Assembly (NCBI RefSeq): GCF_007753095.1
Contig: NZ_CP036348.1
Location: forward strand, 1,798,001-1,862,000
Length of the DNA stretch: 64,000 nucleotides
From: Rosistilla carotiformis
Lineage (GTDB): Bacteria; Planctomycetota; Planctomycetia; Pirellulales; Pirellulaceae
Direction of reading: 5' to 3'
In this document: positions 1 through 64,000 of the stretch, one piece after another
How the letters are laid out: each line of letters starts with the position of its first letter
How positions within the stretch are numbered: the first letter of the stretch is position 1
Made by a program: the position numbers and the translations under genes
The notes under the pieces: model-generated
Told to the model about the DNA's origin: nothing
Databases searched by the model: none
What the model saw: the letters and a program-made list of their open reading frames with translations, nothing else

Positions 1-1263
1 GGCCGCGGGTAATTGTTTCGTCTCTTTGATCTTTGTTTCCGCAGCATGCCATGCGGCGATCTTCCCCGCTGCATCGACCGCCATCAAAACGGCTGCCCCT
101 TCGATTGGCACAACAAGATGCAATACCGGCTTGTCTCCCATCGATTCGGTGACCGCTTTGAAGGACTCTCCCTCGGCAACCCAGAACGTGACACCACCAC
201 TCTCGTCGCCGGTGACCAGACGGCCGTTGCGATCCCAGGCCATCGAAGCGATTTGTTTTTCGGAGGTCAACGTCACGGCTTCCGCCGCATCGGACTTCAC
301 GATCCGCAGTTCTTGTTGCCACGCGATCGCAGCGGTCTTGCCGTCGACAGCAATCGCTGCCACCACGGCGGGAGCCGCGTCGCCAGCAAACGCCTCGGGC
401 AATGCGATCTTTTGATTCCACTGCCACGCCTCGGATCCAATCGCCGCGACTTGCACATCGCCCTGCTTTGTAAAGTTGGCAACCTGAGTTCCTGTGCGAT
501 CGATCGCCAACGACAAACTGGCCGCCGGATCGAAGCTTGGCAACGCAATCGCTTGCGGAGGGTTCATCGTCCACGTTTTCACGTTTCGGAAACCGGCCGA
601 GACCAAGCGGTTGTCGACTGGCGAGAAGGCGAGGTCTTGGACAAAATCGAGGTGCGGCGGAGTCGGCTTGCCCGCTTCGTCGACGCTCGACAACTCAGCG
701 ATCGGTGTCGAAGAGCTTTTACCAAAAACGCGGATTTGATTGCCAAAGCTGGCTGCCGCTAGACGACCGTCGCCCGACATCGTCGACGCGTAGACGGTAC
801 GCAGATGCGCGGGCAATGCTTGCCATTCGTATTTCACCATGCCTGGATTGGCAACGTCGACCTTCGCGCCTTGATCGATCCAACGCTTCAACAACGCCAA
901 CTCCATCGGATTCAGCGGTGCCGCGCCAACTTCGTTGTCTTCCGGCGGCATGATCGGTTCATCGATGTGAGCGGCCAGGGCAAACAATCGACTGGTGTCT
1001 GATTTTCCCGCGACCAACAGCTCGTCGCTGTCGCTGGCCAACATTTTTTCGACCGATTCCAGATTCACACCGCTCTCGTCCCGACTGGCATTGTGACACG
1101 CGACGCAGTTCTTCTTTAAGACCGGGAAGATGTCGGTGCTGTATTTGACCTCGCGGTCCTCCGGTAATTCAGCAACCGGCAACTGTGCCGACGCGGTGAG
1201 CCCCGAAATGCATGGATAGGTCAAAACCAGCGTGCAGATTGCACGAGCAAAGCGTCTGTTCAT
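1..1263 (-). CDS. planctomycete-type cytochrome c / WD40-like repeat protein (3' end cut by window)
   Basis: Reading leftward from an ATG at 1263, the frame stays open to base 1, so the C-terminus lies outside the window. The protein opens with a signal peptide (MNRRFARAICTLVLTYP...) and then a haem-binding CVACH motif near residue 51, inside the usual context for planctomycete cytochrome c domains (an 'IFPVLKKNC' lead-in and a later 'MPPEDNEVG' stretch whose Met can be the distal haem ligand). The rest consists of degenerate beta-propeller repeats of WD40 style. Such proteins are abundant in Planctomycetes and are presumed periplasmic or outer-surface redox or scaffold proteins; the substrate is unknown. 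The call is firm for the architecture and open for the function. Confidence 0.85.
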   Translation of the reverse strand, partial: MNRRFARAICTLVLTYPCISGLTASAQLPVAELPEDREVKYSTDIFPVLKKNCVACHNASRDESGVNLESVEKMLASDSDELLVAGKSDTSRLFALAAHIDEPIMPPEDNEVGAAPLNPMELALLKRWIDQGAKVDVANPGMVKYEWQALPAHLRTVYASTMSGDGRLAAASFGNQIRVFGKSSSTPIAELSSVDEAGKPTPPHLDFVQDLAFSPVDNRLVSAGFRNVKTWTMNPPQAIALPSFDPAASLSLAIDRTGTQVANFTKQGDVQVAAIGSEAWQWNQKIALPEAFAGDAAPAVVAAIAVDGKTAAIAWQQELRIVKSDAAEAVTLTSEKQIASMAWDRNGRLVTGDESGGVTFWVAEGESFKAVTESMGDKPVLHLVVPIEGAAVLMAVDAAGKIAAWHAAETKIKETKQLPAA

Positions 1264-1469
1264 AGCGTTTGAGTGTGCTGAGGAAGCTGAGGCGGGGAAG
1301 GGTCGTGCTGTCGATTCACGATCGACCGACAGGAAACATTCTAGTCGACGGCGCCGGTTGGGTCTGCATTATGACACTGAAAAGTTATCGGGCCGGCGGA
1401 ATCATCGTACCCGTGGCGTCGCCGTCAATTCCGAGCTGAAAAAACGGGCAATCGAGCTGGCGATACCTT

Positions 1470-3470
1470 CTATTGCGGCGAAGGTGATTCAGGGAAAAAC
1501 ATCGCGTCGACCGAGACTTGCCCCTGTTCGGAATAAAAACGTGTCAAAAGTTGCTGTAACTGGCGGTTCGAAAGTTTTCCAGCTGCCGCATCGGCGAACC
1601 ACTGCGGATGATCCGATTTCAGATTCGCCAGAACCTCCGTCAACCGAGCTGCCTCTTCGGGGGGAGCCTTCGCTGGCACGCCTTGAGCGGTCACCAAGGT
1701 CATCGCATCGCTGAACGCCTCGGCCTGCGTGTCGGCGATTGCATCCAAGTTCTCGACGATCGTCGCCACGCGTCCGGCCACGACCAGATCGATCGCCGGG
1801 CTGACATCGTTGACTTGGGCAAGTGCTGCCCGAACCCAGCTGTAGTCGCTGCTCAGTTCGGCCAGTTGCTGCCGCAACCGCTGCGCCGAGGTCTCGTGCA
1901 TTTGGAACTCCCGTTCGGAGATCCTTCGGGCGAATTGATCGTAGACGGCTTCGCGAATCTGATTGTCGGGAGCGTACATCGGGGGCCGGGCGCCGACGAT
2001 TTGCAGGTCGGGCGAAAACAGCGGGCCGCTGGGAGAAAGGAATTCGGTCATCGTCAGCCCCAGCGATTCCAAATTCTCGCCGCAGCGATCGTTGATCGGT
2101 CGTTCGACCAACGGAAACAGCTGCTCCCACGACACGCCCGCCTCCTGGGCGCACAACGCCAAGAATCCGGCGCAATAGGTGCGCACGGCATCGTCGGGGC
2201 GGTCGACAATCCCGCGTTGCTCGTGAACCAACGCGGTGTTAAAGGTCAGATCAAATTCGGAGGTTCGACCGGCCAGCTTCGCTGCGACGCGTCCCATGGC
2301 TGCCGCCGATTTGGGATCGCGATGACGCAACACGACCCAGTGCAGGCTGGTCGAGACAAATTCGTCGGCAGTATCGGCTTCGATTTTGGTGCCGGTTTCC
2401 GGAAGATCGACGATCACGATTCGGCGAATGCCCGCGTTGTCGGTCACCTCTGCAGCGATTCCTACATGTGTGAATAAGCCCGGGGAAAGATCGGTGAAGC
2501 GATTGTAAGGCGATGGATTGCGTTGCAAGACCCAATCGCCAGCTTGGATTTCCACAGGCCCCCAGCGGAACGTTGCGCCTTGGACGCCGTGTTCCGCTAG
2601 GCTGGCGAGCCACGGCATCAGTTCGATCCGCAGTTGTTGATCTTCGACCGACAGTGATTGCGTTTTCATCTGTTCGAGTTCGGCCAACAATTCCGCCGGC
2701 GTCAGGCGATTGGAATCGGTCAACGAGGCTTGGGAGATCCCGATCGTTCGCAGCGTATTCAACAGATGCAAACGCAGCGCATCGGGCGTGTGAGGCCAAC
2801 GCAACAATTCGTATAGCGACGCGGTGGCATCGATCTCGTGAGTCGATTGGATCAGACGCACCAACTGCATTCGCGTGGCATGATCAAACGGCTGCACCTT
2901 GCTGGTTGCCGGGGGCTGAGCCAAGACGAACGCAATTGCTGGAGCGACGATCCCCACTTGATACTGTTGCGCCAGGCCGATCAGTCGGGCGACATCGCGC
3001 CGCGGCAGGCGGCGTACTGTCTGGCGAGTGTGTTCTCGCGTCGCGAACCGCAAGCGTCCCGAGAAGTCGACCCAGGCGGAGATTGTTTTTAAGAAGGTGG
3101 CCGCCGCCGGGCGGGCCTCGGGGGAATCGGCGGAAGCCCCGATCGGACCACTCAGTTTCCAAAGCGCATCGACACGTTGCCGCGTGGCGGCATTGAGTGC
3201 GAAGATCTGCTGTGCTTTCGCCAACAGCGACGACGCATCATCGTCGGCATCGAACTCGACAGCATCCCACTGTGTCTCCAGGACCGCGGTCAGGTGCTCC
3301 TGAAGCGCTGAGGGATCGGTCTGCAGCAACGACTGCCAATTGGCAGGCACCTCGGGCAACACCAGATCGCGCGCCGCAGCAAACGGGCCGAACCAAGCAA
3401 CACTCAGCAAAGCAAAGGTGAAAATCGGAAACGATCGGCGCGACCGGTCGTCGGTAGGAACAGATTTCAT
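1470..3470 (-). CDS. exported protein with YiiX/YaeF-like permuted papain (NlpC/P60-fold) domain
   Basis: I chose the ATG at 3470 rather than the upstream one at 3509, because it begins a clean signal peptide (MKSVPTDDRSRRSFPIFTFALLSVAW) ending near 'AAA'. The central part (about residues 300-450) resembles the permuted YiiX-type cysteine peptidases: a 'GDWVLQ' strand, 'FTHVGIA' carrying the probable catalytic His, and 'YCAGFLALCAQEAG' carrying the probable catalytic Cys. The N-terminal half is helical and unassigned. Relatives act on peptidoglycan-type amides or lipid-linked substrates; here the substrate is unknown. It lies 206 bp upstream of the cytochrome gene on the same strand and is divergent from msrA. 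Confidence 0.7.
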   Translation of the reverse strand: MKSVPTDDRSRRSFPIFTFALLSVAWFGPFAAARDLVLPEVPANWQSLLQTDPSALQEHLTAVLETQWDAVEFDADDDASSLLAKAQQIFALNAATRQRVDALWKLSGPIGASADSPEARPAAATFLKTISAWVDFSGRLRFATREHTRQTVRRLPRRDVARLIGLAQQYQVGIVAPAIAFVLAQPPATSKVQPFDHATRMQLVRLIQSTHEIDATASLYELLRWPHTPDALRLHLLNTLRTIGISQASLTDSNRLTPAELLAELEQMKTQSLSVEDQQLRIELMPWLASLAEHGVQGATFRWGPVEIQAGDWVLQRNPSPYNRFTDLSPGLFTHVGIAAEVTDNAGIRRIVIVDLPETGTKIEADTADEFVSTSLHWVVLRHRDPKSAAAMGRVAAKLAGRTSEFDLTFNTALVHEQRGIVDRPDDAVRTYCAGFLALCAQEAGVSWEQLFPLVERPINDRCGENLESLGLTMTEFLSPSGPLFSPDLQIVGARPPMYAPDNQIREAVYDQFARRISEREFQMHETSAQRLRQQLAELSSDYSWVRAALAQVNDVSPAIDLVVAGRVATIVENLDAIADTQAEAFSDAMTLVTAQGVPAKAPPEEAARLTEVLANLKSDHPQWFADAAAGKLSNRQLQQLLTRFYSEQGQVSVDAMFFPESPSPQ

Positions 3471-3871
3471 GGGCGGAGCGCATTCGCGGGGGGAGATCCA
3501 AAGCATCATTACCGTCTATGCTAATCCGCCCGCGCCGAGGATTCTTGGTTCTGGCGAGGGAACACGATCGGCAAACAACGTTTCTGCGTTTTATACGGCC
3601 TTCAATCGGGAGTCTTGCCGACTTTCTCGCTTCCGACCAGACATCCGTCTGGTTGTCGCGGACGACTGGCTAGGAAAGGGGGGCACGAGCCCAGGCGTGA
3701 TGCCTATCGCGTCCGACGCCTAGAAAACCGGACTCGACGCCGCGAGCGTGTCGACGGCGAAATTCTTCGTCAGGGCACCCGTCGACTCGAAACCGGATCG
3801 GGTATACTAAACGGTTCAGCCGGGGTGAGATCGTCGGCCTCGAAGACCACAGAAATGGAGACAATCCCACG
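3471..3871. promoter_or_regulatory. divergent intergenic region with candidate msrA promoter
   Basis: No gene was found in this 401-bp stretch between two divergent genes. On the plus strand a TATACT hexamer at 3803-3808 could be the -10 box for msrA, with a weak GTCGAC-like -35 at 3781-3786 (16-bp spacer). A Shine-Dalgarno-like TGGAGA at 3856-3861 sits 10 bases before the msrA ATG. The hexamers and spacing are visible; promoter activity is inference. Confidence 0.35.
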
Positions 3872-4519
3872 ATGCGTAATTTAATCATGATGGCGGTGAT
3901 GGTCGCGACGACGGCGGTTGCCGTTGGTGCGGATGAACCGCAGGAAAGCAGCGAAGCCACAGCTCAAGCGGCGACCGGCGAGATGCAGATCGCGACCTTT
4001 GGCGCCGGGTGCTTCTGGTGCGTCGAAGCGGTTTTTCAGCGGCTCGAAGGGGTTGAGAAGATCGTCTCGGGCTACATGGGAGGCAAGGTTCCTCACCCCA
4101 CCTACAAGATGGTCTGCACGGGGCGCACCGGCCACGCCGAGGTTTGCCAGATCACGTATGATCCGACCAAGGTCAGCTTCGATACTTTGTTGGAAGTGTT
4201 TTGGAAAACGCATGACCCCACGACTCGAAACCGTCAGGGAAATGACGTCGGCACGCAATATCGCAGCGTGATCTTCTATCACAACGATGAGCAGAAAGAG
4301 TTGGCGACGAACTACAAGCACAAACTGAACAAAGCGAATGCGTTTCCCGGTGGTCCCGCAGTCACGGAGATCAGCGCCGCGGAGGTCTTTTACCCCGCCG
4401 AAGACTATCACCAGAACTACTTCAACCAGAATCCTGGCCAAGGCTATTGTCAGTTTGTTGTCGCTCCCAAGGTGAAAAAGTTCCAAGCGATCTTCGGCGA
4501 CAAAGCGAAGAAGGAATAA
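3872..4519 (+). CDS. msrA: peptide-methionine (S)-S-oxide reductase, exported form
   Basis: MsrA reduces methionine-S-sulfoxide in proteins. The catalytic GCFWC motif is present at about residues 46-50, followed by the family blocks 'VVSGYMGG'-like (here IVSGYMGGKVPHPTYK), 'GHAEV', 'DPT..NRQGNDVGTQYRS' and 'YHQNYF'. A second Cys occurs near the C-terminus (GQGYCQF), which could act as resolving cysteine. A signal peptide of about 20 residues (MRNLIMMAVMVATTAVAVGA) indicates export, whereas many MsrAs are cytosolic. This would place methionine repair in the periplasm. The gene stands alone between a divergent neighbour and a convergent one. Confidence 0.95.
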   Translation: MRNLIMMAVMVATTAVAVGADEPQESSEATAQAATGEMQIATFGAGCFWCVEAVFQRLEGVEKIVSGYMGGKVPHPTYKMVCTGRTGHAEVCQITYDPTKVSFDTLLEVFWKTHDPTTRNRQGNDVGTQYRSVIFYHNDEQKELATNYKHKLNKANAFPGGPAVTEISAAEVFYPAEDYHQNYFNQNPGQGYCQFVVAPKVKKFQAIFGDKAKKE

Positions 4520-4550
4520 GAGCGCGCGCCGCTTTGGCGTCGTCGGCGAG

Positions 4551-4575
4551 GGGCGGTTCCAAAACGGAACCGCCC
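4551..4575. terminator. perfect 10-bp hairpin between convergent genes
   Basis: The arms GGGCGGTTCC (4551-4560) and GGAACCGCCC (4566-4575) are fully complementary with a 5-base loop. The hairpin lies 32 bp past the msrA stop, before the convergent enolase-superfamily gene. A second stem follows at 4615-4622/4635-4642 (AGCGTCCG/CGGACGCT). There is no clear U-tract, so these are terminator-like hairpins rather than textbook intrinsic terminators. Confidence 0.5.
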
Positions 4576-4660
4576 GCTGGATCGAAGGCTATCTCACATC
4601 TGCGGCAAACCGACAGCGTCCGTTGCGAATGCGGCGGACGCTCGCCCTGCGGCGGGAAGC

Positions 4661-6004
4661 TCAGTAACCGAGACCTGGGCCGTTAAGCAATCCCGTTTCG
4701 ACGGTGCCGTCGGTGATCTCGAACATCCCTGGGAACTTCTTTTCCCAGCCTTCGTTCCCGGCCGGGCAATACTGCCGACCGTTTCCTTCGATCGCGGCCA
4801 CGGTGGGAATGTGAGCGGCAAGCGATGCAGAGTGCAAGAAGTTGGCACCGATGCAGGTGAGATCCTGGACACACAGGAACAGCTTATAGTGTTGCGCCGC
4901 GGCTCCCATCAGTAATGCTTCGGCGTGTCCCTTGCAGGCTTTCAACGCGATCCCGCTGTAACCTAGTTCTCGCGAGAGGTGCAGACTTTCAAGATCGACC
5001 AACGATTCGTCGATCACCACGGGCAACATCTTCGTCACCTCGTGCATCGTGTTTTCGGGGAATCGTGCCAGATCGCGATGCGTCGGTTGTTCGACGTATT
5101 GAATCCGCCCGTTGGCATCGTCGCTCACCTTGGCGACGCCTTGGAGCATATCGATCACATACTGTTGATTGGCACAGCGTTCATTGAAATCAAGCGAGAA
5201 CCGCCAATCGGTCTTCGCCCCGCGGGAACTCTCACTGGCCACGCGGCTGACCCGCGCGACGCGGTCGATGTCCCAATCAAGATCGTCGCCTGCAAGCTTG
5301 ATTTTTAGATGGGTCAGCCCATCGGCTTCGATCCATGCTGCGAGGGTTTCGGGATGTCCATCGCCGACCGCTTGATCGACGTCGGCATCGGTCAACGGAT
5401 CCAACGCCCCGACCAGATGATAGATCGGCATACTTGCTTGCGGCTGTGGGCTGACGAATTCATCCAGATAGCGCCCGGCGAAATCATTTCCCAGATAAGG
5501 CTGCAGATCCGAATCGACATAATCTTTGCCGAGCAATCGATAGCTGCTGGTTCCCAACGCCTTGCCCTGGGCGTCGAACAACGCAGCTTCCAGCGGGCTG
5601 GCGGCCAGCAGGCAGGCCAGTTGCGGCATCGCTTCGTCCAATCCCGCCTCCTGGGTCACCTCTGCAGCGATCGGCCGCAACAGTTTCGCCAGCGTGTGGC
5701 AGATTTCCAGTGGATGCCCTTCAACCTTTGCTTCCAAAGCCGCCGCGGCATGACGTTGAGCGAGCGTTTCGATCGCAGCCAAGGTCTGGTCCGAAGAGAC
5801 AACTTGGCTTGGCCAGGACCAAGCATTTCCCATCGTCATCGAACCGAGCCCCTCGGCGCGGCGTCCGCTCTTGGTTTCCACCGTGCAGCGGACCTCCAAG
5901 ACATCGACCCCCGAGACGACACGGCCGCCGAATTTCATCGGCGTGCGATAGGGATGTTTGGAGATGTTGGTTTGAAGGTCGCAGATTCGAATATTGGAAA
6001 GCAT
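4661..6004 (-). CDS. enolase-superfamily enzyme (mandelate racemase / muconate-lactonizing type)
   Basis: The 447-residue length and motifs match the MR/MLE branch of the enolase superfamily: a 'LKIKLAG' K-x-K lysine pair at the end of the second barrel strand, metal ligands in 'SLDFNE', 'YVEQP' and 'VIDES', and a final lysine in 'GIALKACKGH'. This catalytic set supports proton abstraction next to a carboxylate (epimerase, racemase or dehydratase). The exact substrate cannot be read from sequence. The next gene on the same strand, 210 bp upstream, is a FAH-family hydrolyase, a combination that suggests acid-sugar breakdown. No signal peptide is seen, so it is probably cytoplasmic. Confidence 0.85.
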   Translation of the reverse strand: MLSNIRICDLQTNISKHPYRTPMKFGGRVVSGVDVLEVRCTVETKSGRRAEGLGSMTMGNAWSWPSQVVSSDQTLAAIETLAQRHAAAALEAKVEGHPLEICHTLAKLLRPIAAEVTQEAGLDEAMPQLACLLAASPLEAALFDAQGKALGTSSYRLLGKDYVDSDLQPYLGNDFAGRYLDEFVSPQPQASMPIYHLVGALDPLTDADVDQAVGDGHPETLAAWIEADGLTHLKIKLAGDDLDWDIDRVARVSRVASESSRGAKTDWRFSLDFNERCANQQYVIDMLQGVAKVSDDANGRIQYVEQPTHRDLARFPENTMHEVTKMLPVVIDESLVDLESLHLSRELGYSGIALKACKGHAEALLMGAAAQHYKLFLCVQDLTCIGANFLHSASLAAHIPTVAAIEGNGRQYCPAGNEGWEKKFPGMFEITDGTVETGLLNGPGLGY

Positions 6005-6080
6005 GAGCGGTCAGCGGTGGGATGGAGAAAGGGAAGGGTGAGAGGGAGGACGCGTGCGTTGCCAACGCCTGATAAATTAA

Positions 6081-6184
6081 GTCGTGGACGAGGTCACGAG
6101 TCCCCGAAATTCAGTAGTGGACGAGGTTACGAGTCCCCTGAGTTTATGAAGCGCACGAAGTCACCCGTACCACGCGTCCACGAC
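6081..6184. repeat. short direct and inverted repeats in intergenic spacer
   Basis: A 22-base motif starting GTGGACGAGGTCACGAG occurs at about 6084 and again at about 6117 with one C-to-T change. A weaker third version follows (CGCACGAAGTCACCCGT, near 6152). A perfect inverted pair, GTCGTGGACG at 6081-6090 and CGTCCACGAC at 6175-6184, brackets the block. It resembles a small interspersed repeat of non-coding type. Confidence 0.55.
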
Positions 6185-6214
6185 GCTTGCCCCAGTGCAT
6201 CGGTCGCACAGGCA

Positions 6215-7069
6215 CTAGCCTTGAACGATCGAATTCGTCAACGTGCCAATCCCGGCAATGGAGATTCGAACCACGTCACCGGCAGCCAACGTAAAGTCGC
6301 TGCCGGGAACGATTCCGGTGCCGGTCATCAGGAAGACGCCGTTGGGGAAGCTGTTGTCGCGGCCCAACCAACTGGCCAAGTCTTCAAAGCTGCGGGCCAT
6401 CTGTGCGGCGTCGGTCGCTTGTTCAAACACAACATCGTCGCCGCGTTGGATTTGCAGATCGATCGTCATCTGTTCGCGCGGCGGCATGTCGCTGCTCAAC
6501 GTGATCCAGGGTCCTAGACCGGCACATTGGTCGTAGACTTTGGCTTGAGGCAGGTACAGTGGATTTTCGCCTTCGATGTCGCGAGAGCTCATGTCGTTAC
6601 CGATCGTATAGCCAACGATCTGCATCCGACTGTTCAGCACCAACGTCACCTCGGGTTCGGGCACATTCCAGGTCGCGTCGGTTCGAATCCGCAATTCCTG
6701 TCCCTCGCCACGCACGCGGTGCGGTGTCGCTTTGAGGAACAACTCGGGGCGATCGGCGACATAGACGCGGTCATAACAGGACGCTGCCGCTTCGGATTCT
6801 TCCATCCGCGCTGTTTGGCTGCGTTTGTAAGTGACCCCAGCGGCCCAAACTTCCTGGCGGTCGATCGGTGGCAACAACTGCACGTTGTCCAACGAATGCG
6901 GATCGCGTTTGGGAAGATAATCGACCGCCGCGGGAATGTCTTTGGCGTCCAACAGATCCGACAACGCTTCGAATTTTCCAGCGGAAAGATCGAGTGCTTG
7001 GATCGAATCGCCCTCGACAATGCCTGCCGCGACGAGCCCATTGGGTTGCTTGAATTTTGCGAGTTTCAT
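6215..7069 (-). CDS. fumarylacetoacetate hydrolase-family protein, 2-dehydro-3-deoxy-D-arabinonate dehydratase-like
   Basis: The C-terminal two thirds carry the FAH fold signature: 'WNVPEPEVTLVLNSRMQIVGYTIGNDMSSRDIEGEN' with the acidic metal ligands, then 'KVYDQCAGLGPWI' and a C-terminal 'VFLMTGTGIVPG'. The pattern 'VTYKRSQTARMEES...RPELFLKATPHRV' is close to the branch containing 2-keto-3-deoxy-acid dehydratases rather than true fumarylacetoacetase. Family membership is seen in the sequence; the substrate is inferred from the adjacent enolase-superfamily enzyme, which could supply a 2-keto-3-deoxy acid. The protein is 284 residues with no export signal. Confidence 0.85.
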   Translation of the reverse strand: MKLAKFKQPNGLVAAGIVEGDSIQALDLSAGKFEALSDLLDAKDIPAAVDYLPKRDPHSLDNVQLLPPIDRQEVWAAGVTYKRSQTARMEESEAAASCYDRVYVADRPELFLKATPHRVRGEGQELRIRTDATWNVPEPEVTLVLNSRMQIVGYTIGNDMSSRDIEGENPLYLPQAKVYDQCAGLGPWITLSSDMPPREQMTIDLQIQRGDDVVFEQATDAAQMARSFEDLASWLGRDNSFPNGVFLMTGTGIVPGSDFTLAAGDVVRISIAGIGTLTNSIVQG

Positions 7070-7170
7070 GAGCGTTAGGATAGCACTTGGGGGTGGCGTT
7101 TGGGAGATGGGAAGGTTGGCAACGCAGTGCCGGGTCGAAATCGATCGCGAGCACCGCCATGCAACGACAC

Positions 7171-8199
7171 TTAAGAATCCGACTTAAGCGCCGCCGGAAT
7201 CACGTCGGCCGGCAAGCTTTCGCGAACGATTAGATCGATGATCGTCGGGAAATAAAGGATTGCCGAATAGTGATTTGCCGGGACGATCACATGATGTTCG
7301 GCGGAGATTTTTGCGGCTTTGGCCAAAGCCATGGCATTGGCGAACGGCACCACCTTGTCCTCCGAACCGGTGAACATCCAAGTCTGCTCAGGAGTTAAAC
7401 GGTGCGCGATCCGCAGCGGTTCAACTTGCTGGACCAGTTGCTTCAGTTTGTCACCGGAGTAGCCAGCATCGGCAAGCTTTTGCCGCATTTTGGCCGCTTC
7501 GTTGGTGCCATTGACCAGCAGGCTGTGAAAATCGCCACCGGCTAACGTGATGTAGACCTTATCAAATCCGCCGTCCAAGCTACCAGCCAGCGCCGCGACA
7601 AAACCGCCCAGACTTGTTCCTTGCAATCCGATATAGCTTGTGTCGACGTCGGGCAAAACGGCGATGGCATCGCGACCGCGGCGGACATCCACCACCGCTT
7701 GCCGCATCGTCGTGACCACATCTTGATTCTCCGGTTTGATCGATCGGTCGCGGCGATCGCCATAGTGGGGCAAGTGGATCAAGAACGCATGCACGCCGTA
7801 CAACGATAGGGTCTTCGCAACTAAGCGGCCCACCGTCATACCCGATCCCGATTCGTGCGCAACCAGTACGGCGGGCCGATGCAGTACGTTGCCATCTTTA
7901 TCTTTGGCGACATACCATTTCATGGTCACCCGGTCATTGATCGGGTTGCCGGTATCAAGAGGTGACGGGAATCGGACGCTCCGCAGCGTCGCGTCGTCGC
8001 TTTCTAATTGGACGTCAAACGCGGCGTTCTGCCAGGCAAAACCGCGTAAGCAGTCCGCGGCGTCGGGGCTGGGATCGTCCAACGCGGCCAACGAATCCCG
8101 CGCGGGAAAGGTCTTCTGCGAGCCGACTTCCTGGGCACTCGCCAACGTCGTCATCAATGACATCGCAAACGTAATCGCGATCCGAACCGGTCCCAGCAT
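7171..8199 (-). CDS. exported alpha/beta hydrolase of dienelactone-hydrolase type
   Basis: After a signal peptide (MLGPVRIAITFAMSLMTTLASA) the protein shows an alpha/beta-hydrolase core: strand and oxyanion region 'PAVLVAHESG', nucleophile elbow 'GTSLGG' (Ser about residue 198), acid 'GSEDKVVPF' and a terminal 'NHYSAIL' that provides the His. The length (342 aa) fits acetyl-xylan-esterase or dienelactone-hydrolase-like planctomycete proteins. The substrate is not assignable. It lies between the FAH gene and the FtsQ-like gene on the same strand, with no obvious operonic link. Confidence 0.8.
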   Translation of the reverse strand: MLGPVRIAITFAMSLMTTLASAQEVGSQKTFPARDSLAALDDPSPDAADCLRGFAWQNAAFDVQLESDDATLRSVRFPSPLDTGNPINDRVTMKWYVAKDKDGNVLHRPAVLVAHESGSGMTVGRLVAKTLSLYGVHAFLIHLPHYGDRRDRSIKPENQDVVTTMRQAVVDVRRGRDAIAVLPDVDTSYIGLQGTSLGGFVAALAGSLDGGFDKVYITLAGGDFHSLLVNGTNEAAKMRQKLADAGYSGDKLKQLVQQVEPLRIAHRLTPEQTWMFTGSEDKVVPFANAMALAKAAKISAEHHVIVPANHYSAILYFPTIIDLIVRESLPADVIPAALKSDS

Positions 8200-8267
8200 C
8201 TAACCTTCTCCCGCTTTGATATTTCGGCGCCAAAAAACGAAGCTATCGATTGCGCCGCAGCACAAGA

Positions 8268-9170
8268 TTAGCGTCGGGCAGGGTCGGCTGCCAGCGGTTG
8301 CGCGACATGCAGATCGTTCAAGCTTCGATTGGAATCTTTCAGCAAGGCTTGCAGTTTAACCGATGCGTGGGGTTCGTTGTTGAGTTCTTTGCCAGGAGCA
8401 CTCCCCCAGACGATTTGCTTGCCGTTCTTCATGACGAGGTTCAACAACTGCGGCCGCTCGTCGTGCGGCGCACGTTGGGTGATCGTGATCGCTTCGATTC
8501 CCAAGGATTCCCGATACGGGGATAGAAGCATGGCCAATAATGCCGCATCGGCCACCTTGGTGTCACCAAACTTCGATCCCACACCGCTGATGGGATAGGT
8601 ATCGCGTTGGACGATGATGTGGATGTAATTGAGCGTGTCGGCGCGGGAGAAATCATCGGTGGGCAACAGCACACTATGGCCATCCACTGGAAAAAACGAC
8701 ATCCCATCGACCTCCGGATGCCGGCTGACGACTTTGACCATCGCCACGGGGCGGCGGTAGGCGACGTGGACGTCGACATTTCCGGTCGAGGTCTTTTGCA
8801 CTCGGCGAACACTTTCAACCCAAGGACTGGTGGCAAATGCGTTGGCAATCTGCGCGGTCGCTTGCAAATCCATCAACGAGACCTTCGTCAAGTCGGTCGC
8901 TCGAAAGACCGATTCGATCACATTCGAACGAATGTAGTCGGGTGGCGGAGAAATCTGAACCTGTTCAATGTTCAACGCGTTGTAGCGACGGTTGATTTGG
9001 TCGGCACCCCAACGATGCCACGCCAGATAGCCTCCCGTCACAAGCAGCACCGGCCAAAGAAACGCCAGTGCGGCGGGAGCCTTGATCGCGCCTCTGACAG
9101 CACTACCGAAGGTCGATCGGCTAGGGGCCGGCGCTGTCGGCTTTGCTGGTTTTTGCTTCTTTCCGCCCAT
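8268..9170 (-). CDS. FtsQ-like single-pass membrane protein with POTRA domain
   Basis: The topology is that of FtsQ/DivIB: a short basic cytoplasmic tail, one membrane segment at about residues 33-50 (ALAFLWPVLLVTGGYLAW), then a POTRA-like region ('LNIEQVQISPPPDYI...') and a beta domain containing 'SPWVESVRRVQ...VAYRRPVAMVKV', the equivalent of the FtsQ 'PWV-x-V-x-V-R...ER-x-PVA' block. It follows the murB-like gene by 40 bp on the same strand, the order expected for a remnant of the division/cell-wall cluster. Planctomycetes lack FtsZ, so the role in division is uncertain. The call rests on topology, motif and context. Confidence 0.65.
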   Translation of the reverse strand: MGGKKQKPAKPTAPAPSRSTFGSAVRGAIKAPAALAFLWPVLLVTGGYLAWHRWGADQINRRYNALNIEQVQISPPPDYIRSNVIESVFRATDLTKVSLMDLQATAQIANAFATSPWVESVRRVQKTSTGNVDVHVAYRRPVAMVKVVSRHPEVDGMSFFPVDGHSVLLPTDDFSRADTLNYIHIIVQRDTYPISGVGSKFGDTKVADAALLAMLLSPYRESLGIEAITITQRAPHDERPQLLNLVMKNGKQIVWGSAPGKELNNEPHASVKLQALLKDSNRSLNDLHVAQPLAADPARR

Positions 9171-9210
9171 CCGCCATTTCCGTTCGCACTGAGATCGATG
9201 ATCGCCAACG

Positions 9211-10089
9211 CTACCAGATTTTAAGATTCATTTGCAAGTCGATCCCGGTCTGTAACGAAACCTTGTCGCGAACAATGTCGATCAACGCTAGCACGTCGTC
9301 ACTACTCGCACCGTCGCTGGCGACCAGATATTTGGGGCGCAGCGGGTCCAAACTGACCGCGCCTTGCCGAATCCCCTTCATCCCGGCCTGTTCGATCAAA
9401 TCCGAAGCGGTGGCGCCATCGGGATCGATGAAAGGCGTAATCACCCGCGGTTCATCGCGCGGTCGCTCGCTGCGTCGCACGATCCACAGCTTCTGCATTC
9501 GCTTGGTTAATTCGATCGGATCGCCCGCTTCCAATTGAAAACTGGCCGACAGCACGATCGAATCGCCAAGATCGCTGTGACGATATGAAAACTGCAGTTC
9601 GTCGCGGTTACGCGTGCTGATCTCGCCGGACAGCGATAGCAATTCGACCGATTCGGTGCACTGCCCGATATCGCTCCCTCCGGCGCTGGCGTTCCCTTGC
9701 AAAGCACCCCCCACGGTTCCGGGAATGCCGATCAAATGCCCCAAGCCCGCCAGACCTTTGCCAACGGCCATCGTGACCACATGCGACAACCGAGCTCCGC
9801 CACCGGCGGTCAATTGAGTTTCCTCGACGCGGATTTCTCCCAGCGAAGCCGCCGAAAGCGATAATACCAGTCCGGGAAAGCCCGATTCGCGGACCAAAAG
9901 ATTCGAACCGCCGCCGAGCACGCGAATGGGGATTTCCGCTGCGTGCGCCGCGCGAACCAAGTCGACCAGCTCCTCGCGCGTGGTGGGTTCTGCGAAATAG
10001 CAGGCTGGTCCACCAATCCGCAGCCAGGTGTAGGGGGCTAACGGTTCGTCGTTGCAAATCAGATGCTGCAGGTGTTCAGGAAAACTCAT
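9211..10089 (-). CDS. murB: MurB-like UDP-N-acetylenolpyruvoylglucosamine reductase, altered active site
   Basis: MurB makes UDP-N-acetylmuramate from the enolpyruvyl precursor using FAD and NADPH. FAD-binding blocks are present: 'LGGGSNLLV' near residue 66 and 'GIPGTVGGALQGNASAGG' near residue 122, plus the 'YRHSDL' arginine and 'ASDLIEQAGMKG'. The usual catalytic Ser/Cys segment 'GSxFKNP' reads 'ITPFIDP' (Thr or nothing in the Ser position), and the C-terminal Glu of 'xEVxxIG' is replaced in 'LQMNLKIW'. Both losses are unusual and may mean changed chemistry or an accessory role. It sits upstream of the FtsQ-like gene; no murC is seen nearby. Confidence 0.8.
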   Translation of the reverse strand: MSFPEHLQHLICNDEPLAPYTWLRIGGPACYFAEPTTREELVDLVRAAHAAEIPIRVLGGGSNLLVRESGFPGLVLSLSAASLGEIRVEETQLTAGGGARLSHVVTMAVGKGLAGLGHLIGIPGTVGGALQGNASAGGSDIGQCTESVELLSLSGEISTRNRDELQFSYRHSDLGDSIVLSASFQLEAGDPIELTKRMQKLWIVRRSERPRDEPRVITPFIDPDGATASDLIEQAGMKGIRQGAVSLDPLRPKYLVASDGASSDDVLALIDIVRDKVSLQTGIDLQMNLKIW

Positions 10090-10371
10090 CGATTATTTTC
10101 TGCCATTCACAAGAGAAACCACGCAGGGAAAGCTGCTAATGTCGCACATCTAGCCCTGCTTCGACAAGCCGAGACGGTTGCAAAAGCGAGCAATCCGCCC
10201 CCGCGGGTGCCGCAAAAGGAGCTGGAGATTTAAAACCGTCCGCTCCTCGATCGCTTGCAGGCTGCGTGCCGACGCCACGACAAAATGCGCTACGGCCGAT
10301 AGAATGAAAACGGTCCCAGCGTAGGCGGCTCTCAAATCGACTTTCTCCCAATCCAGCTACCTCACCCTATA

Positions 10372-10698
10372 ATGATCGGCATGGTTATTCTCGCAAACTC
10401 TATCAGCATCGTCGCACAATCGGCCGAGGTCGCTAGCGAGTCGGGGGCGGCGTCGCACGTCGCCGTGATCGTCGGCATCACTTTGGCTGCCTTTCTGTTG
10501 GTCTGCCTGGGGATGGCGGTCGGTGTGATGTTTGGGCGGCGACCGATCAGCGGCAGCTGTGGCGGGCTGGGCAACGTCACCAACGAAACGGGCGAGAAGA
10601 GTTGTGCGTTGTGCCAAAACCCGAGCGAAGCGTGCAAAGAGCTTCGCAATCGGATGACGCCCGCCGACGAAGCTTCGAAGCACGAAGCGGCGACTTAA
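10372..10698 (+). CDS. nqrM: NqrM, iron-delivery/maturation factor of Na+-translocating NADH:quinone reductase
   Basis: The small protein (about 105-108 aa) has one N-terminal membrane segment (VAVIVGITLAAFLLVCLGMAVGV), the diagnostic 'FGRRPISGSCGGL' motif and a following Cys set (CALCQNPSEAC), which together define the NqrM (formerly DUF539) family. NqrM supplies the iron coordinated by Cys residues of NqrD/NqrE. An ATG at 10381 is an alternative start three codons in. No nqr genes are in the window, so it is separated from the complex it serves. It overlaps the 3' end of the convergent lipoprotein gene by 4 bp. Confidence 0.85.
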   Translation: MIGMVILANSISIVAQSAEVASESGAASHVAVIVGITLAAFLLVCLGMAVGVMFGRRPISGSCGGLGNVTNETGEKSCALCQNPSEACKELRNRMTPADEASKHEAAT

Positions 10699-12797
10699 CG
10701 CATCATCGCCGGTTCTTCTTGGCCATCGGGAACTAGCGGGATCGCGATCTCCAGTGGCGCATCTTCGGGGGCAATCAAATCCGAAAAGGTCACGCTGACC
10801 GGTTCGACAGCGTTGACGGGAAATGGCACGCTGGCGACGCGGTCGCGCGAATCGATCTCTTTGGCGTGTTCCAGCAAGATCCGGCGGACTTCCAGAATCG
10901 CCGCCGGTTTGGTGTGAATCTCGGTGTGCTGGGCTTCGACAAAAATCTGTGAAACGGCATCGGGCAGTTCGGCGCTTTCTCGTTCCACGACGCCATCGCT
11001 GTTTGTCTTGATCCGGCCGATCAAGCTTTTGCTGGAGACCAATCCGACGACGTTGTGATATTTCACCGGCGACTTCTTCTGGGCCCGCATCATCACCGGG
11101 AAGATTGGCGAATCGGGGGCCAACGAATCGATCGACGTGTTGGTCGTCAGCAGCTGGGTGTCGCGGAAGTAATCGGGATTGTCGCGGATCAATCGCGTGC
11201 TGATGTTGGTCAGGAAGGCGGGCAGTTTGATGAACTGCCGTCCCAGCCACTGCGTGGTGCTGTTGGAATAATCACTCCCTTGGTGCGGCGTTCCGATCGT
11301 GATCACGCGGCTGACCGAAGGGTTGGGACGGAAGAAGAGCGTGCTCGCCAGGCGGGCTTGGTCTTCGTCGCTGGCATTGAGTTCGTCGATCGATTTTTCG
11401 CTGACGATCTTCCAGAAGTCGTTGCCGCTGTCGAGCGTCTGCAGACGGCTGACCAATCCGCCCATGCTGTGTCCGACCAGCACCATCTGCTCCATCGTTT
11501 TGGCATCGTGGCCATGATATTGTTGGTCGATCGTCTCCTGCAGATCTTTCATGTCTTTCCGCATCTGGACGGCGCTGATCCAAAACGGCTGCCCTGTCGG
11601 ATACAGATAGAACCAGAATTGATAGCGTTCTCGGACCTCGGGAAAGCTGCGCAGGTCGTTGAACATGTCCATCCACGTCATCGGGCTCGACCACAGTCCA
11701 TGCACCATCGTCACCGGAATCCGCTTGGGATCGTAGGCTTCGAGCATGAACAGACCCTGTTTGTTCTGTACCTTGGTCGGTTTCAATAGCCCCAGGGTGG
11801 CGATGTCTTTATCATGAAACTGTTTGTTGTCCAAGAAGTAGGCCAGCGGCGTCGTGATGTCGGTTTCCAGCGGAATCGTACGGCCGGCAAACTCGGTCCG
11901 CGACCGTCGCATCGGGTTGTAGAAAACCAGTTCACATTGCGGTTCGGGCTTGCCATCGGGGCCCACCGCGCCCGTCCAACTGCACTGCAGCAGCGCCGTG
12001 CAGGCGAAGCTGAGCATGTCGGGATAATACTTTTCCATCGGTGCGGCATTGTTCGCCTGCTTGCGAATCGCGATCAGCGGGACGCCCAAACCGTACGTGG
12101 TGTGGCGGTTGTTGAGTGTTTTGATCTCGTAGTCGCTAGCGAATTCAAAGTGATCGAATTCGGCAAAGTCCTGCTTGTCCCAATGGTCATCCAGCCGTGT
12201 TTTGATCGTGAAGTGCTTGTCTCCCGAACTCAACTGATACGTCTTGCCCGGTTGTAACTGGCCATCGGCATGCAACACCCGCAGCGTATCTTCGAGGGCT
12301 TGGTTGTAGAGATCGCATGCGCCGCGGAATTGGGGATCGTAGGGATTGCGGTTATCGGCGACCGTGGGTGAAAACAGATAGGCATAACTGCTTGCAAGTG
12401 CTCGCTGGAAGTAGTGCAACGCCTCGACAGCTTGCCCGTCGTGCTTGGCCTGCTGTCCTTGGATGTACGCCAGTTCGGCAACCGCATACAAACGTTCGCT
12501 CTCTTGCGATTGTTCGTCTTGGGTGCACAGCGACAGCAGCGCGGCGTTGGGATCTTTTTTGTATTCGTCGCTCAGATCGTAACGTTCCAGCAATTGGCTG
12601 GTTCGCAGCGATTCCTGGGGGCCGCGATTGGAGACGAGCGCCAGCGAAGCGGTCAGCGGATTTTCGCGCGTGTTCCGTTTTTGGATATAGCTGGTCGTGG
12701 CACAACCGGGCAGCCAAATCAACCAGAGCGCAGCGACCAGCCCGATCGCAAGAGCGCGATTCGAATCGGTCGAAACTACCCTGACTTCTCGCCGCAT
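10695..12797 (-). CDS. lipase-like alpha/beta hydrolase lipoprotein
   Basis: The N-terminus is a lipoprotein signal (ALAIGLVAALWLIWLPGCATT) with the lipobox ending at Cys about residue 32. The first 300 residues are helical with TPR-like character. From about residue 365 an alpha/beta hydrolase starts ('PVTMVHGLWSSPMTW'), with nucleophile elbow 'VGHSMGGLVSR', then 'ITIGTPHQGSDYS', typical of PGAP1/lipase-type hydrolases; 'EAQHTEIHTKP' near the C-terminus can supply the His. It is probably anchored at a periplasmic membrane face. The 5' end faces the tandem repeat array beginning about 115 bp upstream. Confidence 0.8.
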   Translation of the reverse strand: MRREVRVVSTDSNRALAIGLVAALWLIWLPGCATTSYIQKRNTRENPLTASLALVSNRGPQESLRTSQLLERYDLSDEYKKDPNAALLSLCTQDEQSQESERLYAVAELAYIQGQQAKHDGQAVEALHYFQRALASSYAYLFSPTVADNRNPYDPQFRGACDLYNQALEDTLRVLHADGQLQPGKTYQLSSGDKHFTIKTRLDDHWDKQDFAEFDHFEFASDYEIKTLNNRHTTYGLGVPLIAIRKQANNAAPMEKYYPDMLSFACTALLQCSWTGAVGPDGKPEPQCELVFYNPMRRSRTEFAGRTIPLETDITTPLAYFLDNKQFHDKDIATLGLLKPTKVQNKQGLFMLEAYDPKRIPVTMVHGLWSSPMTWMDMFNDLRSFPEVRERYQFWFYLYPTGQPFWISAVQMRKDMKDLQETIDQQYHGHDAKTMEQMVLVGHSMGGLVSRLQTLDSGNDFWKIVSEKSIDELNASDEDQARLASTLFFRPNPSVSRVITIGTPHQGSDYSNSTTQWLGRQFIKLPAFLTNISTRLIRDNPDYFRDTQLLTTNTSIDSLAPDSPIFPVMMRAQKKSPVKYHNVVGLVSSKSLIGRIKTNSDGVVERESAELPDAVSQIFVEAQHTEIHTKPAAILEVRRILLEHAKEIDSRDRVASVPFPVNAVEPVSVTFSDLIAPEDAPLEIAIPLVPDGQEEPAMMR

Positions 12798-12911
12798 CCG
12801 TTGGGCCTTTGATCCTTCCGCAGGAAAACAGCGGCGACACTAGAAAATTTTGCCCCTCCGTGTCAACGCGACTCGCAAAAACACAGCCTTCAAATGTCGG
12901 AACGTCCATTT

Positions 12912-14205
12912 GACGACAGGGTGCCACTGGCTCTGCCAGTGTTGTGTTGCCGAGGTCCCAGCCTTGGCATAACCCAAAGCCACTACCAAAGTCCGGAAAC
13001 CGAGGGCCGTGTTTGGAAGCTCAAAGTTCGCTCTGTCACCAACCGTTTAACCGTGTTGGAAAACGTTCCGATCATGAGGTGCTAGCTGCTTCGATCGGAA
13101 AGCACTGGCAAAGCCAGTGGCACACGACGACAGAGTGGATCCGAGTTTGCCGATGGAGCACAACTTTGCTTGTAGCATTTGGTGACAGGGTGCCACTGGC
13201 TCTGCCAGTGTTGTGTTGCCGAAGTCCCTGCGTTGGCATAACCCATTGTCACTACCAATGTCCGGGAACCGGAGGGCCGTGTTTGGAAGCTCAAAGCTCG
13301 CTCCGTCACCAAACGTTTAACCGTGTTGGAAAACGTTCCGATCATGAGAGTCTTGCTGCTTCGATCGGAAAGCACTGGCAAAGCCAGTGGCACACGACGA
13401 CAGAGTGGATCCGAGTTTGCCGATGGAGCCCCAACTTTGCTTGTGGCATTTGGTGACAGGGTGCCACTGGCTCTGTCGGTGTTGTGTTGCCGAAGTCCCA
13501 GCTTTGGCATAACCCAAAGCCACTACCAATGTCCGGAAACCGGAGGGCCGTGTTTGGAAGCTCAAAGCTCGCTCCGTCACCAACCGTTTAACCGTGTTGG
13601 AAAACGTTACGATCATGAGGTGCTAGCTGCTTCGATCGGTAAGCACTGGCAAAGCCAGTGGCACACGACGACAGAGTGGATCCGAGTTTGCCGATGGAGC
13701 CCCAACTTTGCTTGTGGCATTTGGTGACAGGGTGCCACTGGCTCTGCCAGTGTTGTGTTACCGAAGTCCCAGCTTTGGCATAACCCAATGCCACTACCAA
13801 AGTCCGGAAACCGAGGGCCGTGTTTGGAAGCTCGAAGCTCGCTCCGCCATCAACCGTTTAACCGTGTTGGAAAACGTTCCGATCATGAGGTGCTAGCTGC
13901 TTCGATCGGAAAGCACTGGCAAAGCCAGTGGCACACGACGACAGAGTGGATCCGAGTTTGCCGATGGAGCCCCTATTTTGCTTGTGGCATTTGGTGACAG
14001 GGTGCCACTGGCTCTGCCAGTGTTTTGTTGCCGAAGTCCCAGCTTTGGCATAACCCATTGTCACTACCAATGTCCGGGAATCGGAGGGCACGTCTGGAAG
14101 CTCAGCTCGAGCCGTCACTGGACGTTTGGCACATTTCAAAACGGTTCCATCATGGGAGTCTTGCTGCTTCGATCGGAGAGCACTGGCGCAGACAGTGGCA
14201 CACGA
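12912..14205. repeat. five tandem ~270-bp repeats, each bounded by 21-bp inverted hairpin arms
   Basis: Five units follow one another with a period of 269-271 bp. The left arm (GTGCCACTGGCTCTGCCAGTG or near it) begins at 12921, 13190, 13461, 13732 and 14002. The right arm (CACTGGCAAAGCCAGTGGCAC) ends at 13123, 13393, 13664, 13934 and 14201. Each arm is itself a 7-bp hairpin (CACTGGC/GCCAGTG), and left and right arms are near-perfect inverted copies, so each unit is a ~203-bp block with inverted ends plus a ~67-bp linker. The fifth unit is the most diverged. Frames open across the repeats are periodic artefacts. The array looks like tandem amplification of a small non-coding, MITE-like element. 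Confidence 0.9.
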
Positions 14206-14328
14206 ATAGGCCGACCGATCGCGTCGCAGAGCGGTTCGCTTCCAGCGACGATGCGGAAAACTCGTTGTTTCGTGTTTTCCGGGAATGCTGCGACTTATGA
14301 ATTCGCGTATGCACGAGGCCTTGCCAGG

Positions 14329-16437
14329 TTATGGAGCCGACTGCCCCAGTTTGTCGAGGACGGACGGTTCGAGATAGCGGATGTGGACAACGCTCATCAA
14401 TTTGCCCGGCCGAGGCCCTTGGCGCCTTTGGATCTCCATCTCTTGTTCATCTCCGGCTGCGGTGCCGACGGCGCGCGTGCCGCTGGCCGGTTCGTAGAAC
14501 GCGATCGTCAACAACCCCAGTTGTTCGCTGTAGCCTTGGCGGCTGGCAAGGGAATCCTTGGCGTCGACCACCTCGAACAACCGCACCTTGCCCCGTTTGC
14601 CGGTCTGCGTAGTGAAGCCAAAAACTTCCCAAGCTGGAGCGCGGCCACGCACCTCTTCGCCGTTAGGGTCGAGAAAACGATGACCGGCTTCATCGAGGCT
14701 CGCGACGGGCATGCCCCACAATTCGGTGGCAAGTCCCTTTTCGGCAACCTTGAGCGTCGTATCGAGTCCGTCGACGAGAACCTTCACCAGCACCAGATCT
14801 CCGCTGTGGTTCTCCAAGCGAATGCGATAGTTGTCCCCTGGCTTTAATCCAACGTAGCAATCGTTGTCGACAAAGACAGGCGTCAGTGTTTGCGATCCCA
14901 CTTTGATCTTCACGTTCAGCTTGTCGGTGAACTCGGGATCTGACAGCGGATGCGGTTGATCGATCTTCTGGTCCAAGCGATCGACCACCGTGGCTGGGAC
15001 CTCTCCCGTGGTGGTCCCCGCGACCGAACGGGCATTGGTCAAGACAACCGCGCGGTCCTCCGGTTTGACCACCACGCTTTGCCCCATCATCGCCCATTCT
15101 CCTTCGCTCATCTCCGCGGTTCCGCCGGTGATACCGATCAAATCGCCCGAGACGGCCTCTTTCAATTCGCACTGCAACCGCACGATCGGCCCCTTGCGAC
15201 CGCGAATCGAACCCAACGCGATCATCCTCATTTGATCGGCTTCTTCAGCGAGGTTTTCGACGCGTTGTGCTGAGGCCAGATCCGCCAGTTTGAATCCCCC
15301 TTGGGCTCGCAACGCCTCACGCAAACGATTGCGATCGACGACGCGAAAGTCGGTGTCTTGGCTTAACAGCGTGAGATTGCGTTCGACTTCATCGCCGCAG
15401 TATTTCCCCAACAAACCAAAGTTGCCTCCCAACACCTCTTCCAACTGGCTGTCGTCGGAAAACTCCAACACCCCGACCTTCTCCAAACGATGTTCTTCCA
15501 TCAGATTGGCCAGATGCTCTGCCATGTTGGCCAGTAGTTTCTTCATCTCTTGAGGGCGAAGCTTGACAATCGCTGGCACGCCCACCACCCGTGGCCCGAT
15601 GATCCGAACGGGAGTTTGGGCGCGCGAAAAACTGGCTTCGGCAGTGTGCCGGACGCGACGATCGACATAACGATGCAATTCGTCGATATCGACGCGACCA
15701 TCGCTGTCTCGGTCCGCATGCCCCTTCAACCCTTCGGTCAACCAATAACTGTACAGCGAGCGTTGCTTTCCATACCACAACTGACTCTTCTCATCCGATT
15801 TGCAGCTGGCCAGTGTGACAACGCCGGCAACCGACTTAAATTGGTTGCCAATCACATCGGCGGACATCATGGTTGCATCATCGACGGCATTCTTTTCCGA
15901 CCCGGCATGACACGAATCGATAATCAACAACTTAAAATCGGCTTTGCATTTCCCAATTTCGTCGCGTAACCAGTCGACCGACAGACCCGTCTCTACAGCG
16001 TTTTGAGGATCAAAATCTAAGGGTGCAAGGTACATCTTTCCATCAGCAGATTGAAAACCATGACCGCTGAAATAGACCATGATCGTGTCTTCCGGCTTAG
16101 GGCCGGCGAGCCATTTCGGCAATCGCTTCTTTAACGTTTGAATGCGCGGTTGAGAATCCGCATCGGCCTGTTCATCGGTCAATTCGAGCAGGTGACGCGT
16201 TTGATAGCCACCGTAGCTGCTCAAGGTCTCGCTGAGTTGCCGAACATCATTGACGGTGAATTGCAACGGAACGACTCTCTCATACGCCTCGGCTCCGATC
16301 AATACGGCCCATTGGTTCCCCGTCGCTTCCGCGGCTGGCGCCGGCGTCACCGAGAAGGTTGCACTAACTGTGCAAAGGATCCAAGTCGCGATCGTGAGGG
16401 ATGAAAAACGAAGGTTGCAATATCTTGTGTTCGTCAT
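14329..16437 (-). CDS. exported caspase-family (peptidase C14) protein with EF-hand
   Basis: I chose the ATG at 16437, 18 codons inside the longest frame, because it starts a signal peptide (MTNTRYCNLRFSSLTIATWILC...) ending near 'APAAEA'. The caspase-fold domain covers roughly residues 40-260: 'WAVLIGAEAY', catalytic His in 'VYFSGHG' (about H126) and catalytic Cys in 'IDSCHAGS' (about C176). Directly after lies a perfect EF-hand loop, DRDSDGRVDIDE (about 242-253), which suggests calcium binding. The C-terminal 350 residues include a curli-assembly/FlgO-like region ('LSQDTDFRVVDRNRLREAL', 'MIALGSIRG') and a DUF4384-like beta segment. It is the last gene of the four-gene protease cluster. The substrate is unknown. 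Confidence 0.85.
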   Translation of the reverse strand: MTNTRYCNLRFSSLTIATWILCTVSATFSVTPAPAAEATGNQWAVLIGAEAYERVVPLQFTVNDVRQLSETLSSYGGYQTRHLLELTDEQADADSQPRIQTLKKRLPKWLAGPKPEDTIMVYFSGHGFQSADGKMYLAPLDFDPQNAVETGLSVDWLRDEIGKCKADFKLLIIDSCHAGSEKNAVDDATMMSADVIGNQFKSVAGVVTLASCKSDEKSQLWYGKQRSLYSYWLTEGLKGHADRDSDGRVDIDELHRYVDRRVRHTAEASFSRAQTPVRIIGPRVVGVPAIVKLRPQEMKKLLANMAEHLANLMEEHRLEKVGVLEFSDDSQLEEVLGGNFGLLGKYCGDEVERNLTLLSQDTDFRVVDRNRLREALRAQGGFKLADLASAQRVENLAEEADQMRMIALGSIRGRKGPIVRLQCELKEAVSGDLIGITGGTAEMSEGEWAMMGQSVVVKPEDRAVVLTNARSVAGTTTGEVPATVVDRLDQKIDQPHPLSDPEFTDKLNVKIKVGSQTLTPVFVDNDCYVGLKPGDNYRIRLENHSGDLVLVKVLVDGLDTTLKVAEKGLATELWGMPVASLDEAGHRFLDPNGEEVRGRAPAWEVFGFTTQTGKRGKVRLFEVVDAKDSLASRQGYSEQLGLLTIAFYEPASGTRAVGTAAGDEQEMEIQRRQGPRPGKLMSVVHIRYLEPSVLDKLGQSAP

Positions 16438-16565
16438 GAGAGTATTTCTGTACGATGGTGATGTTGAAATGATTGCCCAAGACTTTTGCAAAGTTTTCCT
16501 GTTGCAGAAAGTTCATTTTTGTCGCGTGGATGTAAGATTCTTACTGCTGATGCCCGACATCGTGC

Positions 16566-18188
16566 TTATGGTTTCATCCAAACCTTTTGTTGGGTCGGTT
16601 TGTAGAGCAACGGATGATGCGGTTGAATGAGTTCTTCATTGCCCTTCTGCATGGCCTTGAATTCCTCGGAAGCAAAAAACGCTGCACACCGCTGGGCCAC
16701 CACACCGTAAGTTTGTTCGATCTCCATCGGGCCCCGTGCTAGTTGAAGCGCCATGATTAACTCATGTGTCATGACACTCAGATTCCCATCGGGTCGGACC
16801 AACGAAAGTTCGGACGTTGAGCTTGCTGTCAAAACGCAAGTATTGGATTGCCCAATGTCTTTCAGTCGCGTGACTTCTTGGTCTAAAAAGTCGGAAGGCA
16901 TTGGCGCATGATTTCGATTGGGAACATTCCGTGAAATCGCATCAGGATCGGAAATCGATTTTTCGTTGGTCACATAGCCGCCCGAATGGCAAACGTCCAA
17001 AATAACAACAATTTCGCGACCGGCGAGCGATTGCAACCAGTGGGCGAACAAATCGTCGGTGACGCCGGTTTGACGCGCGAGTTTGTGATGCGCGACTTCG
17101 GCCGAATCGACCCCCTGAATTATGCGACGTAAAGCCGGAATCAGTGCTTTGTTTTCGGGCGTGATCGTTCCCTCCTCTGCCTGCTTCAAAAGACCCAAAC
17201 ATTCTGGTAACCCGATGAAGTCGGAAGGCAATAGAAGTTCGTCCTGTTTGTCGGCTTCGTCACCTCCGTCGTCAGGAATTTGTCCACCGTGGCCGGAAAA
17301 GTAAATAAAGACGGTATCGCCAGGACGCGACTTCTGGGGCAGCCATTGGGTCACCATCGATTCGAGATTGGCACGCGTTGCTTGTTCGTTGACAAACACA
17401 CGCGACTCATGAATGTCGCCCACATGATTCATCATCTCGTTCAAGATCATTGCATCGCGATGCGGACTGCTAAGATTCGAATTGTGTTCGGTGAATAGTT
17501 CTGCTTGTTTGGAGAACTGGTATTCAGAGACACCGAAGTAGACTGCAAATCGTTTCGCCCCCGATGCCGCAAGTTCTTGATTGCGGGCGTACGTCGTCAC
17601 TTTCACTTCGGTTTCAGCCCATGTTTTTGAAACCTGCGCCGGCTGTTCAGCATTTGGCGGTACCGACTCTTGTGACTCTACCGCATTTTTATTGACCAAC
17701 TTGTTCGTCACACGTTCCAGCTCATCCTTTGAAACCACGTTAAATCGCTTCGACTTCATTTGTTCGCTGGATAAGTTTTCGATTGGCGTTTCACTTGCGA
17801 TCACCTTCACGGTCTCGGTCCCAAACGGCGCGGCGATTCGCCAGCGGAATTGATCGTCCGCCGAAGGAATCGTCACGACCTCTTTCGCCTTCACGCGATT
17901 GTTTTGCTGACCTGCATTCGGGAAGACCTGATACGCACTGCCATCGGATTGTTGATAGATGACGTAAAGATACGCGTCGCGTTCACTGACCACTCGAATG
18001 CGAAACTCATCCCCCTCGCGATAGTCTTGATTGCCATGGTTAACCTGTGCGTTCACCATAAAGTCGGGAGCGTCTTGCTGAATCGCAGAAACCGACTCCA
18101 CCGTCTCGGCGGTCCACCCGAACTGAGACCCAAAAAACGTACTCACGAGCAACAGGGATATTCGCAGAAATTTGTCTACGTTGTGCAT
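16566..18188 (-). CDS. exported DUF4384-caspase (peptidase C14) protein
   Basis: The ATG at 18188 gives a normal signal peptide (MHNVDKFLRISLLLVSTFFGSQFGWTA); the longer frame to 18257 adds 23 unconvincing residues. A DUF4384-type beta domain follows ('YREGDEFRIRVVSERDAYLYVIYQQSDGSAYQVFPN', cut here for length). The C-terminal caspase-like domain starts at 'RFAVYFGVSEY'; His sits in 'FIYFSGHGG' (about H300) and Cys in 'ILDVCHSGG' (about C400). DUF4384 often accompanies bacterial caspase-like proteins. It lies between the TPR-CHAT gene (108 bp upstream) and the EF-hand caspase gene (128 bp downstream). Confidence 0.88.
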   Translation of the reverse strand: MHNVDKFLRISLLLVSTFFGSQFGWTAETVESVSAIQQDAPDFMVNAQVNHGNQDYREGDEFRIRVVSERDAYLYVIYQQSDGSAYQVFPNAGQQNNRVKAKEVVTIPSADDQFRWRIAAPFGTETVKVIASETPIENLSSEQMKSKRFNVVSKDELERVTNKLVNKNAVESQESVPPNAEQPAQVSKTWAETEVKVTTYARNQELAASGAKRFAVYFGVSEYQFSKQAELFTEHNSNLSSPHRDAMILNEMMNHVGDIHESRVFVNEQATRANLESMVTQWLPQKSRPGDTVFIYFSGHGGQIPDDGGDEADKQDELLLPSDFIGLPECLGLLKQAEEGTITPENKALIPALRRIIQGVDSAEVAHHKLARQTGVTDDLFAHWLQSLAGREIVVILDVCHSGGYVTNEKSISDPDAISRNVPNRNHAPMPSDFLDQEVTRLKDIGQSNTCVLTASSTSELSLVRPDGNLSVMTHELIMALQLARGPMEIEQTYGVVAQRCAAFFASEEFKAMQKGNEELIQPHHPLLYKPTQQKVWMKP

Positions 18189-18296
18189 CGAAAAGGTTCC
18201 ATGAGGTGAGCAGAGGTGAGGTGTTGTTGCGAAATCATCGTCAGAAAACGCGTTCATCCGCTTTTGGCAAGCCGTGCGGACAGACGCAACATGGAA

Positions 18297-21200
18297 TCAT
18301 CGTCCCGTCAAAGTGAACGCTGCCCAATAAAAAGGATGCGCCGCTCCCAGTGTATTGCGACGATGTTCGATCATCGATCTTTGAGCTGCACATAACGCAG
18401 CCGATTTACTTTTGCCGTTGGCTAGGTTTTGAAAGAATGCCTGCATCAACGGAACGGTTGCCTCATCAGGTATCCTCCAAAGCGAAGAGGCAACGGCATC
18501 GGCCCCCGCAAATTGAAAGGCTTGCCGAAGCCCGGCGACCCCTTCCCCGCAGCGAATGTCCCCGCGACCGGTATCACAGGCGCTGAGCACGACCAATTCG
18601 GTGCCGCGCAGATCGATGCCGACGACTTCTAATCCTGTCAGCACGCCATCGTCTAACAGATCATCCGCGTTTGCATCGCGTTGGTTGCAACCTGAAAACA
18701 GCAGTCCACACCGCAACAGCGGATTTTGCATGACGCTGCCGCCGTGACTCGCCTGCATCGATGAACGCGAAGCACTAGCAGATGGTTGCGGGGTGCCAGC
18801 CGCCGACTCTTGATCGGCGAAAAAGAATCCATGTGTACTTAGTACCAAAACACGTGGTCGATAGCTGGCCTTCACTTGCGTTTCGGTTGCCTGATTGCCT
18901 AAAAAAACTTGCGGCGATTGCCGCGCGAACCGTTGCAGTTCCGGCTCGATCAGTTTGGCTTCGACCTCGGTTCCTTTGAGACGTTGGACATTGTCAATGT
19001 TCTCCACGCTACGCATAGCGAACATCATCGGCGAGGGTGCCGCTAGCGGGCTTGCGACGTCCTGCGCGGCAAGTCGTTCCCGAGCAGAATCGTAGTCAGG
19101 ATTGGCCATGATCACAGGAGCTGTCACACCCGCGTGATTCTGCCGACGCCCCACCAGTTCGCGTCCACTGACAACGTAACGAACGTCCAAACGGTCGATC
19201 AAAAAATCGGAACCGACGGGCAACGCAGCCCACGGCACCAACCATAACGTTGCATCAGGGCTCAGAATTAACTCATCGGCCTCGTCGAGATAAGGCATCA
19301 ACGGCGAAAGGATTTGATCCGACAGCCGCTTCGTTGCGGGGGCCAGACGTTGAACAGCAATTCGTTGCTGTTCGGCACTGATCTCGGGATCTTTCAACGC
19401 GGTTTCGTTCACGACCTCTTGCACTTGTTTGTCGATCGACACGGCGTCACCCAGTGGAACGATTTTGACGTCGCCTTCACCAGATGCTGGAATGACCCAG
19501 GCAACATACTGTGGCGTTCCCCACCGTGTCGCATCGGTTTCGAGCTTCGATTCAGGGCGAAAATCATAAGGTTTGAACTGAATGATCTGAACCATCACCG
19601 ATCCGCTAGGGATATTATCACGCAACTGACCTGGCGACACCCAAGGATCTTGGCCCGACAGACCGGTACCGGCAGAAGCGATCTTGCGTTGCAAGTCCTG
19701 TTGCTCGGATTCGAGTGCCGCAATCTGCTCGCGGCGGGTTTGTTCTGCCGCGGGATCGGCTGCAGCGCCGCTCAGTTGAGACAGTCGAGAGCGAACGGCG
19801 CGCAAACGGCGAACATCTTCAGCGGTCTCAGGACGTGACAACAGTGCGCCTTCGGCGAGTGCTTCTTGACCGATTGCTTTGCCGTTAACCAACCAACCGA
19901 TCGATTGCAGCACTGTCCGTTCGGAGGCTTGGTCTAATAGTGCAAAGGACAATGCTTTCGCAAACTGCTCTGTTTCGGTTTCCTGCAAAAAACGCATCTG
20001 CTCAGCACTGGACAACGTCGGCAAAATGGACGCCAGATAACGACGCACGATTCTCCGCGATTCTTGAATGGATTTTCCCGCTTGACCTCCGCCGGACATC
20101 AACTCCAGTTCTGCCGTTGACATCAGACTGGACGCATAGTTTGGATGATCGGGGCCAAGAGTTCGAAGTAACATCGCGCGCGAACGATCCAAAGTTTCCC
20201 GAGCCTTGGGGAAATCTCCTAATGCGCGATATGCCATCGACATGTCTTCTAATACATACACATTATTGGAGTGGTCCAACCCAAAGGCCTTCTCGCTGAT
20301 TTTCAGCGATCTTTCAAAATGGGTTAGCGCTTGTTCAAAGTCTTTCTCTTCAACGCAAACATTTCCAATACTATTCAGCATGAACGCGACACTACTGCTT
20401 TCCGCACCCAATTGCAGTTGATAGATATCAAGCGCCTGTTGAAAGTAATCTCGAGCTGCAACGTATTGCTTGCGTCTCTTGTTGACTTCCCCCAAATCGC
20501 CCAAAGGACCTGCCAGATACGTATTGTTCGAATCGTAAAACTGTTGGTAAATACCCAACGATTCTTTGAACCGTTGTTCGGCCAAACTATAGTCGCCAAT
20601 CTGCATTGCCAACTGCCCCATTGCTGACAACGTTGAAGCGACATCGTCCGTATCATTCGATGAATGTGCCCGAATAATCTTCAACGCGGTCTCAAGATAA
20701 CCGCGTGCGGTCGAGTAGTCACCCAGCGACATCTTCACCCAGCTGAATGCGGTGTAGGTTCTTGCCAATTCCAAATGCTCGTCGCCCAGGACTTTCCTGC
20801 GGATTCCAATCGCCTTGTTGAAGAATTGTATTGCCGACGAATAATCGTCCAAACGGTATGCAACGAGGCCAAGGTCTTGCATCGTTGAAGCGACGTCCAC
20901 GTCCTCTTCACCGTAGAGTTCGATCATCGTTTTGAGGGCGCGCTGATGACAATCACGAGCTCCATCGAAGTCGTCAAAGCTGTATGACAGTAGATTGCCC
21001 AAACGATTCAACGTGATTGCGGTATCGAATGAGATTTCGCCTAATACGTCCTCATAGATCGCAAGCGCGGCCTCGATCTTCTCCTTCGCCTCGTCACGCT
21101 TATCCAACTCCAGTGCGATGGTGCCCAGTTCACGCAAGCCATTTGCGTATTCCGGCGTTTGTTCGCCTATCGTTTTCCTGTAGATCCGCTGCGACCGATT

Positions 21201-22562
21201 GAACCATTCAATCGCGGTTTCGAATCGGCTCTCCGCTTGAGCTACGCTTGCAAGCAGGTTCAAGGCGTTGGCAACTGCCAGATCTTCATTACCCAATAAC
21301 TTCTCGTTGATGTTCAAAGCACGCAATAAATATTCGTTTGCTTTGCTGAAATTTGACATGTCGCCGTAACACTGGCCGATCAGGCTGATCGTTTCTGCCG
21401 TATCCACATCGTCTTCACCAAACAGTTGGATACGGATCGCCAATGCCTGATTGAAAAACGTCAATGCATCGGCAGGACGGCTCAATGCACGCTGGCAATC
21501 TCCCATATTGGACAGAGCGATCGCGGTGTCGGCGTTTTGCTCTCCGACGCTGCTGCGATAAGCATTTGTTGCGTTTTGATAGAAATCAAAGGCTTCTGAA
21601 AATTTATTTTCTTCCCAACTTAGATTCCCCAACGCATTCAGGATGTTTCCAGCCAGCTGGCTGTTCTCACTCCCTTTCGCCCGATACAAACTCAACGCTT
21701 GATCATAATAGCGACGCGCTTCCCCATACGCTTCGGTCTGACATGCGAGATCCCCCAATTCGGAAATCGTGTCGATCGTCACGTCATCCTGTTCACCCAG
21801 CAATCGCTTGCGGTGAGCGAGCGCTTTGACGAGGTACTCTTTTGCCTTTCCGTAGTCCCCCAAGGCTGATGATACCGTCCCAAGATTATTTAGGGTTCTG
21901 GCAACGTCTTCAAGGGATTTGTCCGCCGTCCGCTCGTAAACTGCTAGCGACTGAAGATACAGGTTTTTCGCCGATTCATAGTCTTCTTCCTCATGAAACA
22001 TCTGGCCCAAATTGTTGAGAGTGGTACCCACGATAGTTTGGTCGTTTCCCACCGAAGCGCCAAAAGATGCTAATGCACGTTTGTAATAATTACGAGCGGA
22101 TTCGAAGTTATCCTCCATATGAAATGCATAGGCGAGTTCAAACAGCGCGAAGCCGGTGGTCTCGTTATTCACACCGAATTGACGTAAACAACGTTGCACT
22201 TCACGTTCCAGTTGGGCGATCGAAGGCTGGTCCTCGTTCGCTTCGTCGTTCGCTTCGTCGTTCGCGGGTTGCTTTGTTTTGGTTTGCAAATCGTCTTTGG
22301 AACCCGTCGGGTTTACTGGCTTCGGCATCTTTCCTGACGGCGGGTTTTGCACCTGCTCTGGCCCCAAGTCACGCTCGAGTCGTGCTTTCCGCGCGTCTTC
22401 GATTTGTTTCAATTGCGCTTCTGCTTTCTCTCGCGTCGCTTCTGCCTGAGCGATCTGTTCTTCGACGGTCTTTTGGGCAAAAGCAGGCGTCATCGAAAAC
22501 AAAACCAGCGTGAATAACCACGGTCGAGATCCGTTAGAGACGATGCGGAATATTGCGTTCAC
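18297..22562 (-). CDS. exported giant TPR-CHAT protein (caspase-fold protease), second of a tandem pair
   Basis: The gene starts with GTG at 22562, two bases after the TAA of the upstream paralogue, implying translational coupling. A signal peptide (MNAIFRIVSNGSRPWLFTLVLFSMTPAFA) is followed by a charged coiled coil (about 30-65) and then a long run of roughly 16-17 tetratricopeptide units of about 42 residues (about 120-820). A helical linker leads to a C-terminal CHAT domain with His in 'LVLSTHGFFF' (about H1244) and Cys in 'VVLSACDTG' (about C1329). CHAT domains are clan CD caspase relatives. TPR solenoids usually hold the partner or the autoinhibited state. The substrate and trigger are unknown. 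Confidence 0.92.
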   Translation of the reverse strand: MNAIFRIVSNGSRPWLFTLVLFSMTPAFAQKTVEEQIAQAEATREKAEAQLKQIEDARKARLERDLGPEQVQNPPSGKMPKPVNPTGSKDDLQTKTKQPANDEANDEANEDQPSIAQLEREVQRCLRQFGVNNETTGFALFELAYAFHMEDNFESARNYYKRALASFGASVGNDQTIVGTTLNNLGQMFHEEEDYESAKNLYLQSLAVYERTADKSLEDVARTLNNLGTVSSALGDYGKAKEYLVKALAHRKRLLGEQDDVTIDTISELGDLACQTEAYGEARRYYDQALSLYRAKGSENSQLAGNILNALGNLSWEENKFSEAFDFYQNATNAYRSSVGEQNADTAIALSNMGDCQRALSRPADALTFFNQALAIRIQLFGEDDVDTAETISLIGQCYGDMSNFSKANEYLLRALNINEKLLGNEDLAVANALNLLASVAQAESRFETAIEWFNRSQRIYRKTIGEQTPEYANGLRELGTIALELDKRDEAKEKIEAALAIYEDVLGEISFDTAITLNRLGNLLSYSFDDFDGARDCHQRALKTMIELYGEEDVDVASTMQDLGLVAYRLDDYSSAIQFFNKAIGIRRKVLGDEHLELARTYTAFSWVKMSLGDYSTARGYLETALKIIRAHSSNDTDDVASTLSAMGQLAMQIGDYSLAEQRFKESLGIYQQFYDSNNTYLAGPLGDLGEVNKRRKQYVAARDYFQQALDIYQLQLGAESSSVAFMLNSIGNVCVEEKDFEQALTHFERSLKISEKAFGLDHSNNVYVLEDMSMAYRALGDFPKARETLDRSRAMLLRTLGPDHPNYASSLMSTAELELMSGGGQAGKSIQESRRIVRRYLASILPTLSSAEQMRFLQETETEQFAKALSFALLDQASERTVLQSIGWLVNGKAIGQEALAEGALLSRPETAEDVRRLRAVRSRLSQLSGAAADPAAEQTRREQIAALESEQQDLQRKIASAGTGLSGQDPWVSPGQLRDNIPSGSVMVQIIQFKPYDFRPESKLETDATRWGTPQYVAWVIPASGEGDVKIVPLGDAVSIDKQVQEVVNETALKDPEISAEQQRIAVQRLAPATKRLSDQILSPLMPYLDEADELILSPDATLWLVPWAALPVGSDFLIDRLDVRYVVSGRELVGRRQNHAGVTAPVIMANPDYDSARERLAAQDVASPLAAPSPMMFAMRSVENIDNVQRLKGTEVEAKLIEPELQRFARQSPQVFLGNQATETQVKASYRPRVLVLSTHGFFFADQESAAGTPQPSASASRSSMQASHGGSVMQNPLLRCGLLFSGCNQRDANADDLLDDGVLTGLEVVGIDLRGTELVVLSACDTGRGDIRCGEGVAGLRQAFQFAGADAVASSLWRIPDEATVPLMQAFFQNLANGKSKSAALCAAQRSMIEHRRNTLGAAHPFYWAAFTLTGR

Positions 22563-22564
22563 GC

Positions 22565-25500
22565 TTATCTTCCTGTCAGAGTAAAGGCGGCCCAGAAATA
22601 GGGATGTGCGACGCCGGCAATGCGGCGACGCTGGTCGATGATGCTGCGTTGAGCATCACATAACGCTTGAGCTTTGCGTTTTCCCGAGGCGAGATTTGCG
22701 AAGAACGTTTGCATCAGCGAGACCGTTGCGTCGTCTGGAATCGTCCACAACGTGGCAGCAACCGCTTCGGCTCCGGCGAATTGAAAAGCTTGACGCAGTC
22801 CCGCGACCCCTTCGCCACATTGGATGCTTCCCAAACCCGTGTTGCAAGCGCTCAAAACAACTAACTCCGTGCCTCGCAGGTCGATTCCGACAACTTCCAA
22901 TCCGGTTAATACGCCATCATCGGACACCGAATCGAGAACATTCCGGCGGTTATTGCAACCGGCGAGCATCAACCCGCACCGTACTAGCGGATTGCCCAGC
23001 AGGCGGCCATCAGCCGTTCTTGTTGCAGGTGCATTAGGTCGGTCCGTTGTAGGATGGTCCGCATCGAGCCGAACGACCTGGTCTTCAAAGAAGTATCCAT
23101 GCGTGCTGAGCACAAGAAATCGCGGCCGATAAAGTGATTTGACGGCCGTTTCGGTTGCGTTAGCTTGCAACAACACTTTCGGCGGTCGCGCGGCAAGTTG
23201 TTCTATCTCCGGCGAGATCAACTTTGCCTCGGTGGCAGTCCCTTTCAAACGATTCACATGGTCGATTTCTTCGATGCCCCGTAACGCGAATAGATCGTGA
23301 TCCGCCGAAGCATCTGAATCTTTTGTTGGATGATCGGCGATGTTGCGAAGGTCAAGATTTTGCATTTCCAGATCGTAATCGGGATCCGCAACGATCACGG
23401 GTTCCGTGATCCCCGCATGTTGTCTACGGCTGGCGACCAACTCACGCCCGCTGACGACGAATCGCAAATCATGTCGATCGATGACAAAATCGCGTTCGAT
23501 TGGCAACGCGGCCCAAGGTGCTAACCACAACGCTCCGTCGGGGCTTAGGATCCATTCCTTGGCCTGTTCGGCAAAAGGCAACAACGGGGCGATTAATCGA
23601 TCTGCCAATCCTTTCATCAGAGGCTGCAGTTCGCCAACGGATTGTCGCTCCATTTCAGGCGATGGGTCGGCGGGCATCCCCTTCAGTTTTGTCGTCGTTT
23701 GTTCGACCAGAGCGTCGATTTTCGCAGCATCACCAAGATCAACAATCTTCACGTCCCCTTCTCCGCTAGCGGGAATCAGCCAAGCGAAATATCGTGGTGC
23801 ATCCTGATTCAGCTTGTTTGTCGTCGACGCGTGTTGGCGGAACTCGTAGGGGAAAATTTGTGCAAGTTGAATCATGATGGAACCAGCGGGCAGGCTGTCC
23901 CGCAATTGACCCGCCGAAACCCAAGGATCGACATCCGACATTCCAGTTCCCGCCGCCGCGATTTGACGCTGCAGATCCTGTTGCTCGGTTTCGAAGGCGG
24001 CTATCGCTTCGCGTCGTTCCTGTTCATCCATCTGGCCGACACTCAGACTTCCCAATTGGGAAAGTCGAGCACGAACGACGCGCAGACGGCGTACATATTC
24101 AATCGTTTCAGGTCGCGATAATAAGGCACTTTCGGCAAGCGCTTCTTGCCCGATAGCCTTGCCATTGATCAACCAACCGACCGATTGAATCTTGATCCGT
24201 TCGGACTCGGGGTTTTCGACGGCGAAGGATAAACACTTGGCAAAGCCGTCGGTTTCACTGCGACGTAGAAAGTGTATCTGTTCGTTCGCCGTCATGGTTG
24301 GCAAAACGGTCGCCAATCGCTTTCTGGACAATCGACGGGCTTGTTCAAAATATTGACCAGCCTTTACGGTTTGGTTTGCCTGCGCCTCCAATTCGGCCAA
24401 TGCCATCAGAACCCAAACGACGGACGAATGTTCATGACCCAGCGTTCGTCGCCGGATCGACAATGCCTGCTCCAACGCCTGGCGGGCGTTCTCAAAATCG
24501 CCAGCATCGCGATTGACGACCGCAAGGTTCTCAATCGCGTCGACCGTTTCAAGGCTCTGCGGACCAAGCGCCAATTGAAATATTTCAATCGCCTTTCGAT
24601 AGGCAACTTCCGCCGCGTCCAAATCACCCATTCCTTCCAGGATGGCGCCCTTCATGTTGTACCGTTTGGCAATATGCCAATGTGAGTCACCCAGTGCTTT
24701 GCGACTTTTTTCGAGTGCTAATTCGTTGTATTGAAGTGATTTCTCGTACTCCTTCAAGTCTTTATGCACCATTGCAAGGAAACTCAGCGGCTCGGCGACG
24801 TAGGTGCCGTCATCGCCAAACAATTCCGTGTTGATTTTCAGCGCTCGTTCAAAACACTCTTTCGCAGTAGAGTAGTCGCCCAACGTGTGCGCCAAGTCAC
24901 CTTGATTAATCAGAGCCCCCGCAGTGAGAGAACTTTTCTCACCAAACAGCTTCAAATGGATCTGCAATTGTTGATCAAAATGTCGGCGTGCTGCCACAAA
25001 GTCGCCGCTGCCGTGCGACAGCACGCCCAAGCTATCGAGCAAGTGCGCTGTTTCGACGTGAACATCGCCACATGTCTCCTGCACAATATCTAGCGCTTGC
25101 TGCAACAGACGTTGTGCCGTCGCGTAGTCATCCGACTGACGCGCCAGGTCACCCAACTGCCGCAGGGTTACTGCGACATCCGTACTCCGCCATCCGCTTA
25201 CCTTTTCAAATATCGCTTGGGCGCGTGTGTGATAGGCCTTGGCGCCTTCAAGATCCTGCCTGCCTAGCGATGCAACCGACCCGAGCCAGTTCAAACAAAT
25301 TGCAACTTCTCGGTGCTCCGAACCGTAGATCTGTTCATACATCGGCAACGCGCGATTGAAGTCCTCGGCGGCCTTCTCAAAATCGTCCAACTCATAGCGA
25401 CAGATTCCGAGTTCGCGCCACGCCCGGGCGGTGTTATCCGACACCGAGAGATTTTGCTGATCAAAGATTTTCAAGGCGTCCATATACAGCGGAATTGCCG

Positions 25501-26737
25501 CTTCATAGGCTTCGCGCGCGCTCTCCAGCACGCCCAGATTCAGAATCGTCGCGCCCACCTCTAGATGCGACTCGCCGTATATCCTGCGTTCGATCTCCAA
25601 TACGCGCTGATAATACGCTTCGGCTGCTTCGTAGTCGTACATGCCAAGCGCTGCGTGTCCGCAACCCGTCAACGCACTGGCCGTTTCTGCGTCGTCCTCC
25701 CCAACGATTACGAGCCATCGATTCAATGCTTGTTGATAGTAGTCCAACGATTGCTTGAACTGATTGTCGCTATAAGTCGATTTGCCGAGACTCGCGAAGG
25801 CCGTCGCAACTTCCGCACTTTCATCGCCGTGCACCTTGCGTGAAACCGACAGCATCTCTTGAAAAATATCCACCGCGGCTTTGAATTCGGAAAGCTGGAA
25901 CAGCGTATTCCCCAGGTCCATCATTGTCGCCGCGGTCCGTTCATGCTCGGTTCCTAACACTATCCGAAAGATGGCCAACGCTCGTAGAAAGTGCTTGCGC
26001 GCCGTCTCGTAGTCGCCAACGAAGAACTCAACCAGCCCCAAGCGATGGACAATGTTTCCCTTTTCAATGGTGTCGGTATCTGCAAGCGATTCGAAAACGG
26101 AAAGGGCTTGTTCGAAACTGCGGCGGCTTTCATCGAACTTTTCGCTCAAACGAAGCGTGTCGCCGATTCCAAACAAACACTCTGCCGTTTTGGCGTGTTT
26201 GTTGCCTAGATACCGTTGATAGATCGCAAGGGCCGCTTCAAATTCTTCCGTTGCTTGCACAAGCTGATCCAGTTGTTTGTGCAAGTAACCCAACATCAAA
26301 CGAGATTCAGCGACATCGGGATGTTCTTCACCGAGAACGTCCTGCTCGACGACCAAACAACGTCGAAGGGGTTCAATCGCCGCAGCCCATTCCGCTTTCG
26401 CGTTCAACTCTCGATAGACAGCGAAATCTCGATAGGCCTTTTTCAAACGCTCCTGCTCGGCAGGAGACTGTCCGATCGCGTGGTATTGAAGATCGCTCGA
26501 TTTCAACCAGCCTGGGCGGTCCGAATTCGGAGGCTTCGCCAGGAACCAACCATCCTTTTGCTCTAAGACATAGAGATAGGTGTTGGCTGGCACCGTTGCG
26601 AGCACTTCGTTGCCGTTCATCAATTTTGCGGAGTGCTGCAACAGAATCATCGGGCCTTCCTCGGCCTCTGCCTTGGCAAAGCAGATCCCGATCAGAAGGA
26701 GAAGCCAGAAACACGCACAGGTTTTCAAACGGATCAT
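22565..26737 (-). CDS. exported giant SH3b-TPR-CHAT protein (caspase-fold protease), first of a tandem pair
   Basis: The longest frame begins with GTG at 26794, but the ATG at 26737 starts a compact signal peptide (MIRLKTCACFWLLLLIGICFAKAEA) and is preferred; ATG 26764 is another option. After the signal comes a bacterial SH3-like domain ('NGNEVLATVPANTYLYVLE...DGWFLAKP', ending 'PGWLKSSDL'), then about 16 TPR units, a helical linker and a CHAT domain. The catalytic His is in 'LVLSTHGYFF' and the Cys in 'VVLSACNTG' (about C1317 in longest-frame numbering). It shares architecture and the C-terminal 'HPYFWAAFTLTGR' with the downstream gene, so the two look like a tandem duplication; the SH3b domain is its distinguishing part. 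Confidence 0.9.
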   Translation of the reverse strand: MIRLKTCACFWLLLLIGICFAKAEAEEGPMILLQHSAKLMNGNEVLATVPANTYLYVLEQKDGWFLAKPPNSDRPGWLKSSDLQYHAIGQSPAEQERLKKAYRDFAVYRELNAKAEWAAAIEPLRRCLVVEQDVLGEEHPDVAESRLMLGYLHKQLDQLVQATEEFEAALAIYQRYLGNKHAKTAECLFGIGDTLRLSEKFDESRRSFEQALSVFESLADTDTIEKGNIVHRLGLVEFFVGDYETARKHFLRALAIFRIVLGTEHERTAATMMDLGNTLFQLSEFKAAVDIFQEMLSVSRKVHGDESAEVATAFASLGKSTYSDNQFKQSLDYYQQALNRWLVIVGEDDAETASALTGCGHAALGMYDYEAAEAYYQRVLEIERRIYGESHLEVGATILNLGVLESAREAYEAAIPLYMDALKIFDQQNLSVSDNTARAWRELGICRYELDDFEKAAEDFNRALPMYEQIYGSEHREVAICLNWLGSVASLGRQDLEGAKAYHTRAQAIFEKVSGWRSTDVAVTLRQLGDLARQSDDYATAQRLLQQALDIVQETCGDVHVETAHLLDSLGVLSHGSGDFVAARRHFDQQLQIHLKLFGEKSSLTAGALINQGDLAHTLGDYSTAKECFERALKINTELFGDDGTYVAEPLSFLAMVHKDLKEYEKSLQYNELALEKSRKALGDSHWHIAKRYNMKGAILEGMGDLDAAEVAYRKAIEIFQLALGPQSLETVDAIENLAVVNRDAGDFENARQALEQALSIRRRTLGHEHSSVVWVLMALAELEAQANQTVKAGQYFEQARRLSRKRLATVLPTMTANEQIHFLRRSETDGFAKCLSFAVENPESERIKIQSVGWLINGKAIGQEALAESALLSRPETIEYVRRLRVVRARLSQLGSLSVGQMDEQERREAIAAFETEQQDLQRQIAAAGTGMSDVDPWVSAGQLRDSLPAGSIMIQLAQIFPYEFRQHASTTNKLNQDAPRYFAWLIPASGEGDVKIVDLGDAAKIDALVEQTTTKLKGMPADPSPEMERQSVGELQPLMKGLADRLIAPLLPFAEQAKEWILSPDGALWLAPWAALPIERDFVIDRHDLRFVVSGRELVASRRQHAGITEPVIVADPDYDLEMQNLDLRNIADHPTKDSDASADHDLFALRGIEEIDHVNRLKGTATEAKLISPEIEQLAARPPKVLLQANATETAVKSLYRPRFLVLSTHGYFFEDQVVRLDADHPTTDRPNAPATRTADGRLLGNPLVRCGLMLAGCNNRRNVLDSVSDDGVLTGLEVVGIDLRGTELVVLSACNTGLGSIQCGEGVAGLRQAFQFAGAEAVAATLWTIPDDATVSLMQTFFANLASGKRKAQALCDAQRSIIDQRRRIAGVAHPYFWAAFTLTGR

Positions 26738-27273
26738 GTCGATCGTGGCTGAGTGAGAGACCATAGCGATGCGATGCGTAAACGTTAGCGACACTCCCTA
26801 TTATAGTCATCGAGTTTACCAACCCGCACGGCGAACAAATGTCCATCCAAAGCTTCCATCCGGTGCTGCTCGTTGTGCTCCCACCAACGGCAACCGTATC
26901 GGATCGGCTCTTCATCGTCACGGTTCCGCCGCATGCTGTGGTTCCATCCGGCGCAGCAGTCACAGACGGATACTAGAAGGTAGCTAGCGGTTTTACGAAG
27001 CGACGCAAGGCGAGATATATGACGCTCGCCGCATCGGGTTGGAACCGGCATTCGAGAGTTGATTTTCCGATGTCCCCCACATTCGCACTGGCAAGCAAAG
27101 ATCCGAACTGGGGCACACTTCGAGTGCAACGTGTTGGGAGCCCACTGACGTCCGTTCGACGGACGTTTCCTCGATTGCGTGCCTTTTCAATGAAAGGAGG
27201 CTTACCGTATCGGCCAGGGAACATGGGCAAATCCAGTGGCACTCGACCGTCTCGTAGGCATTGATGCTTTGAT
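26738..27273. other. 536-bp spacer upstream of the protease cluster, with hairpin
   Basis: No convincing gene was found. A perfect 8-bp hairpin ACGTCCGT-TCG-ACGGACGT lies at 27148-27166, downstream of the thioredoxin stop on the minus strand, without a U-tract. A minus-strand frame at 26785-27129 would encode a Cys-rich 114-residue peptide with C-x-C-x-C and CDCC clusters; it is too weak to call as a gene but is noted. The promoter for the CHAT genes must lie here unless they are read through from tssH-trx. Confidence 0.4.
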
Positions 27274-27744
27274 TTAGGTGGCGTAGGGATTCGTTTTGAC
27301 GCCGTTGGGTTGCAGCATCGATCCGCCGGTCGATGCGTTTTGCACCGGGGCGACTTCCGATCCGAACTGGCGAGCCCACGACGAGATCGCTTTGGCGTCG
27401 CGGTAGCCGGTGAACTGTCCCAGCGGTTTACCGTCGCGGAAGATCACGGTGTGCGGGATCCCCGAGACTTTAAATTTGCTAGCCAACGCGCGGTTGCGAT
27501 CGACGTTGATCTTGACCACTTCGACGTTCCCGGTGACATGCTCCAGTTGCTCGTCGATCATCCGACAGGGACCACACCAAGGGGCCCCAAACTTCACCAG
27601 CACCAAGCCCGGGCCTTCGATCTGTTTCTCGAAGTCGGCGTCGGAGTAGTTGCCGGTGATTCCCGCCAATCCGTCGCTGGAGTAGTGGTTGTAGCCGTAG
27701 TAGACGATGAGCGCAAGCAGCCCGATGCCCATGATCTTGTTCAT
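27274..27744 (-). CDS. membrane-anchored thioredoxin-fold protein
   Basis: A hydrophobic N-terminus (MNKIMGIGLLALIVYYGYNHY) is followed by a complete thioredoxin domain: 'LVKFGAPWCGPCRMIDEQL' with the WCGPC redox motif at about residues 55-59, 'VVKINVDRNRALASKFKVSGIPHTVIF' with the cis-proline region, and 'GYRDAKAISSW'. The tail is unstructured. It probably reduces or shuffles disulfides at the periplasmic side of a membrane. It follows tssH by 159 bp on the same strand, a spacer that contains a large inverted repeat, and precedes the protease cluster; whether it serves either system is unknown. Confidence 0.88.
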   Translation of the reverse strand: MNKIMGIGLLALIVYYGYNHYSSDGLAGITGNYSDADFEKQIEGPGLVLVKFGAPWCGPCRMIDEQLEHVTGNVEVVKINVDRNRALASKFKVSGIPHTVIFRDGKPLGQFTGYRDAKAISSWARQFGSEVAPVQNASTGGSMLQPNGVKTNPYAT

Positions 27745-27810
27745 GATGGAAACCCTTTGGGTGAAGGTGAAGTGTTCTGTTGGGAGAGGTGTTCTGTGTT
27801 TGTGTTCGGA

Positions 27811-27880
27811 GGCATCAGCCGCGGAACGCGCGTTGAGGGATCGTTGGTGGACCGGACCCTGTCACGTTGCGGCTGATGCC
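27811..27880. terminator. 12-bp inverted repeat between tssH and thioredoxin gene
   Basis: GGCATCAGCCGC at 27811-27822 and GCGGCTGATGCC at 27869-27880 are perfect inverted copies separated by 46 bases. The structure lies 24 bp past the tssH stop (minus strand) and could terminate or stabilise the upstream transcript. There is no U-tract, and it could instead be an interspersed palindromic repeat. Confidence 0.45.
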
Positions 27881-27903
27881 TGACCGTGGTCGTCATCCGG
27901 GGA

Positions 27904-30729
27904 TCAAACTTCGTTGGTCGTTTGCATCCAGGCAGCGGAATCGGTGGAATCGATCGGCAGTGCTGGCGATGTCGGTTCGGTTTCGGGAGCGACCGCCTCT
28001 TCCTGATCGACTTCGAATTCGTAGACGAATCCACCGCGATCATCCCAATCGACAACAACGCGTCGCACCGGCTGGCCTTCGACATTGCGAGACAGCAGTT
28101 CGGCCGAGAGCTCTGGCAAGATGTTCTGCTCGATCACCTGGTCGACCTTTCGCGCCCCGGTGTCGACCGAAACGCATTGCTTCGCCAATTGCAGGATCAA
28201 ACCGTCGGTGAAGACGAGTTCCGCCTTGTGGTGTTCGCGCGTCCGTTGAACGACTTTGTTCAGCTTCAGCGTGGCAATCCGCTGCAATACGTCGGTTTCC
28301 AGTGGGAAATAAGGGAGCACGGTGATCCGGCCCAAGAAGGCAGGCTTAAACGTTTTCAACAACTCTTCGTGCAACGCATCTTTCAATTCCACCAGGCTCG
28401 GTTGACGCCCGTCGCTGCACATCTGAGCGATCAAGTCGGTGCCGGCATTGGTCGTCATGATCACCACGCTGTTCTTGAAATCGATGTCGCGGCCTTGGCC
28501 ATCTTTCATCTGTCCCTTGTCGAAGACTTGGTAGAAGACATCTTGCACGCCGGGGTGCGCCTTTTCCAGTTCGTCCAGCAGAATCACCGAGTAGGGTTTA
28601 CGGCGGACCGCTTCGGTCAACACGCCCCCTTCGCCGTAGCCGACGTATCCGGGAGGCGAACCCATCAGCAGCGAAACCTTATGCTCTTCCTTGAACTCCG
28701 ACATGTTGATCGTCGTCAGTTGTTGGGTGCCGCCGTAAAGCGTGTCGGCCAAGGCCAACGCGGTTTCGGTTTTTCCGACGCCCGAAGTTCCGGCCAACAT
28801 GAAGACGCCGATCGGTTTGTTCGGGTCGCCCAGTCCGGCTCGCGAGGTGCGGATGTGGCGAGCGATCTCATCCAATGCGTGCGATTGGCCGACGACCGAT
28901 TCTTCCAGCCGTTGCTTCAGATTCAGAACCGCCGTCGTTTGATCGGTGCTCATCCGTCCCAGTGGAATGCCGGTCCAAGCGGAGATCGTGCTGGCGACCG
29001 ATTGCGAATCGACGTCGACGTACATCAACGGTTCCTCTCCTTGGGTGTCGTCCAAGTCGGCTTCCAGCCGCGTCAGTTCCGCTTGCAATTCGGTCAACGA
29101 CATTGCAGCCAGTGGCGACGTTTCATCGTTCGATTCGTTTTCGGCAACGCGATCGTCGGGCTTAGCCAACGTGTCGGTTGTCTCAACGTTTTTTCGATGG
29201 ATCTGGTCTTTGATCTGCAAGATCTCTTTGACCGCAAACTTTTCTTGATGCCAGCGGGCTTCGAGCTCCGCCAGTTTAGCTTCGCTTTGTTCCAGTCGAC
29301 CGTTCATCTCCGCCAGTTGATCGGCGTGGTCGGCACCCCAGCTCTGTTCGTCTCGCAGCCGATCGCTGCGTCGGCGGATCCGTTCGCACTGAGCACGAGC
29401 GTCTTCGATGGCGCCGGGGGTACTGTTTTGGCTGATCGCGATCCGTGCACATGCGGTGTCCAGAACGCTGACCGCTTTGTCGGGCAACTGGCGACCGGTG
29501 ATGTATCGGCTGCTGAGCGTGACCGCCGAATCGATCGCATCGTCCAGGATTCGCACGCCGTGATGCTGTTCCAACTTGTTCGCCACGCCACGTAACATCG
29601 CCTTGGCCACGTCCAACGAAGGCTCTTCGACCTTGACGACTTGGAAACGCCGCGTCAACGCCGCGTCTTGTTCGAAGTACTTCTTGTACTCCGACCACGT
29701 CGTCGCGGCGATCGTTCGCAATTCGCCACGGGCAAGGGCTGGTTTCAGCAGGTTCGCAGCATCGCCGCCTCCCGCTTGCGCACCGGCACCGATCAGCGTG
29801 TGGGCTTCGTCGATCATCAAGATGATCGGCGTGGGGCTGGCTTGGATTTCGTTGAGGATCGATTTCAGACGATTCTCGAATTCCCCTTTGACTCCCGCTC
29901 CCGCTTCCAATTGTCCCAGATCCAACGAGCGGATCGTGATGTTCTGCAGCGCTTCGGGAACGTCGCCGTTGACCACTTTCAGGGCAAAGCCTTCGACGAC
30001 GGCGGTTTTTCCGACGCCCGGTTCTCCCGTCAGGATCGGGTTGTTCTGCCGGCGACGCAGCAGGATGTCCATCAATTGTCGGATCTCGGCGTCGCGGCCC
30101 AGGACCGGGTCGATCTTGCCATCGCGGGCTTGCTGCGTGACGTCGGCGGTGTAGCGATCCAGGCTGGGCGTTTTGCTGGGGGCACCGCCAGCGTTGGCTG
30201 GGGCCGAATCGTTGCCGGACTGCATAAACGATGTCGGCAGCGACGCGCGCGCTTCGACGCTTTGGGTGGTCACGACAGGTAACGCGTCGGTGATCGCATC
30301 GGCTGAAATTCCGTCGAGCAACCGGACCAGGGGAGCACCGATTTCGAAGTGCAGCGGGTCGCGAACGATCGCCGCCAACAGATGCCCCGATCGAACTTGG
30401 GGAGCGGCGTATTGAACCGACGCCAACATCCAAGCCGCTTTGATCAATTCGACCGTGGTGTTGCTGAGTGCCGGGGCACGGCCGTTGCCGGTCCGCATCT
30501 TGTCCAACACCCCTTCGGCAACCGATTGGAAACGGGCGATATCGATGTCGAAGTGACGCAGCAACAGTGGCAGGTCGCCATCGGTTTCGTCCAGTAGTTT
30601 CAGCAACCAGTGTTCGATCTCGACGTGGAAATGGGTCCGCGACAAACACAAGCCGGCAGCGGATTCGAGGCAACGGCGAGTGGGATCGTTCAGTTTATTG
30701 ACAAGCGATTTGAGTTGCAGCGATGCCAT
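27904..30729 (-). CDS. tssH: type VI secretion ATPase TssH (ClpV)
   Basis: TssH is the hexameric AAA+ ATPase that disassembles contracted TssB/TssC sheaths. The 941-residue protein has a Clp N-domain (about 1-150), NBD1 with Walker A 'GEPGVGKTAVVEG' and Walker B 'ILMIDEAHTLIGAG', a coiled-coil middle region (about 400-530), and NBD2 with 'GTSGVGKTETALA' and 'VILLDELEKAHPGVQD'. The 'LIGAGAQAGGGDAANLLKPALARGELR' stretch (read in two parts) is ClpB/ClpV-like. The T6SS context separates it from ClpB. It is third in the leftward tssL-tssM-tssH arm; a large antisense frame across it is a shadow. Confidence 0.95.
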   Translation of the reverse strand: MASLQLKSLVNKLNDPTRRCLESAAGLCLSRTHFHVEIEHWLLKLLDETDGDLPLLLRHFDIDIARFQSVAEGVLDKMRTGNGRAPALSNTTVELIKAAWMLASVQYAAPQVRSGHLLAAIVRDPLHFEIGAPLVRLLDGISADAITDALPVVTTQSVEARASLPTSFMQSGNDSAPANAGGAPSKTPSLDRYTADVTQQARDGKIDPVLGRDAEIRQLMDILLRRRQNNPILTGEPGVGKTAVVEGFALKVVNGDVPEALQNITIRSLDLGQLEAGAGVKGEFENRLKSILNEIQASPTPIILMIDEAHTLIGAGAQAGGGDAANLLKPALARGELRTIAATTWSEYKKYFEQDAALTRRFQVVKVEEPSLDVAKAMLRGVANKLEQHHGVRILDDAIDSAVTLSSRYITGRQLPDKAVSVLDTACARIAISQNSTPGAIEDARAQCERIRRRSDRLRDEQSWGADHADQLAEMNGRLEQSEAKLAELEARWHQEKFAVKEILQIKDQIHRKNVETTDTLAKPDDRVAENESNDETSPLAAMSLTELQAELTRLEADLDDTQGEEPLMYVDVDSQSVASTISAWTGIPLGRMSTDQTTAVLNLKQRLEESVVGQSHALDEIARHIRTSRAGLGDPNKPIGVFMLAGTSGVGKTETALALADTLYGGTQQLTTINMSEFKEEHKVSLLMGSPPGYVGYGEGGVLTEAVRRKPYSVILLDELEKAHPGVQDVFYQVFDKGQMKDGQGRDIDFKNSVVIMTTNAGTDLIAQMCSDGRQPSLVELKDALHEELLKTFKPAFLGRITVLPYFPLETDVLQRIATLKLNKVVQRTREHHKAELVFTDGLILQLAKQCVSVDTGARKVDQVIEQNILPELSAELLSRNVEGQPVRRVVVDWDDRGGFVYEFEVDQEEAVAPETEPTSPALPIDSTDSAAWMQTTNEV

Positions 30730-30808
30730 CGTGGATACCGTCTCGTGAAAGGAAGGGTGATGTGAGTGGGAAGTGAATTAAAAAGGGAAGTCGCTCGATC
30801 GCGAGCGA

Positions 30809-32551
30809 TTAGTTTGTCGCGTGCCAGCCCAACAGATAGGCCAGCACAGCACATGTGGTGATCGCGACACTGGCGTAGATCGCCGCCGCGGTTCGGCGTT
30901 GCCAAACGTCGCGTTGGCGACGCTGGGGCAGCCATTGAACTTCGTTTTGAATGTCCAGGATCTGAGGGATCACGCCTTCGGCAAAAGCGTGTTTGGTCGC
31001 TCCCGCAGCTCCCGTCGCGGCGACGAAACATCCGCGAAGACGTACGTTGCCGGCGGTCGCGGCGATCGATCGACGCAGCAGACGGGACATCCCGTCGCGG
31101 CGTTGACGCATCGTGTCGACAACGCGATGGATGGCGTGATTTCCCTGTCGCAAGATCCGATCTTGGGCGGCGTCTTGCAGGTTGCGAGTCATCAAACGGT
31201 AGGCCAACGGTGGGAACAGTTCATCGCAGATCCAACGGACTGCTTGATCGATGCCCGCCGGACCGGCGTCCGGTTCGCTGACAGGCGGTGCGGGCAGGAT
31301 CGCCCCCAGGCGACGATGACGCTGCGTTTCGGGGAACCGGTCCAGCAATGCCTGGCCTCCTTCGCAGAGTTCCAGGTCGCAGAAGATCACTTGGGCCGAG
31401 ACCGAAGACTGCGTGGCCGTGGCGATCGTGTTTAGGTCGCGTTCGATCCGCATCCCGACGTGGTCGGCGGTTTCGATGCAGTCGGCGGCATCCAGTGGCA
31501 GCATCAGAACGACGCCATTGATCGGGCAGAACGGTTGGCGAATTTCGGCGATCTCGCGGCACAGGCCATCCAAACGGTCCAGCAGTTCCAACGCTTCGGA
31601 TTGTTCCAATCGCATCATCGGCAACTTGGCGGTCCGCGGTTGCAGGATGGTTGCCGGTCGAACGGTCGCCACCGCTTCTTCAGTCGTTAACGTTTCGATC
31701 TGCGCGAAGGTATCGTGCATCCGATTGACGGTTGGGTCCACGGAGGCAGCGGTGGTTGGAAGAGTCGCCGTGGCGGCCAACGCTCCGGTATCCGAAGCGG
31801 TTGAAAACGATGGCTTCGCCGCAGCGGGGGCGGTGGCTGAAAAGCTTGGCGATTGCGGTGGGGTGTTTGCTCCATCGCCCGCCTGCCACACGTGTGCAGG
31901 TCCGCGGTGGATGCTTGTTGGGCCTTCGCTGCCCATCGTTTCCAGGTACTTTTGTCGCGCGGCGGCGGCGCGGCGGGTGAAATTTCCAGTCAGCGAAGCT
32001 TCGCGACAGCAGACGTAGATCGCATCGCGGTTGCCACAAACTTGGATCGGTTGATCGGCTTCTTCGGCACTCGGCAGCACGACCAGGTCGGTGTGACTGG
32101 CGGAGAAAAAGTCGCGGACACCACCGGCGGGACTTCCTAACACCAGATACAACGGTGTGCGAGCGACATCGATTCCGGCAGCGGTGAAGCGATGCAAACT
32201 CTCCTGCCAAGCGGAATGGATCCCACCGCTGAGCGGCTTTTCGGCGGGCATTCGCAACGTGTGTGCGACAAACCAGGCCGACCAGGCGATCGCGTACAAC
32301 AGACATCCGACCAATGGCAGCCAGGTAAGGCGAACCATCGGCAGCGACGACCGGACCAACGCGTCCAACTGCATCGTGTATTGAATGTATCCCAGTCCGG
32401 CGATGCCCAGCAGGACGGCGACCACGTGTATCGCGATCACGCCCCATCGCTGCCACCGGTCGCTGGCATGCCCAATGGCAACCATCGGGGCAAATGCAAT
32501 CAAGGCGATCCGCGCAATCTGTCGGAGTGAGGCTTTGAGTAGTGCAATCAT
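30809..32551 (-). CDS. tssM: short TssM/IcmF-like T6SS membrane protein with degenerate GTPase domain
   Basis: The ATG at 32551 is used because it clears the upstream tssL gene by 41 bp, whereas the longer frame (to 32659) overlaps it. Two membrane segments occur in the first 120 residues ('VIAIHVVAVLLGIAGLGYI' and 'LPLVGCLLYAIAWSAWFVA'), followed by a TssM-type GTPase region starting 'PLYLVLGSPAGGVRDFF'. The P-loop Gly-Lys-Thr is lost. 'PINGVVLMLPLDAADCI' matches the 'RPINGVIVA' block. One more membrane segment lies at the C-terminus ('AAIYASVAITTCAVLAYLLGW'). The protein is about 580 residues against more than 1000 usually; the periplasmic IcmF-related half is missing. Confidence 0.75.
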   Translation of the reverse strand: MIALLKASLRQIARIALIAFAPMVAIGHASDRWQRWGVIAIHVVAVLLGIAGLGYIQYTMQLDALVRSSLPMVRLTWLPLVGCLLYAIAWSAWFVAHTLRMPAEKPLSGGIHSAWQESLHRFTAAGIDVARTPLYLVLGSPAGGVRDFFSASHTDLVVLPSAEEADQPIQVCGNRDAIYVCCREASLTGNFTRRAAAARQKYLETMGSEGPTSIHRGPAHVWQAGDGANTPPQSPSFSATAPAAAKPSFSTASDTGALAATATLPTTAASVDPTVNRMHDTFAQIETLTTEEAVATVRPATILQPRTAKLPMMRLEQSEALELLDRLDGLCREIAEIRQPFCPINGVVLMLPLDAADCIETADHVGMRIERDLNTIATATQSSVSAQVIFCDLELCEGGQALLDRFPETQRHRRLGAILPAPPVSEPDAGPAGIDQAVRWICDELFPPLAYRLMTRNLQDAAQDRILRQGNHAIHRVVDTMRQRRDGMSRLLRRSIAATAGNVRLRGCFVAATGAAGATKHAFAEGVIPQILDIQNEVQWLPQRRQRDVWQRRTAAAIYASVAITTCAVLAYLLGWHATN

Positions 32552-32592
32552 TATAAAGAGGGGGCTGGCGGAGGTGGCGGTGTGTGGTTGCG

Positions 32593-33225
32593 TTAACGGT
32601 TCCAAGCCGAAACGGCGAGGTAGGACATCACGGGCAACAGGACGACGGCGGAGGTCCAACCGATGTAGCCCGCCCGTTGCAGAGCCGCGGCGCCGGTTAA
32701 TGGAGGTGCGTCGGTTGCAGGGGCCAAATCGTTGGCGAAGGGAAGCTTCAATTCGGGTACCAGGCCCAGGCCGAGCCGCGTTTGATGCATCCAGGCAGAT
32801 AACTGTTCCGGATTACTGCGGTGTTGGCCGGTGAAACCGAGGCTGACGCAGAGATAAAAGACGGCCAGGTCTTCGCCACGACCAAGCGTTTCGGCCAATT
32901 GCGCCTGACGCCAGAACATCCAAGCTCGATCGTTGCTGCCGAACAGCTCGCCTTCGATCTTGTTTTCGTTCCAGATCCGACCGGCGGTTGGATCCTCGGT
33001 CATCATCTCATCGATCCAGCAGGCCAACGGATAACCGAGGCCCAGGTAATCGCTGCTGGTGCTGTGCCCGGCGGCGAGTTCGGCGTTGCGAATCCTCGAC
33101 AGCAGCTCTTTTAATTCGCTGCGGCCGCTGGAAAAGCGTTCGGTCTGTCCGGCGGCCAACGCCTCGCGCAATTGCCAGGTTATAGAGAGCACCGGATCGA
33201 CTAGCTGGGCGGTTTCAGGTCGCAT
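32593..33225 (-). CDS. tssL: T6SS inner-membrane protein TssL (DotU family)
   Basis: TssL anchors the T6SS baseplate to the inner membrane together with TssM. The 210-residue protein shows the DotU core: 'PLACWIDEMM', 'WNENKIEGELFGSNDRAWMFW' (cut) and 'AVFYLCVSLGFTGQHR', followed by a single C-terminal membrane helix ('GWTSAVVLLPVMSYLAVSAW') that places the bulk in the cytoplasm. Length and topology are those of the short TssL without a peptidoglycan-binding OmpA domain. It is the first gene of the leftward arm; its start faces tssA across a 287-bp divergent promoter region. Confidence 0.9.
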   Translation of the reverse strand: MRPETAQLVDPVLSITWQLREALAAGQTERFSSGRSELKELLSRIRNAELAAGHSTSSDYLGLGYPLACWIDEMMTEDPTAGRIWNENKIEGELFGSNDRAWMFWRQAQLAETLGRGEDLAVFYLCVSLGFTGQHRSNPEQLSAWMHQTRLGLGLVPELKLPFANDLAPATDAPPLTGAAALQRAGYIGWTSAVVLLPVMSYLAVSAWNR

Positions 33226-33331
33226 GAGTTTTAGATTTTTTGTCTACGGTTTCAGAAGCGGGTTCCGTGCTTCGAAAGCTAGGTCACGACCGGGGGGAAA
33301 GGTGTGAAGTGCCAACGAATTTGCGGCAAAT

Positions 33332-33355
33332 GTATGTAGTTAGCCAACTACATAC
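33332..33355. promoter_or_regulatory. perfect palindrome in the divergent tssL-tssA promoter region
   Basis: GTATGTAGTT (33332-33341) and AACTACATAC (33346-33355) are perfect inverted copies around a 4-base AGCC centre. The palindrome sits 107 bp from the tssL start and about 158 bp from the tssA start, in AT-richer DNA than its surroundings, and is preceded by a smaller ATTTG-CGG-CAAAT palindrome. It looks like a dimeric-regulator operator controlling both T6SS arms; a hairpin in the tssA leader is the alternative. Confidence 0.5.
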
Positions 33356-33512
33356 CGTGCCCGTGGAATGCTGGGTATGCGGAAATCCGAACGATTTGGG
33401 AAATGCAAATCTTTCTTTTTGCGTCGCCAACTTTTGTGGTCTAGCTTTCTCCGGACATCGCGGCCAACTGCTGCGACGCCAATCCAAATCACACTTTTTG
33501 ATTGAAGCAGCG

Positions 33513-34592
33513 ATGCAAGTAACATCCCCCGCCACCTTCGACATCGACGCCCTGTTACAGGCGATCGATGGCGACCGACCCAGCGGAGATGGACGTGCTT
33601 ATGCTCGTGGCTTGCGAGCCGAACTGGCCGAATTGCGAAACCCGCCTCGCTCGGCAAACCCCGACGACCAAGACACCGACGGTGGTCCCGACTGCGTCGA
33701 TTGGATGGCGATCACGATGGTCGCGACCGAAGCGTTGTGCGAGAAGACGAAAGACCTTCGCATCGCATGTCATCTAACCGAAGCCGCGATGCAACACTGG
33801 GGCATCGCCGGACTTCGCGACGGTCTGATCTTGATGCGACGGATGGTCGAACAATTTTGGGACACGTTGGCACCGGAACTGGATCCCGACGATCCCGACG
33901 CCCGCTGTTCACCCTTGGAAAATCTGTTGGACGACCCCAATCGCGGGCCACGGATGCCAAGCGTTCTGCGGTCGCTGCCAATTCTCAATGCAGGCGTTCA
34001 TAAATTCAGTCTGATGACTGCGACGCGGAAGAGCGAAGATCTAACGAGTGCGGAAATCGCCACCGCAATCCGCCAAGTAACGGTCCAGGATGCCTGCCAG
34101 GTGTCGGAAGAGGTCGATGGCGCGATCGCCGAACTGGAATCCTTCCATCAGGTGCTTGTCGATCGGATGGGGGAGTACGCTCCATCGTTTGTCCATCTGG
34201 AAGAATCGTTAAACGTCATTCGCCAATGGCTCGACAGCGTTCTAAAACCACAATTTGAATCGCGCGACATCGTCGATGCCGAGGAGGCAGTCATGCCGCA
34301 ACCCAAAACACCCACGCTAACCGACACGAGCGATTCGACGGCAATCGTCGCAACCACGCAACAACTGCGTGCCCAAACCTACCAACAACTGACCGAAGCG
34401 GCTGCCATCCTGCGGCAGATCGAACCGCACAGCCCGATTCCTTTTATGGTGCAACGCGCCGCCCGCTTGGGTCAGCTGCCGTTCCCGGAATTGATGGCTC
34501 AATTGGTCAACGAAGAATCGACACTGGAGATGTTTCACCGTGAATTAGGCTTGTCCGCCGACGGTGATCAGGCGTCAGGGATTGACGAATAG
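33513..34592 (+). CDS. tssA: T6SS baseplate/sheath-capping protein TssA (ImpA N-terminal domain)
   Basis: The ATG at 33513 starts an ImpA-type N-terminal domain directly (MQVTSPATFDIDALLQAID...PSGDGRAY), so the longer upstream frame from 33240 is not used. Family blocks include 'VATEALCEKTKDLRIACHLTEAAM' (cut), 'GLRDGLILMRRMVEQFWDTLAPELD' (cut) and 'RCSPLENLL'. The C-terminal 'PHSPIPFMVQRAARLGQLPFPELM' stretch (cut) is the usual TssA C-terminal signature. TssA proteins prime sheath polymerisation and cap the distal end. It begins the rightward arm, 78 bp before tssB. Confidence 0.92.
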   Translation: MQVTSPATFDIDALLQAIDGDRPSGDGRAYARGLRAELAELRNPPRSANPDDQDTDGGPDCVDWMAITMVATEALCEKTKDLRIACHLTEAAMQHWGIAGLRDGLILMRRMVEQFWDTLAPELDPDDPDARCSPLENLLDDPNRGPRMPSVLRSLPILNAGVHKFSLMTATRKSEDLTSAEIATAIRQVTVQDACQVSEEVDGAIAELESFHQVLVDRMGEYAPSFVHLEESLNVIRQWLDSVLKPQFESRDIVDAEEAVMPQPKTPTLTDTSDSTAIVATTQQLRAQTYQQLTEAAAILRQIEPHSPIPFMVQRAARLGQLPFPELMAQLVNEESTLEMFHRELGLSADGDQASGIDE

Positions 34593-34669
34593 AGTTCCGA
34601 TCCATGTCCACCACGACGAGGTTTGTGGGGACATTCATTTAACCTAGCTTTCTCAATTGGGGGCATTCG

Positions 34670-35179
34670 ATGAGCGATAGTCGACAACACACACTGGACC
34701 GAGTCCGACGACCACGTGTCCAAGTGACCTACGACGTGGACACCGGCGGGGCGTTGGAATCTAAGGAACTGCCGTTGGTCGTCGGCGTGATGGCCGATCT
34801 TTCGGGCCAACCCGAAGTTGCCAATGCTCCTTTGAAGGAACGCAAGTTTGTTCCAATCGACCGCGACAACTTCGACGACGTTTTGGCCAAGAGCAACGCT
34901 CGCGTCGCAGCTCGCGTCGACAACAAATTGACCGATGACAACTCGCAATTGTCGGTCGCACTGAACTTCCGTTCGCTGGAAGACTTCGAACCCGAACAGG
35001 TCGCTCGCCAAGTTCCTGTTCTGCGTGAATTGCTCGACATGCGAACTCAACTGTCGAACTTGCTGGGCAAGCTCGAAGGCAACGACAAGCTGGAAGAACT
35101 GCTGAGCGAAGTGCTGGAAAACAGCGAAGCCGCTAAGAGCTTGCAAAGTGAACTCAACAGCGACACGCCTGCTGAGTAG
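34670..35179 (+). CDS. tssB: T6SS contractile sheath small subunit TssB (VipA)
   Basis: The protein matches TssB throughout: 'RVQVTYDVDTGGALESKELP' with the N-terminal strand, 'LVVGVMADLSGQ', 'RKFVPIDRDNFDDVL', 'LNFRSLEDFEPEQVARQVP' and 'LLDMRTQLSNLLGKLEGND'. The 169-residue length is normal. TssB pairs with TssC to form the contractile sheath around the Hcp tube. A GGGGG-containing Shine-Dalgarno-like stretch precedes the ATG. It is followed by tssC after 62 bp. Confidence 0.97.
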   Translation: MSDSRQHTLDRVRRPRVQVTYDVDTGGALESKELPLVVGVMADLSGQPEVANAPLKERKFVPIDRDNFDDVLAKSNARVAARVDNKLTDDNSQLSVALNFRSLEDFEPEQVARQVPVLRELLDMRTQLSNLLGKLEGNDKLEELLSEVLENSEAAKSLQSELNSDTPAE

Positions 35180-35241
35180 TCCCGCATTGATCCGTTATTC
35201 ACTCAAAAAATACATAACCAACACGTTATCGGAGCATTCCT

Positions 35242-36714
35242 ATGAGCAGCCTGCAAACTGAATCCGAAGGCGGCGCAGCCGTAGCGGAACTGTCGCTGAT
35301 GGACCAAATTTTGGACCAAACACGCGCCCTGGACGACAGCGAACGTTCGCGCAACCAAACTTACATCGAACAATTTGTTAGCAAAGTTGTCGAAGGCAAC
35401 GCGACCATCGACAAAGATGTTGTCACCAACATCACCAGCTGGATCGCTGAGATCGATCACAAGCTGTCGGTCCAACTGGCCGAAGTCATGCACTGCGACG
35501 AATTCCAACAATTGGAAGGCACTTGGCGCGGTCTGCATTACCTGACGCAAAATTCGGAAACCGGCACCGGTCTGAAGATCCGCGTCATGAACGTCAAGAA
35601 GGCGGAATTGCAGAAGGATCTGGAAAAGGCCGTTGAATTCGACCAAAGCACGATGTTCCGCAAGTGCTACGAAGAAGAATACGGTCAACTGGGCGGCGAG
35701 CCTTACGGCATGCTGGTCGGCGATTACCACTTCGGCCGCACCGCCGACGACGTCAACCTGCTGCGTTTGATCAGCAACGTTGCCGCTGCCGGACACGCGC
35801 CATTTGTCGCTGCTGCCGATCCAAACATGTTCAACATGGACAGCTTCACCGACCTCAGCGGACCTCGCGATCTGGCGAAGATCTTCCAAGGGGCTGACTA
35901 CGCTCCATGGCGAAGCTTCCGCGAAAGCGAAGACAGCCGTTACGTCGCGTTGACGATGCCAAACGTTCTGGGCCGTCTGCCTTACGGTGGCGACTTTAAG
36001 AAGGTCGAATCGTTCGACTTCAACGAACACGTCGATGGCACCGATCACGGCCAATACCTGTGGATGAGCTCCGCATGGGCTTACGCAACACGCGTTACCG
36101 ATGCGTTTGCCAAGCACGGTTGGTTCGCTCAAACCCGCGGTGTCGAAGGTGGTGGCAAGGTCGAGAACCTGCCCGTCCACACCTTCCCAACCGACGATGG
36201 CGACGTGGCGATGAAGTGCCCAACCGAAATCGCGATCACCGACCGCCGCGAATTCGAACTGTCGAACCTTGGCTTCCTGCCACTGTTGCACGCCAAGAAC
36301 ACCGACTTCGCAGCCTTCTTGGGAGCTCAAAGCTGCCAAAAGCCAAAGACCTACTTCGAAGAAGACGCCAACGCCAACGCGGAACTGTCGTCGAAGATCA
36401 ACTACCTGATGTGCGTCAGCCGATTCGCTCACTACCTGAAGGTCATGGCTCGCGACAAGATCGGTTCGTCGATGGAACGCGCCGAATGCCAAGAGTGGTT
36501 GAACGATTGGATCAGCAACTACGTCTGCGATCCAAGCACCGCTGGCGAAGAGACCAAGGCAGAGCGTCCGTTGAGCGAAGCTCGCGTCGAAGTCGCTGAG
36601 ATCCCTGGCCGTCCAGGCTGGTACGAAGCGATCGCTTACCTGCGTCCGCACTTCCAAATGGAAACCCTGGGTGCTTCGATGCGTTTGGTCGCCGAAGTTC
36701 CTAAGCAAGGCTAA
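35242..36714 (+). CDS. tssC: T6SS contractile sheath large subunit TssC (VipB)
   Basis: The 490-residue TssC shows all family blocks: 'LDQILDQTRALDD', 'EGTWRGLHYLTQNSETG', 'EEEYGQLGGEPYGMLVGDY', 'PFVAAADPNMFNMDSF', 'RFAHYLKVMARDKIGSSM' and the C-terminal 'RPGWYEAIAYLRPHFQME'. TssC carries the region recognised by the recycling ATPase TssH. A GGAG Shine-Dalgarno precedes the ATG. A 501-codon antisense frame over this gene results from codon bias and is not a gene. Two strong hairpins follow before hcp. Confidence 0.97.
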   Translation: MSSLQTESEGGAAVAELSLMDQILDQTRALDDSERSRNQTYIEQFVSKVVEGNATIDKDVVTNITSWIAEIDHKLSVQLAEVMHCDEFQQLEGTWRGLHYLTQNSETGTGLKIRVMNVKKAELQKDLEKAVEFDQSTMFRKCYEEEYGQLGGEPYGMLVGDYHFGRTADDVNLLRLISNVAAAGHAPFVAAADPNMFNMDSFTDLSGPRDLAKIFQGADYAPWRSFRESEDSRYVALTMPNVLGRLPYGGDFKKVESFDFNEHVDGTDHGQYLWMSSAWAYATRVTDAFAKHGWFAQTRGVEGGGKVENLPVHTFPTDDGDVAMKCPTEIAITDRREFELSNLGFLPLLHAKNTDFAAFLGAQSCQKPKTYFEEDANANAELSSKINYLMCVSRFAHYLKVMARDKIGSSMERAECQEWLNDWISNYVCDPSTAGEETKAERPLSEARVEVAEIPGRPGWYEAIAYLRPHFQMETLGASMRLVAEVPKQG

Positions 36715-36734
36715 GACCTTGATCGGTCGCGCGG

Positions 36735-36785
36735 CCCGATTTCGATCGGGTCGCCATGACGCGTCGCAGTCCGCGCACTGCGACG
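36735..36785 (+). promoter_or_regulatory. paired hairpins between tssC and hcp
   Basis: CCCGAT-TTCG-ATCGGG (36735-36750) is followed by CGTCGCAGT-CCGCGC-ACTGCGACG (36762-36770/36777-36785), both perfect stems. They occupy the 129-bp tssC-hcp gap. Neither has a U-tract. They could partly terminate, or mark a processing or stabilising site that lets hcp be expressed at a different level from the sheath genes. Confidence 0.5.
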
Positions 36786-36843
36786 TTGATTGCTCGAAAA
36801 CAATTTCAATTTAAAAACATCCCGACATATAAGGATCTGAATC

Positions 36844-37350
36844 ATGGCAGTTGACTATTTCTTGAAGATCGATGGCATCAAGGGCGAATCCGAAGACGAT
36901 AAGCACAAGGACGAAATCGAACTGATCGACTTCGAATGGGCTGAACAACAAAGCGGTAGCTTTGGCCAAGGTGGCGGCGGCGGTGCTGGCAAGGTGAAGA
37001 TGGAAAACTTCAAGTTCCGCACCTACCTGAATTCCGCTTCCCCCGCGTTGATGCAATCGTGTGCCGAAGGTGCTCACATCAAAGACGCTACCTTCACATG
37101 CCGTAAGGCAGGTGGCGGACAGAAGGAATATTACAAGGTCACGATGGAAGACATCATCGTTGCTTCGTGCCACATCAGCGGTGGTGCGGGCGAGATCGAA
37201 GAAGGGGCTTGGGTCGAAGGACATCCTGTCGAAGAAGTCACTTTGAACTTCGCCAAGATCAAGTGGGAATACCACCCACAAAAAGCTGACGGCTCGCTGA
37301 ATTCGGCGAAGACCGGCGGATACGATCTGAAGAAGAACAAACGCGTCTAG
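36844..37350 (+). CDS. hcp: T6SS inner tube protein Hcp (TssD)
   Basis: Hcp hexamers stack into the tube expelled by sheath contraction and can carry small effectors in the lumen. The 168-residue sequence begins 'MAVDYFLKIDGIKGES', typical of Hcp, and continues with 'IELIDFEWAEQQSG', 'VKMENFKFRTYLNSASPALM', 'CAEGAHIKDATFTCRKAGG', 'YYKVTMEDIIVASCHISGG' and 'VEEVTLNFAKIKWEY'. A Gly-rich loop (GQGGGGGAG) is expanded. An AAGGA Shine-Dalgarno precedes the ATG. It is flanked on both sides by strong intergenic hairpins. Confidence 0.97.
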   Translation: MAVDYFLKIDGIKGESEDDKHKDEIELIDFEWAEQQSGSFGQGGGGGAGKVKMENFKFRTYLNSASPALMQSCAEGAHIKDATFTCRKAGGGQKEYYKVTMEDIIVASCHISGGAGEIEEGAWVEGHPVEEVTLNFAKIKWEYHPQKADGSLNSAKTGGYDLKKNKRV

Positions 37351-37442
37351 CATCAACGCGTGATGCGTGGAGGTAGCGGTGAGTCGGCTCGTTTGCGAAT
37401 CGACTCGCCCACACCTCTCGCTTCCAACGGCAAGATCTCGCC

Positions 37443-37465
37443 GCGACCGGCAGACCACCGGTCGC
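37443..37465 (+). promoter_or_regulatory. hairpin between hcp and tssE
   Basis: GCGACCGG (37443-37450) and CCGGTCGC (37458-37465) form a perfect 8-bp stem with a 7-base loop in the 175-bp hcp-tssE gap. An imperfect stem lies just upstream (GTGAGTCG near 37379 with CGACTCGC near 37403). There is no U-tract; a transcript-stabilising or partial-termination role after the highly expressed hcp is inferred. Confidence 0.4.
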
Positions 37466-37525
37466 AGGCACGCCGGGTTGCGGTGAACTTCCCATCCCAA
37501 CCGTTTCACAGCAAGCTTTCCCACC

Positions 37526-38014
37526 ATGCGTTCTACTCTGCCAACGAACAAGCTTTCGCTGTTGCCATCGGTCTTCGATCGTTTGGCCGATCTGAGCGAC
37601 AACGGCTTCAACAGCCAACCGTGGTACGACGTCGCCACGCTCAGCAACGCGGTTCGCCGCGATCTGGAAGACCTCTTGAACACCCAGCAGTCGCTGCCCG
37701 AACTGGCCCGCGATTTTCCCCTGCTGGCCGAATCGGTCGTCGGGTTTGGCGTCCCCGATCCATCGACCTTCGCTTTGGACACGCCCAGTGGCCGCCGCTG
37801 CCTAGCCGCCGCGCTGTTGAACGTGATCAACACCTTTGAGCCGCGGTTGTCGGATGTGCGAATCGAACTAGGAAATGCCAACGGAGAGAAGTTTCGCGAG
37901 CTAAAGTTTCGCGTCGTCGCTCGTTTGGCGATTGAAACCTCACCACAAATCGTCTTCGAATCGAAGCTACACGTACCCAGCGGCCAGTTCAGCATCGGTC
38001 AGGAAGCAGAATGA
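37526..38014 (+). CDS. tssE: T6SS baseplate protein TssE (gp25-like)
   Basis: TssE is the gp25-like wedge component of the baseplate. The 162-residue protein has the expected 'LPSVFDRLAD', 'LSNAVRRDLEDLLNTQQ', 'VVGFGVPDPSTF' and 'LLNVINTFEPRLSDVRIEL' blocks. The EPR motif (FEPRL) that is critical in gp25-like proteins is present. The stop overlaps the tssF start (ATGA at 38011), indicating translational coupling of E, F and G. Confidence 0.93.
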   Translation: MRSTLPTNKLSLLPSVFDRLADLSDNGFNSQPWYDVATLSNAVRRDLEDLLNTQQSLPELARDFPLLAESVVGFGVPDPSTFALDTPSGRRCLAAALLNVINTFEPRLSDVRIELGNANGEKFRELKFRVVARLAIETSPQIVFESKLHVPSGQFSIGQEAE

Positions 38015-39843
38015 CACAGACCCTGTTCCAATACTACGAACGCGAACTGAACTATCAGACCGAACAATCGCGCGAGTTCGCGGCACGTTATCCCGCCGCC
38101 GCGGGCCGTTTGCGGATGGACGCCTCCGGAACCGCCGATCCGCACGTCGAACGCTTGATCCAATCGGTCTCCTTGTTGGGAGCGCGGATCCACAAACGCT
38201 TGGACGACGATCTGCCCGAGGTCACCGACGCGTTGCTGTCGATCTTGTACCCGCACTACCTGCGGCCGATCCCTTCGATGGCCATCGTCTCGCTGGCCGC
38301 AGAGCCCGCGAATCTGCCACCGCAAGGAATCGCAGTCCCACGCGGTCTGCCGCTGCGAACGTCTCCCGTCGGTGGCCAAGCGTGCCGCTACACCACAACA
38401 CAAGCGACCCAATTGTGGCCGCTGGAAATCCGCAGCGTCGAAATGTTGCAGCCGCCGTTGGGCGAAGGCCCCGCAGCGCCGCAAGGGACCGCTTCGGCGA
38501 TTCGGATTCGCGTTCGCAACCTGCACAACAAACCGATCAATACGATTCCGTTGGAATCGCTGCGATTGCATCTGACCGGTCCCGATCCCGTTGTCGCCGG
38601 CCTGTACGAAGGCCTGGTTCGCGATGCGATCGAAGTTGCTTTTGTCGCTCCCGGCGGCGAAGCGATTCGCGTTCCCGCCGCCGAAGCCCTCACGCCGACC
38701 GGATTCGATCGCGACCAAGCGATGCTCCCCTATCCCGCGCAATCCTTCGACGGCTACCGCTTGCTGACCGAACTCTTTTCGTTTCCCGAGAAATTCTCGT
38801 TTGTCGACCTCTCCGGTTGGCAAACCGCAGGCCAGCAACTGCACTCTCCCGAAGCGGACGTCTGGATCTTCTTGGACGCTCCGCACGACACGATCTGCGG
38901 ATCGGTTCGTACCGACCATATCCAATTGGGCTGCACCCCGGTCGTTAACCTGTATCCAAAGATCTGCGAACCGATTCAGTTCTCGCGGCAACAACACGAA
39001 TATCGCATCGTTCCCGACGCGTCCAAGCGGATGGGATGCGAGGTCTATAGCGTCGATCAAGTGATCAGTTCGCGGATCGATGGCGACCGACATTGGCGTC
39101 CATTTTTCGATCTCGGCCGACGCGATGGCCAGCCCGCCGTCTCGGGTTATTGGCACGCGGCGCGTCGCGACAGCCAAGCCGCTGGAGATCATGGATCGGA
39201 AGTCTATCTGCAACTTGTCGACGAACACTTTGATCCGCACGCCCCGGCAGCCGAAGTGGTCACCGTGCGGGCGATGTGCACCGACCGCGACGTTCCAACT
39301 CTGCTCCGGCAGCATGGCGACACGGTGAAGTGGCACGTCGACGCGGCGATCCCGATCAGTTCGGTTCGCTGTCTGAAGCATCCAACGGCAACGCTGCGTC
39401 CACCGGTGCGACGCCACGCTCATTGGAACTTGATCAGCCACCTTTCACTTGGACATCGCTTCCTGGAAGGTCCCGACGGGCTGGAATCGCTCCGCGAGAT
39501 CTTGCGTCTGTACGACTTCTCCGATCCCGACTCCTACGACACCCGCGGCGCTGCGGCGCGGCAGATGATCGACGGCGTGATCGATCTGCGGCACCGGACC
39601 GTGACCCGACAAGTGGGGCCGCCCGAAGAGGGCTGTTTCGCGCGGGGATCGCAACTGACGTTCGTCTTGAACGAAGACAACTTTGAAGCCTCTGGTGCCT
39701 ATCTGTTTGCATCGGTGTTGCAACGCTTCCTGGGATTGGCTAGCGGGATCAATTCGTTTGTAGAGACGGTCGTCGAGACGCGTCAACGCGACGGGAAACT
39801 GGCCCACTTTCCGCCGCACGATGGCGAGGAGCCGCGGCTGTGA
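38011..39843 (+). CDS. tssF: T6SS baseplate protein TssF
   Basis: The N-terminus 'FQYYERELNYQTEQSREFA' followed by 'RYPAAAGRLRM' and 'DPHVERLIQSVSLLGARIHK' is diagnostic for TssF (formerly VasA/ImpG). The 'LPEVTDALLSILYPHYLRPI' and 'PSMAIV' blocks follow. Length (610 aa) is normal. TssF forms the baseplate wedge with TssG, TssE and TssK. It overlaps tssE by 4 bases and tssG by 4 bases, so the three are co-translated. Confidence 0.96.
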   Translation: MTQTLFQYYERELNYQTEQSREFAARYPAAAGRLRMDASGTADPHVERLIQSVSLLGARIHKRLDDDLPEVTDALLSILYPHYLRPIPSMAIVSLAAEPANLPPQGIAVPRGLPLRTSPVGGQACRYTTTQATQLWPLEIRSVEMLQPPLGEGPAAPQGTASAIRIRVRNLHNKPINTIPLESLRLHLTGPDPVVAGLYEGLVRDAIEVAFVAPGGEAIRVPAAEALTPTGFDRDQAMLPYPAQSFDGYRLLTELFSFPEKFSFVDLSGWQTAGQQLHSPEADVWIFLDAPHDTICGSVRTDHIQLGCTPVVNLYPKICEPIQFSRQQHEYRIVPDASKRMGCEVYSVDQVISSRIDGDRHWRPFFDLGRRDGQPAVSGYWHAARRDSQAAGDHGSEVYLQLVDEHFDPHAPAAEVVTVRAMCTDRDVPTLLRQHGDTVKWHVDAAIPISSVRCLKHPTATLRPPVRRHAHWNLISHLSLGHRFLEGPDGLESLREILRLYDFSDPDSYDTRGAAARQMIDGVIDLRHRTVTRQVGPPEEGCFARGSQLTFVLNEDNFEASGAYLFASVLQRFLGLASGINSFVETVVETRQRDGKLAHFPPHDGEEPRL

Positions 39844-41099
39844 TCGACTTCGTTTCCAATCGCACCTCGATCGCCGGCAACGCCTCGTTTACGACCGGCG
39901 TCGCCAGCGATGCGCCTCATCCGTTGGAACGCTTGCCCGTCGGTTCGGTCGGACACGAACTGTTCCGGAAACCTTCGAAGTTCGACTTTTTCGAAGCCGT
40001 TTTGTTGCTGCAACAACTGGCTGCCAGCGAAGTCGATCAACCGGCGGCGCCAATCGGTCAATTCGCTCAACCGTCGCAGGAATCGCTGCGATTCACCGTT
40101 CCGCATTCGCAAGCCTTTCCCACCGCGTCGATCGAATCGATCCGCTGGGACGCGCAGCAACAGCGGCCGCAAGTTTGCGTCAACTTCATGGGACTGACCG
40201 GCCCCAGCGGGACGCTGCCGCGATCGTACACCCAGCGACTGCAGCAGATCGAAGCGACCAGCCGCCATACCGACCGCCACGCGCTCCGCGATTGGTTGGA
40301 TAACTTCAACCATCGCATGGTTTCGTTGTTCTTCGACGCATGGGCCAAGTATCGGTTCCCCGTCGCGATCCGCCGACAACAGTTTGAACCGGCCAAGCGC
40401 AAGCCGTCGCCGACGATCGTTCGCGTGGCCCTCTCCGCAATCGCGGGCCTGTCCCCTCCCGAACCCAAAACAAAACCGCGCCCCGCCGATCGCAAAGATC
40501 ATGCGGCAGCAACAACTCCACAATCACTGGCATCCGACGAAGCGAAGGCGGATCAAAACGAGAGTCCTCCCAGCGCGGGGACGATCGATCGCGACGAACT
40601 GCTGGGATTGGCAGGATTGTTGTCGCAGCGACCGATGAACGTCGCCAATTTGCAGTCCGCCCTGAAGCAGGCGTTGGGCGTGCCGGTGCGTGTGAAACAG
40701 TTCGACAGCTGTTGGTTGAACTTGGAAACCGAATCGCAATCGCGGCTCGGCGTTGAAAAATGCAAGCTCGGCTACAACGCGATGTTAGGCGAACGGATCT
40801 GGTCGCGTCAGCAGAAGGTTCAAATCGAAGTCGGTCCGTTGTCGGCACGCGACTTCCAACGCTTCCTTCCCCCTTCGGAAAACCATCTCGGCGATGGCTT
40901 TCGTCGGCTCGGAGAGATGGTCCGCGTCTGTGTCGGCCCCAGTTTGGACTTCGACATCCGCCCACTGCTGAAGATCGAACAACCGCTGGAAACTCAGCTA
41001 ACGGCGGAAACCTCGCTCACGCGACTGGGAATCGACAGCTGGATCGGCACCCCGGACGATACCGAGGTCGCCAACGATGCGATCTTCCCAGGCGCTTAG
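39840..41099 (+). CDS. tssG: T6SS baseplate protein TssG
   Basis: The gene starts with GTG at 39840, overlapping the tssF stop in GTGA. TssG (formerly VasB/ImpH) features are 'FDFFEAVLLLQQL', 'FTVPHSQAFPTASIESI', 'VNFMGLTGPSGTLPRSYTQ', 'LRDWLDNFNHRMVSLFFDAW' and 'AKYRFPVAIRR'. A low-complexity Pro/Ala/charged insertion of about 60 residues (near 190-250) splits the family domain and is not usual. The gene ends the rightward arm; no tssK, vgrG or PAAR gene follows. Confidence 0.93.
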   Translation: MIDFVSNRTSIAGNASFTTGVASDAPHPLERLPVGSVGHELFRKPSKFDFFEAVLLLQQLAASEVDQPAAPIGQFAQPSQESLRFTVPHSQAFPTASIESIRWDAQQQRPQVCVNFMGLTGPSGTLPRSYTQRLQQIEATSRHTDRHALRDWLDNFNHRMVSLFFDAWAKYRFPVAIRRQQFEPAKRKPSPTIVRVALSAIAGLSPPEPKTKPRPADRKDHAAATTPQSLASDEAKADQNESPPSAGTIDRDELLGLAGLLSQRPMNVANLQSALKQALGVPVRVKQFDSCWLNLETESQSRLGVEKCKLGYNAMLGERIWSRQQKVQIEVGPLSARDFQRFLPPSENHLGDGFRRLGEMVRVCVGPSLDFDIRPLLKIEQPLETQLTAETSLTRLGIDSWIGTPDDTEVANDAIFPGA

Positions 41100-41105
41100 C
41101 CGATG

Positions 41106-41123
41106 CCGGTCGGCACAGACCGG
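41106..41123. terminator. small hairpin between convergent tssG and DUF1552 gene
   Basis: CCGGTC (41106-41111) and GACCGG (41118-41123) form a 6-bp perfect stem with a 6-base loop in the 38-bp gap between the two convergent stops. No U-tract is seen. The position suits a bidirectional terminator, but the stem is short. Confidence 0.35.
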
Positions 41124-41137
41124 TTGTCGAACCCAAA

Positions 41138-42511
41138 TCAGCTCAGCCGATCGATCACGCCGTTGCTGTCGCCGAACGCTTCGCTTGGCGCTCCGGCTTG
41201 TTGCAGCATCCAGAGGTAGAGATTGCAGAGGGGCGTTTTCTTCGGATAAACGATGTGTCGGCCGGTTTGAATCCGCCCGCCAGCACGTCCCGCCAACAAG
41301 ATTGGCAAGTCGTCGTGGTTGTGGCGGTCGCCGTCGGAGATACCGCTGCCGTAGACGATCGCCGAATGATCCAACAGCGTTCCGTCCCCTTCGGGAACCT
41401 GTTTCAAACGCTCTAAGAAGTAGGCGAACCGCTGGGCGTAGAAGCGATTGATCGTGGCGATCTTGGTCTGCTTCTCTTCGCTTTTTCCGTGGTGCGATAA
41501 TTCGTGGTGCCCTTCGCGAACCTCCAGTTCCGGGTAGCCGCGGTTGCTGCCGGCGTTGGTGAACATAAACGAAATCACGCGCGTGCTGTCGGTCTGCATC
41601 GCCAGAGTCATCATGTCCAGCATCAGGTCGGCGTGCTTCTGCATCTCGCGTGGAACGCCCGCCGGACGCGGGTAATCGGGCACGCCTTCTTCGGTCGCAT
41701 CCAGTTTGTCCGTTCCGACGATTCGCTTTTCAATGCTGCGGACCGAATAGAGGTATTCATCCAACTTGCGGCGATCCAAAACGCCCAGTTGATCCTTCAG
41801 TTGGTTGGCTTCTTGCAATGCGAAATCGAGGACACTCTTGCGGTACTTGTGTCGCGTGGCGCGGGCTTCGCGAACCGCCCCGCCGTCGCCGTGTCCAAAC
41901 AAGCGGTCGAAGACCTTGGCCGGATCGATCTCTTTGGCGACGGGAGAGGTTGCGTTCCGCCACGACATGTTCGAAGAGTAGGCGCAGCTGTAGCCGCTGT
42001 CGCAGGTTCCCGCTTGGGCGCTGTTCTCGAGTCCCAATTCCAACGATGCAAAACGAGTCGCCGAACCGATCGCATCGGCCGCGACTTGATCGACCGAAAC
42101 GCCGTTTTGGATGTTGGCGCCGTCGGTCTTCTTGGGATGCGCACCGGTCAAAAATGCGGCGACGCTGCGGGCATGGTCGCCACCGCCATCGCCTTGTGCT
42201 TCGGCTCCCTTCAGCGCTAGGCCGGTCATCACGTTGAAGTCGGCTCGATGGGCTGCCAGTTCTTTCAGAGTCCGCGGCAACTCATAATCGCTCCCCTCCT
42301 GCGACGGTTTCCAATCGGGCATGTGCATCCCGTTGGGAACGTACAGAAACGCCATCCGCATGGGAATTGCCGCGTTGGTTGGGGCTGCGGCGGCGGTCAG
42401 GCAACGCGTTGGCGACATCCCGTCCAACAGCGGCAGCGCGATCGCTGTGCCGAGGCCACGCAGCAGGGTGCGTCGATTCAGAGTCGTTGCATGGGTGTTC
42501 ATCCGTTTCAT
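41138..42511 (-). CDS. DUF1552 protein, Tat-type leader
   Basis: The protein belongs to the DUF1552 family that is abundant in Planctomycetes, usually encoded right after a DUF1592/DUF1587 cytochrome-type protein, as here (4-bp gap). The leader 'LNRRTLLRGLGTAIALPLL' has a twin-arginine motif followed by a hydrophobic stretch. Family blocks include 'RMAFLYVPNGMHMPDW', 'DFNVMTGLALKGAEAQG', 'VSVDQVAADAIG' and 'VYGSGISDGDRHNHDDLPILLAG' (cut), the last resembling a sulfatase/phosphatase-fold active region. The biochemical role is not established. Met at 42502 is an alternative start. Confidence 0.88.
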   Translation of the reverse strand: MKRMNTHATTLNRRTLLRGLGTAIALPLLDGMSPTRCLTAAAAPTNAAIPMRMAFLYVPNGMHMPDWKPSQEGSDYELPRTLKELAAHRADFNVMTGLALKGAEAQGDGGGDHARSVAAFLTGAHPKKTDGANIQNGVSVDQVAADAIGSATRFASLELGLENSAQAGTCDSGYSCAYSSNMSWRNATSPVAKEIDPAKVFDRLFGHGDGGAVREARATRHKYRKSVLDFALQEANQLKDQLGVLDRRKLDEYLYSVRSIEKRIVGTDKLDATEEGVPDYPRPAGVPREMQKHADLMLDMMTLAMQTDSTRVISFMFTNAGSNRGYPELEVREGHHELSHHGKSEEKQTKIATINRFYAQRFAYFLERLKQVPEGDGTLLDHSAIVYGSGISDGDRHNHDDLPILLAGRAGGRIQTGRHIVYPKKTPLCNLYLWMLQQAGAPSEAFGDSNGVIDRLS

Positions 42512-42515
42512 CGCT

Positions 42516-44825
42516 CTATTGCCTCACGCCTTGCTTCTGGAAGGGATCGCTTTGCACGATCCCCAAGATCAGTTCAGAGAACCGGTAGTCATTGGCGACC
42601 AATCGATTCTGAATTTTGTCGACCGCACACTTGTCATAATATTCCAACCCGCGACCTAGTGCGAAGGTCAGCAGTTTCTCGGTCACACAGCGAACAAATT
42701 GCTCGCGTTGCTGTTCGACTAAAACCTTTCGTAGGTCTTCGATCCCGGTGATCTTGACGCCGCCGGGAAGTTCGCCGCTGGCATCGACCGGCAGCCCATC
42801 CTGCTGCTGTCGCCATTGTCCGATCGCGTCAAAGTTTTCCAACGCAAAGCCCAATGGGTCCATTAGTTTGTGACACGATGCGCAGGCTGGGTTGTCGCGG
42901 TGTTGAACCAGTCGCTGCCTCATGGTGCCTGTCAGTTCGGAACGTTCCAGTTCGGGAACGTTGGGCGGTGCCGGAGGTGGCGGTGTTCCTAGGATGTTGT
43001 CCAAGATCCACTTCCCGCGTTTGACGGGGGAAGTCCGTGTGGGATTGCTGGTGACGGTCAAGATGCTCGCTTGCGTCAACAGGCCACCGCGAACGCCATC
43101 GTTAAAACGAACGAACTGAAATTCATCGCCGCTGATTCCAGGCACGCCGTAGAACTTGGCCAGCCGTTCATTCAGATAGGTAAAGCGGCCGTCGAGCAGT
43201 TCAGTGATCGGACGGTCGTATCGCATCACCGCGGCGAAAAAGGTGAGTGTTTCGCGGCGCAACAAGCTGCGAATCTCGTCGTCGAACTCGGGGAATTGAC
43301 TCTGGTCGGGATTCGATTTGCTGAGGTTCCGCAGCTGCAACCACTGGCTGGCAAAATTGTCGACCATCAAAACCGAACGCGGATCTTTGATCATCCGGCG
43401 AACCTGTCCAGCCAGCACCTCCGGATCGTGCAACGAATTGCTCCAAGCATGCTTGAACAATTCCTCGTCGGGCATGCTGCACCACAGGAAATAGGAGAGC
43501 CGCGAGGCCAATTCAAACGCGTTGACCGGCGGATAGACTCCGTCAGCGTCGGGCTGGCGGGGCTGTTCGAATTTGTATAAGAAGTGCGGGGAAACCAGGA
43601 CCGCTTGGAACGCGACTTGGATGCTTTCGTCAAACGTTCCGCCGTCGCTGCGGACTTCAGCGGCCAACATTCCCAAGCGACGAATTTCGTCGTCGGTCGC
43701 AGGACGCCGGAACGCGCGGCTGGCGAATCGTTGGATGACTTCGGCCGCGGCCGACTCGGGGGATCTGTCGCGACTGGGGCTGACAAAGATCAGCTTGCGA
43801 TGCGACGGCGGAAGGTCGCCGACCACTTTGGAGTTGTCGACCTCCGATTGCCCGCTCAACATCACATGGGCGATCGCCGCGTTGCGGTCTTCGCCTTTCT
43901 TGCCATCGGCGGCAGGCTTGTAAAAGTCGTTGGTGAAGGTGAACGAAATCTTGTGCTTCCCCTTCGACAACTTCAGCTTGACGGAGTAAACGGTCGGGTC
44001 GGAGGCGGGAACATTGACGATTCGTTGCAGCTTGCCGTCGACCTTGACCTCGATCTTCACCGGCTCGTCGCCCGCTTGGTCGCCGTACGCGGTTAAGCGG
44101 AGGTCGAATTGACCGCTGAACGGAATCTGTTCCTGCAGATAAACCTCTCCGTAGGAATTCAACCTCACGCTACCGTTGCGTTTACTGTACTTGTCTGCGT
44201 CGTCGAGGTTCTCCCCCGGGCGTTGGACGCTGAACAGTTGCGCTCCCGGCGCGGTCTTGATCGCTTGGCCCATGATCTCTTCAGCCGCCTGCAGATACTT
44301 TTCAAGCAGCAGCGGAGGCAGCGACAAGACGTCGCCGATGTTGTCGAAGCCGTAGCCGACATCGTCGCCGGGGAAGTTTGCCGCGGGGGTGTAATCGACG
44401 CCTGTCAGTTCGCGAATCGTGTTGCGGTATTCGCTGCTGTTAAGACGTCGCAGCGTGATCTTTCCGGGATTGACGTTGGGGCCACAGTCGATCGAATTGG
44501 CGACCTCGTCGATCAGATGGATCATCGCGGCGCGATCGGCCGCAGGCATTTCGAGAGAGTCCGATGGGGGCATGACTTCGGCCTGCACCTGCCGCAGGGC
44601 TCGCATCCAAGTCTCGCGATCCTTTCGCATCGCCAGCGCCGACGCGGGCGTCTCCAACGCAACACCGCCTTCGGCCGAAGAGGCATCGTGGCAGTCCAAG
44701 CAATACGTTTTCAGGAGCGGTTGCAGATCCGATTTCAAAATCTGATCGAGATCGGCGGCACTACTGGGCGTCGCGAAAACGGAAAGCAACAGGCTGGGGA
44801 TCACCCAGCAAAAATGGATTTGCAC
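42516..44825 (-). CDS. DUF1592/1588/1587/1585/1595 protein with planctomycete cytochrome c domain
   Basis: The start is uncertain. The longest frame opens with TTG at 44984 and has no ATG before the signal peptide; GTG at 44825 gives 'VQIHFCWVIPSLLLSVFATPSSA', a normal export signal, and is used here. A haem motif CLDCH follows at once ('LLKTYCLDCHDASSAEGG'), with 'MPPSD' as possible distal ligand. Then come the DUF1587 ('LRRLNSSEYRNTIRELTGVD'), DUF1592, DUF1588 ('RRGKWILDNILGTPPP'-like, then a second 'CASCHKLMDPLGF') and DUF1585 blocks. Such proteins pair with DUF1552 proteins and are presumed periplasmic redox enzymes acting on polysaccharides. Confidence 0.85.
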   Translation of the reverse strand: MQIHFCWVIPSLLLSVFATPSSAADLDQILKSDLQPLLKTYCLDCHDASSAEGGVALETPASALAMRKDRETWMRALRQVQAEVMPPSDSLEMPAADRAAMIHLIDEVANSIDCGPNVNPGKITLRRLNSSEYRNTIRELTGVDYTPAANFPGDDVGYGFDNIGDVLSLPPLLLEKYLQAAEEIMGQAIKTAPGAQLFSVQRPGENLDDADKYSKRNGSVRLNSYGEVYLQEQIPFSGQFDLRLTAYGDQAGDEPVKIEVKVDGKLQRIVNVPASDPTVYSVKLKLSKGKHKISFTFTNDFYKPAADGKKGEDRNAAIAHVMLSGQSEVDNSKVVGDLPPSHRKLIFVSPSRDRSPESAAAEVIQRFASRAFRRPATDDEIRRLGMLAAEVRSDGGTFDESIQVAFQAVLVSPHFLYKFEQPRQPDADGVYPPVNAFELASRLSYFLWCSMPDEELFKHAWSNSLHDPEVLAGQVRRMIKDPRSVLMVDNFASQWLQLRNLSKSNPDQSQFPEFDDEIRSLLRRETLTFFAAVMRYDRPITELLDGRFTYLNERLAKFYGVPGISGDEFQFVRFNDGVRGGLLTQASILTVTSNPTRTSPVKRGKWILDNILGTPPPPAPPNVPELERSELTGTMRQRLVQHRDNPACASCHKLMDPLGFALENFDAIGQWRQQQDGLPVDASGELPGGVKITGIEDLRKVLVEQQREQFVRCVTEKLLTFALGRGLEYYDKCAVDKIQNRLVANDYRFSELILGIVQSDPFQKQGVRQ

Positions 44826-45006
44826 CCATCGGGAACGGCATGCGGGCCGATGATGTTCCGCGTCGACTGAAGAGAAGAGAGAAGCGTCGTTCACGTTGGT
44901 TGAGGGTTCCAATATTCGAGATGCCGGTTGCCAGGGTGTCCCCGGCCGCCAGAAGACGGCGCGGGGAGCGTTCTGATGATTCAACAGGCATCGATTGTAA
45001 TCGCGG

Positions 45007-46341
45007 TTAGACCAATTTGGTCTTCCCTGGAATGGCGAATTCGCCGGCAGGACGTTTTCCGTCCCAAGTCAGTTCTTTGGGGAACAGATCCAGCTTCGAT
45101 TCTTTCGTGACAAAGTCCCAGCTGACCAATTGACCGGTGTAAGCGGCCATGCGGCCCATCACGGCGGTCAACGAACTCTCCGCGGTCTGCTTGAGTTCGA
45201 CGATCGGCTGGTTGTTGCGGACCGCGTCGACCAGATCCTTGTGCTCTTGTTGATAAGCGTCGGCGATGCTGCCTTTCATCGACCACAGTTCCTTGCCGTT
45301 GCGATCGACGATTTTCGAACCGGTGCTGCCGGCTCCGATGTGACAATTCGCTTCGGTTCCGTAGATCACATTGCTGTTGTCGCCACGGGTGCCAGGGACC
45401 TGACGGCACATGAACGACAGATTGCGGTCGCCGGGGTACATGTAATCGATCTCCATGTTGTCCCACATTTCGCTGTCGTCGGGACGCGTGAAGCGGCCGC
45501 CGGAACCGTAAGCCGAGACGGGAGCGGAGCCCATGACCCAGTTCATCGTGTCGATATTGTGAACCGCCTGTTCGGTGATCTGATCGCCCGAGAGCCAGAT
45601 GAAGTGCATCCAGTTGTTCAGTTGGTACTCGGTGTCGCTCATTCCCTCGGTCCGGTTCTTGTACCAGATACCGGTTGAGCAATATCGGCTGGTCGCGCTG
45701 ATGATATCGCCGATCATTCCGCTGCGGATCTTGTCGACCGCACCGACATAGTTCACTTGGCGACGATATTGCGTGCCGGTAACGATCGAAGTGCCGTTCT
45801 TTTCAGCTAATTCGTGGGCCTGCAAGCAGATCTGATAACCCGCAGGATCGACGCACGATGGCTTTTCGGCGAAGACGTGCTTGCCGGCTTGGACCGCTTC
45901 GAGAATGTGATAGGGACGGAACGCAGGGGACGTGGTCAGCAACACGACGTCGACGTCGGGATCTTCCAAGACCTTCTTGTAGCTGTCCAAACCAGCGTAC
46001 ATTTTGTCGTCGGCCAGATCGATTTTTTCGGGATGGCGGCGGGTGAGTGTCGACTTTAAGCGTTCGTTTTTATCGGCGTACAGATCGGCAGCCGCGATCA
46101 ATTTAATGCCTTCGTTGATCGACAGGGAATCGTTGATCGCGCCCGATCCACGTCCACCACAGCCGACGATGCCAAGATTGACGGTTTGTTTTTTCGTTGG
46201 GTCTTCGGAATGAACCATCGAAGGAACGGTCATCGCGGCGGCAGTCGATGCCGCTGCGGTCGCACGTAGAAAATTGCGACGATCGGGAGTGGAGGTGTTT
46301 GGGCGGTCGTCGTTGCGATCCGATGAAACTGCGTTTGGCAT
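45007..46341 (-). CDS. Tat-exported Gfo/Idh/MocA-family oxidoreductase
   Basis: I chose the ATG at 46341 because it yields a twin-arginine leader ('TPDRRNFLRATAAASTAAAM') near the N-terminus; the longer frame to 46431 adds 30 residues with no family match. The NAD(P)-binding Rossmann motif is 'VNLGIVGCGGRGSGAI', followed by 'VDVVLLTTSPAFRPYHILEA' and the conserved 'KHVFAEKPSCVD' with the family Lys. The C-terminal half is the usual beta-sheet substrate domain. Export of a folded, cofactor-loaded oxidoreductase is typical of Planctomycetes and suggests glycan or sugar conversion outside the cytoplasm. The substrate is unknown. Confidence 0.9.
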   Translation of the reverse strand: MPNAVSSDRNDDRPNTSTPDRRNFLRATAAASTAAAMTVPSMVHSEDPTKKQTVNLGIVGCGGRGSGAINDSLSINEGIKLIAAADLYADKNERLKSTLTRRHPEKIDLADDKMYAGLDSYKKVLEDPDVDVVLLTTSPAFRPYHILEAVQAGKHVFAEKPSCVDPAGYQICLQAHELAEKNGTSIVTGTQYRRQVNYVGAVDKIRSGMIGDIISATSRYCSTGIWYKNRTEGMSDTEYQLNNWMHFIWLSGDQITEQAVHNIDTMNWVMGSAPVSAYGSGGRFTRPDDSEMWDNMEIDYMYPGDRNLSFMCRQVPGTRGDNSNVIYGTEANCHIGAGSTGSKIVDRNGKELWSMKGSIADAYQQEHKDLVDAVRNNQPIVELKQTAESSLTAVMGRMAAYTGQLVSWDFVTKESKLDLFPKELTWDGKRPAGEFAIPGKTKLV

Positions 46342-46506
46342 TGCTCTGTACTGTTCTTGAGGTGGGAAAACAGGCGGATAGAAGTCTCCAGTATAACCCC
46401 AAGAGAACATCCAAACCATCGTAATCAGCATCCAGATGTTCAGCGGTTACGGCCACGACCACCTCGCAGGGGTGCTTTGTTAAACTATACCTTGTGTTTA
46501 TGTGAA

Positions 46507-46538
46507 ATGCCCTCCCGCAGCGAACTACGGAAGGGCAT
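46507..46538 (-). terminator. terminator-like hairpin downstream of the DUF3467 gene
   Basis: ATGCCCT (46507-46513) pairs with AGGGCAT (46532-46538), and CCG (46515-46517) with CGG (46528-46530), with one mismatch between. On the minus strand it lies 37 bp past the DUF3467 stop and is followed by ATTTCACAT, a weak U-tract. This fits a rho-independent terminator. Confidence 0.55.
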
Positions 46539-46574
46539 GATTGGATCAGGTAGGTTCTTGGGGAGACCTGCCGC

Positions 46575-46961
46575 TTATTTGTTTTCGCCTTGCTTTTGTT
46601 GCGCAGGGCGAACGCGCTTGTTGATATCGGTTTCCAGTACGCCGAAGACGGCTTCGTGACGGGCAACCGACATCTGCAATGCCGCCAACAGACGCTTGGC
46701 CGTGAAGAAGTTCACGATGATGCGTTGGTTGACGTTGATTGGATCCTTAGGAACACCGATCGGTTGTGGGTTCAGGCCGAAGTCGATGATCAGTTCTTCC
46801 GGCGATCCCGTCACGCGGCAGAAGTTTGCATAACATGCCTGCGCGTTGTCGTCGGTTACTTGAACTTGGACGGGTTGCGATTGCGCTTGTGCTGGTTGTG
46901 CTGCTGGCGCTGCGGGTGCTGCAGCCGCTGGCGCTTCGGGCGTTTCCGCGTCTTTGGTCAT
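46575..46961 (-). CDS. DUF3467 family protein
   Basis: The ATG at 46961 is preceded by a strong Shine-Dalgarno on the minus strand (GGAGAAG, 7-10 bases upstream), so the longer frame to 47021 is rejected. After an Ala/Pro/Gln-rich N-terminus of about 35 residues comes the DUF3467 core: 'YANFCRVTGSPEELIIDFGL', 'VNQRIIVNFFTAKRLLAALQM' and 'HEAVFGVLE'. The family is small, widespread and of unknown function. The gene has its own apparent promoter region with an inverted repeat and its own hairpin terminator. Confidence 0.88.
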   Translation of the reverse strand: MTKDAETPEAPAAAAPAAPAAQPAQAQSQPVQVQVTDDNAQACYANFCRVTGSPEELIIDFGLNPQPIGVPKDPINVNQRIIVNFFTAKRLLAALQMSVARHEAVFGVLETDINKRVRPAQQKQGENK

Positions 46962-47351
46962 TCTATCTTCTCCAGTAGATTTCATTTTCCACCGTATGCG
47001 CGGCGGGCTGGCCGCACGCACCCACGATCACAAAACTTGAGGTTTGTTGCCACATATTTTTCAAATTCAAACAACTATCTTGCGGCAACAAGAGATAGTT
47101 GTTGTTTCGTTAGATCGACCGGTGGGGTGTCAAGTTCCAGTGAATACCCACCCGACGGTCATTTATCCTACAGTTGTTAAGGGCTCTTACAAGCTTCGAA
47201 TTGCTGTTCCAAGCAACTGAATTGACTAACGTGAGTTTTCCCAAGAACTCCAGGTGGTAAACAGGGGGTGCCACGCGATCCAGGAAGTTTGTGATGACTC
47301 ACATTTGACCCGGTGGACCCTCCACACGCGTCGTTCGCAGTCGCGCTCTAC
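46962..47351. promoter_or_regulatory. 390-bp spacer upstream of DUF3467 gene with operator-like inverted repeat
   Basis: No gene was found. CAACTATCT (47072-47080) and AGATAGTTG (47093-47101) are perfect inverted copies around a 12-base centre, about 110-140 bp upstream of the DUF3467 start in a locally AT-rich stretch. This could be an operator or an RNA hairpin. The rest, toward the M50 gene stop, shows nothing recognisable. Confidence 0.4.
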
Positions 47352-49589
47352 CTAAAAATCGAACTGAAATGTTTTGTTTAAGAATCGATAAAATCGCCAA
47401 CCCAGCGACTTGGGGGCGGCACTGATCTTTGCGGTGCCACGATAACCGACACGCATCCCATCGGCGACATCGGGTAAGGGGACGCGGGCTTGATAGGAGG
47501 CATTGATCGGACGCATGTTGCCCGTTTCCGGATCGATCTGAGTATCGAGATCACCGCCCGATTGGCTCGATAAACTCGCTGGCGAATATTTCATTTCGGT
47601 TCGCGAGATCTGATCGATCTTGCCTGTCAAAATTTGCAGTCGGATGGCGTCGGGCTTCAATTGAACGTCGTCTCCTTCCTTAATCAATTGGATATCGCCT
47701 TGATCGACGATCAGCACCGCTTCGATATGACGCGGATCGCCGACCATGCAGATCAAACTCTCTTGTGTCATCAGGGCGCCCAAGTTTTCGGGTTCCAGTG
47801 GTGACCCCGACCATTCGGGCAATCGACCATCCTGTGGATCTTCGTCGGGCTTGTCCGGTGGCGGAATGATCACGCCATCGATCGGCGACTTAATTTCCAA
47901 TTGATCGATTTCATCCTGCGCTTTCCGGCGAAGTGCTGTCACCGAATCGAGCATTTTTTTCTGCGTCGTGGTCTGTCCGCTGAGCGATGAATCGTAGCGT
48001 TTCAGCCGCGTCAAACTGGCAAGCCGGACGTCGGCGATCCGTTCTTCGCTTTCCAGGTCAGCCAGTTTCAGCTTCAGTTGTGAATTTTTTAAGATCGCCA
48101 ACGTATCGCCTTGCCGAACGACGTCTCCCGGTTTGACCAACACGCGATCGATTTGTCCGGGGGTGCCGGCGTAGACCGAACGTGGATCGGCCGGGCGAAC
48201 TTCAAACGCACAATTGATGTGATAGGGCAACGGCACGAAACAGAAGGCCGCGATCACTGCGGTGGCTACCGCGACCGTTGCGGCCAGACGAGAGCGTTTC
48301 ACTTTTTGCATTCTCCCAGGAGTGCGAATGAATTTGATCGATTCCCAGATCGGTTTGGCGATCAATCCGCCGAACCCAATGATGGCGAACAAACGGCCGA
48401 TAACCCGCAATCCATACGGTTCGAGTACTTGATTCAAGAACATCACGATTCCGATCACGACGACCCAGCGATAGACGACCGACGCGACGGTGAACATTCC
48501 AAATAAGAATCGGTTTCGCTGTGGTAGAAACGGATTCTCTTGCAGTTCCAATCCGAGACAGGTTTCTTGAAACCAACGCTTCAACGTTTCGGTGCTCTTC
48601 TGCCGCAGGTTGGGAATCTCCAACCAATCCATCAGGATGTAATACCCGTCAAACCGCAACAGCGGGTTGGCGTTGAAGACGACGGTGCTAACCGAACAGA
48701 TAAACATCGTCGCCAGGAAGGTGAAATTGAGCAGGCCCGGTTCGCTGAACCACCAAAGCCAGGTGGCGAACGAGGCCAGAATCAATTCGACGTACATTCC
48801 GCCTGCACCGATCCAAACCCGCTTCCATTTGTTAGGCAACATCCAGGAATCGGAGACGTTGCAATACAGGCAGGGCGTAAAGACCAACAACATGAAGCCT
48901 AATTCATGGCACTCGCCACCAAAGCGCTTGCAGGAAAGCCCGTGACCAAACTCATGGCAGATCTTGACGATCGCCATCAAGAGGCCCATGTACAGCCAAT
49001 TCTCCGCCGCAAAAAACTCTTGGAACGTCGGCAGTTTCGAACGGAACAACTCAAAGTTCATTCCGACCAGAATCAGTGTGATCAATCCGAAGCCGACAAA
49101 AAATAACAGTGCTGGAACGGTGAACACCCAACCCAACACAGGGTTCATGCGGCGCAGGATCCCTTCGGGATCGATGCCACGAAAACGAACTGCAAAGATG
49201 TTGGCAAGTTTACCCAGCAGTTCCTTTTTCTTTTTCTCGCTTCCCCGTTTTCTCAGCTGGCCACCTTGGCCCGGGGAATTGGAGATCACCAACCCGCTGC
49301 GATGCAACATTCCTAGGAATTGTTGGAGGTCGCCAAAGGTGATTTTTTGTGGGGCAAATTCTTGTTCAAATCCATCTTTGATCTGCTGCAAGCTGACGTG
49401 CCCGTCCAACATCTGCAGGATGAAGTATTCCTCATCGTGAAATCGATAATACTGCAGCCCCACAGGCTCTTTGACGACCCAGTAACTGGTCCCCTGGTAC
49501 ATATGACGGCTGCTCGTCAAATCAGGACGCTTTCGAACCGAAAGCGGTCGTGATGAGCTGCTGATCAGGCTGTCGGCAAGCGTTGTCAT
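47352..49589 (-). CDS. PqqD-like / M50 site-2-protease-like / HlyD fusion membrane protein
   Basis: Three parts are visible in 745 residues. The N-terminus (about 35-105) is PqqD-like ('YYRFHDEEYFILQMLDGHVS', 'LQQFLGMLHRSGLV'), a peptide-binding fold. A multi-pass M50 metalloprotease region follows, with the zinc motif HEFGH in 'VKICHEFGHGLSCKRFGG' (about residue 214) and the distal Asp in 'NANPLLRFDGYYILMDWLE'. The C-terminal 250 residues form a HlyD-type lipoyl/barrel-sandwich adaptor ('GTPGQIDRVLVKPGDVVRQG', 'IKSPIDGVI'). Proteins of this design occur with HlyD partners in export systems. It is the third gene of an apparent three-gene operon. Confidence 0.88.
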   Translation of the reverse strand: MTTLADSLISSSSRPLSVRKRPDLTSSRHMYQGTSYWVVKEPVGLQYYRFHDEEYFILQMLDGHVSLQQIKDGFEQEFAPQKITFGDLQQFLGMLHRSGLVISNSPGQGGQLRKRGSEKKKKELLGKLANIFAVRFRGIDPEGILRRMNPVLGWVFTVPALLFFVGFGLITLILVGMNFELFRSKLPTFQEFFAAENWLYMGLLMAIVKICHEFGHGLSCKRFGGECHELGFMLLVFTPCLYCNVSDSWMLPNKWKRVWIGAGGMYVELILASFATWLWWFSEPGLLNFTFLATMFICSVSTVVFNANPLLRFDGYYILMDWLEIPNLRQKSTETLKRWFQETCLGLELQENPFLPQRNRFLFGMFTVASVVYRWVVVIGIVMFLNQVLEPYGLRVIGRLFAIIGFGGLIAKPIWESIKFIRTPGRMQKVKRSRLAATVAVATAVIAAFCFVPLPYHINCAFEVRPADPRSVYAGTPGQIDRVLVKPGDVVRQGDTLAILKNSQLKLKLADLESEERIADVRLASLTRLKRYDSSLSGQTTTQKKMLDSVTALRRKAQDEIDQLEIKSPIDGVIIPPPDKPDEDPQDGRLPEWSGSPLEPENLGALMTQESLICMVGDPRHIEAVLIVDQGDIQLIKEGDDVQLKPDAIRLQILTGKIDQISRTEMKYSPASLSSQSGGDLDTQIDPETGNMRPINASYQARVPLPDVADGMRVGYRGTAKISAAPKSLGWRFYRFLNKTFQFDF

Positions 49590-49681
49590 CGAATCTCAAT
49601 CTCACGTGAGCCGACGGGGCGAGTGTCGGAGGAATGATTTGGCGTCGGGGGGGAGGCAAGGTCACGAGAAACCACGGCGGT

Positions 49682-50620
49682 CTAGTTCACGCCGTCGTTG
49701 GACATTGGCAGGATTTGCATTTCCGCTAGCATCCCGGGGCTGACCAGATAGCGATTCCCTTCGATTTTGTTGTTAATTTTGGCCCACACACGATAGGTGT
49801 TGTCGCTCTCGAGAATGGGGCTGACGTATTCCAAGCGACTTTCAAAATCTTCGTAACGCTCGCCTCCCACGTGAACGCGGATGGAAACGGGGGCACCAAT
49901 CACAATGCGCTCCGGAGCGTCGAGTCCTTTGACATCCCCTTCGACTTTGATTTCATCGATCCGCACGATCCGAACAATGGGGGTTCCGGCTTGCACCCAT
50001 TCGCCATTTTTGCCATAGCGTTTGGCGATGATGCCATTAAAAGTGGCGGCGATCTGACGACGTTTGATCTCGTGTTCGGCCAGTTGGCGTTCGGCGGTTT
50101 TGGCAGCAAACGTCGCCTCGGCGACCTGTTGCTCATTTTTCGCCATTTCGATCGCCAGTTTCGATCGTTCCGCTTCAAGCACTTCCCGACGCATGTCCCA
50201 ATAAGGCATCGCTTGCTTCTTGTGCAGCTCCTCAGCCGACTTCGCTTCGGCCCATTCATACTCCATCGATTTCTCAGCGGCACGAATGTTGATGTCGTTT
50301 TCAGCTTGCAAACGCGCCTGTTCTTCCTCGGCTTGCTTCAGCACCAGGTTCAGCTTGGCTTGCTCCGGATCGATCATCGCGATCACTTGCCCCGCGTTCA
50401 CTAGCCTGCCCTCTTCGACTTCCGATTTATCGAGGAACAAGATCCCATCGGCACCCGCAGAAATTCGGATGTCATCGATCGCTTCGATAAGGCTGTCGCG
50501 AACGGGGATCGGGGCCCCTTGCGACTGGGCCCAGACGACGTTGTCCAACATGCCGATCGCTGTCGCCAGGACAGCGATTGCCAAAGGTTTGCGGGTTGAG
50601 AATATATTCATTCGATTCAC
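49682..50620 (-). CDS. HlyD-family periplasmic adaptor (membrane fusion) protein
   Basis: After a signal peptide (MNRMNIFSTRKPLAIAVLATAIGMLDNVVWA) the protein shows the adaptor layout: a first barrel-sandwich half ('GADGILFLDKSEVEEGRLVN', 'GQVIAMID'), a long alpha-helical hairpin (about 85-200, Ala/Glu/Lys-rich coiled coil), the second half ('ATFNGIIAKRYGKNGEWVQA', 'GTPIVRIVRIDEIKVEG') and a beta-barrel C-terminus ('YVSPILESDNTYRVWAKI'). It lies between two other HlyD-containing proteins on the same strand (gaps of 121 and 92 bp). No ABC or RND pump or TolC gene is in the window. Confidence 0.9.
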   Translation of the reverse strand: MNRMNIFSTRKPLAIAVLATAIGMLDNVVWAQSQGAPIPVRDSLIEAIDDIRISAGADGILFLDKSEVEEGRLVNAGQVIAMIDPEQAKLNLVLKQAEEEQARLQAENDINIRAAEKSMEYEWAEAKSAEELHKKQAMPYWDMRREVLEAERSKLAIEMAKNEQQVAEATFAAKTAERQLAEHEIKRRQIAATFNGIIAKRYGKNGEWVQAGTPIVRIVRIDEIKVEGDVKGLDAPERIVIGAPVSIRVHVGGERYEDFESRLEYVSPILESDNTYRVWAKINNKIEGNRYLVSPGMLAEMQILPMSNDGVN

Positions 50621-50741
50621 CGTTGCTGTTGAGATAAGTGCGGGAAGGAGAACGTCGCAGGTACGTTATCGATCCCGAGATGAGGCGTGAGGTTCTGGCT
50701 TTGGAATGTGAGTTGTCGGTAACCACATTCAACCGGCCGAT

Positions 50742-52796
50742 TTAAAACCATTTAAAGAGGATTGTTTGCAACCATTCGTAAGCACCGTGGAACCAGACGA
50801 AACCGGCGGCGCGGCGACCGCAATACACATCCGCGGTCACCTTGGCTCCCGGGCGTGGTTGCAGCGTCGTGAGGTCGATCGGTTCGGCACGCAGCGTGAC
50901 AACATTCCCTTCTTCTTGGTCGGGTTCGGCCCGCAATTCACGCGACGTCAGCAGAGCCTTCATTTCATGATCGGGATCGGTCGCCAGGATGAAGGTCACT
51001 GGCAATGGCTCGCCATCGGCGGCCACAACCGCTCGATCCAAGTGATCCATCTTTTTCTCGGGCATCTTCAGTTTCAAATGCATCGGCTTGGAGAGATCCG
51101 CGACTGTCAACAGCACCTGACCGGTTACCACTGGACGTGAACGCAGCGTCTTTTCAACGTCCCAGGTCACGATTTGGCCGTCGATCGGCGCGGTGATGAT
51201 CAGTTGAGCAAGTCGTTCGTCCAGCAATTCTTGCTTCCGCAGCAAGCTGTTCAATTCGGTTCGTTTCTCCGCTTCCTCGCCCTTCAGACGCGTCTCTTCC
51301 TGTTCATCCCCTTTCCGCGATTTGCGGACATCATCCAATTCGTATCGGATGCGGGTTAGCGAGGCTTGCGCGGTGCCAATCCGTCCCATCGTGTCGGCAT
51401 AGTCTTCTTCGAGTTGACGATTTCTCAGCTTTACCAATACGTCTCCCTGGGCGACGCTCATGCCGTGCACGGCGGAAACCTCGATGATCTCGCCGTCGAT
51501 TGGCGCGAAGACCTCTTGCCGTACCGTCGGTTGCAGCGTGCCGGGACAATCGAGCGTGAAATCCAAGGGGACAAAGATCATCCCCAGGATCGCTGCCGCC
51601 AGAAGTGTGACGACGGCGATCGTTTTAGGAAGCGTGCGTGCTTTGATGATCCAAGCCGCTTTGCCCAGCGTTCGCCAAACCGGCATCAGGAACAAATTGT
51701 TGTGCTGCATCGAGTTGGCAATCGCGCGGGTGCCATGTTCGTACACCAGGTTGACCCGGCTGCGAAAGACTTCATCGGGCAGGTTGCTTTCGATCTGTTC
51801 GACGATCAACGCGCCGATTACATCGCCCCGGTGGGCATTGTCACGTTCGATCTCACCCACGTTCTTGTTCAACGCGTCGTCGTTGCCACGACTGGGTTCG
51901 CGGAGTGGCAGCACGGCGATATGTCGGCCGTACGATTGGTCGACATAGTCTTCGACAGCTTCTTCGATCTGTGGTGGCAGGTCTTCGGTCGAACCATCGT
52001 GCCACAACGGTTCCCCCGCAGCGACGACGCGAGTCGCCAAGTTGTTCAACGACGAGACAATATTGGAGCGGTTTTCGATCGTATCCTGGCCGCTGATCGC
52101 TAACACTTTGCACTTGCGGCCGCGCATGATCGCCACGCTCACTCGATCGCACCCAATCATTCGGCGACCTTCGTTAGCGATCACATATGCGGTCTCTTTG
52201 AGGTCCAACGATTCATGCGCCGCCCGAGCGAAGCCATCGGCTTGATGCCACAGGACTTGGCGGTCGGAAAACAGCCGCAGCTGTTGTCCCTTGAGCCAAT
52301 CGCCGGCAAGTTCGGACATCTGCCCCAAGAACCGAAGGTATCCCTTTTGTGTTTCGGGAGGCGAATCGGGGCGTTGGAAAACTTCGATTAGGCCTTCCAC
52401 TTGGTGTTCGCTGCGGAGCGGAGAGAGGACCAACAGAAAGCGGGTTGGATTGCCTTCGGCCTCGCCATCGGTGGTTCCCGAATAAGGTGGGACCAACAAT
52501 TGTTGACCCGCGCCGGCGACGCGTCGCAGAAGCCGATTGTGTTTGTTCGCGTCGTCGGAATCGTTTTCCAAGAGCGATTGGCTGGTGTTGATTTGATATT
52601 CCAGCTTCAATTGACGGTCGTCGTCGAACAACCAAATCGCGCCCCCCACGGCTGCCAGCGCAGAGATCACGCGTTGCAGCAATTGCGGATAGTACTCCTC
52701 CGCCGGAGCCCCGCTTTTGGACAGCGCCGCGATCTCGTTGACCAAGCCGCGGATCTGATTTTTGGTTTGTTCAACCGTTTCTTGATTGACAGCCAT
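50742..52796 (-). CDS. GAF-domain / HlyD-type membrane protein
   Basis: The N-terminal 370 residues are cytoplasmic and contain one clear GAF domain ('LDLKETAYVIANEGRRMIGC', 'DRVSVAIMRGRKCKVLAISG') preceded by a GAF-like segment. One membrane helix follows ('TIAVVTLLAAAILGMIFVPL', about 390-410). The rest is a HlyD-type adaptor: 'VFAPIDGEIIEVSAVHGMSV', 'AQGDVLVKLRNRQLEEDYAD', a coiled-coil hairpin and 'IITAPIDGQIVTWDVEKTL'. The GAF domains could sense a small ligand and gate or recruit export. It is the first gene of the three-gene HlyD cluster. Confidence 0.88.
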   Translation of the reverse strand: MAVNQETVEQTKNQIRGLVNEIAALSKSGAPAEEYYPQLLQRVISALAAVGGAIWLFDDDRQLKLEYQINTSQSLLENDSDDANKHNRLLRRVAGAGQQLLVPPYSGTTDGEAEGNPTRFLLVLSPLRSEHQVEGLIEVFQRPDSPPETQKGYLRFLGQMSELAGDWLKGQQLRLFSDRQVLWHQADGFARAAHESLDLKETAYVIANEGRRMIGCDRVSVAIMRGRKCKVLAISGQDTIENRSNIVSSLNNLATRVVAAGEPLWHDGSTEDLPPQIEEAVEDYVDQSYGRHIAVLPLREPSRGNDDALNKNVGEIERDNAHRGDVIGALIVEQIESNLPDEVFRSRVNLVYEHGTRAIANSMQHNNLFLMPVWRTLGKAAWIIKARTLPKTIAVVTLLAAAILGMIFVPLDFTLDCPGTLQPTVRQEVFAPIDGEIIEVSAVHGMSVAQGDVLVKLRNRQLEEDYADTMGRIGTAQASLTRIRYELDDVRKSRKGDEQEETRLKGEEAEKRTELNSLLRKQELLDERLAQLIITAPIDGQIVTWDVEKTLRSRPVVTGQVLLTVADLSKPMHLKLKMPEKKMDHLDRAVVAADGEPLPVTFILATDPDHEMKALLTSRELRAEPDQEEGNVVTLRAEPIDLTTLQPRPGAKVTADVYCGRRAAGFVWFHGAYEWLQTILFKWF

Positions 52797-53369
52797 GTTC
52801 TGCTGTGTTCCGGAACGAGGAAGAGAGTCTATTCAAACTTTCACCAACCCTAGCGAGCTCGAAGCTTGCTTCAGACAACATCAACCTATCGCAAACTCGA
52901 CTGATCTCCACCGCCAAACGTTGGGCATGTAGATTTCTTAAATCTTCGATGCGGAAATTGTCGAATGTTAGGATTCTTGCTGGGCGATGCTTTTACGCAA
53001 CACCGCCTGCTTCGACCCAAAAGCTGCTCTAAGAGTTCCCTAGCTGGTATTACCTATCGGCTGCAGCTTATACTAAATGTATAAGCAGTGCGTTCGATTG
53101 CAACTCTTTTAACGGATTTGCGGGGAACAAAGCACCAGCAGTCTCCGTCAGAATCGCACGGATTTGCAAAGATGGTCGCTTCGCCCCAATGGGCAGGTTT
53201 CCAGCCGGCAGGTCCGTTGCGATCGTGTTGATTGATTCCCGTTTACCATAAATCGTTGGCTTCTTGCCTTCGAAAGGTCGAACCAACGACAACCGCCGGT
53301 CAAAGTGTTGGTGAAATGAATCGAACAATACTTGGCTACTTCGCTTTTCGGATCGCTTGGACGTAGTGC
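52797..53369. promoter_or_regulatory. 573-bp divergent spacer with perfect palindrome
   Basis: No gene was found between the divergent GAF-HlyD gene and the GAF/zinc-ribbon gene. GCTTATAC-TAAAT-GTATAAGC is a perfect 8-bp inverted repeat at 53066-53086, in a locally AT-rich segment, and is a candidate operator shared by the two transcription units. A minus-strand frame through the right half overlaps the next gene and shows no family match. Confidence 0.4.
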
Positions 53370-54257
53370 ATGAACGAAGCAACGCTCGTTGAAGCTTTCC
53401 GTGGTATCCCGCGTCGCGACTCGGTTCGCATTGGTGCGCAGATAGGCAAGCTGCGCAAAGTTTGCCTGGGTGATCAGGCGTTGGAAGCCTTCTTCCCCGA
53501 GTCACTCGATATTCTGCTTCGGCTGTTTAACGCCCCGGCGGGGGCTTTTTGGTTTCGTCCCTTCAACGCCGCCACGCTGTTTCCGGTGTCACGCGTTGGG
53601 TTTGAGCAATTGACGCTTTCGAGTTCATGTCTGTCGGCGTGCGAGCAGATGGTTCGTGGTGCCTGGCAGGCGTTGGGGCCGCAGGTTCGACCTATCGATC
53701 ATCCCTTTGTCGCGTTGATCGGACCGATTCGCGACGGGTCCACGTCGATCGGGGCATTGCAGTTGGTGGCCGATGGCGGCGATGAGGCGGCCCAGCAGGC
53801 AAAGCTACCGTACGCCCGCGCGTTGGCCGGGGTGCTGTCGTTGATTCAACCGGCGATTCATCGTCGGATGCAGGTCGGCGAAACGTCGATTCGCGAAGCG
53901 ACCGATCGGTTGGCCGAACTTGCCGATCAATTGACGGGATTGCAGCAATCGATGCGGCATGCAATCGATCAGACCTTAGGGCAATTGCGCGGCGCGTCGT
54001 TTGGATCCTTGGAGGCGAACCAACAGTTTGCCCGCGTGATCCAGGAATTGCTCGACACGCACGGTTTGCGTGTCGAGTGTCCCGAGTGTGGAACTCCTGC
54101 GATCCTTCGCTGTTCCAAAAACCCTCGAGCGCGCGACGGGGTGTTTGTCTTTGATCACAGTCTAGCCGGACGGCGAACGTTCCACGGCGGATACACGACG
54201 CTGCCCGTGTTGCAGGTTGTCAGTAAACCGCCGCGACGTGGCAAGACCTTGGCGTGA
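53370..54257 (+). CDS. GAF-like protein with C-terminal zinc-ribbon segment
   Basis: The N-terminal 190 residues look like a degenerate GAF-type sensor ('ESLDILLRLFNAPAGAFWFR', 'HPFVALIGPIRDGSTSIGAL', 'QLVADGG'). A coiled coil follows (about 175-215, 'ATDRLAELADQLTGLQQSMR'). The C-terminal 70 residues have a possible zinc-binding pair (VECPECGTPAILRC) and a beta-rich tail ('GVFVFDHSLAGRRTFHGGYT', 'LPVLQVVSKPPRR') that is recurrent in planctomycete proteins. It is divergent from the HlyD cluster, whose first gene also has GAF domains, so a linked sensory role is plausible but inferred. Confidence 0.7.
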   Translation: MNEATLVEAFRGIPRRDSVRIGAQIGKLRKVCLGDQALEAFFPESLDILLRLFNAPAGAFWFRPFNAATLFPVSRVGFEQLTLSSSCLSACEQMVRGAWQALGPQVRPIDHPFVALIGPIRDGSTSIGALQLVADGGDEAAQQAKLPYARALAGVLSLIQPAIHRRMQVGETSIREATDRLAELADQLTGLQQSMRHAIDQTLGQLRGASFGSLEANQQFARVIQELLDTHGLRVECPECGTPAILRCSKNPRARDGVFVFDHSLAGRRTFHGGYTTLPVLQVVSKPPRRGKTLA

Positions 54258-54269
54258 TTGACGACCGGT

Positions 54270-55112
54270 TCACGCGGAGCTGAGTCCCGAGCCAACGTTG
54301 TCGGGACTGAGCCGCGCATCTTGTGGGTTCGAATCGTTTGCCCAGACGTGCATTTCCACAGATTCCGCCGAACCAATCATCGTCGCAAAGGCGACGTCGG
54401 CAGCATCGCGACCGGTTCCGATTCTAACAAATCCACCAACTGGCGCCAGGCGAGTTGCGTCGAACAGGAACCATCGTCCGTCCAGGAACGCTTCAAAGAA
54501 ACCGTGGAAGTCGGGCGGTTGAAGATTGACCGCATAGCCAGCGACATACCGCGCTGGGATTCCCATCGCGCGACAGAGGCTGATCGCAACATGCGCGTAA
54601 TCGCGACAGACCCCGGTCCGTTGCAGCAATACATCGCATGCCGTCGTCGTCGGTCCGGTGCTTCCAGGTGTATAGGTCAAGTGTTCAAAGGTCCAATTGC
54701 AGACCGCGGTCACACGCGAGTATCCGGGAAGCAGCCACCCAAATTCCTCCATTGCAAACCGACCTAACTTGTCCGATTCGCAGTAGCGACTGGGGTTCAG
54801 GAAGATAAGAACCTCTGGGGGCAAGCTGCTGTATTTCGATTCGCAAACGTTGTTTGCGTCCACTTCATCAGCTCGCAAATCTACCTCGGCTTGGTAAGAG
54901 ATGCTCAACGGGCCTGGTTGTCCAACCAGGCGGAACAATCGGTTCCCGAGCGGTCCAATCTGGCATTGCTCCAACGGCTGAAAGGGAGCGACATCGATCC
55001 GTTCGTTGCGGACCGTTTGGTGGAAATTCATCGTTGCCGAGATGTTCAGCAAAAAGCTGGTCGGCGTAAGGACGTTGTATTGAAGCTGGCAACCAACATA
55101 AATCGTGCTCAT
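54270..55112 (-). CDS. transglutaminase-like (cysteine protease fold) protein
   Basis: The ATG at 55112 is preferred over 55205 because the extra 31 residues are Arg-rich and would run into the rplI terminator. The N-terminal half is the beta-sandwich seen in this family ('LQYNVLTPTSFLLNISATM'). The catalytic core shows Cys in 'RTGVCRDYAHVAISLCRAMG' (cut at 20), His in 'DFHGFFEAFLDGRW' and Asp in 'FLFDATR', the complete triad. These proteins usually act as peptidases or in peptide cross-linking; 'GIPARYVAGY' is the typical following block. It is convergent with the GAF/zinc-ribbon gene. Confidence 0.88.
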   Translation of the reverse strand: MSTIYVGCQLQYNVLTPTSFLLNISATMNFHQTVRNERIDVAPFQPLEQCQIGPLGNRLFRLVGQPGPLSISYQAEVDLRADEVDANNVCESKYSSLPPEVLIFLNPSRYCESDKLGRFAMEEFGWLLPGYSRVTAVCNWTFEHLTYTPGSTGPTTTACDVLLQRTGVCRDYAHVAISLCRAMGIPARYVAGYAVNLQPPDFHGFFEAFLDGRWFLFDATRLAPVGGFVRIGTGRDAADVAFATMIGSAESVEMHVWANDSNPQDARLSPDNVGSGLSSA

Positions 55113-55203
55113 GGAACTCGCTCTGTTGAACCGTCGTCGCGATCGGCAAAGACGCAAGCGGAAGCCCCGTCCCTCGGGTCGAAGATAGTCTCGGACCCTA
55201 CGC

Positions 55204-55239
55204 AAAAAAAACGACCCAACGCAATCCGCCGGGTCGTTT
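55204..55239 (-). terminator. intrinsic terminator of the rplY-pth-rpsF-ssb-rplI operon
   Basis: On the minus strand AAACGACCC (from 55239-55231) pairs with GGGTCGTTT (55217-55209) around a 13-base loop and runs straight into eight T residues (55211-55204). This is a textbook rho-independent terminator, 40 bp past the rplI stop, and it separates the operon from the transglutaminase gene. Confidence 0.9.
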
Positions 55240-55278
55240 CATGAATTGTCAAGTTCGCCTGACGGCGAAAGCTCGCGG

Positions 55279-55806
55279 CTACTCGCCCGCGGTAACCGTT
55301 GGGACGACCCAAACCTTCAGGTCGACTTCGACTTCCGAATGCAGGTGCACCTTGACGGTGTACAGTCCCAATTCCTTCAGCGGACCTTGCAGGCGGATTT
55401 GGTCGTCGGTCAATGTGAAACCAACTTCCTTCAGGGCTTCGACGATTTCGTGTTGCCCCACGCTGCCGTACAGGTGGCCTTCGTCGTTGGCATTGGCTTC
55501 GATCGTGATCGATTGTGTCGCGATCTGATCGGCGTATTGGCGCAGTTCGCTGAGCTTCTCCAATTCCAATTGGTGCAGCTTCTCGCGGTGCTTTTCAACC
55601 ATCCGTTTGTGGTGGTCGGTCGCGATCGTGGCCAAGCCTTGTGGCATCAGGTAGTTCATCGCGTAGCCACGACGGACTTCGACGATGTCGCCTTGGCGGC
55701 CGAGGTGTTCGACATTGTGGATCAGCAGCAGGCTGATGCCGCCGTTTTTGCCCTTGGGGAGACGCTTGTGGGCACGGTGCAGTTTCTGTTCGGTGGTTCT
55801 TGGCAT
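55279..55806 (-). CDS. rplI: 50S ribosomal protein bL9 with N-terminal extension
   Basis: bL9 binds 23S rRNA at the base of the L1 stalk. The core is clear: 'LLLIHNVEHLGRQGDIVEVR', 'RGYAMNYLMPQGLATIAT', then a long connecting helix and the C-terminal domain ('YGSVGQHEIVEAL'). The usual start (MKVILLxDV) corresponds to 'SLLLIHNV' at residue 25, so there is a basic extension of about 24 residues (MPRTTEQKLHRAHKRLPKGK...). No start codon exists near the canonical position (ATC there), so the extension is probably real. It is the last gene of the operon. Confidence 0.96.
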   Translation of the reverse strand: MPRTTEQKLHRAHKRLPKGKNGGISLLLIHNVEHLGRQGDIVEVRRGYAMNYLMPQGLATIATDHHKRMVEKHREKLHQLELEKLSELRQYADQIATQSITIEANANDEGHLYGSVGQHEIVEALKEVGFTLTDDQIRLQGPLKELGLYTVKVHLHSEVEVDLKVWVVPTVTAGE

Positions 55807-55907
55807 TTCAAGTGCTTTCGCAGTGAATCAATCGTATTAGTGAGGAATCCAAGTTCGCTCCTCGAACCTGGGCAATTTAATCAATCGAGGCTTCCGCCAG
55901 TGTTCCG

Positions 55908-56381
55908 TTAAAACGGAATGTTCGGATCGCTGAAATCGTCCCCGCCAGCCCTTTCGGCACTCGCCGGGTTGCTAGGGGCAGCGGAATGATGCGATGGCTC
56001 GTGGAACGAGTGTTCATCGCCGCCGACCTCGCGATGGCCGCCGCCGCTGCCGCCACCGGAGCCCAGCATTTGCATCCGATCGCAGACAACGCGCAGCTTG
56101 CTTCGTTTCTGCCCTTCGGTTTCCCAGGTATCTAGTTTTAATCGACCTTCGACCAGTACGGGCGATCCCTTGCTGAGATACTCGCTGGCAACCTCAGCCG
56201 TCCGTCCCCAGAGCGTGACGTCGACGAAGGTGGTTTCGTCGACCCATTCGCCCGTTTGTGACTTCCGACGGTCATTAACGGCAAGGCCGATATCGGTGAC
56301 CGCGGTGCCCCCTTGGGTGTACCGCAATTCAACGTCGCGCGTCATATTGCCAAGCAGTATCACACGATTGTAGCTTGCCAT
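55908..56381 (-). CDS. ssb: single-stranded DNA-binding protein
   Basis: The ATG at 56381 begins the standard '[20 protein letters not shown]' N-terminus; the longer frame adds 8 residues. The OB fold is complete ('[20 protein letters not shown]', '[20 protein letters not shown]', '[13 protein letters not shown]'), followed by a Gly/Ser/His-rich linker and the acidic tip '[10 protein letters not shown]', which recruits partner proteins. It lies between rpsF (35 bp) and rplI (101 bp); the rpsR gene often found between ssb and rplI is absent. Confidence 0.97.
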
Positions 56382-56416
56382 GGTTTGTCTCGCATTCCGG
56401 CTCAAATAAGCTGGGC

Positions 56417-56821
56417 TTAGGTTGCGGCGACTTCCGCCGATTCAACTTCCGCCGATTCTTCGCCACTGTCGTCGGTCGAGATCGATTCGCCACGGGCGTG
56501 GGCGACCATTGGTTCGATCAATCGCTTGTCAAGTTTCAGCGACATGTGACGAACGATCGATTCGCTCAATTGGCAGGCACGATTCAGATCGGTCAGCTTG
56601 GACCCTTCCATTTCGAAGTAGGCCAACCAATAGGTGCCCTTGAAGTGGCCGTCGATTGGGTAAGCGAGTTTCTGTTCGGCCCACAAGCGGCTGACCAGAA
56701 CCTTGCCACCGACCTCTTCGATCATCGTGGCGACAGACTGCCCCACGCCATTGGGATCGCGAGCGTAATGATTGCTGTCAAGAATGAACAATGTTTCGTA
56801 AGTGCTGATGTGGGTGACCAC
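56417..56821 (-). CDS. rpsF: 30S ribosomal protein bS6
   Basis: bS6 pairs with bS18 in the 30S platform. The sequence reads '[20 protein letters not shown]', then '[20 protein letters not shown]', '[20 protein letters not shown]' and '[15 protein letters not shown]'. There is no ATG: the frame opens with TTG at 56824 followed by GTG at 56821. AGGAG at 56829-56833 is 4 bases from TTG and 7 from GTG, so GTG at 56821 is chosen. A Glu/Ser/Ala-rich tail of about 25 residues extends the C-terminus. Confidence 0.95.
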
Positions 56822-56859
56822 CAAGTTTCTCCTAGGATCTAGCGATACGCGCGTAAGGT

Positions 56860-57438
56860 TTATTGATTGTCGAGTTCAGTGCCGTTGTAGGCGTTCATAC
56901 AAAAGGCAATGTCGTGCCTGACAAAATCGGCCGCTGCCTTAGCGGCACGATCGGTCCCCCGTTCCACGTCGACCTCTTCGTCGGAGCGGAACTTGCTGAG
57001 CACGTAATCGGGTATATTCCAGCTAGCGGGCGGAGGTCCAATGCCGACTCGCAAGCGCGGCACCTGATCGGTGCCAAGCAGGCGGATGATGTCGGCCAGC
57101 CCTTTTTGGCCGCCGCTGGAACCTTTTGCTCTGACTCGAAGTTTGCCTAAAGCCAAATTAAAGTCGTCGCAAATGACCAACACATCGGCGGGATCTATTT
57201 TGTAAAAGCTGGCCGCCTTGCGGACGCTGCTGCCACTGGCGTTCATGTACGTGCTAGGGCACAACACGATCACTTTAGTGCCAGCGATCTGGCCTTCAGC
57301 AACTTCGCCCTCGAACCGGATCTTCGTTTCCGAAGCTCCGGCATGTTGGGCAAACTTGGCCGCCGCCATGAACCCGATGTTGTGCCGCGTTTGGGCATAA
57401 CGAGGACCAGGATTTCCCAGCCCGACAATCAGTTTCAT
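56860..57438 (-). CDS. pth: peptidyl-tRNA hydrolase
   Basis: Pth releases tRNA from prematurely dropped peptidyl-tRNA. All signatures are present: 'MKLIVGLGNPGPRYAQTRHN' with the catalytic His (about H20), 'LCPSTYMNASGSSV' with the substrate Asn, 'LVICDDFNLALGKLRVRAKG' with the Asp, and 'GSSGGQKGLADIIRLLGTDQ'. The 192-residue length is normal. It is encoded 24 bp after rplY, the common bacterial rplY-pth order, and 38 bp before rpsF. Confidence 0.98.
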   Translation of the reverse strand: MKLIVGLGNPGPRYAQTRHNIGFMAAAKFAQHAGASETKIRFEGEVAEGQIAGTKVIVLCPSTYMNASGSSVRKAASFYKIDPADVLVICDDFNLALGKLRVRAKGSSGGQKGLADIIRLLGTDQVPRLRVGIGPPPASWNIPDYVLSKFRSDEEVDVERGTDRAAKAAADFVRHDIAFCMNAYNGTELDNQ

Positions 57439-57462
57439 GGCAATTCTAACAAATCCTAACCG

Positions 57463-58077
57463 TTATTCGTCTTCGTTCTTCGCGCCGATGACTTCAGGCT
57501 CCGAGGTGCCTTCGGCCTCCGCGTCGGTTCCCTTATCGCCAGCAGGTGCGTTCATTTGAACGACAACCGCCGTCGGGTCGGTGACCAATGTCGCCCCTTC
57601 GGGCAGTTCGATATCGGCTGCGGTCTTCGATTGACCGACGTCGAGATCATTTATGTTCAATTCAACATGCTCAGGGATCTTGATCGCAGGAACCAAGATG
57701 TCCACCGAGTGCAAAATTTCATTCATCACGCCGTGGTGGTTCAGACCAATCGCCACGCCGTGCAGTTTGACAGCGATTGTGACGGTGACCTTTTCAGTCA
57801 ACGAAACGCGCACCAAGTCCATGTGAAGGACTTCGATTCCCAATGGATCCCATTGGACATCTTTAACCAACACGTGGTCGCTTGCCGCACCGGCCAGTTG
57901 GACGTGCTTGCTGTGATGACGCATCAGAAGTTCGACTTCTTTGCGGCAAACCGATACATGTTGGTTTTCACCACCGTGGCCGTAAACGACCGCTGGGATG
58001 CTGCCAGCGTCGCGCAATTTTCGCGTCGCAGCGGTTCCCATGTTCTCGCGAACCTCAACGTTCAATACGTCGGACAT
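57463..58077 (-). CDS. rplY: 50S ribosomal protein bL25 (general stress protein CTC form)
   Basis: bL25 binds 5S rRNA. The N-terminal 5S-binding domain reads 'LNVEVRENMGTAATRKLRDA' and 'GSIPAVVYGHGGENQHVSV'. The longer C-terminal CTC domain follows ('SLTEKVTVTIAVKLHGVAIG', 'HSVDILVPAIKIPEHVELNI', 'GATLVTDPTAVVVQM'), then an acidic tail. The TTAGGA Shine-Dalgarno lies about 10 bases upstream of the ATG. It is the first gene of the five-gene operon and is divergent from the GroES-like gene. Confidence 0.96.
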   Translation of the reverse strand: MSDVLNVEVRENMGTAATRKLRDAGSIPAVVYGHGGENQHVSVCRKEVELLMRHHSKHVQLAGAASDHVLVKDVQWDPLGIEVLHMDLVRVSLTEKVTVTIAVKLHGVAIGLNHHGVMNEILHSVDILVPAIKIPEHVELNINDLDVGQSKTAADIELPEGATLVTDPTAVVVQMNAPAGDKGTDAEAEGTSEPEVIGAKNEDE

Positions 58078-58356
58078 TGACTTTTCCTAATGCTATCCCT
58101 GTGATTTGGCTCGACATATCGCTAGCGTCTGCGGGCAGATTCCTGCGCGGCGACGGCCTTGATGTGATTTAGAATCGACTAGTATTGCGAGTTTCCTGAT
58201 TATTGCAAGCCCAACCGTTGAGCTTTCGCTAGTCAGCACGGGGAATGTGGCTTGCCGATTCCCAATCGGACCGTTAAACATGACTCGGATCGCACCGGAC
58301 ATTTGGGGTGCGCAACGCAAAACATAGCCCGACGGCAGCCGATTGTAGGATCTTTG

Positions 58357-58689
58357 ATGGCGAAAAAGCGACCGCAGACCTTTGAATACGTCGAACCGAT
58401 CGGCCCCCGCGTGTTGGTCCGGAAGGATGAACCCAAACGCGAGACCAAAGGTGGGATCGCGCTCCCCGATGCCGCCGAAATTCCAACAATCACCGGACGA
58501 ATCGTGACCATTAGCGCAATGGTCGAACAGGATGACGAAATGCCGCTTCGGCAGTACGACAAGATTCTGTTCCATCCCAAGGATGCGATTCCGGTCGACT
58601 TTGAGTCCGACAACCAGTTGTTCGTCGTTCCGGTCGAAGACGTCGTCGCGGTTTTTCGCCGCAAAGATCCGAACGAACCGGTTGAGTAG
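58357..58689 (+). CDS. groS: GroES-like co-chaperonin (Cpn10)
   Basis: The ATG at 58357 with AGGA at 58347-58350 is chosen; the frame continues upstream to 58252 without family similarity. The 110-residue product has the Cpn10 layout: 'FEYVEPIGPRVLVRKDEPKR', a mobile-loop region 'ETKGGIALPDAAEIPTITGR' and the C-terminal 'YDKILFHPKDAIPVDFESDN' and 'LFVVPVEDVVAVF'. No groEL gene follows, so this is a stand-alone paralogue. Planctomycetes often carry several chaperonin genes. Confidence 0.88.
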   Translation: MAKKRPQTFEYVEPIGPRVLVRKDEPKRETKGGIALPDAAEIPTITGRIVTISAMVEQDDEMPLRQYDKILFHPKDAIPVDFESDNQLFVVPVEDVVAVFRRKDPNEPVE

Positions 58690-58708
58690 CCTGATTGCGC
58701 CGCGCGAC

Positions 58709-59206
58709 TCACGCTTCGAAATCGCCGACGGCCAGCCAGCGTTGAACAATCTCTTCGACCTCGGCTCCATCAAGGGTTTCGTGAGCCAGTAGATTGTCGA
58801 CAACCGTGGCCAGTGCGGCCCAGCAATCGTCGCGTGCCAGGGTCTTGTAGGCCCGCGACGTGATCTTTTCGAGATAGGCCAATCGTTGGCGTGGATCCCG
58901 AAAGCGAGGTGCCGCGGCCTCCCACGCCAGCTCCCAATCACTGGCCCATTCACTGATCAAGCCCGGATGGAATGGTTCTTCGGTGTGGATCATCTCGGCT
59001 GCCGGACCTGCCAAAGCCACCAGGGCGAGCCGTTCGGCGAACTCACGTGAATCGTATTTTCCCGCTGGCCACTGGATCTGAATATCGGCGTGCCGCTGGG
59101 GACCATCGTCCCAATCGGGGTCGATCGTTACCGAAAGAATGCGGGCACCAACGAGCATCGCCATCATGGCATGCCCCGCTTCGTGGTAGGCGGAGACTTC
59201 ACACAT
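58709..59206 (-). CDS. stand-alone FtsH-type M41 peptidase-domain protein
   Basis: The ATG at 59206 gives 'MCEVSAYHEAGHAMMAMLVG', in which HEAGH is the zinc site of FtsH-family M41 peptidases. The following 'ERLALVALAGPAAEMI' matches the FtsH 'xxIxVxLGGRAAEEx' segment, and 'EWASDWELAWEAA' can provide the third ligand Asp (equivalent of the FtsH 'NDIxxAT' region). No AAA+ domain or membrane helix is present (166 aa). The function is unknown; it could act alone or with a partner ATPase. It starts 16 bp after the ECF sigma stop, so the two are probably co-transcribed. Confidence 0.8.
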   Translation of the reverse strand: MCEVSAYHEAGHAMMAMLVGARILSVTIDPDWDDGPQRHADIQIQWPAGKYDSREFAERLALVALAGPAAEMIHTEEPFHPGLISEWASDWELAWEAAAPRFRDPRQRLAYLEKITSRAYKTLARDDCWAALATVVDNLLAHETLDGAEVEEIVQRWLAVGDFEA

Positions 59207-59222
59207 GAACAGAAGTGTGCAC

Positions 59223-59789
59223 TTATTCGGTTGCCATGGCAACACGCAGCTTTTCGATTGCCCGCATGTAAAGTTTGCTGGACGCTTTTTCGGAGAGTTC
59301 CAGGTAGGAACTGACCTGCTTGTTGTTGAGTGCCTGGAAATGTCGCAGCTCGATCACCAAGCGGTAGCGATACGGCAGCCGGTTCAAGGCGCCCCCCAGG
59401 CGGCGATTGGTCTCTTTTTTTGCAAAGCACTGACTGGGGGAAGATTGGTCGGAATTGACACTTTGCAAAGCCGCGCCGTCGTGTTCACGGCGGGCGTCCC
59501 GCTTCTTGGCCAACAGATGATGATGATTGGTTTCAAAGGCCTTCATCTTCGCAAGGTAGAACAGCCATTGCCGCACCGGCATCGGTTGTTCATTGAGGTA
59601 ACGTTCAACCCGCTTGCTGGCATCAATGAATGTGCTTTGCACGATATCCGAGGCATCGACTCGGCGGCGGATCCGAACATCCAGATGCCTTTCGATCATC
59701 TGTTTGATCTCAGGCCTCAACTCACTGAACATCCGTACGATCGCAATCGTTTCTCGCTCCAGCGTTCGATCCGAAAATAGCGGTTTCAT
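59223..59789 (-). CDS. ECF-type RNA polymerase sigma factor, planctomycete type
   Basis: Region sigma2 is visible as 'IERHLDVRIRRRVDASDIVQ' and 'STFIDASKRVERYL', with the 'MPVRQWLFYLAKM' block typical of planctomycete ECF factors. Region sigma4 is 'LGGALNRLPYRYRLVIELRH' and 'NKQVSSYLELSEKASSKLYM', the helix-turn-helix that reads the -35 element. Length is 188 residues. No anti-sigma gene is adjacent. It is co-directional with the M41 peptidase gene and divergent from the polysaccharide operon, which it might control. Confidence 0.9.
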   Translation of the reverse strand: MKPLFSDRTLERETIAIVRMFSELRPEIKQMIERHLDVRIRRRVDASDIVQSTFIDASKRVERYLNEQPMPVRQWLFYLAKMKAFETNHHHLLAKKRDARREHDGAALQSVNSDQSSPSQCFAKKETNRRLGGALNRLPYRYRLVIELRHFQALNNKQVSSYLELSEKASSKLYMRAIEKLRVAMATE

Positions 59790-59946
59790 CGAATGTCCTT
59801 GCGGCTTGTCGAAGAAGAAAAATTCTGAAAATGATTGGCGACAGCGTTCCCGCTCTCACGGACTAATCTTGTAACCAGCTTGAACAGGCGTACCGTACGT
59901 TCAAGCGAATTCCGGCTCATGTGCGAAATTTTGAGCCCCCGCTGAC

Positions 59947-60699
59947 ATGCATGACCCACAAAAAAAAATGCGAAGTGATGAGAGCTGCGTTCTAGAACGA
60001 CCTCTGCAGACAGCGGAGGCCCCGCTGGCGCGACGAGGTTTTCGCGGCGGAGAGTTCGTCGGACTTCTCGCCGCGGCGGAGCTGCCTACGCGGCTTGGAA
60101 CGCCCCTTTGGAAACGCAGTTGCGACATTGTCGGATCGTTGTTTTTGCTTAGTGTTTTATGGCCTTTTCTGCTTGGAATCGCGCTCTACATCCGGCTTGT
60201 TTCGAAGGGGCCTGCCCTGTTCCTGCAACGCCGCGTTGGTGAAGGGGGACAGCATTTTAACATCATCAAATTTCGCACGATGGATGTGCGCCCCGAAGCG
60301 ACGGCGGAGCATCGAAAATATGTCGAGCGACTGACTTCACAAGACACCCCAATCGAAAAGCCTGATCATGTGAACAGGTTGATTCGTGGTGGGGATTTTT
60401 TGCGACGAAATTCGATCGACGAACTGCCCCAGCTGTTCAACGTTCTGATGGGAACGATGAGTCTGGTGGGCCCGAGGCCCGACCTGCTGGAGCTGGAAGA
60501 CTACCAAGCGTGGCAGTTGCGTCGCTTCGAAGTGCTGCCTGGAATGACCGGACTGTGGCAGGTCAGTGGTAAGAACCGCTTGACGTTTCGCGAGATGATC
60601 CAGCTGGACATTCAATACGTGGAAGCCCGTTCGTTTGCTTTGGACCTGCGAATATTGTTGAAAACCTTCGCCGTCGTCGTTCAGCAGGACAACGACTGA
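59947..60699 (+). CDS. undecaprenyl-phosphate sugar phosphotransferase (bacterial sugar transferase family)
   Basis: The enzyme starts a polysaccharide repeat by moving a sugar-1-phosphate to undecaprenyl phosphate. The family signature is complete: 'RSCDIVGSLFLLSVLWPFLL' (re-entrant membrane helix), 'KGPALFLQRRVGEGGQHFNI', 'IKFRTMDV', 'RNSIDELPQLFNVLMGTMSL', 'VGPRPDLLE' and 'LPGMTGLWQVSGKNRLTFRE'. It is the short, monotopic form without the multi-pass N-terminus. It opens the rightward polysaccharide operon. Confidence 0.95.
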   Translation: MHDPQKKMRSDESCVLERPLQTAEAPLARRGFRGGEFVGLLAAAELPTRLGTPLWKRSCDIVGSLFLLSVLWPFLLGIALYIRLVSKGPALFLQRRVGEGGQHFNIIKFRTMDVRPEATAEHRKYVERLTSQDTPIEKPDHVNRLIRGGDFLRRNSIDELPQLFNVLMGTMSLVGPRPDLLELEDYQAWQLRRFEVLPGMTGLWQVSGKNRLTFREMIQLDIQYVEARSFALDLRILLKTFAVVVQQDND

Positions 60700-60779
60700 A
60701 TTTAATTTCCCGCCAGCCCAGGTTGCGGACGCTGACCCAAGGTCAGGCTTTTCTAAATTATCACCAAGAGCTTACTTCT

Positions 60780-61814
60780 ATGATTCGTGTTGGTATTGTC
60801 GGCCTCGGCTATTGGGGGCCCAATCTGGTCCGTTGTTTTTCGGATATCGACGGCGCCAAAGTGACGGCCGTCTGTGACCAAAGTCGCGACAACCTGTGCC
60901 GCATCACCGACCACTTCCGTGGCGTTACCCCGTTTGAGAGCTTCCAAGAGATGCTCGATCGCGATGTGATCGATGCCGTTGTGATCGCGACCCCCACGGC
61001 AACTCACTTTCAACTGGCCAGCGACGCCCTCAAGCACGGCTTGCACGTATTTGTCGAGAAGCCGTTGGCGAAGACGTCCGACGAATGCCGCAAGCTGATC
61101 GAGCTGGCCGAGCAGCACAACCGCACGCTGTTTGTAGGGCACGTCTTCCTGCATAGCGCTCCGGTCATGAAGCTCCGCGAGATCATCGCCTCGGGCGAAC
61201 TGGGGAACATCAATTACATCAGCAGTCGCCGACTGAACCTGGGCCCCGTCCGGACCGACGTCAGCGCCCTCTACGACCTCGCGCCGCACGATATTTCGAT
61301 GATGCTGTACCTGTTGGATCAGCAACCCGAAACCGTCACCTGCAGCGGTTTCGATCGGCTCAACCCCGGAATCCACGACGTCTGCAATGTCTCGATGAAG
61401 TTCGCCGGCAATCGGATGGGAATGATCCACGTCAGCTGGTTGGACCCGCGTAAGGAGCGCGTCTTGACTGTCGTTGGCGACAAAAAGATGGCGATCTACG
61501 ACGATTTGGAGCAGGAGAAGATCAAGATTTTCGACAAGGGAATCGATACGCCGCCCCCCGCCAGCGGCGACTTCGCCGATTTCCAAATGTCCTACCGCTA
61601 CGGCGGCAGTTACAGCCCATTTGTTCAAGAACGCGAGCCGCTGAAGGCGGAATGCTCCGATTTCATCCGCTGCATCGTCGACGACGCGGTGCCGCTGACC
61701 GATGGCGTCAACGGTTTGCAGGTCGTCGAGGTTCTCGAAGCGGCGCACCATTCGTTGCATCAGGGAGGCCAACCGGTCGATCTGGTCGCTGCCCGATCGC
61801 TTGCGACTTCTTAA
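60780..61814 (+). CDS. Gfo/Idh/MocA oxidoreductase, WlbA-like UDP-sugar 3-dehydrogenase
   Basis: The ATG at 60780 starts the Rossmann fold directly ('MIRVGIVGLGYWGPNLVRCF'); the longer frame is rejected. 'GLHVFVEKPLAKTSDECRKL' contains the conserved EKP Lys, and 'YDLAPHDISMMLYLL' the catalytic His region. The pattern 'GYWGPNLVRxF...VGHVFLHSAPVMKLREI' is that of WlbA/WbpB-type enzymes, which oxidise the 3-position of UDP-GlcNAc(A). The next two genes encode the acetyltransferase and aminotransferase of the same pathway, which supports the assignment. Confidence 0.88.
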   Translation: MIRVGIVGLGYWGPNLVRCFSDIDGAKVTAVCDQSRDNLCRITDHFRGVTPFESFQEMLDRDVIDAVVIATPTATHFQLASDALKHGLHVFVEKPLAKTSDECRKLIELAEQHNRTLFVGHVFLHSAPVMKLREIIASGELGNINYISSRRLNLGPVRTDVSALYDLAPHDISMMLYLLDQQPETVTCSGFDRLNPGIHDVCNVSMKFAGNRMGMIHVSWLDPRKERVLTVVGDKKMAIYDDLEQEKIKIFDKGIDTPPPASGDFADFQMSYRYGGSYSPFVQEREPLKAECSDFIRCIVDDAVPLTDGVNGLQVVEVLEAAHHSLHQGGQPVDLVAARSLATS

Positions 61815-61870
61815 TCGACGATCATTGGTGTTGTATCGACTCATCCTAACCTCATCGGAAAAGTGATCTC

Positions 61871-62449
61871 ATGCACCATGCCACTGCAATCGTTGAAACC
61901 GACACCATCGGCCCCGAAACCAATGTTTGGGCTTATGCCCACGTGATGCCTGGCGCGATCGTCGGAAACCGAGTTAACATCGGTGATCATGCGTTCGTCG
62001 AAGGGGGCGCAGTCATTGGTGACAACGTGACGCTCAAGAACAGCGTTTGTGTCTGGGAAGGGATCACAATCGAAGACGATTGTTTCATCGGCCCAGCCGT
62101 CACGTTTACCAACGATCGCAATCCCCGTTCGCCACGCATGGACGCTGCCACAGAGCGTTACGCCGAACGGGAAAACTGGTTGGCCAAGACCGTTGTTCGC
62201 CGTGGCTGTTCGATCGGCGCGGCGTCGACGATTTGCCCCGGGTTGGACCTGGGAACCTTTGCGATGATCGCCGCTGGCAGCGTGGTCACTCGCGATGTTC
62301 CCGCGTTTGCGTTGGTGATGGGATCGCCCGCCCGACGCGTCGCCGATGTCTGCAGTTGCGGTCAGCGTTTGCCTGGCAAGTTCGACGATTGCGATTGCGA
62401 AACCTGTGGCGAAACGGCAACCCAACGCGTTCAACGCGGATTCAAATAG
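61871..62449 (+). CDS. left-handed beta-helix N-acetyltransferase, WlbB/WbpD-like
   Basis: Hexapeptide repeats run through most of the protein ('VIGDNVTLKNSVCVWEGITI', 'EDDCFIGPAVTFTNDRNPRS'), with 'GAASTICPGLDLGTFAMIAA' and 'GSVVTRDVPAFALVMGSPAR' near the C-terminus. These are typical of WlbB/WbpD, which acetylates the 3-amino group formed in the diacetamido-sugar pathway. A GGAAAAG Shine-Dalgarno precedes the ATG. The C-terminus adds an unusual Cys-rich tail (CSCGQRLPGKFDDCDCETCG) that may bind a metal. Confidence 0.9.
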   Translation: MHHATAIVETDTIGPETNVWAYAHVMPGAIVGNRVNIGDHAFVEGGAVIGDNVTLKNSVCVWEGITIEDDCFIGPAVTFTNDRNPRSPRMDAATERYAERENWLAKTVVRRGCSIGAASTICPGLDLGTFAMIAAGSVVTRDVPAFALVMGSPARRVADVCSCGQRLPGKFDDCDCETCGETATQRVQRGFK

Positions 62450-62520
62450 TACCAACAGTTGGCTGGGCCAAACCAACCGAAACCTAAACCATTCCTCGTC
62501 TCCAAGATGCACACAACAAC

Positions 62521-63654
62521 ATGATCCGCCAACTCGATACCGATCTCGAAATCAGCTCGATCCCGCTCGTCGATCTGGCCACCCAATCGCGTCAGATCAA
62601 AGAAGACGTTTTGCGGCGGATGTCCGATGTGATCGATTCGGCTCGCTACATCCTAGGACAAGAGGTTCAGGAGTTCGAAGAGCAATTCGCCGCCTATTGC
62701 GGTGTCGATCATTGCGTCGGTTTGGCTAATGGAACCGACGCCCTGCACATGGCGCTGCGAGCTCTCGACGTCGGCGAAGGTGACGAAGTCATCACCGCCG
62801 GCAATTCGTTTGCCGCGACGGCCTTTGCGATCGCCTACTCCGGCGCTCAAGCGGTTTTTGTCGACATCGATCCGGTCGACTTCAACATCGATCCCAATCG
62901 GATCGAAGCTGCGATCACGCCGCGGACTAAAGCGATCATCCCCGTCCATCTGTACGGTCAACCGGCGCAGATGGCTGCGATTCGCGAGATCGCCGACCGA
63001 CATGGCCTGAAGATCATCGAAGACGCCGCCCAGGCGCATGGTGCCGAGAGCAACGGTCAACGCTGCGGATCGTTTGGCGACATCGGATGTTTCAGTTTTT
63101 ATCCCGGCAAAAATCTGGGAGCCTTCGGCGACGCGGGAGCGGCGGTCACCAACGATCCCGAATTGGCAGAGCGGTTGCGGTTGCTGCGAAACTACGGCCA
63201 AAAGGTCAAGAATCGCCACGATTGCTTGGGTTACAACTGCCGCATGGACACGTTGCAGGCGTGCGTGCTGCTTTCGAAAATGCAGCATATCGAGGACTGG
63301 ACCAACAGCCGCCGGCAGGTTGCGGCTTGGTACGGCGAGGCTCTTGCTGGCACCGATCTGCAGTTGCCGGTGGAGCGAGACGACGCCCGTCACGTCTACC
63401 ATCTGTACGTCGTTCGGCATCCGCAACGCGACGCGATCATCGAGTCGCTGGCTGCGAAGAATATCTTCTGCGGAGTCCATTATCCGCATCCGTTGGCGAC
63501 TGCCCAACCATTCCAGGATGCCAAAACGTTCCCGGAAGGTTTGCCAGTCTGCACAAGTGCTGCCTCCGCAATTTTGTCGTTGCCGATGTATCCCGAGATG
63601 ACACATCAGCATGTGTCGATGGTTGCCAAGGCTTTGGTTGATTTTGGGTGCTAG
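62521..63654 (+). CDS. DegT/DnrJ/EryC1 aminotransferase, WlbC/WbpE-like
   Basis: PLP-dependent sugar aminotransferase. Family blocks are 'IPLVDLATQSRQIKEDV', 'CVGLANGTDALHMALRALDV', 'GDEVITAGNSFAATAFAIAY', 'KAIIPVHLYGQPAQM', 'EDAAQAHGAESNGQRCGSFG' and 'CFSFYPGKNLGAFGDAGA', the last with the Schiff-base Lys. It would aminate the 3-keto sugar made by the upstream oxidoreductase. The C-terminal 'GVHYPHPLATAQPFQD' is usual for this class. It lies 71 bp after the acetyltransferase gene. Confidence 0.94.
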   Translation: MIRQLDTDLEISSIPLVDLATQSRQIKEDVLRRMSDVIDSARYILGQEVQEFEEQFAAYCGVDHCVGLANGTDALHMALRALDVGEGDEVITAGNSFAATAFAIAYSGAQAVFVDIDPVDFNIDPNRIEAAITPRTKAIIPVHLYGQPAQMAAIREIADRHGLKIIEDAAQAHGAESNGQRCGSFGDIGCFSFYPGKNLGAFGDAGAAVTNDPELAERLRLLRNYGQKVKNRHDCLGYNCRMDTLQACVLLSKMQHIEDWTNSRRQVAAWYGEALAGTDLQLPVERDDARHVYHLYVVRHPQRDAIIESLAAKNIFCGVHYPHPLATAQPFQDAKTFPEGLPVCTSAASAILSLPMYPEMTHQHVSMVAKALVDFGC

Positions 63655-63669
63655 ACCGAGAACCGACGA

Positions 63670-64000
63670 ATGACTTCAAAAAAACAACGTAACCTGAGCC
63701 ACGATCCGGCTGTCTTTTTCTCGCACCGCGCGTCGGGAATCGATCAATCGACAGTGATCATGGCGCGTGCCAGCCACGATTCGTTCACCGAATCGGCGGC
63801 CCATCATGGCGATGGCCGTCACGCCGCCAGTCTGCGTTCGTATTTGGAGTTGCCGTTTGTCTACAAACGCTTAATCATCGGCTGTTTGGTGGTGGCGATC
63901 CTCTTGGGCTGGGCAGCGCTGCTGATCTGGCCACGTAAATATGAATCCGAAGCCAAGTTGATGTTGCGGGTCGGCCGCGAGAGCGTTTCGCTGGACCCCA
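63670..64000 (+). CDS. Wzz/GumC-type polysaccharide chain-length/co-polymerase protein (3' end cut by window)
   Basis: Only the first 110 codons are present. After a 60-residue hydrophilic N-terminus comes 'SYLELPFVYKRLIIGCLVVA' and a membrane helix ('ILLGWAALLIWPRKYESEAK', cut), then 'LMLRVGRESVSLDP'. The 'P-R-x-YESEAKLMLRVGR' block after the first membrane helix is the entry to the periplasmic Wzz domain. Whether a cytoplasmic tyrosine-kinase domain follows cannot be seen. It begins 15 bp after the aminotransferase stop, in the same operon. Confidence 0.85.
   Translation, partial: MTSKKQRNLSHDPAVFFSHRASGIDQSTVIMARASHDSFTESAAHHGDGRHAASLRSYLELPFVYKRLIIGCLVVAILLGWAALLIWPRKYESEAKLMLRVGRESVSLDP

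Follow-up and report, generated by a model that had tools for sequence, protein, structure and literature searches.

Bacterial caspase-like and CHAT proteases have mostly been treated as cytosolic death or defence enzymes, often gated by NTPases. Among the closest described systems, prokaryotic metacaspases and orthocaspases have a C14 fold, a His/Cys dyad and an acidic S1 Asp pair. A 2012 survey found the dyad kept in 64% of planctomycete metacaspases and reported metacaspases that probably have a signal peptide, as well as operons of up to three metacaspases; the groups given for multi-metacaspase operons are Alphaproteobacteria, Bacteroidetes, Cyanobacteria and Deltaproteobacteria, planctomycetes not being named there, and no word starting with 'chat' occurs in its main text (PMC3501461). 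TPR and CHAT share one chain in Csx29 of the type III-E CRISPR system (Craspase), caspases act as effectors in EACC1/ternary conflict systems, and in ECF54 neighbourhoods the ECF sigma factor has CHAT, subtilase and carboxypeptidase genes for neighbours (PMC8999054).

Here we analysed a 64,000-nucleotide stretch of Rosistilla carotiformis DNA (the window) containing a cluster of C14, DUF4384-C14 and TPR-CHAT genes. A preliminary description knew of no system with such a composition, and our search of open-licence PMC papers likewise found none described.

A compact cluster of predicted clan CD proteases

The cluster comprises four ORFs on the minus strand, assigned from Pfam matches and translations: g1, a C14 protease (14329..16491); g2, a DUF4384-C14 protein (16566..18257); and two TPR-CHAT proteins, g3 (18297..22562) and g4 (22565..26794). 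Intergenic gaps are 74 bp (g1/g2), 39 bp (g2/g3) and 2 bp (g3/g4). ORFs, Pfam and motifs in the translations bore out the preliminary description of four consecutive minus-strand genes with intact His/Cys dyads, and its 2-bp gap falls between g4 and g3; the end it gave, 26737, corresponds to an internal ATG start (MIRLKTC) of the last ORF, which itself reaches 26794. As read from sequence, g1–g4 are four export-type clan CD proteases with intact dyads in a compact same-strand unit. The 7.44-Mb genome has two strong CHAT domains, both in the cluster, and one weak additional CHAT gene outside it; two of its six C14 matches and its single DUF4384 match (g2) also lie in the cluster. Because these few matches are so concentrated, the clustering is not attributable to chance. 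GC content of the cluster genes is 0.530, against 0.580, 0.586 and 0.560 across the remaining window, and their codon usage is not clearly odd.

From its likely start (M at 16437), g1 has a caspase domain at residues 60–294 (Pfam C14, E 5.6e-21) with dyad H144/C194 (motifs FSGHG/DSCHAG in the translation), S1-type Asp 82/192 and an EF-hand-type loop at 260–271. Its fold matched a metacaspase with Z 23.8 and rmsd 2.4 over 221 residues, and an alignment of g1 members kept both the dyad and D82/D192 in 13/13. The C-terminal ~400 amino acids are without a Pfam family: searches of 13 g1 members returned C14, C13 and EF-hand-type matches plus scattered weak matches in single members, and the VIA-align list for g1 was taken up by the caspase part and hardly probes the last ~400 residues. 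An early guess of a CsgG-like domain in this region was supported by no search. In g2, a hydrophobic N-terminus is followed by DUF4384 (79–158, E 6.5e-25) and C14 (236–525, E 1.5e-15) with dyad H323/C423 (FSGHGG/DVCHSG in the translation). The dyad is invariant (10/10), D268 and D421 are each kept in 9/10, and Foldseek matches were metacaspases and caspases. Both proteins can be classed from these features as predicted C14 metacaspases/orthocaspases, with a caspase fold and a His/Cys dyad. Motif reading pairs their S1-type Asp residues with Asp95/Asp211 of TbMC2 (PMC6426788), and both appear, by motif alignment only, to have an acidic S1 pocket for Arg/Lys.

The TPR-CHAT pair combines long TPR arrays with CHAT matches of E 1.2e-65 and 6.2e-61. 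The array of g3 resembles kinesin light chain and precedes a CHAT domain at 1077–1420 with dyad H1244/C1329; its paralogue g4, 56% identical within the CHAT part, has CHAT at 1058–1408. Both proteins thus have the TPR-CHAT architecture, a TPR array and then a C-terminal CHAT with an H/C dyad (motifs STHGFF/SACDTG and STHGYF/SACNTG in the translations), and the dyad is invariant in 14/14 module CHAT proteins. The N-terminus of g4 may be SH3-like, judged only by its resemblance to a related CHAT protein in L051 with a weak SH3_3 match.

A signal peptide had been proposed for every gene. A simple in-house score was positive for g1, g3 and g4; g2 has a hydrophobic segment and no clean A-x-A-like site, and so may be anchored rather than cleaved. 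A hydropathy scan found no other membrane segments in the cluster proteins. By the same score, export-like N-termini were present in 13/16 g1, 9/11 g2 and 12/13 CHAT proteins (5/27 g1/g2 proteins failing) and in 1/20 window control proteins, an MsrA with a plain signal peptide.

Recurrence, distribution and insertion site

We compared 29 g1 loci outside the window, with counts made on six-frame translations and with L133, L134, L135 and L147 left out as copies of L083, L084, L090 and L092. Near g1 we observed g2 in 17 loci, TPR-CHAT in 13, both in 10 and either in 20; any further caspase/CHAT (clan CD) gene was present in 26/29. None of 19 control caspase loci had g2 or CHAT (tblastn agrees) and one had a second C14 gene. 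The controls were those of 31 GTDB-scan loci in which the g1 match is confined to the caspase part; 14/19 come from records without a planctomycete title, and in one (L107) the caspase is too weak for the label. By chance, the 375 kb of flanking sequence would be expected to hold roughly 0.05 CHAT and 0.003 g2 genes. The co-occurrence in relatives on which the preliminary description depended was therefore found, g1 recurring in other planctomycetes beside g2, TPR-CHAT or both, and a module of recurring gene families for predicted exported proteases is supported. The same description's term 'self-contained' was too strong, since neighbours vary and 9/29 g1 loci lack both g2 and CHAT (five on contigs of 3.3–7.4 kb, four with at least 15 kb of sequence).

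Variable neighbours of g1 include kinase, sigma-factor, extra caspase and transglutaminase-like genes, together with WD40-caspase and FGE-sulfatase-caspase genes. A Ser/Thr kinase, single-pass where examined, lies beside g1 in at least 7/29 loci. The families also occur apart. In one sample, 18/20 TPR-CHAT genes were without a caspase neighbour, the exceptions being L116 (full module) and L113 (one C14 gene), as were 6/7 hand-picked TPR-CHAT loci from the family, and g2-like genes without a long g1 or CHAT occupy four contigs of 4–18 kb (L054–L057). An in-frame stop falls inside the g1 match in L136, L138 and L140; the gene is split only in L140, where frame or stop interruptions break up g1 and CHAT alike.

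The module is rare in the family: the g1 profile matched 8/199 genomes, with a long match in 6 (G165, G178 and a second G248 match were left out as caspase-domain-length only), and g1 and g2 are absent from both same-genus genomes. First phylum-wide scans at E 1e-25 matched 9/392 genomes with a 4-row g1 model and 1/392 with a 6-row g2 model, full-length only in the window genome; these scans scored two to three candidates per genome, and the figures are undercounts, as the GTDB scan and a 13-row model found more. Module CHAT genes form two clades, a single clade being rejected (p-AU 0.006; one row of the tree, x131, is doubtful, with a very long branch and no dyad). Distances of g1 and g2 across 13 loci correlated with r 0.60 (4/5000 permutations as high), with shared host history not removed. 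The nearest relatives of the window genes differ among the g1, g2 and CHAT trees, so the cluster is a mosaic.

A segment spanning 12889..27274 is absent from same-genus genome G151, in which the lipase-like and thioredoxin-like genes that flank the cluster adjoin. The second same-genus genome has different cargo at the site. In a relative, this position is occupied by an insert that bears a helicase. The cluster is accessory, present or absent at one locus within the genus, which holds for gain here and loss in relatives alike. At the left edge, a dispersed palindromic repeat, REP-like in kind, forms an array (270 bp x 4.8; 12907..14205), and 22 bp of related sequence occur close to the right edge (about 27226–27247). 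A 375-aa ORF in G205 looked by eye like a transposase and had no Pfam match; we dropped that reading.

Proposed mechanism and alternatives

We favour, with a probability of roughly 0.45, a module that is accessory and assorts laterally, and whose exported caspase-family proteases act jointly in the envelope or outside the cell. The TPR superhelix of TPR-CHAT would bind a protein or peptide signal, and CHAT cleavage would switch on the two C14 proteases, or the C14 proteases would switch on TPR-CHAT. g1 and g2 would then cut after Arg/Lys through the metacaspase-type acidic S1 pocket, with calcium perhaps aiding g1 through its EF-hand-type loop; the targets would be envelope or extracellular proteins. 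Where other loci have an ECF sigma factor and a single-pass kinase, with the kinase part in the cytosol and the TPR or DUF4384 part outside, these would control expression. A distinctly unlikely reading is an ATP-free extracytoplasmic caspase cascade, in which TPR-CHAT proteins would be soluble receptors that activate calcium-responsive C14 proteases and, in many of the relatives, single-pass kinases with the same TPR or DUF4384 parts would report the outcome to the cytoplasm; if true, it would be a trans-envelope signalling and execution pathway made from parts of apoptosis-like systems.

It is also conceivable, if somewhat unlikely, that the exported, co-expressed proteases each do their work side by side, for example in envelope-protein turnover or external protein use, with no cascade. 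The compact layout and export-type N-termini are consistent with this, as are the transglutaminase-like, WD40- and FGE-sulfatase-caspase neighbours and member sets that differ between loci, as a toolbox predicts; however, long TPR arrays and DUF4384 seem regulatory rather than digestive, kinases and sigma factors neighbour g1 at some loci, and two CHAT lineages beside g1/g2 suggest a specific partner. Scattered presence, an empty site and the helicase-bearing insert recall defence islands and would suit a device for cell death, fratricide, or phage defence or kin recognition that acts outside the membrane, as the exported equivalent of cytosolic caspase/CHAT conflict systems. Caspase-like and CHAT domains have been named conflict-system effectors (PMC10907252, PMC8195603), and a fratricidal outer role was proposed for metacaspases with outer parts (PMC3501461). 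We consider such a device unlikely: ORFs, Pfam and NCBIfam revealed no NTPase, EACC1, gasdermin or CRISPR gene among the four, and PADLOC returned only generic caspase and TPR models and two weak partial matches. Export is, moreover, unusual for caspase/CHAT conflict systems.

Chance juxtaposition of a tandem-duplicated CHAT gene and two unrelated caspases would accommodate the paralogy of g3 and g4 and the CHAT match of some kind in 140/146 order genomes. It is very improbable given how few strong CHAT and C14 genes this genome has, and recurrence in other, distant genomes refutes it. The cluster also adjoins a T6SS locus (27904–41099), whose effectors or accessory proteases it might encode, a proposal of almost negligible likelihood. 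T6SS effectors are not known to be loaded via Sec-type N-termini, tblastn with the window T6SS locus found no T6SS gene at the 15 of 29 g1 loci searched, and a conserved link is ruled out because both same-genus genomes keep the T6SS yet lack the cluster at this site.

Relation to known systems

A recurrent, catalytically intact set that looks wholly exported and has taken in CHAT genes of two lineages would show that protease networks of this kind also operate beyond the membrane, free of ATP. The 2012 survey asked what exported metacaspases do (PMC3501461), and the module offers a compact gene set for probing their roles.

The window cluster is not an EACC1-type system: g1 resembles the EACC1-associated caspase but scored 108.3 bits against NCBIfam 'caspase, EACC1-associated type' (cut-off 140), the second NCBIfam EACC1-associated caspase score was 48.5 bits (same cut-off), EACC1 and NTPase genes are absent from the cluster, and its proteins look exported. 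No bacterial gasdermin lies beside the proteases, where the nearest genes are the lipase-like and thioredoxin-like ones, and the short gaps leave no room for one inside. The ECF54 example comes from Geodermatophilus, an actinobacterium, whereas the four-gene cluster has no sigma factor or kinase. g3 and g4 share with Csx29 the joining of TPR and CHAT but differ in their very long kinesin-light-chain-like TPR array and export-type N-terminus, and Pfam gave no match to Cas7-11 or another CRISPR partner in the four genes or in those neighbouring ORFs that were scanned. With prokaryotic metacaspases and orthocaspases, g1 and g2 have the C14 fold, H/C dyad and acidic S1 Asp pair in common; in contrast to multi-metacaspase operons, the C14 genes of the window are joined by TPR-CHAT genes whose products are predicted to be exported.

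Anatomy and insertion site of the cluster

The cluster consists of four consecutive minus-strand ORFs, transcribed in the order g4, g3, g2, g1. By Pfam, g4 (22565-26794, 1,409 aa) and g3 (18297-22562, 1,421 aa) each carry a long TPR array and a CHAT domain, g2 (16566-18257, 563 aa) carries DUF4384 and C14 domains, and g1 (14329-16491, 720 aa) carries a C14 domain. Intergenic gaps are 2 bp (g4/g3), 39 bp (g3/g2) and 74 bp (g2/g1), and the GC content of the four genes is 0.530 versus 0.580, 0.586 and 0.560 for the rest of the window. The only two strong CHAT domains in the 7.44-Mb single-contig R. carotiformis genome are those of g3 and g4 (one further CHAT gene is weak); DUF4384 has one match and C14 six. 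A second pair of adjacent C14 matches lies outside the window, at 2285384-2288507.

Upstream, the cluster is flanked by a gene for a thioredoxin-like protein and by the locus of a type VI secretion system (T6SS; 27904-41099), in which TssH, TssM-like and TssL genes are divergent from TssA-B-C-Hcp-E-F-G; downstream are a 270-bp repeat array and a lipase-like gene. In one same-genus genome (G151), the lipase-like and thioredoxin-like genes are adjacent, and the DNA aligns with the window to 12888 and resumes at 27275. The other (G205) has ~3.7 kb of different DNA at the cluster position (L046:8690-12420), including a DEAD/ResIII helicase and an unassigned 375-aa ORF. An empty site in one genome and different cargo in the other, with the T6SS kept in both, mark the four-gene cluster as accessory DNA at a site that varies. 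The tandem array (12907-14205) has grown locally from a palindromic, REP-like repeat that is dispersed through the genome and has 48 matches there, five of them in the array; a 22-bp piece of the repeat lies near the right edge of the cluster segment. Elsewhere in the window, the TssM-like protein is short (616 aa), and M50/HlyD-type genes, one with a GAF domain, stand in a row at 47352-52796.

Recurrence of the module and its neighbours

We collected g1 homologues by scanning GTDB contigs and by searching 146 genomes of the order and 199 of the family with profiles. The scan gave 31 g1-matching loci, of which 12 match most of the protein, all with planctomycete names; the profile matched 14 of the 146 order genomes (14 long matches) and 8 of the 199 family genomes (6 long). 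With copies removed and a g1 match over ~400 or more positions, 29 loci outside the window were retained. Profiles run on six-frame translations, with source rows taken partly from some of these same loci, placed g2 near g1 in 17/29 (L051, L052, L053, L083, L084, L086-L091, L116, L137, L138, L142, L145, L146) and TPR-CHAT in 13/29 (L051, L052, L053, L086, L087, L088, L090, L091, L116, L137, L140, L141, L143), in agreement with two other counts. Both were present in 10 loci, either in 20, and neither g2 nor CHAT in nine (L082, L085, L092, L093, L136, L139, L144, L148, L149); 26 loci had one or more additional C14 or CHAT genes near g1. The layout is often tight and on one strand, with gene orders g2-CHAT-g1 (L137, L116), CHAT-g2-CHAT-CHAT-g1 (L051) and g2-g2-CHAT-g1 (L090), while g1 is oriented away from g2 in L052 and L053.

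Among 19 control caspase loci from the same scan, only five of which have planctomycete titles, neither six-frame profiles nor tblastn found g2 or CHAT (0/19), and one locus had a second C14 gene. Sampling 20 TPR-CHAT loci regardless of g1 yielded one full module (L116), one C14 neighbour (L113) and 18 with none; a C14 gene was found in one (L059) of seven further loci hand-picked within the family. Four contigs (L054-L057) carry g2-like genes without a long g1 or CHAT.

Ser/Thr kinases occur in at least seven of the 29 loci, where chosen ORFs were scanned (L052, L053, L083, L084, L137, L141, L143). Six checked kinases have one TM segment each, with a C-terminal side of TPR (four) or DUF4384 (two) that is presumably outside the membrane; two with zf-HC2, kinase, TM and DUF4384 (L141:14525-17059, L143:1977-4514) lie directly upstream of CHAT and g1. 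Sigma-factor matches were found in L052 and L141 and, slightly below the Pfam cut-off, in L142. A transglutaminase-elicitor (TGase_elicitor)-DUF4384 protein is encoded immediately upstream of g2 in L086 (1598-3316) and L087 (7-1677), and ORFs in L142, L145 and L146 resemble it by eye. Other neighbours include WD40 proteins, FGE-sulfatase-caspases and RTX proteins. These neighbours hint at control; none of them lies within the four-gene cluster of the window. In L052, an RTX repeat and DUF7689 protein (12281-13663) between caspase and CHAT genes is a possible substrate.

Catalytic residues, export and descent

The catalytic His/Cys dyad is intact in 13/13 g1, 10/10 g2 and 14/14 module CHAT domains, and these residues, like the anatomy and recurrence of the module, are direct observations. 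CHAT retention is not special to the module, since 23/24 other CHAT domains in our tree also keep the dyad; in a 2012 survey, 64% of planctomycete metacaspases do (PMC3501461). Two Asp aligned by motif with the TbMC2 S1 residues, as described in PMC6426788, are kept in 13/13 g1 and each in 9/10 g2. An EF-hand-type loop in g1 (260-271; weak Pfam match) has Asp, Asp, Gly and Glu at positions 1, 5, 6 and 12 in 12, 11, 12 and 13 of 13 proteins. AlphaFold models (mean pLDDT 73.8 for g1, 74.7 for g2) matched Arabidopsis metacaspase 4 for the g1 caspase domain (Z 23.8, rmsd 2.4, 221 residues) and metacaspases and caspases for g2.

Export was judged by a simple score based on a positive start, a hydrophobic stretch and an A-x-A-like site, which 13/16 g1, 9/11 g2 and 12/13 CHAT proteins reached. 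Among controls from the window 1/20 did so, an MsrA whose start is export-like. The window g2 fails because it lacks a clean cleavage site. We saw no further TM segments beyond the N-terminus. These N-termini support, short of proof, an outer location.

A quick tree of 38 CHAT domains places the 14 from modules in two groups, one on a long branch, with two label changes versus 11.6 in shuffles; a single clade was rejected (p-AU 0.006). The g3/g4 CHAT domains group with L051 and L116 (SH-aLRT 90, not starred), whereas g1 groups with L086/L087 and g2 with L089. Given these different nearest relatives, the window cluster appears to be a mosaic with the same composition, with deep branches uncertain. 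Distances of g1 and g2 across 13 loci are correlated (r 0.60; 4/5000 permutations as high), which shared host descent could also yield.

Proposed action and published systems

We favour, at a probability of roughly 0.45, joint action of the four proteins outside the cytoplasm, in which the TPR-CHAT pair (g3, g4) would sense and the C14 pair (g1, g2) would cut. Here we infer export, a common pathway, specificity, a calcium role and the direction of action. Proteases working in parallel are a weaker but serious contender. A role in cell death or defence is less probable still, and a bolder version of joint action, an ATP-free extracytoplasmic caspase cascade in which exported TPR-CHAT proteins activate exported C14 proteases, is slightly more doubtful again. 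A chance cluster is very unlikely; by a rough density estimate, flanks should hold 0.05 CHAT and 0.003 g2 genes. Membership of the adjacent T6SS is the least credible reading, and that locus persists where the cluster is absent.

We found no description of a joint exported C14, DUF4384-C14 and TPR-CHAT set in the open-access text searched. Its elements have precedents: metacaspases with a probable signal peptide and operons of up to three metacaspases (PMC3501461), DUF4384 with kinases and with orthocaspases (PMC6426788, PMC7475262), CHAT genes beside ECF sigma factors (PMC8999054), and TPR-CHAT acting as a protease in CRISPR.
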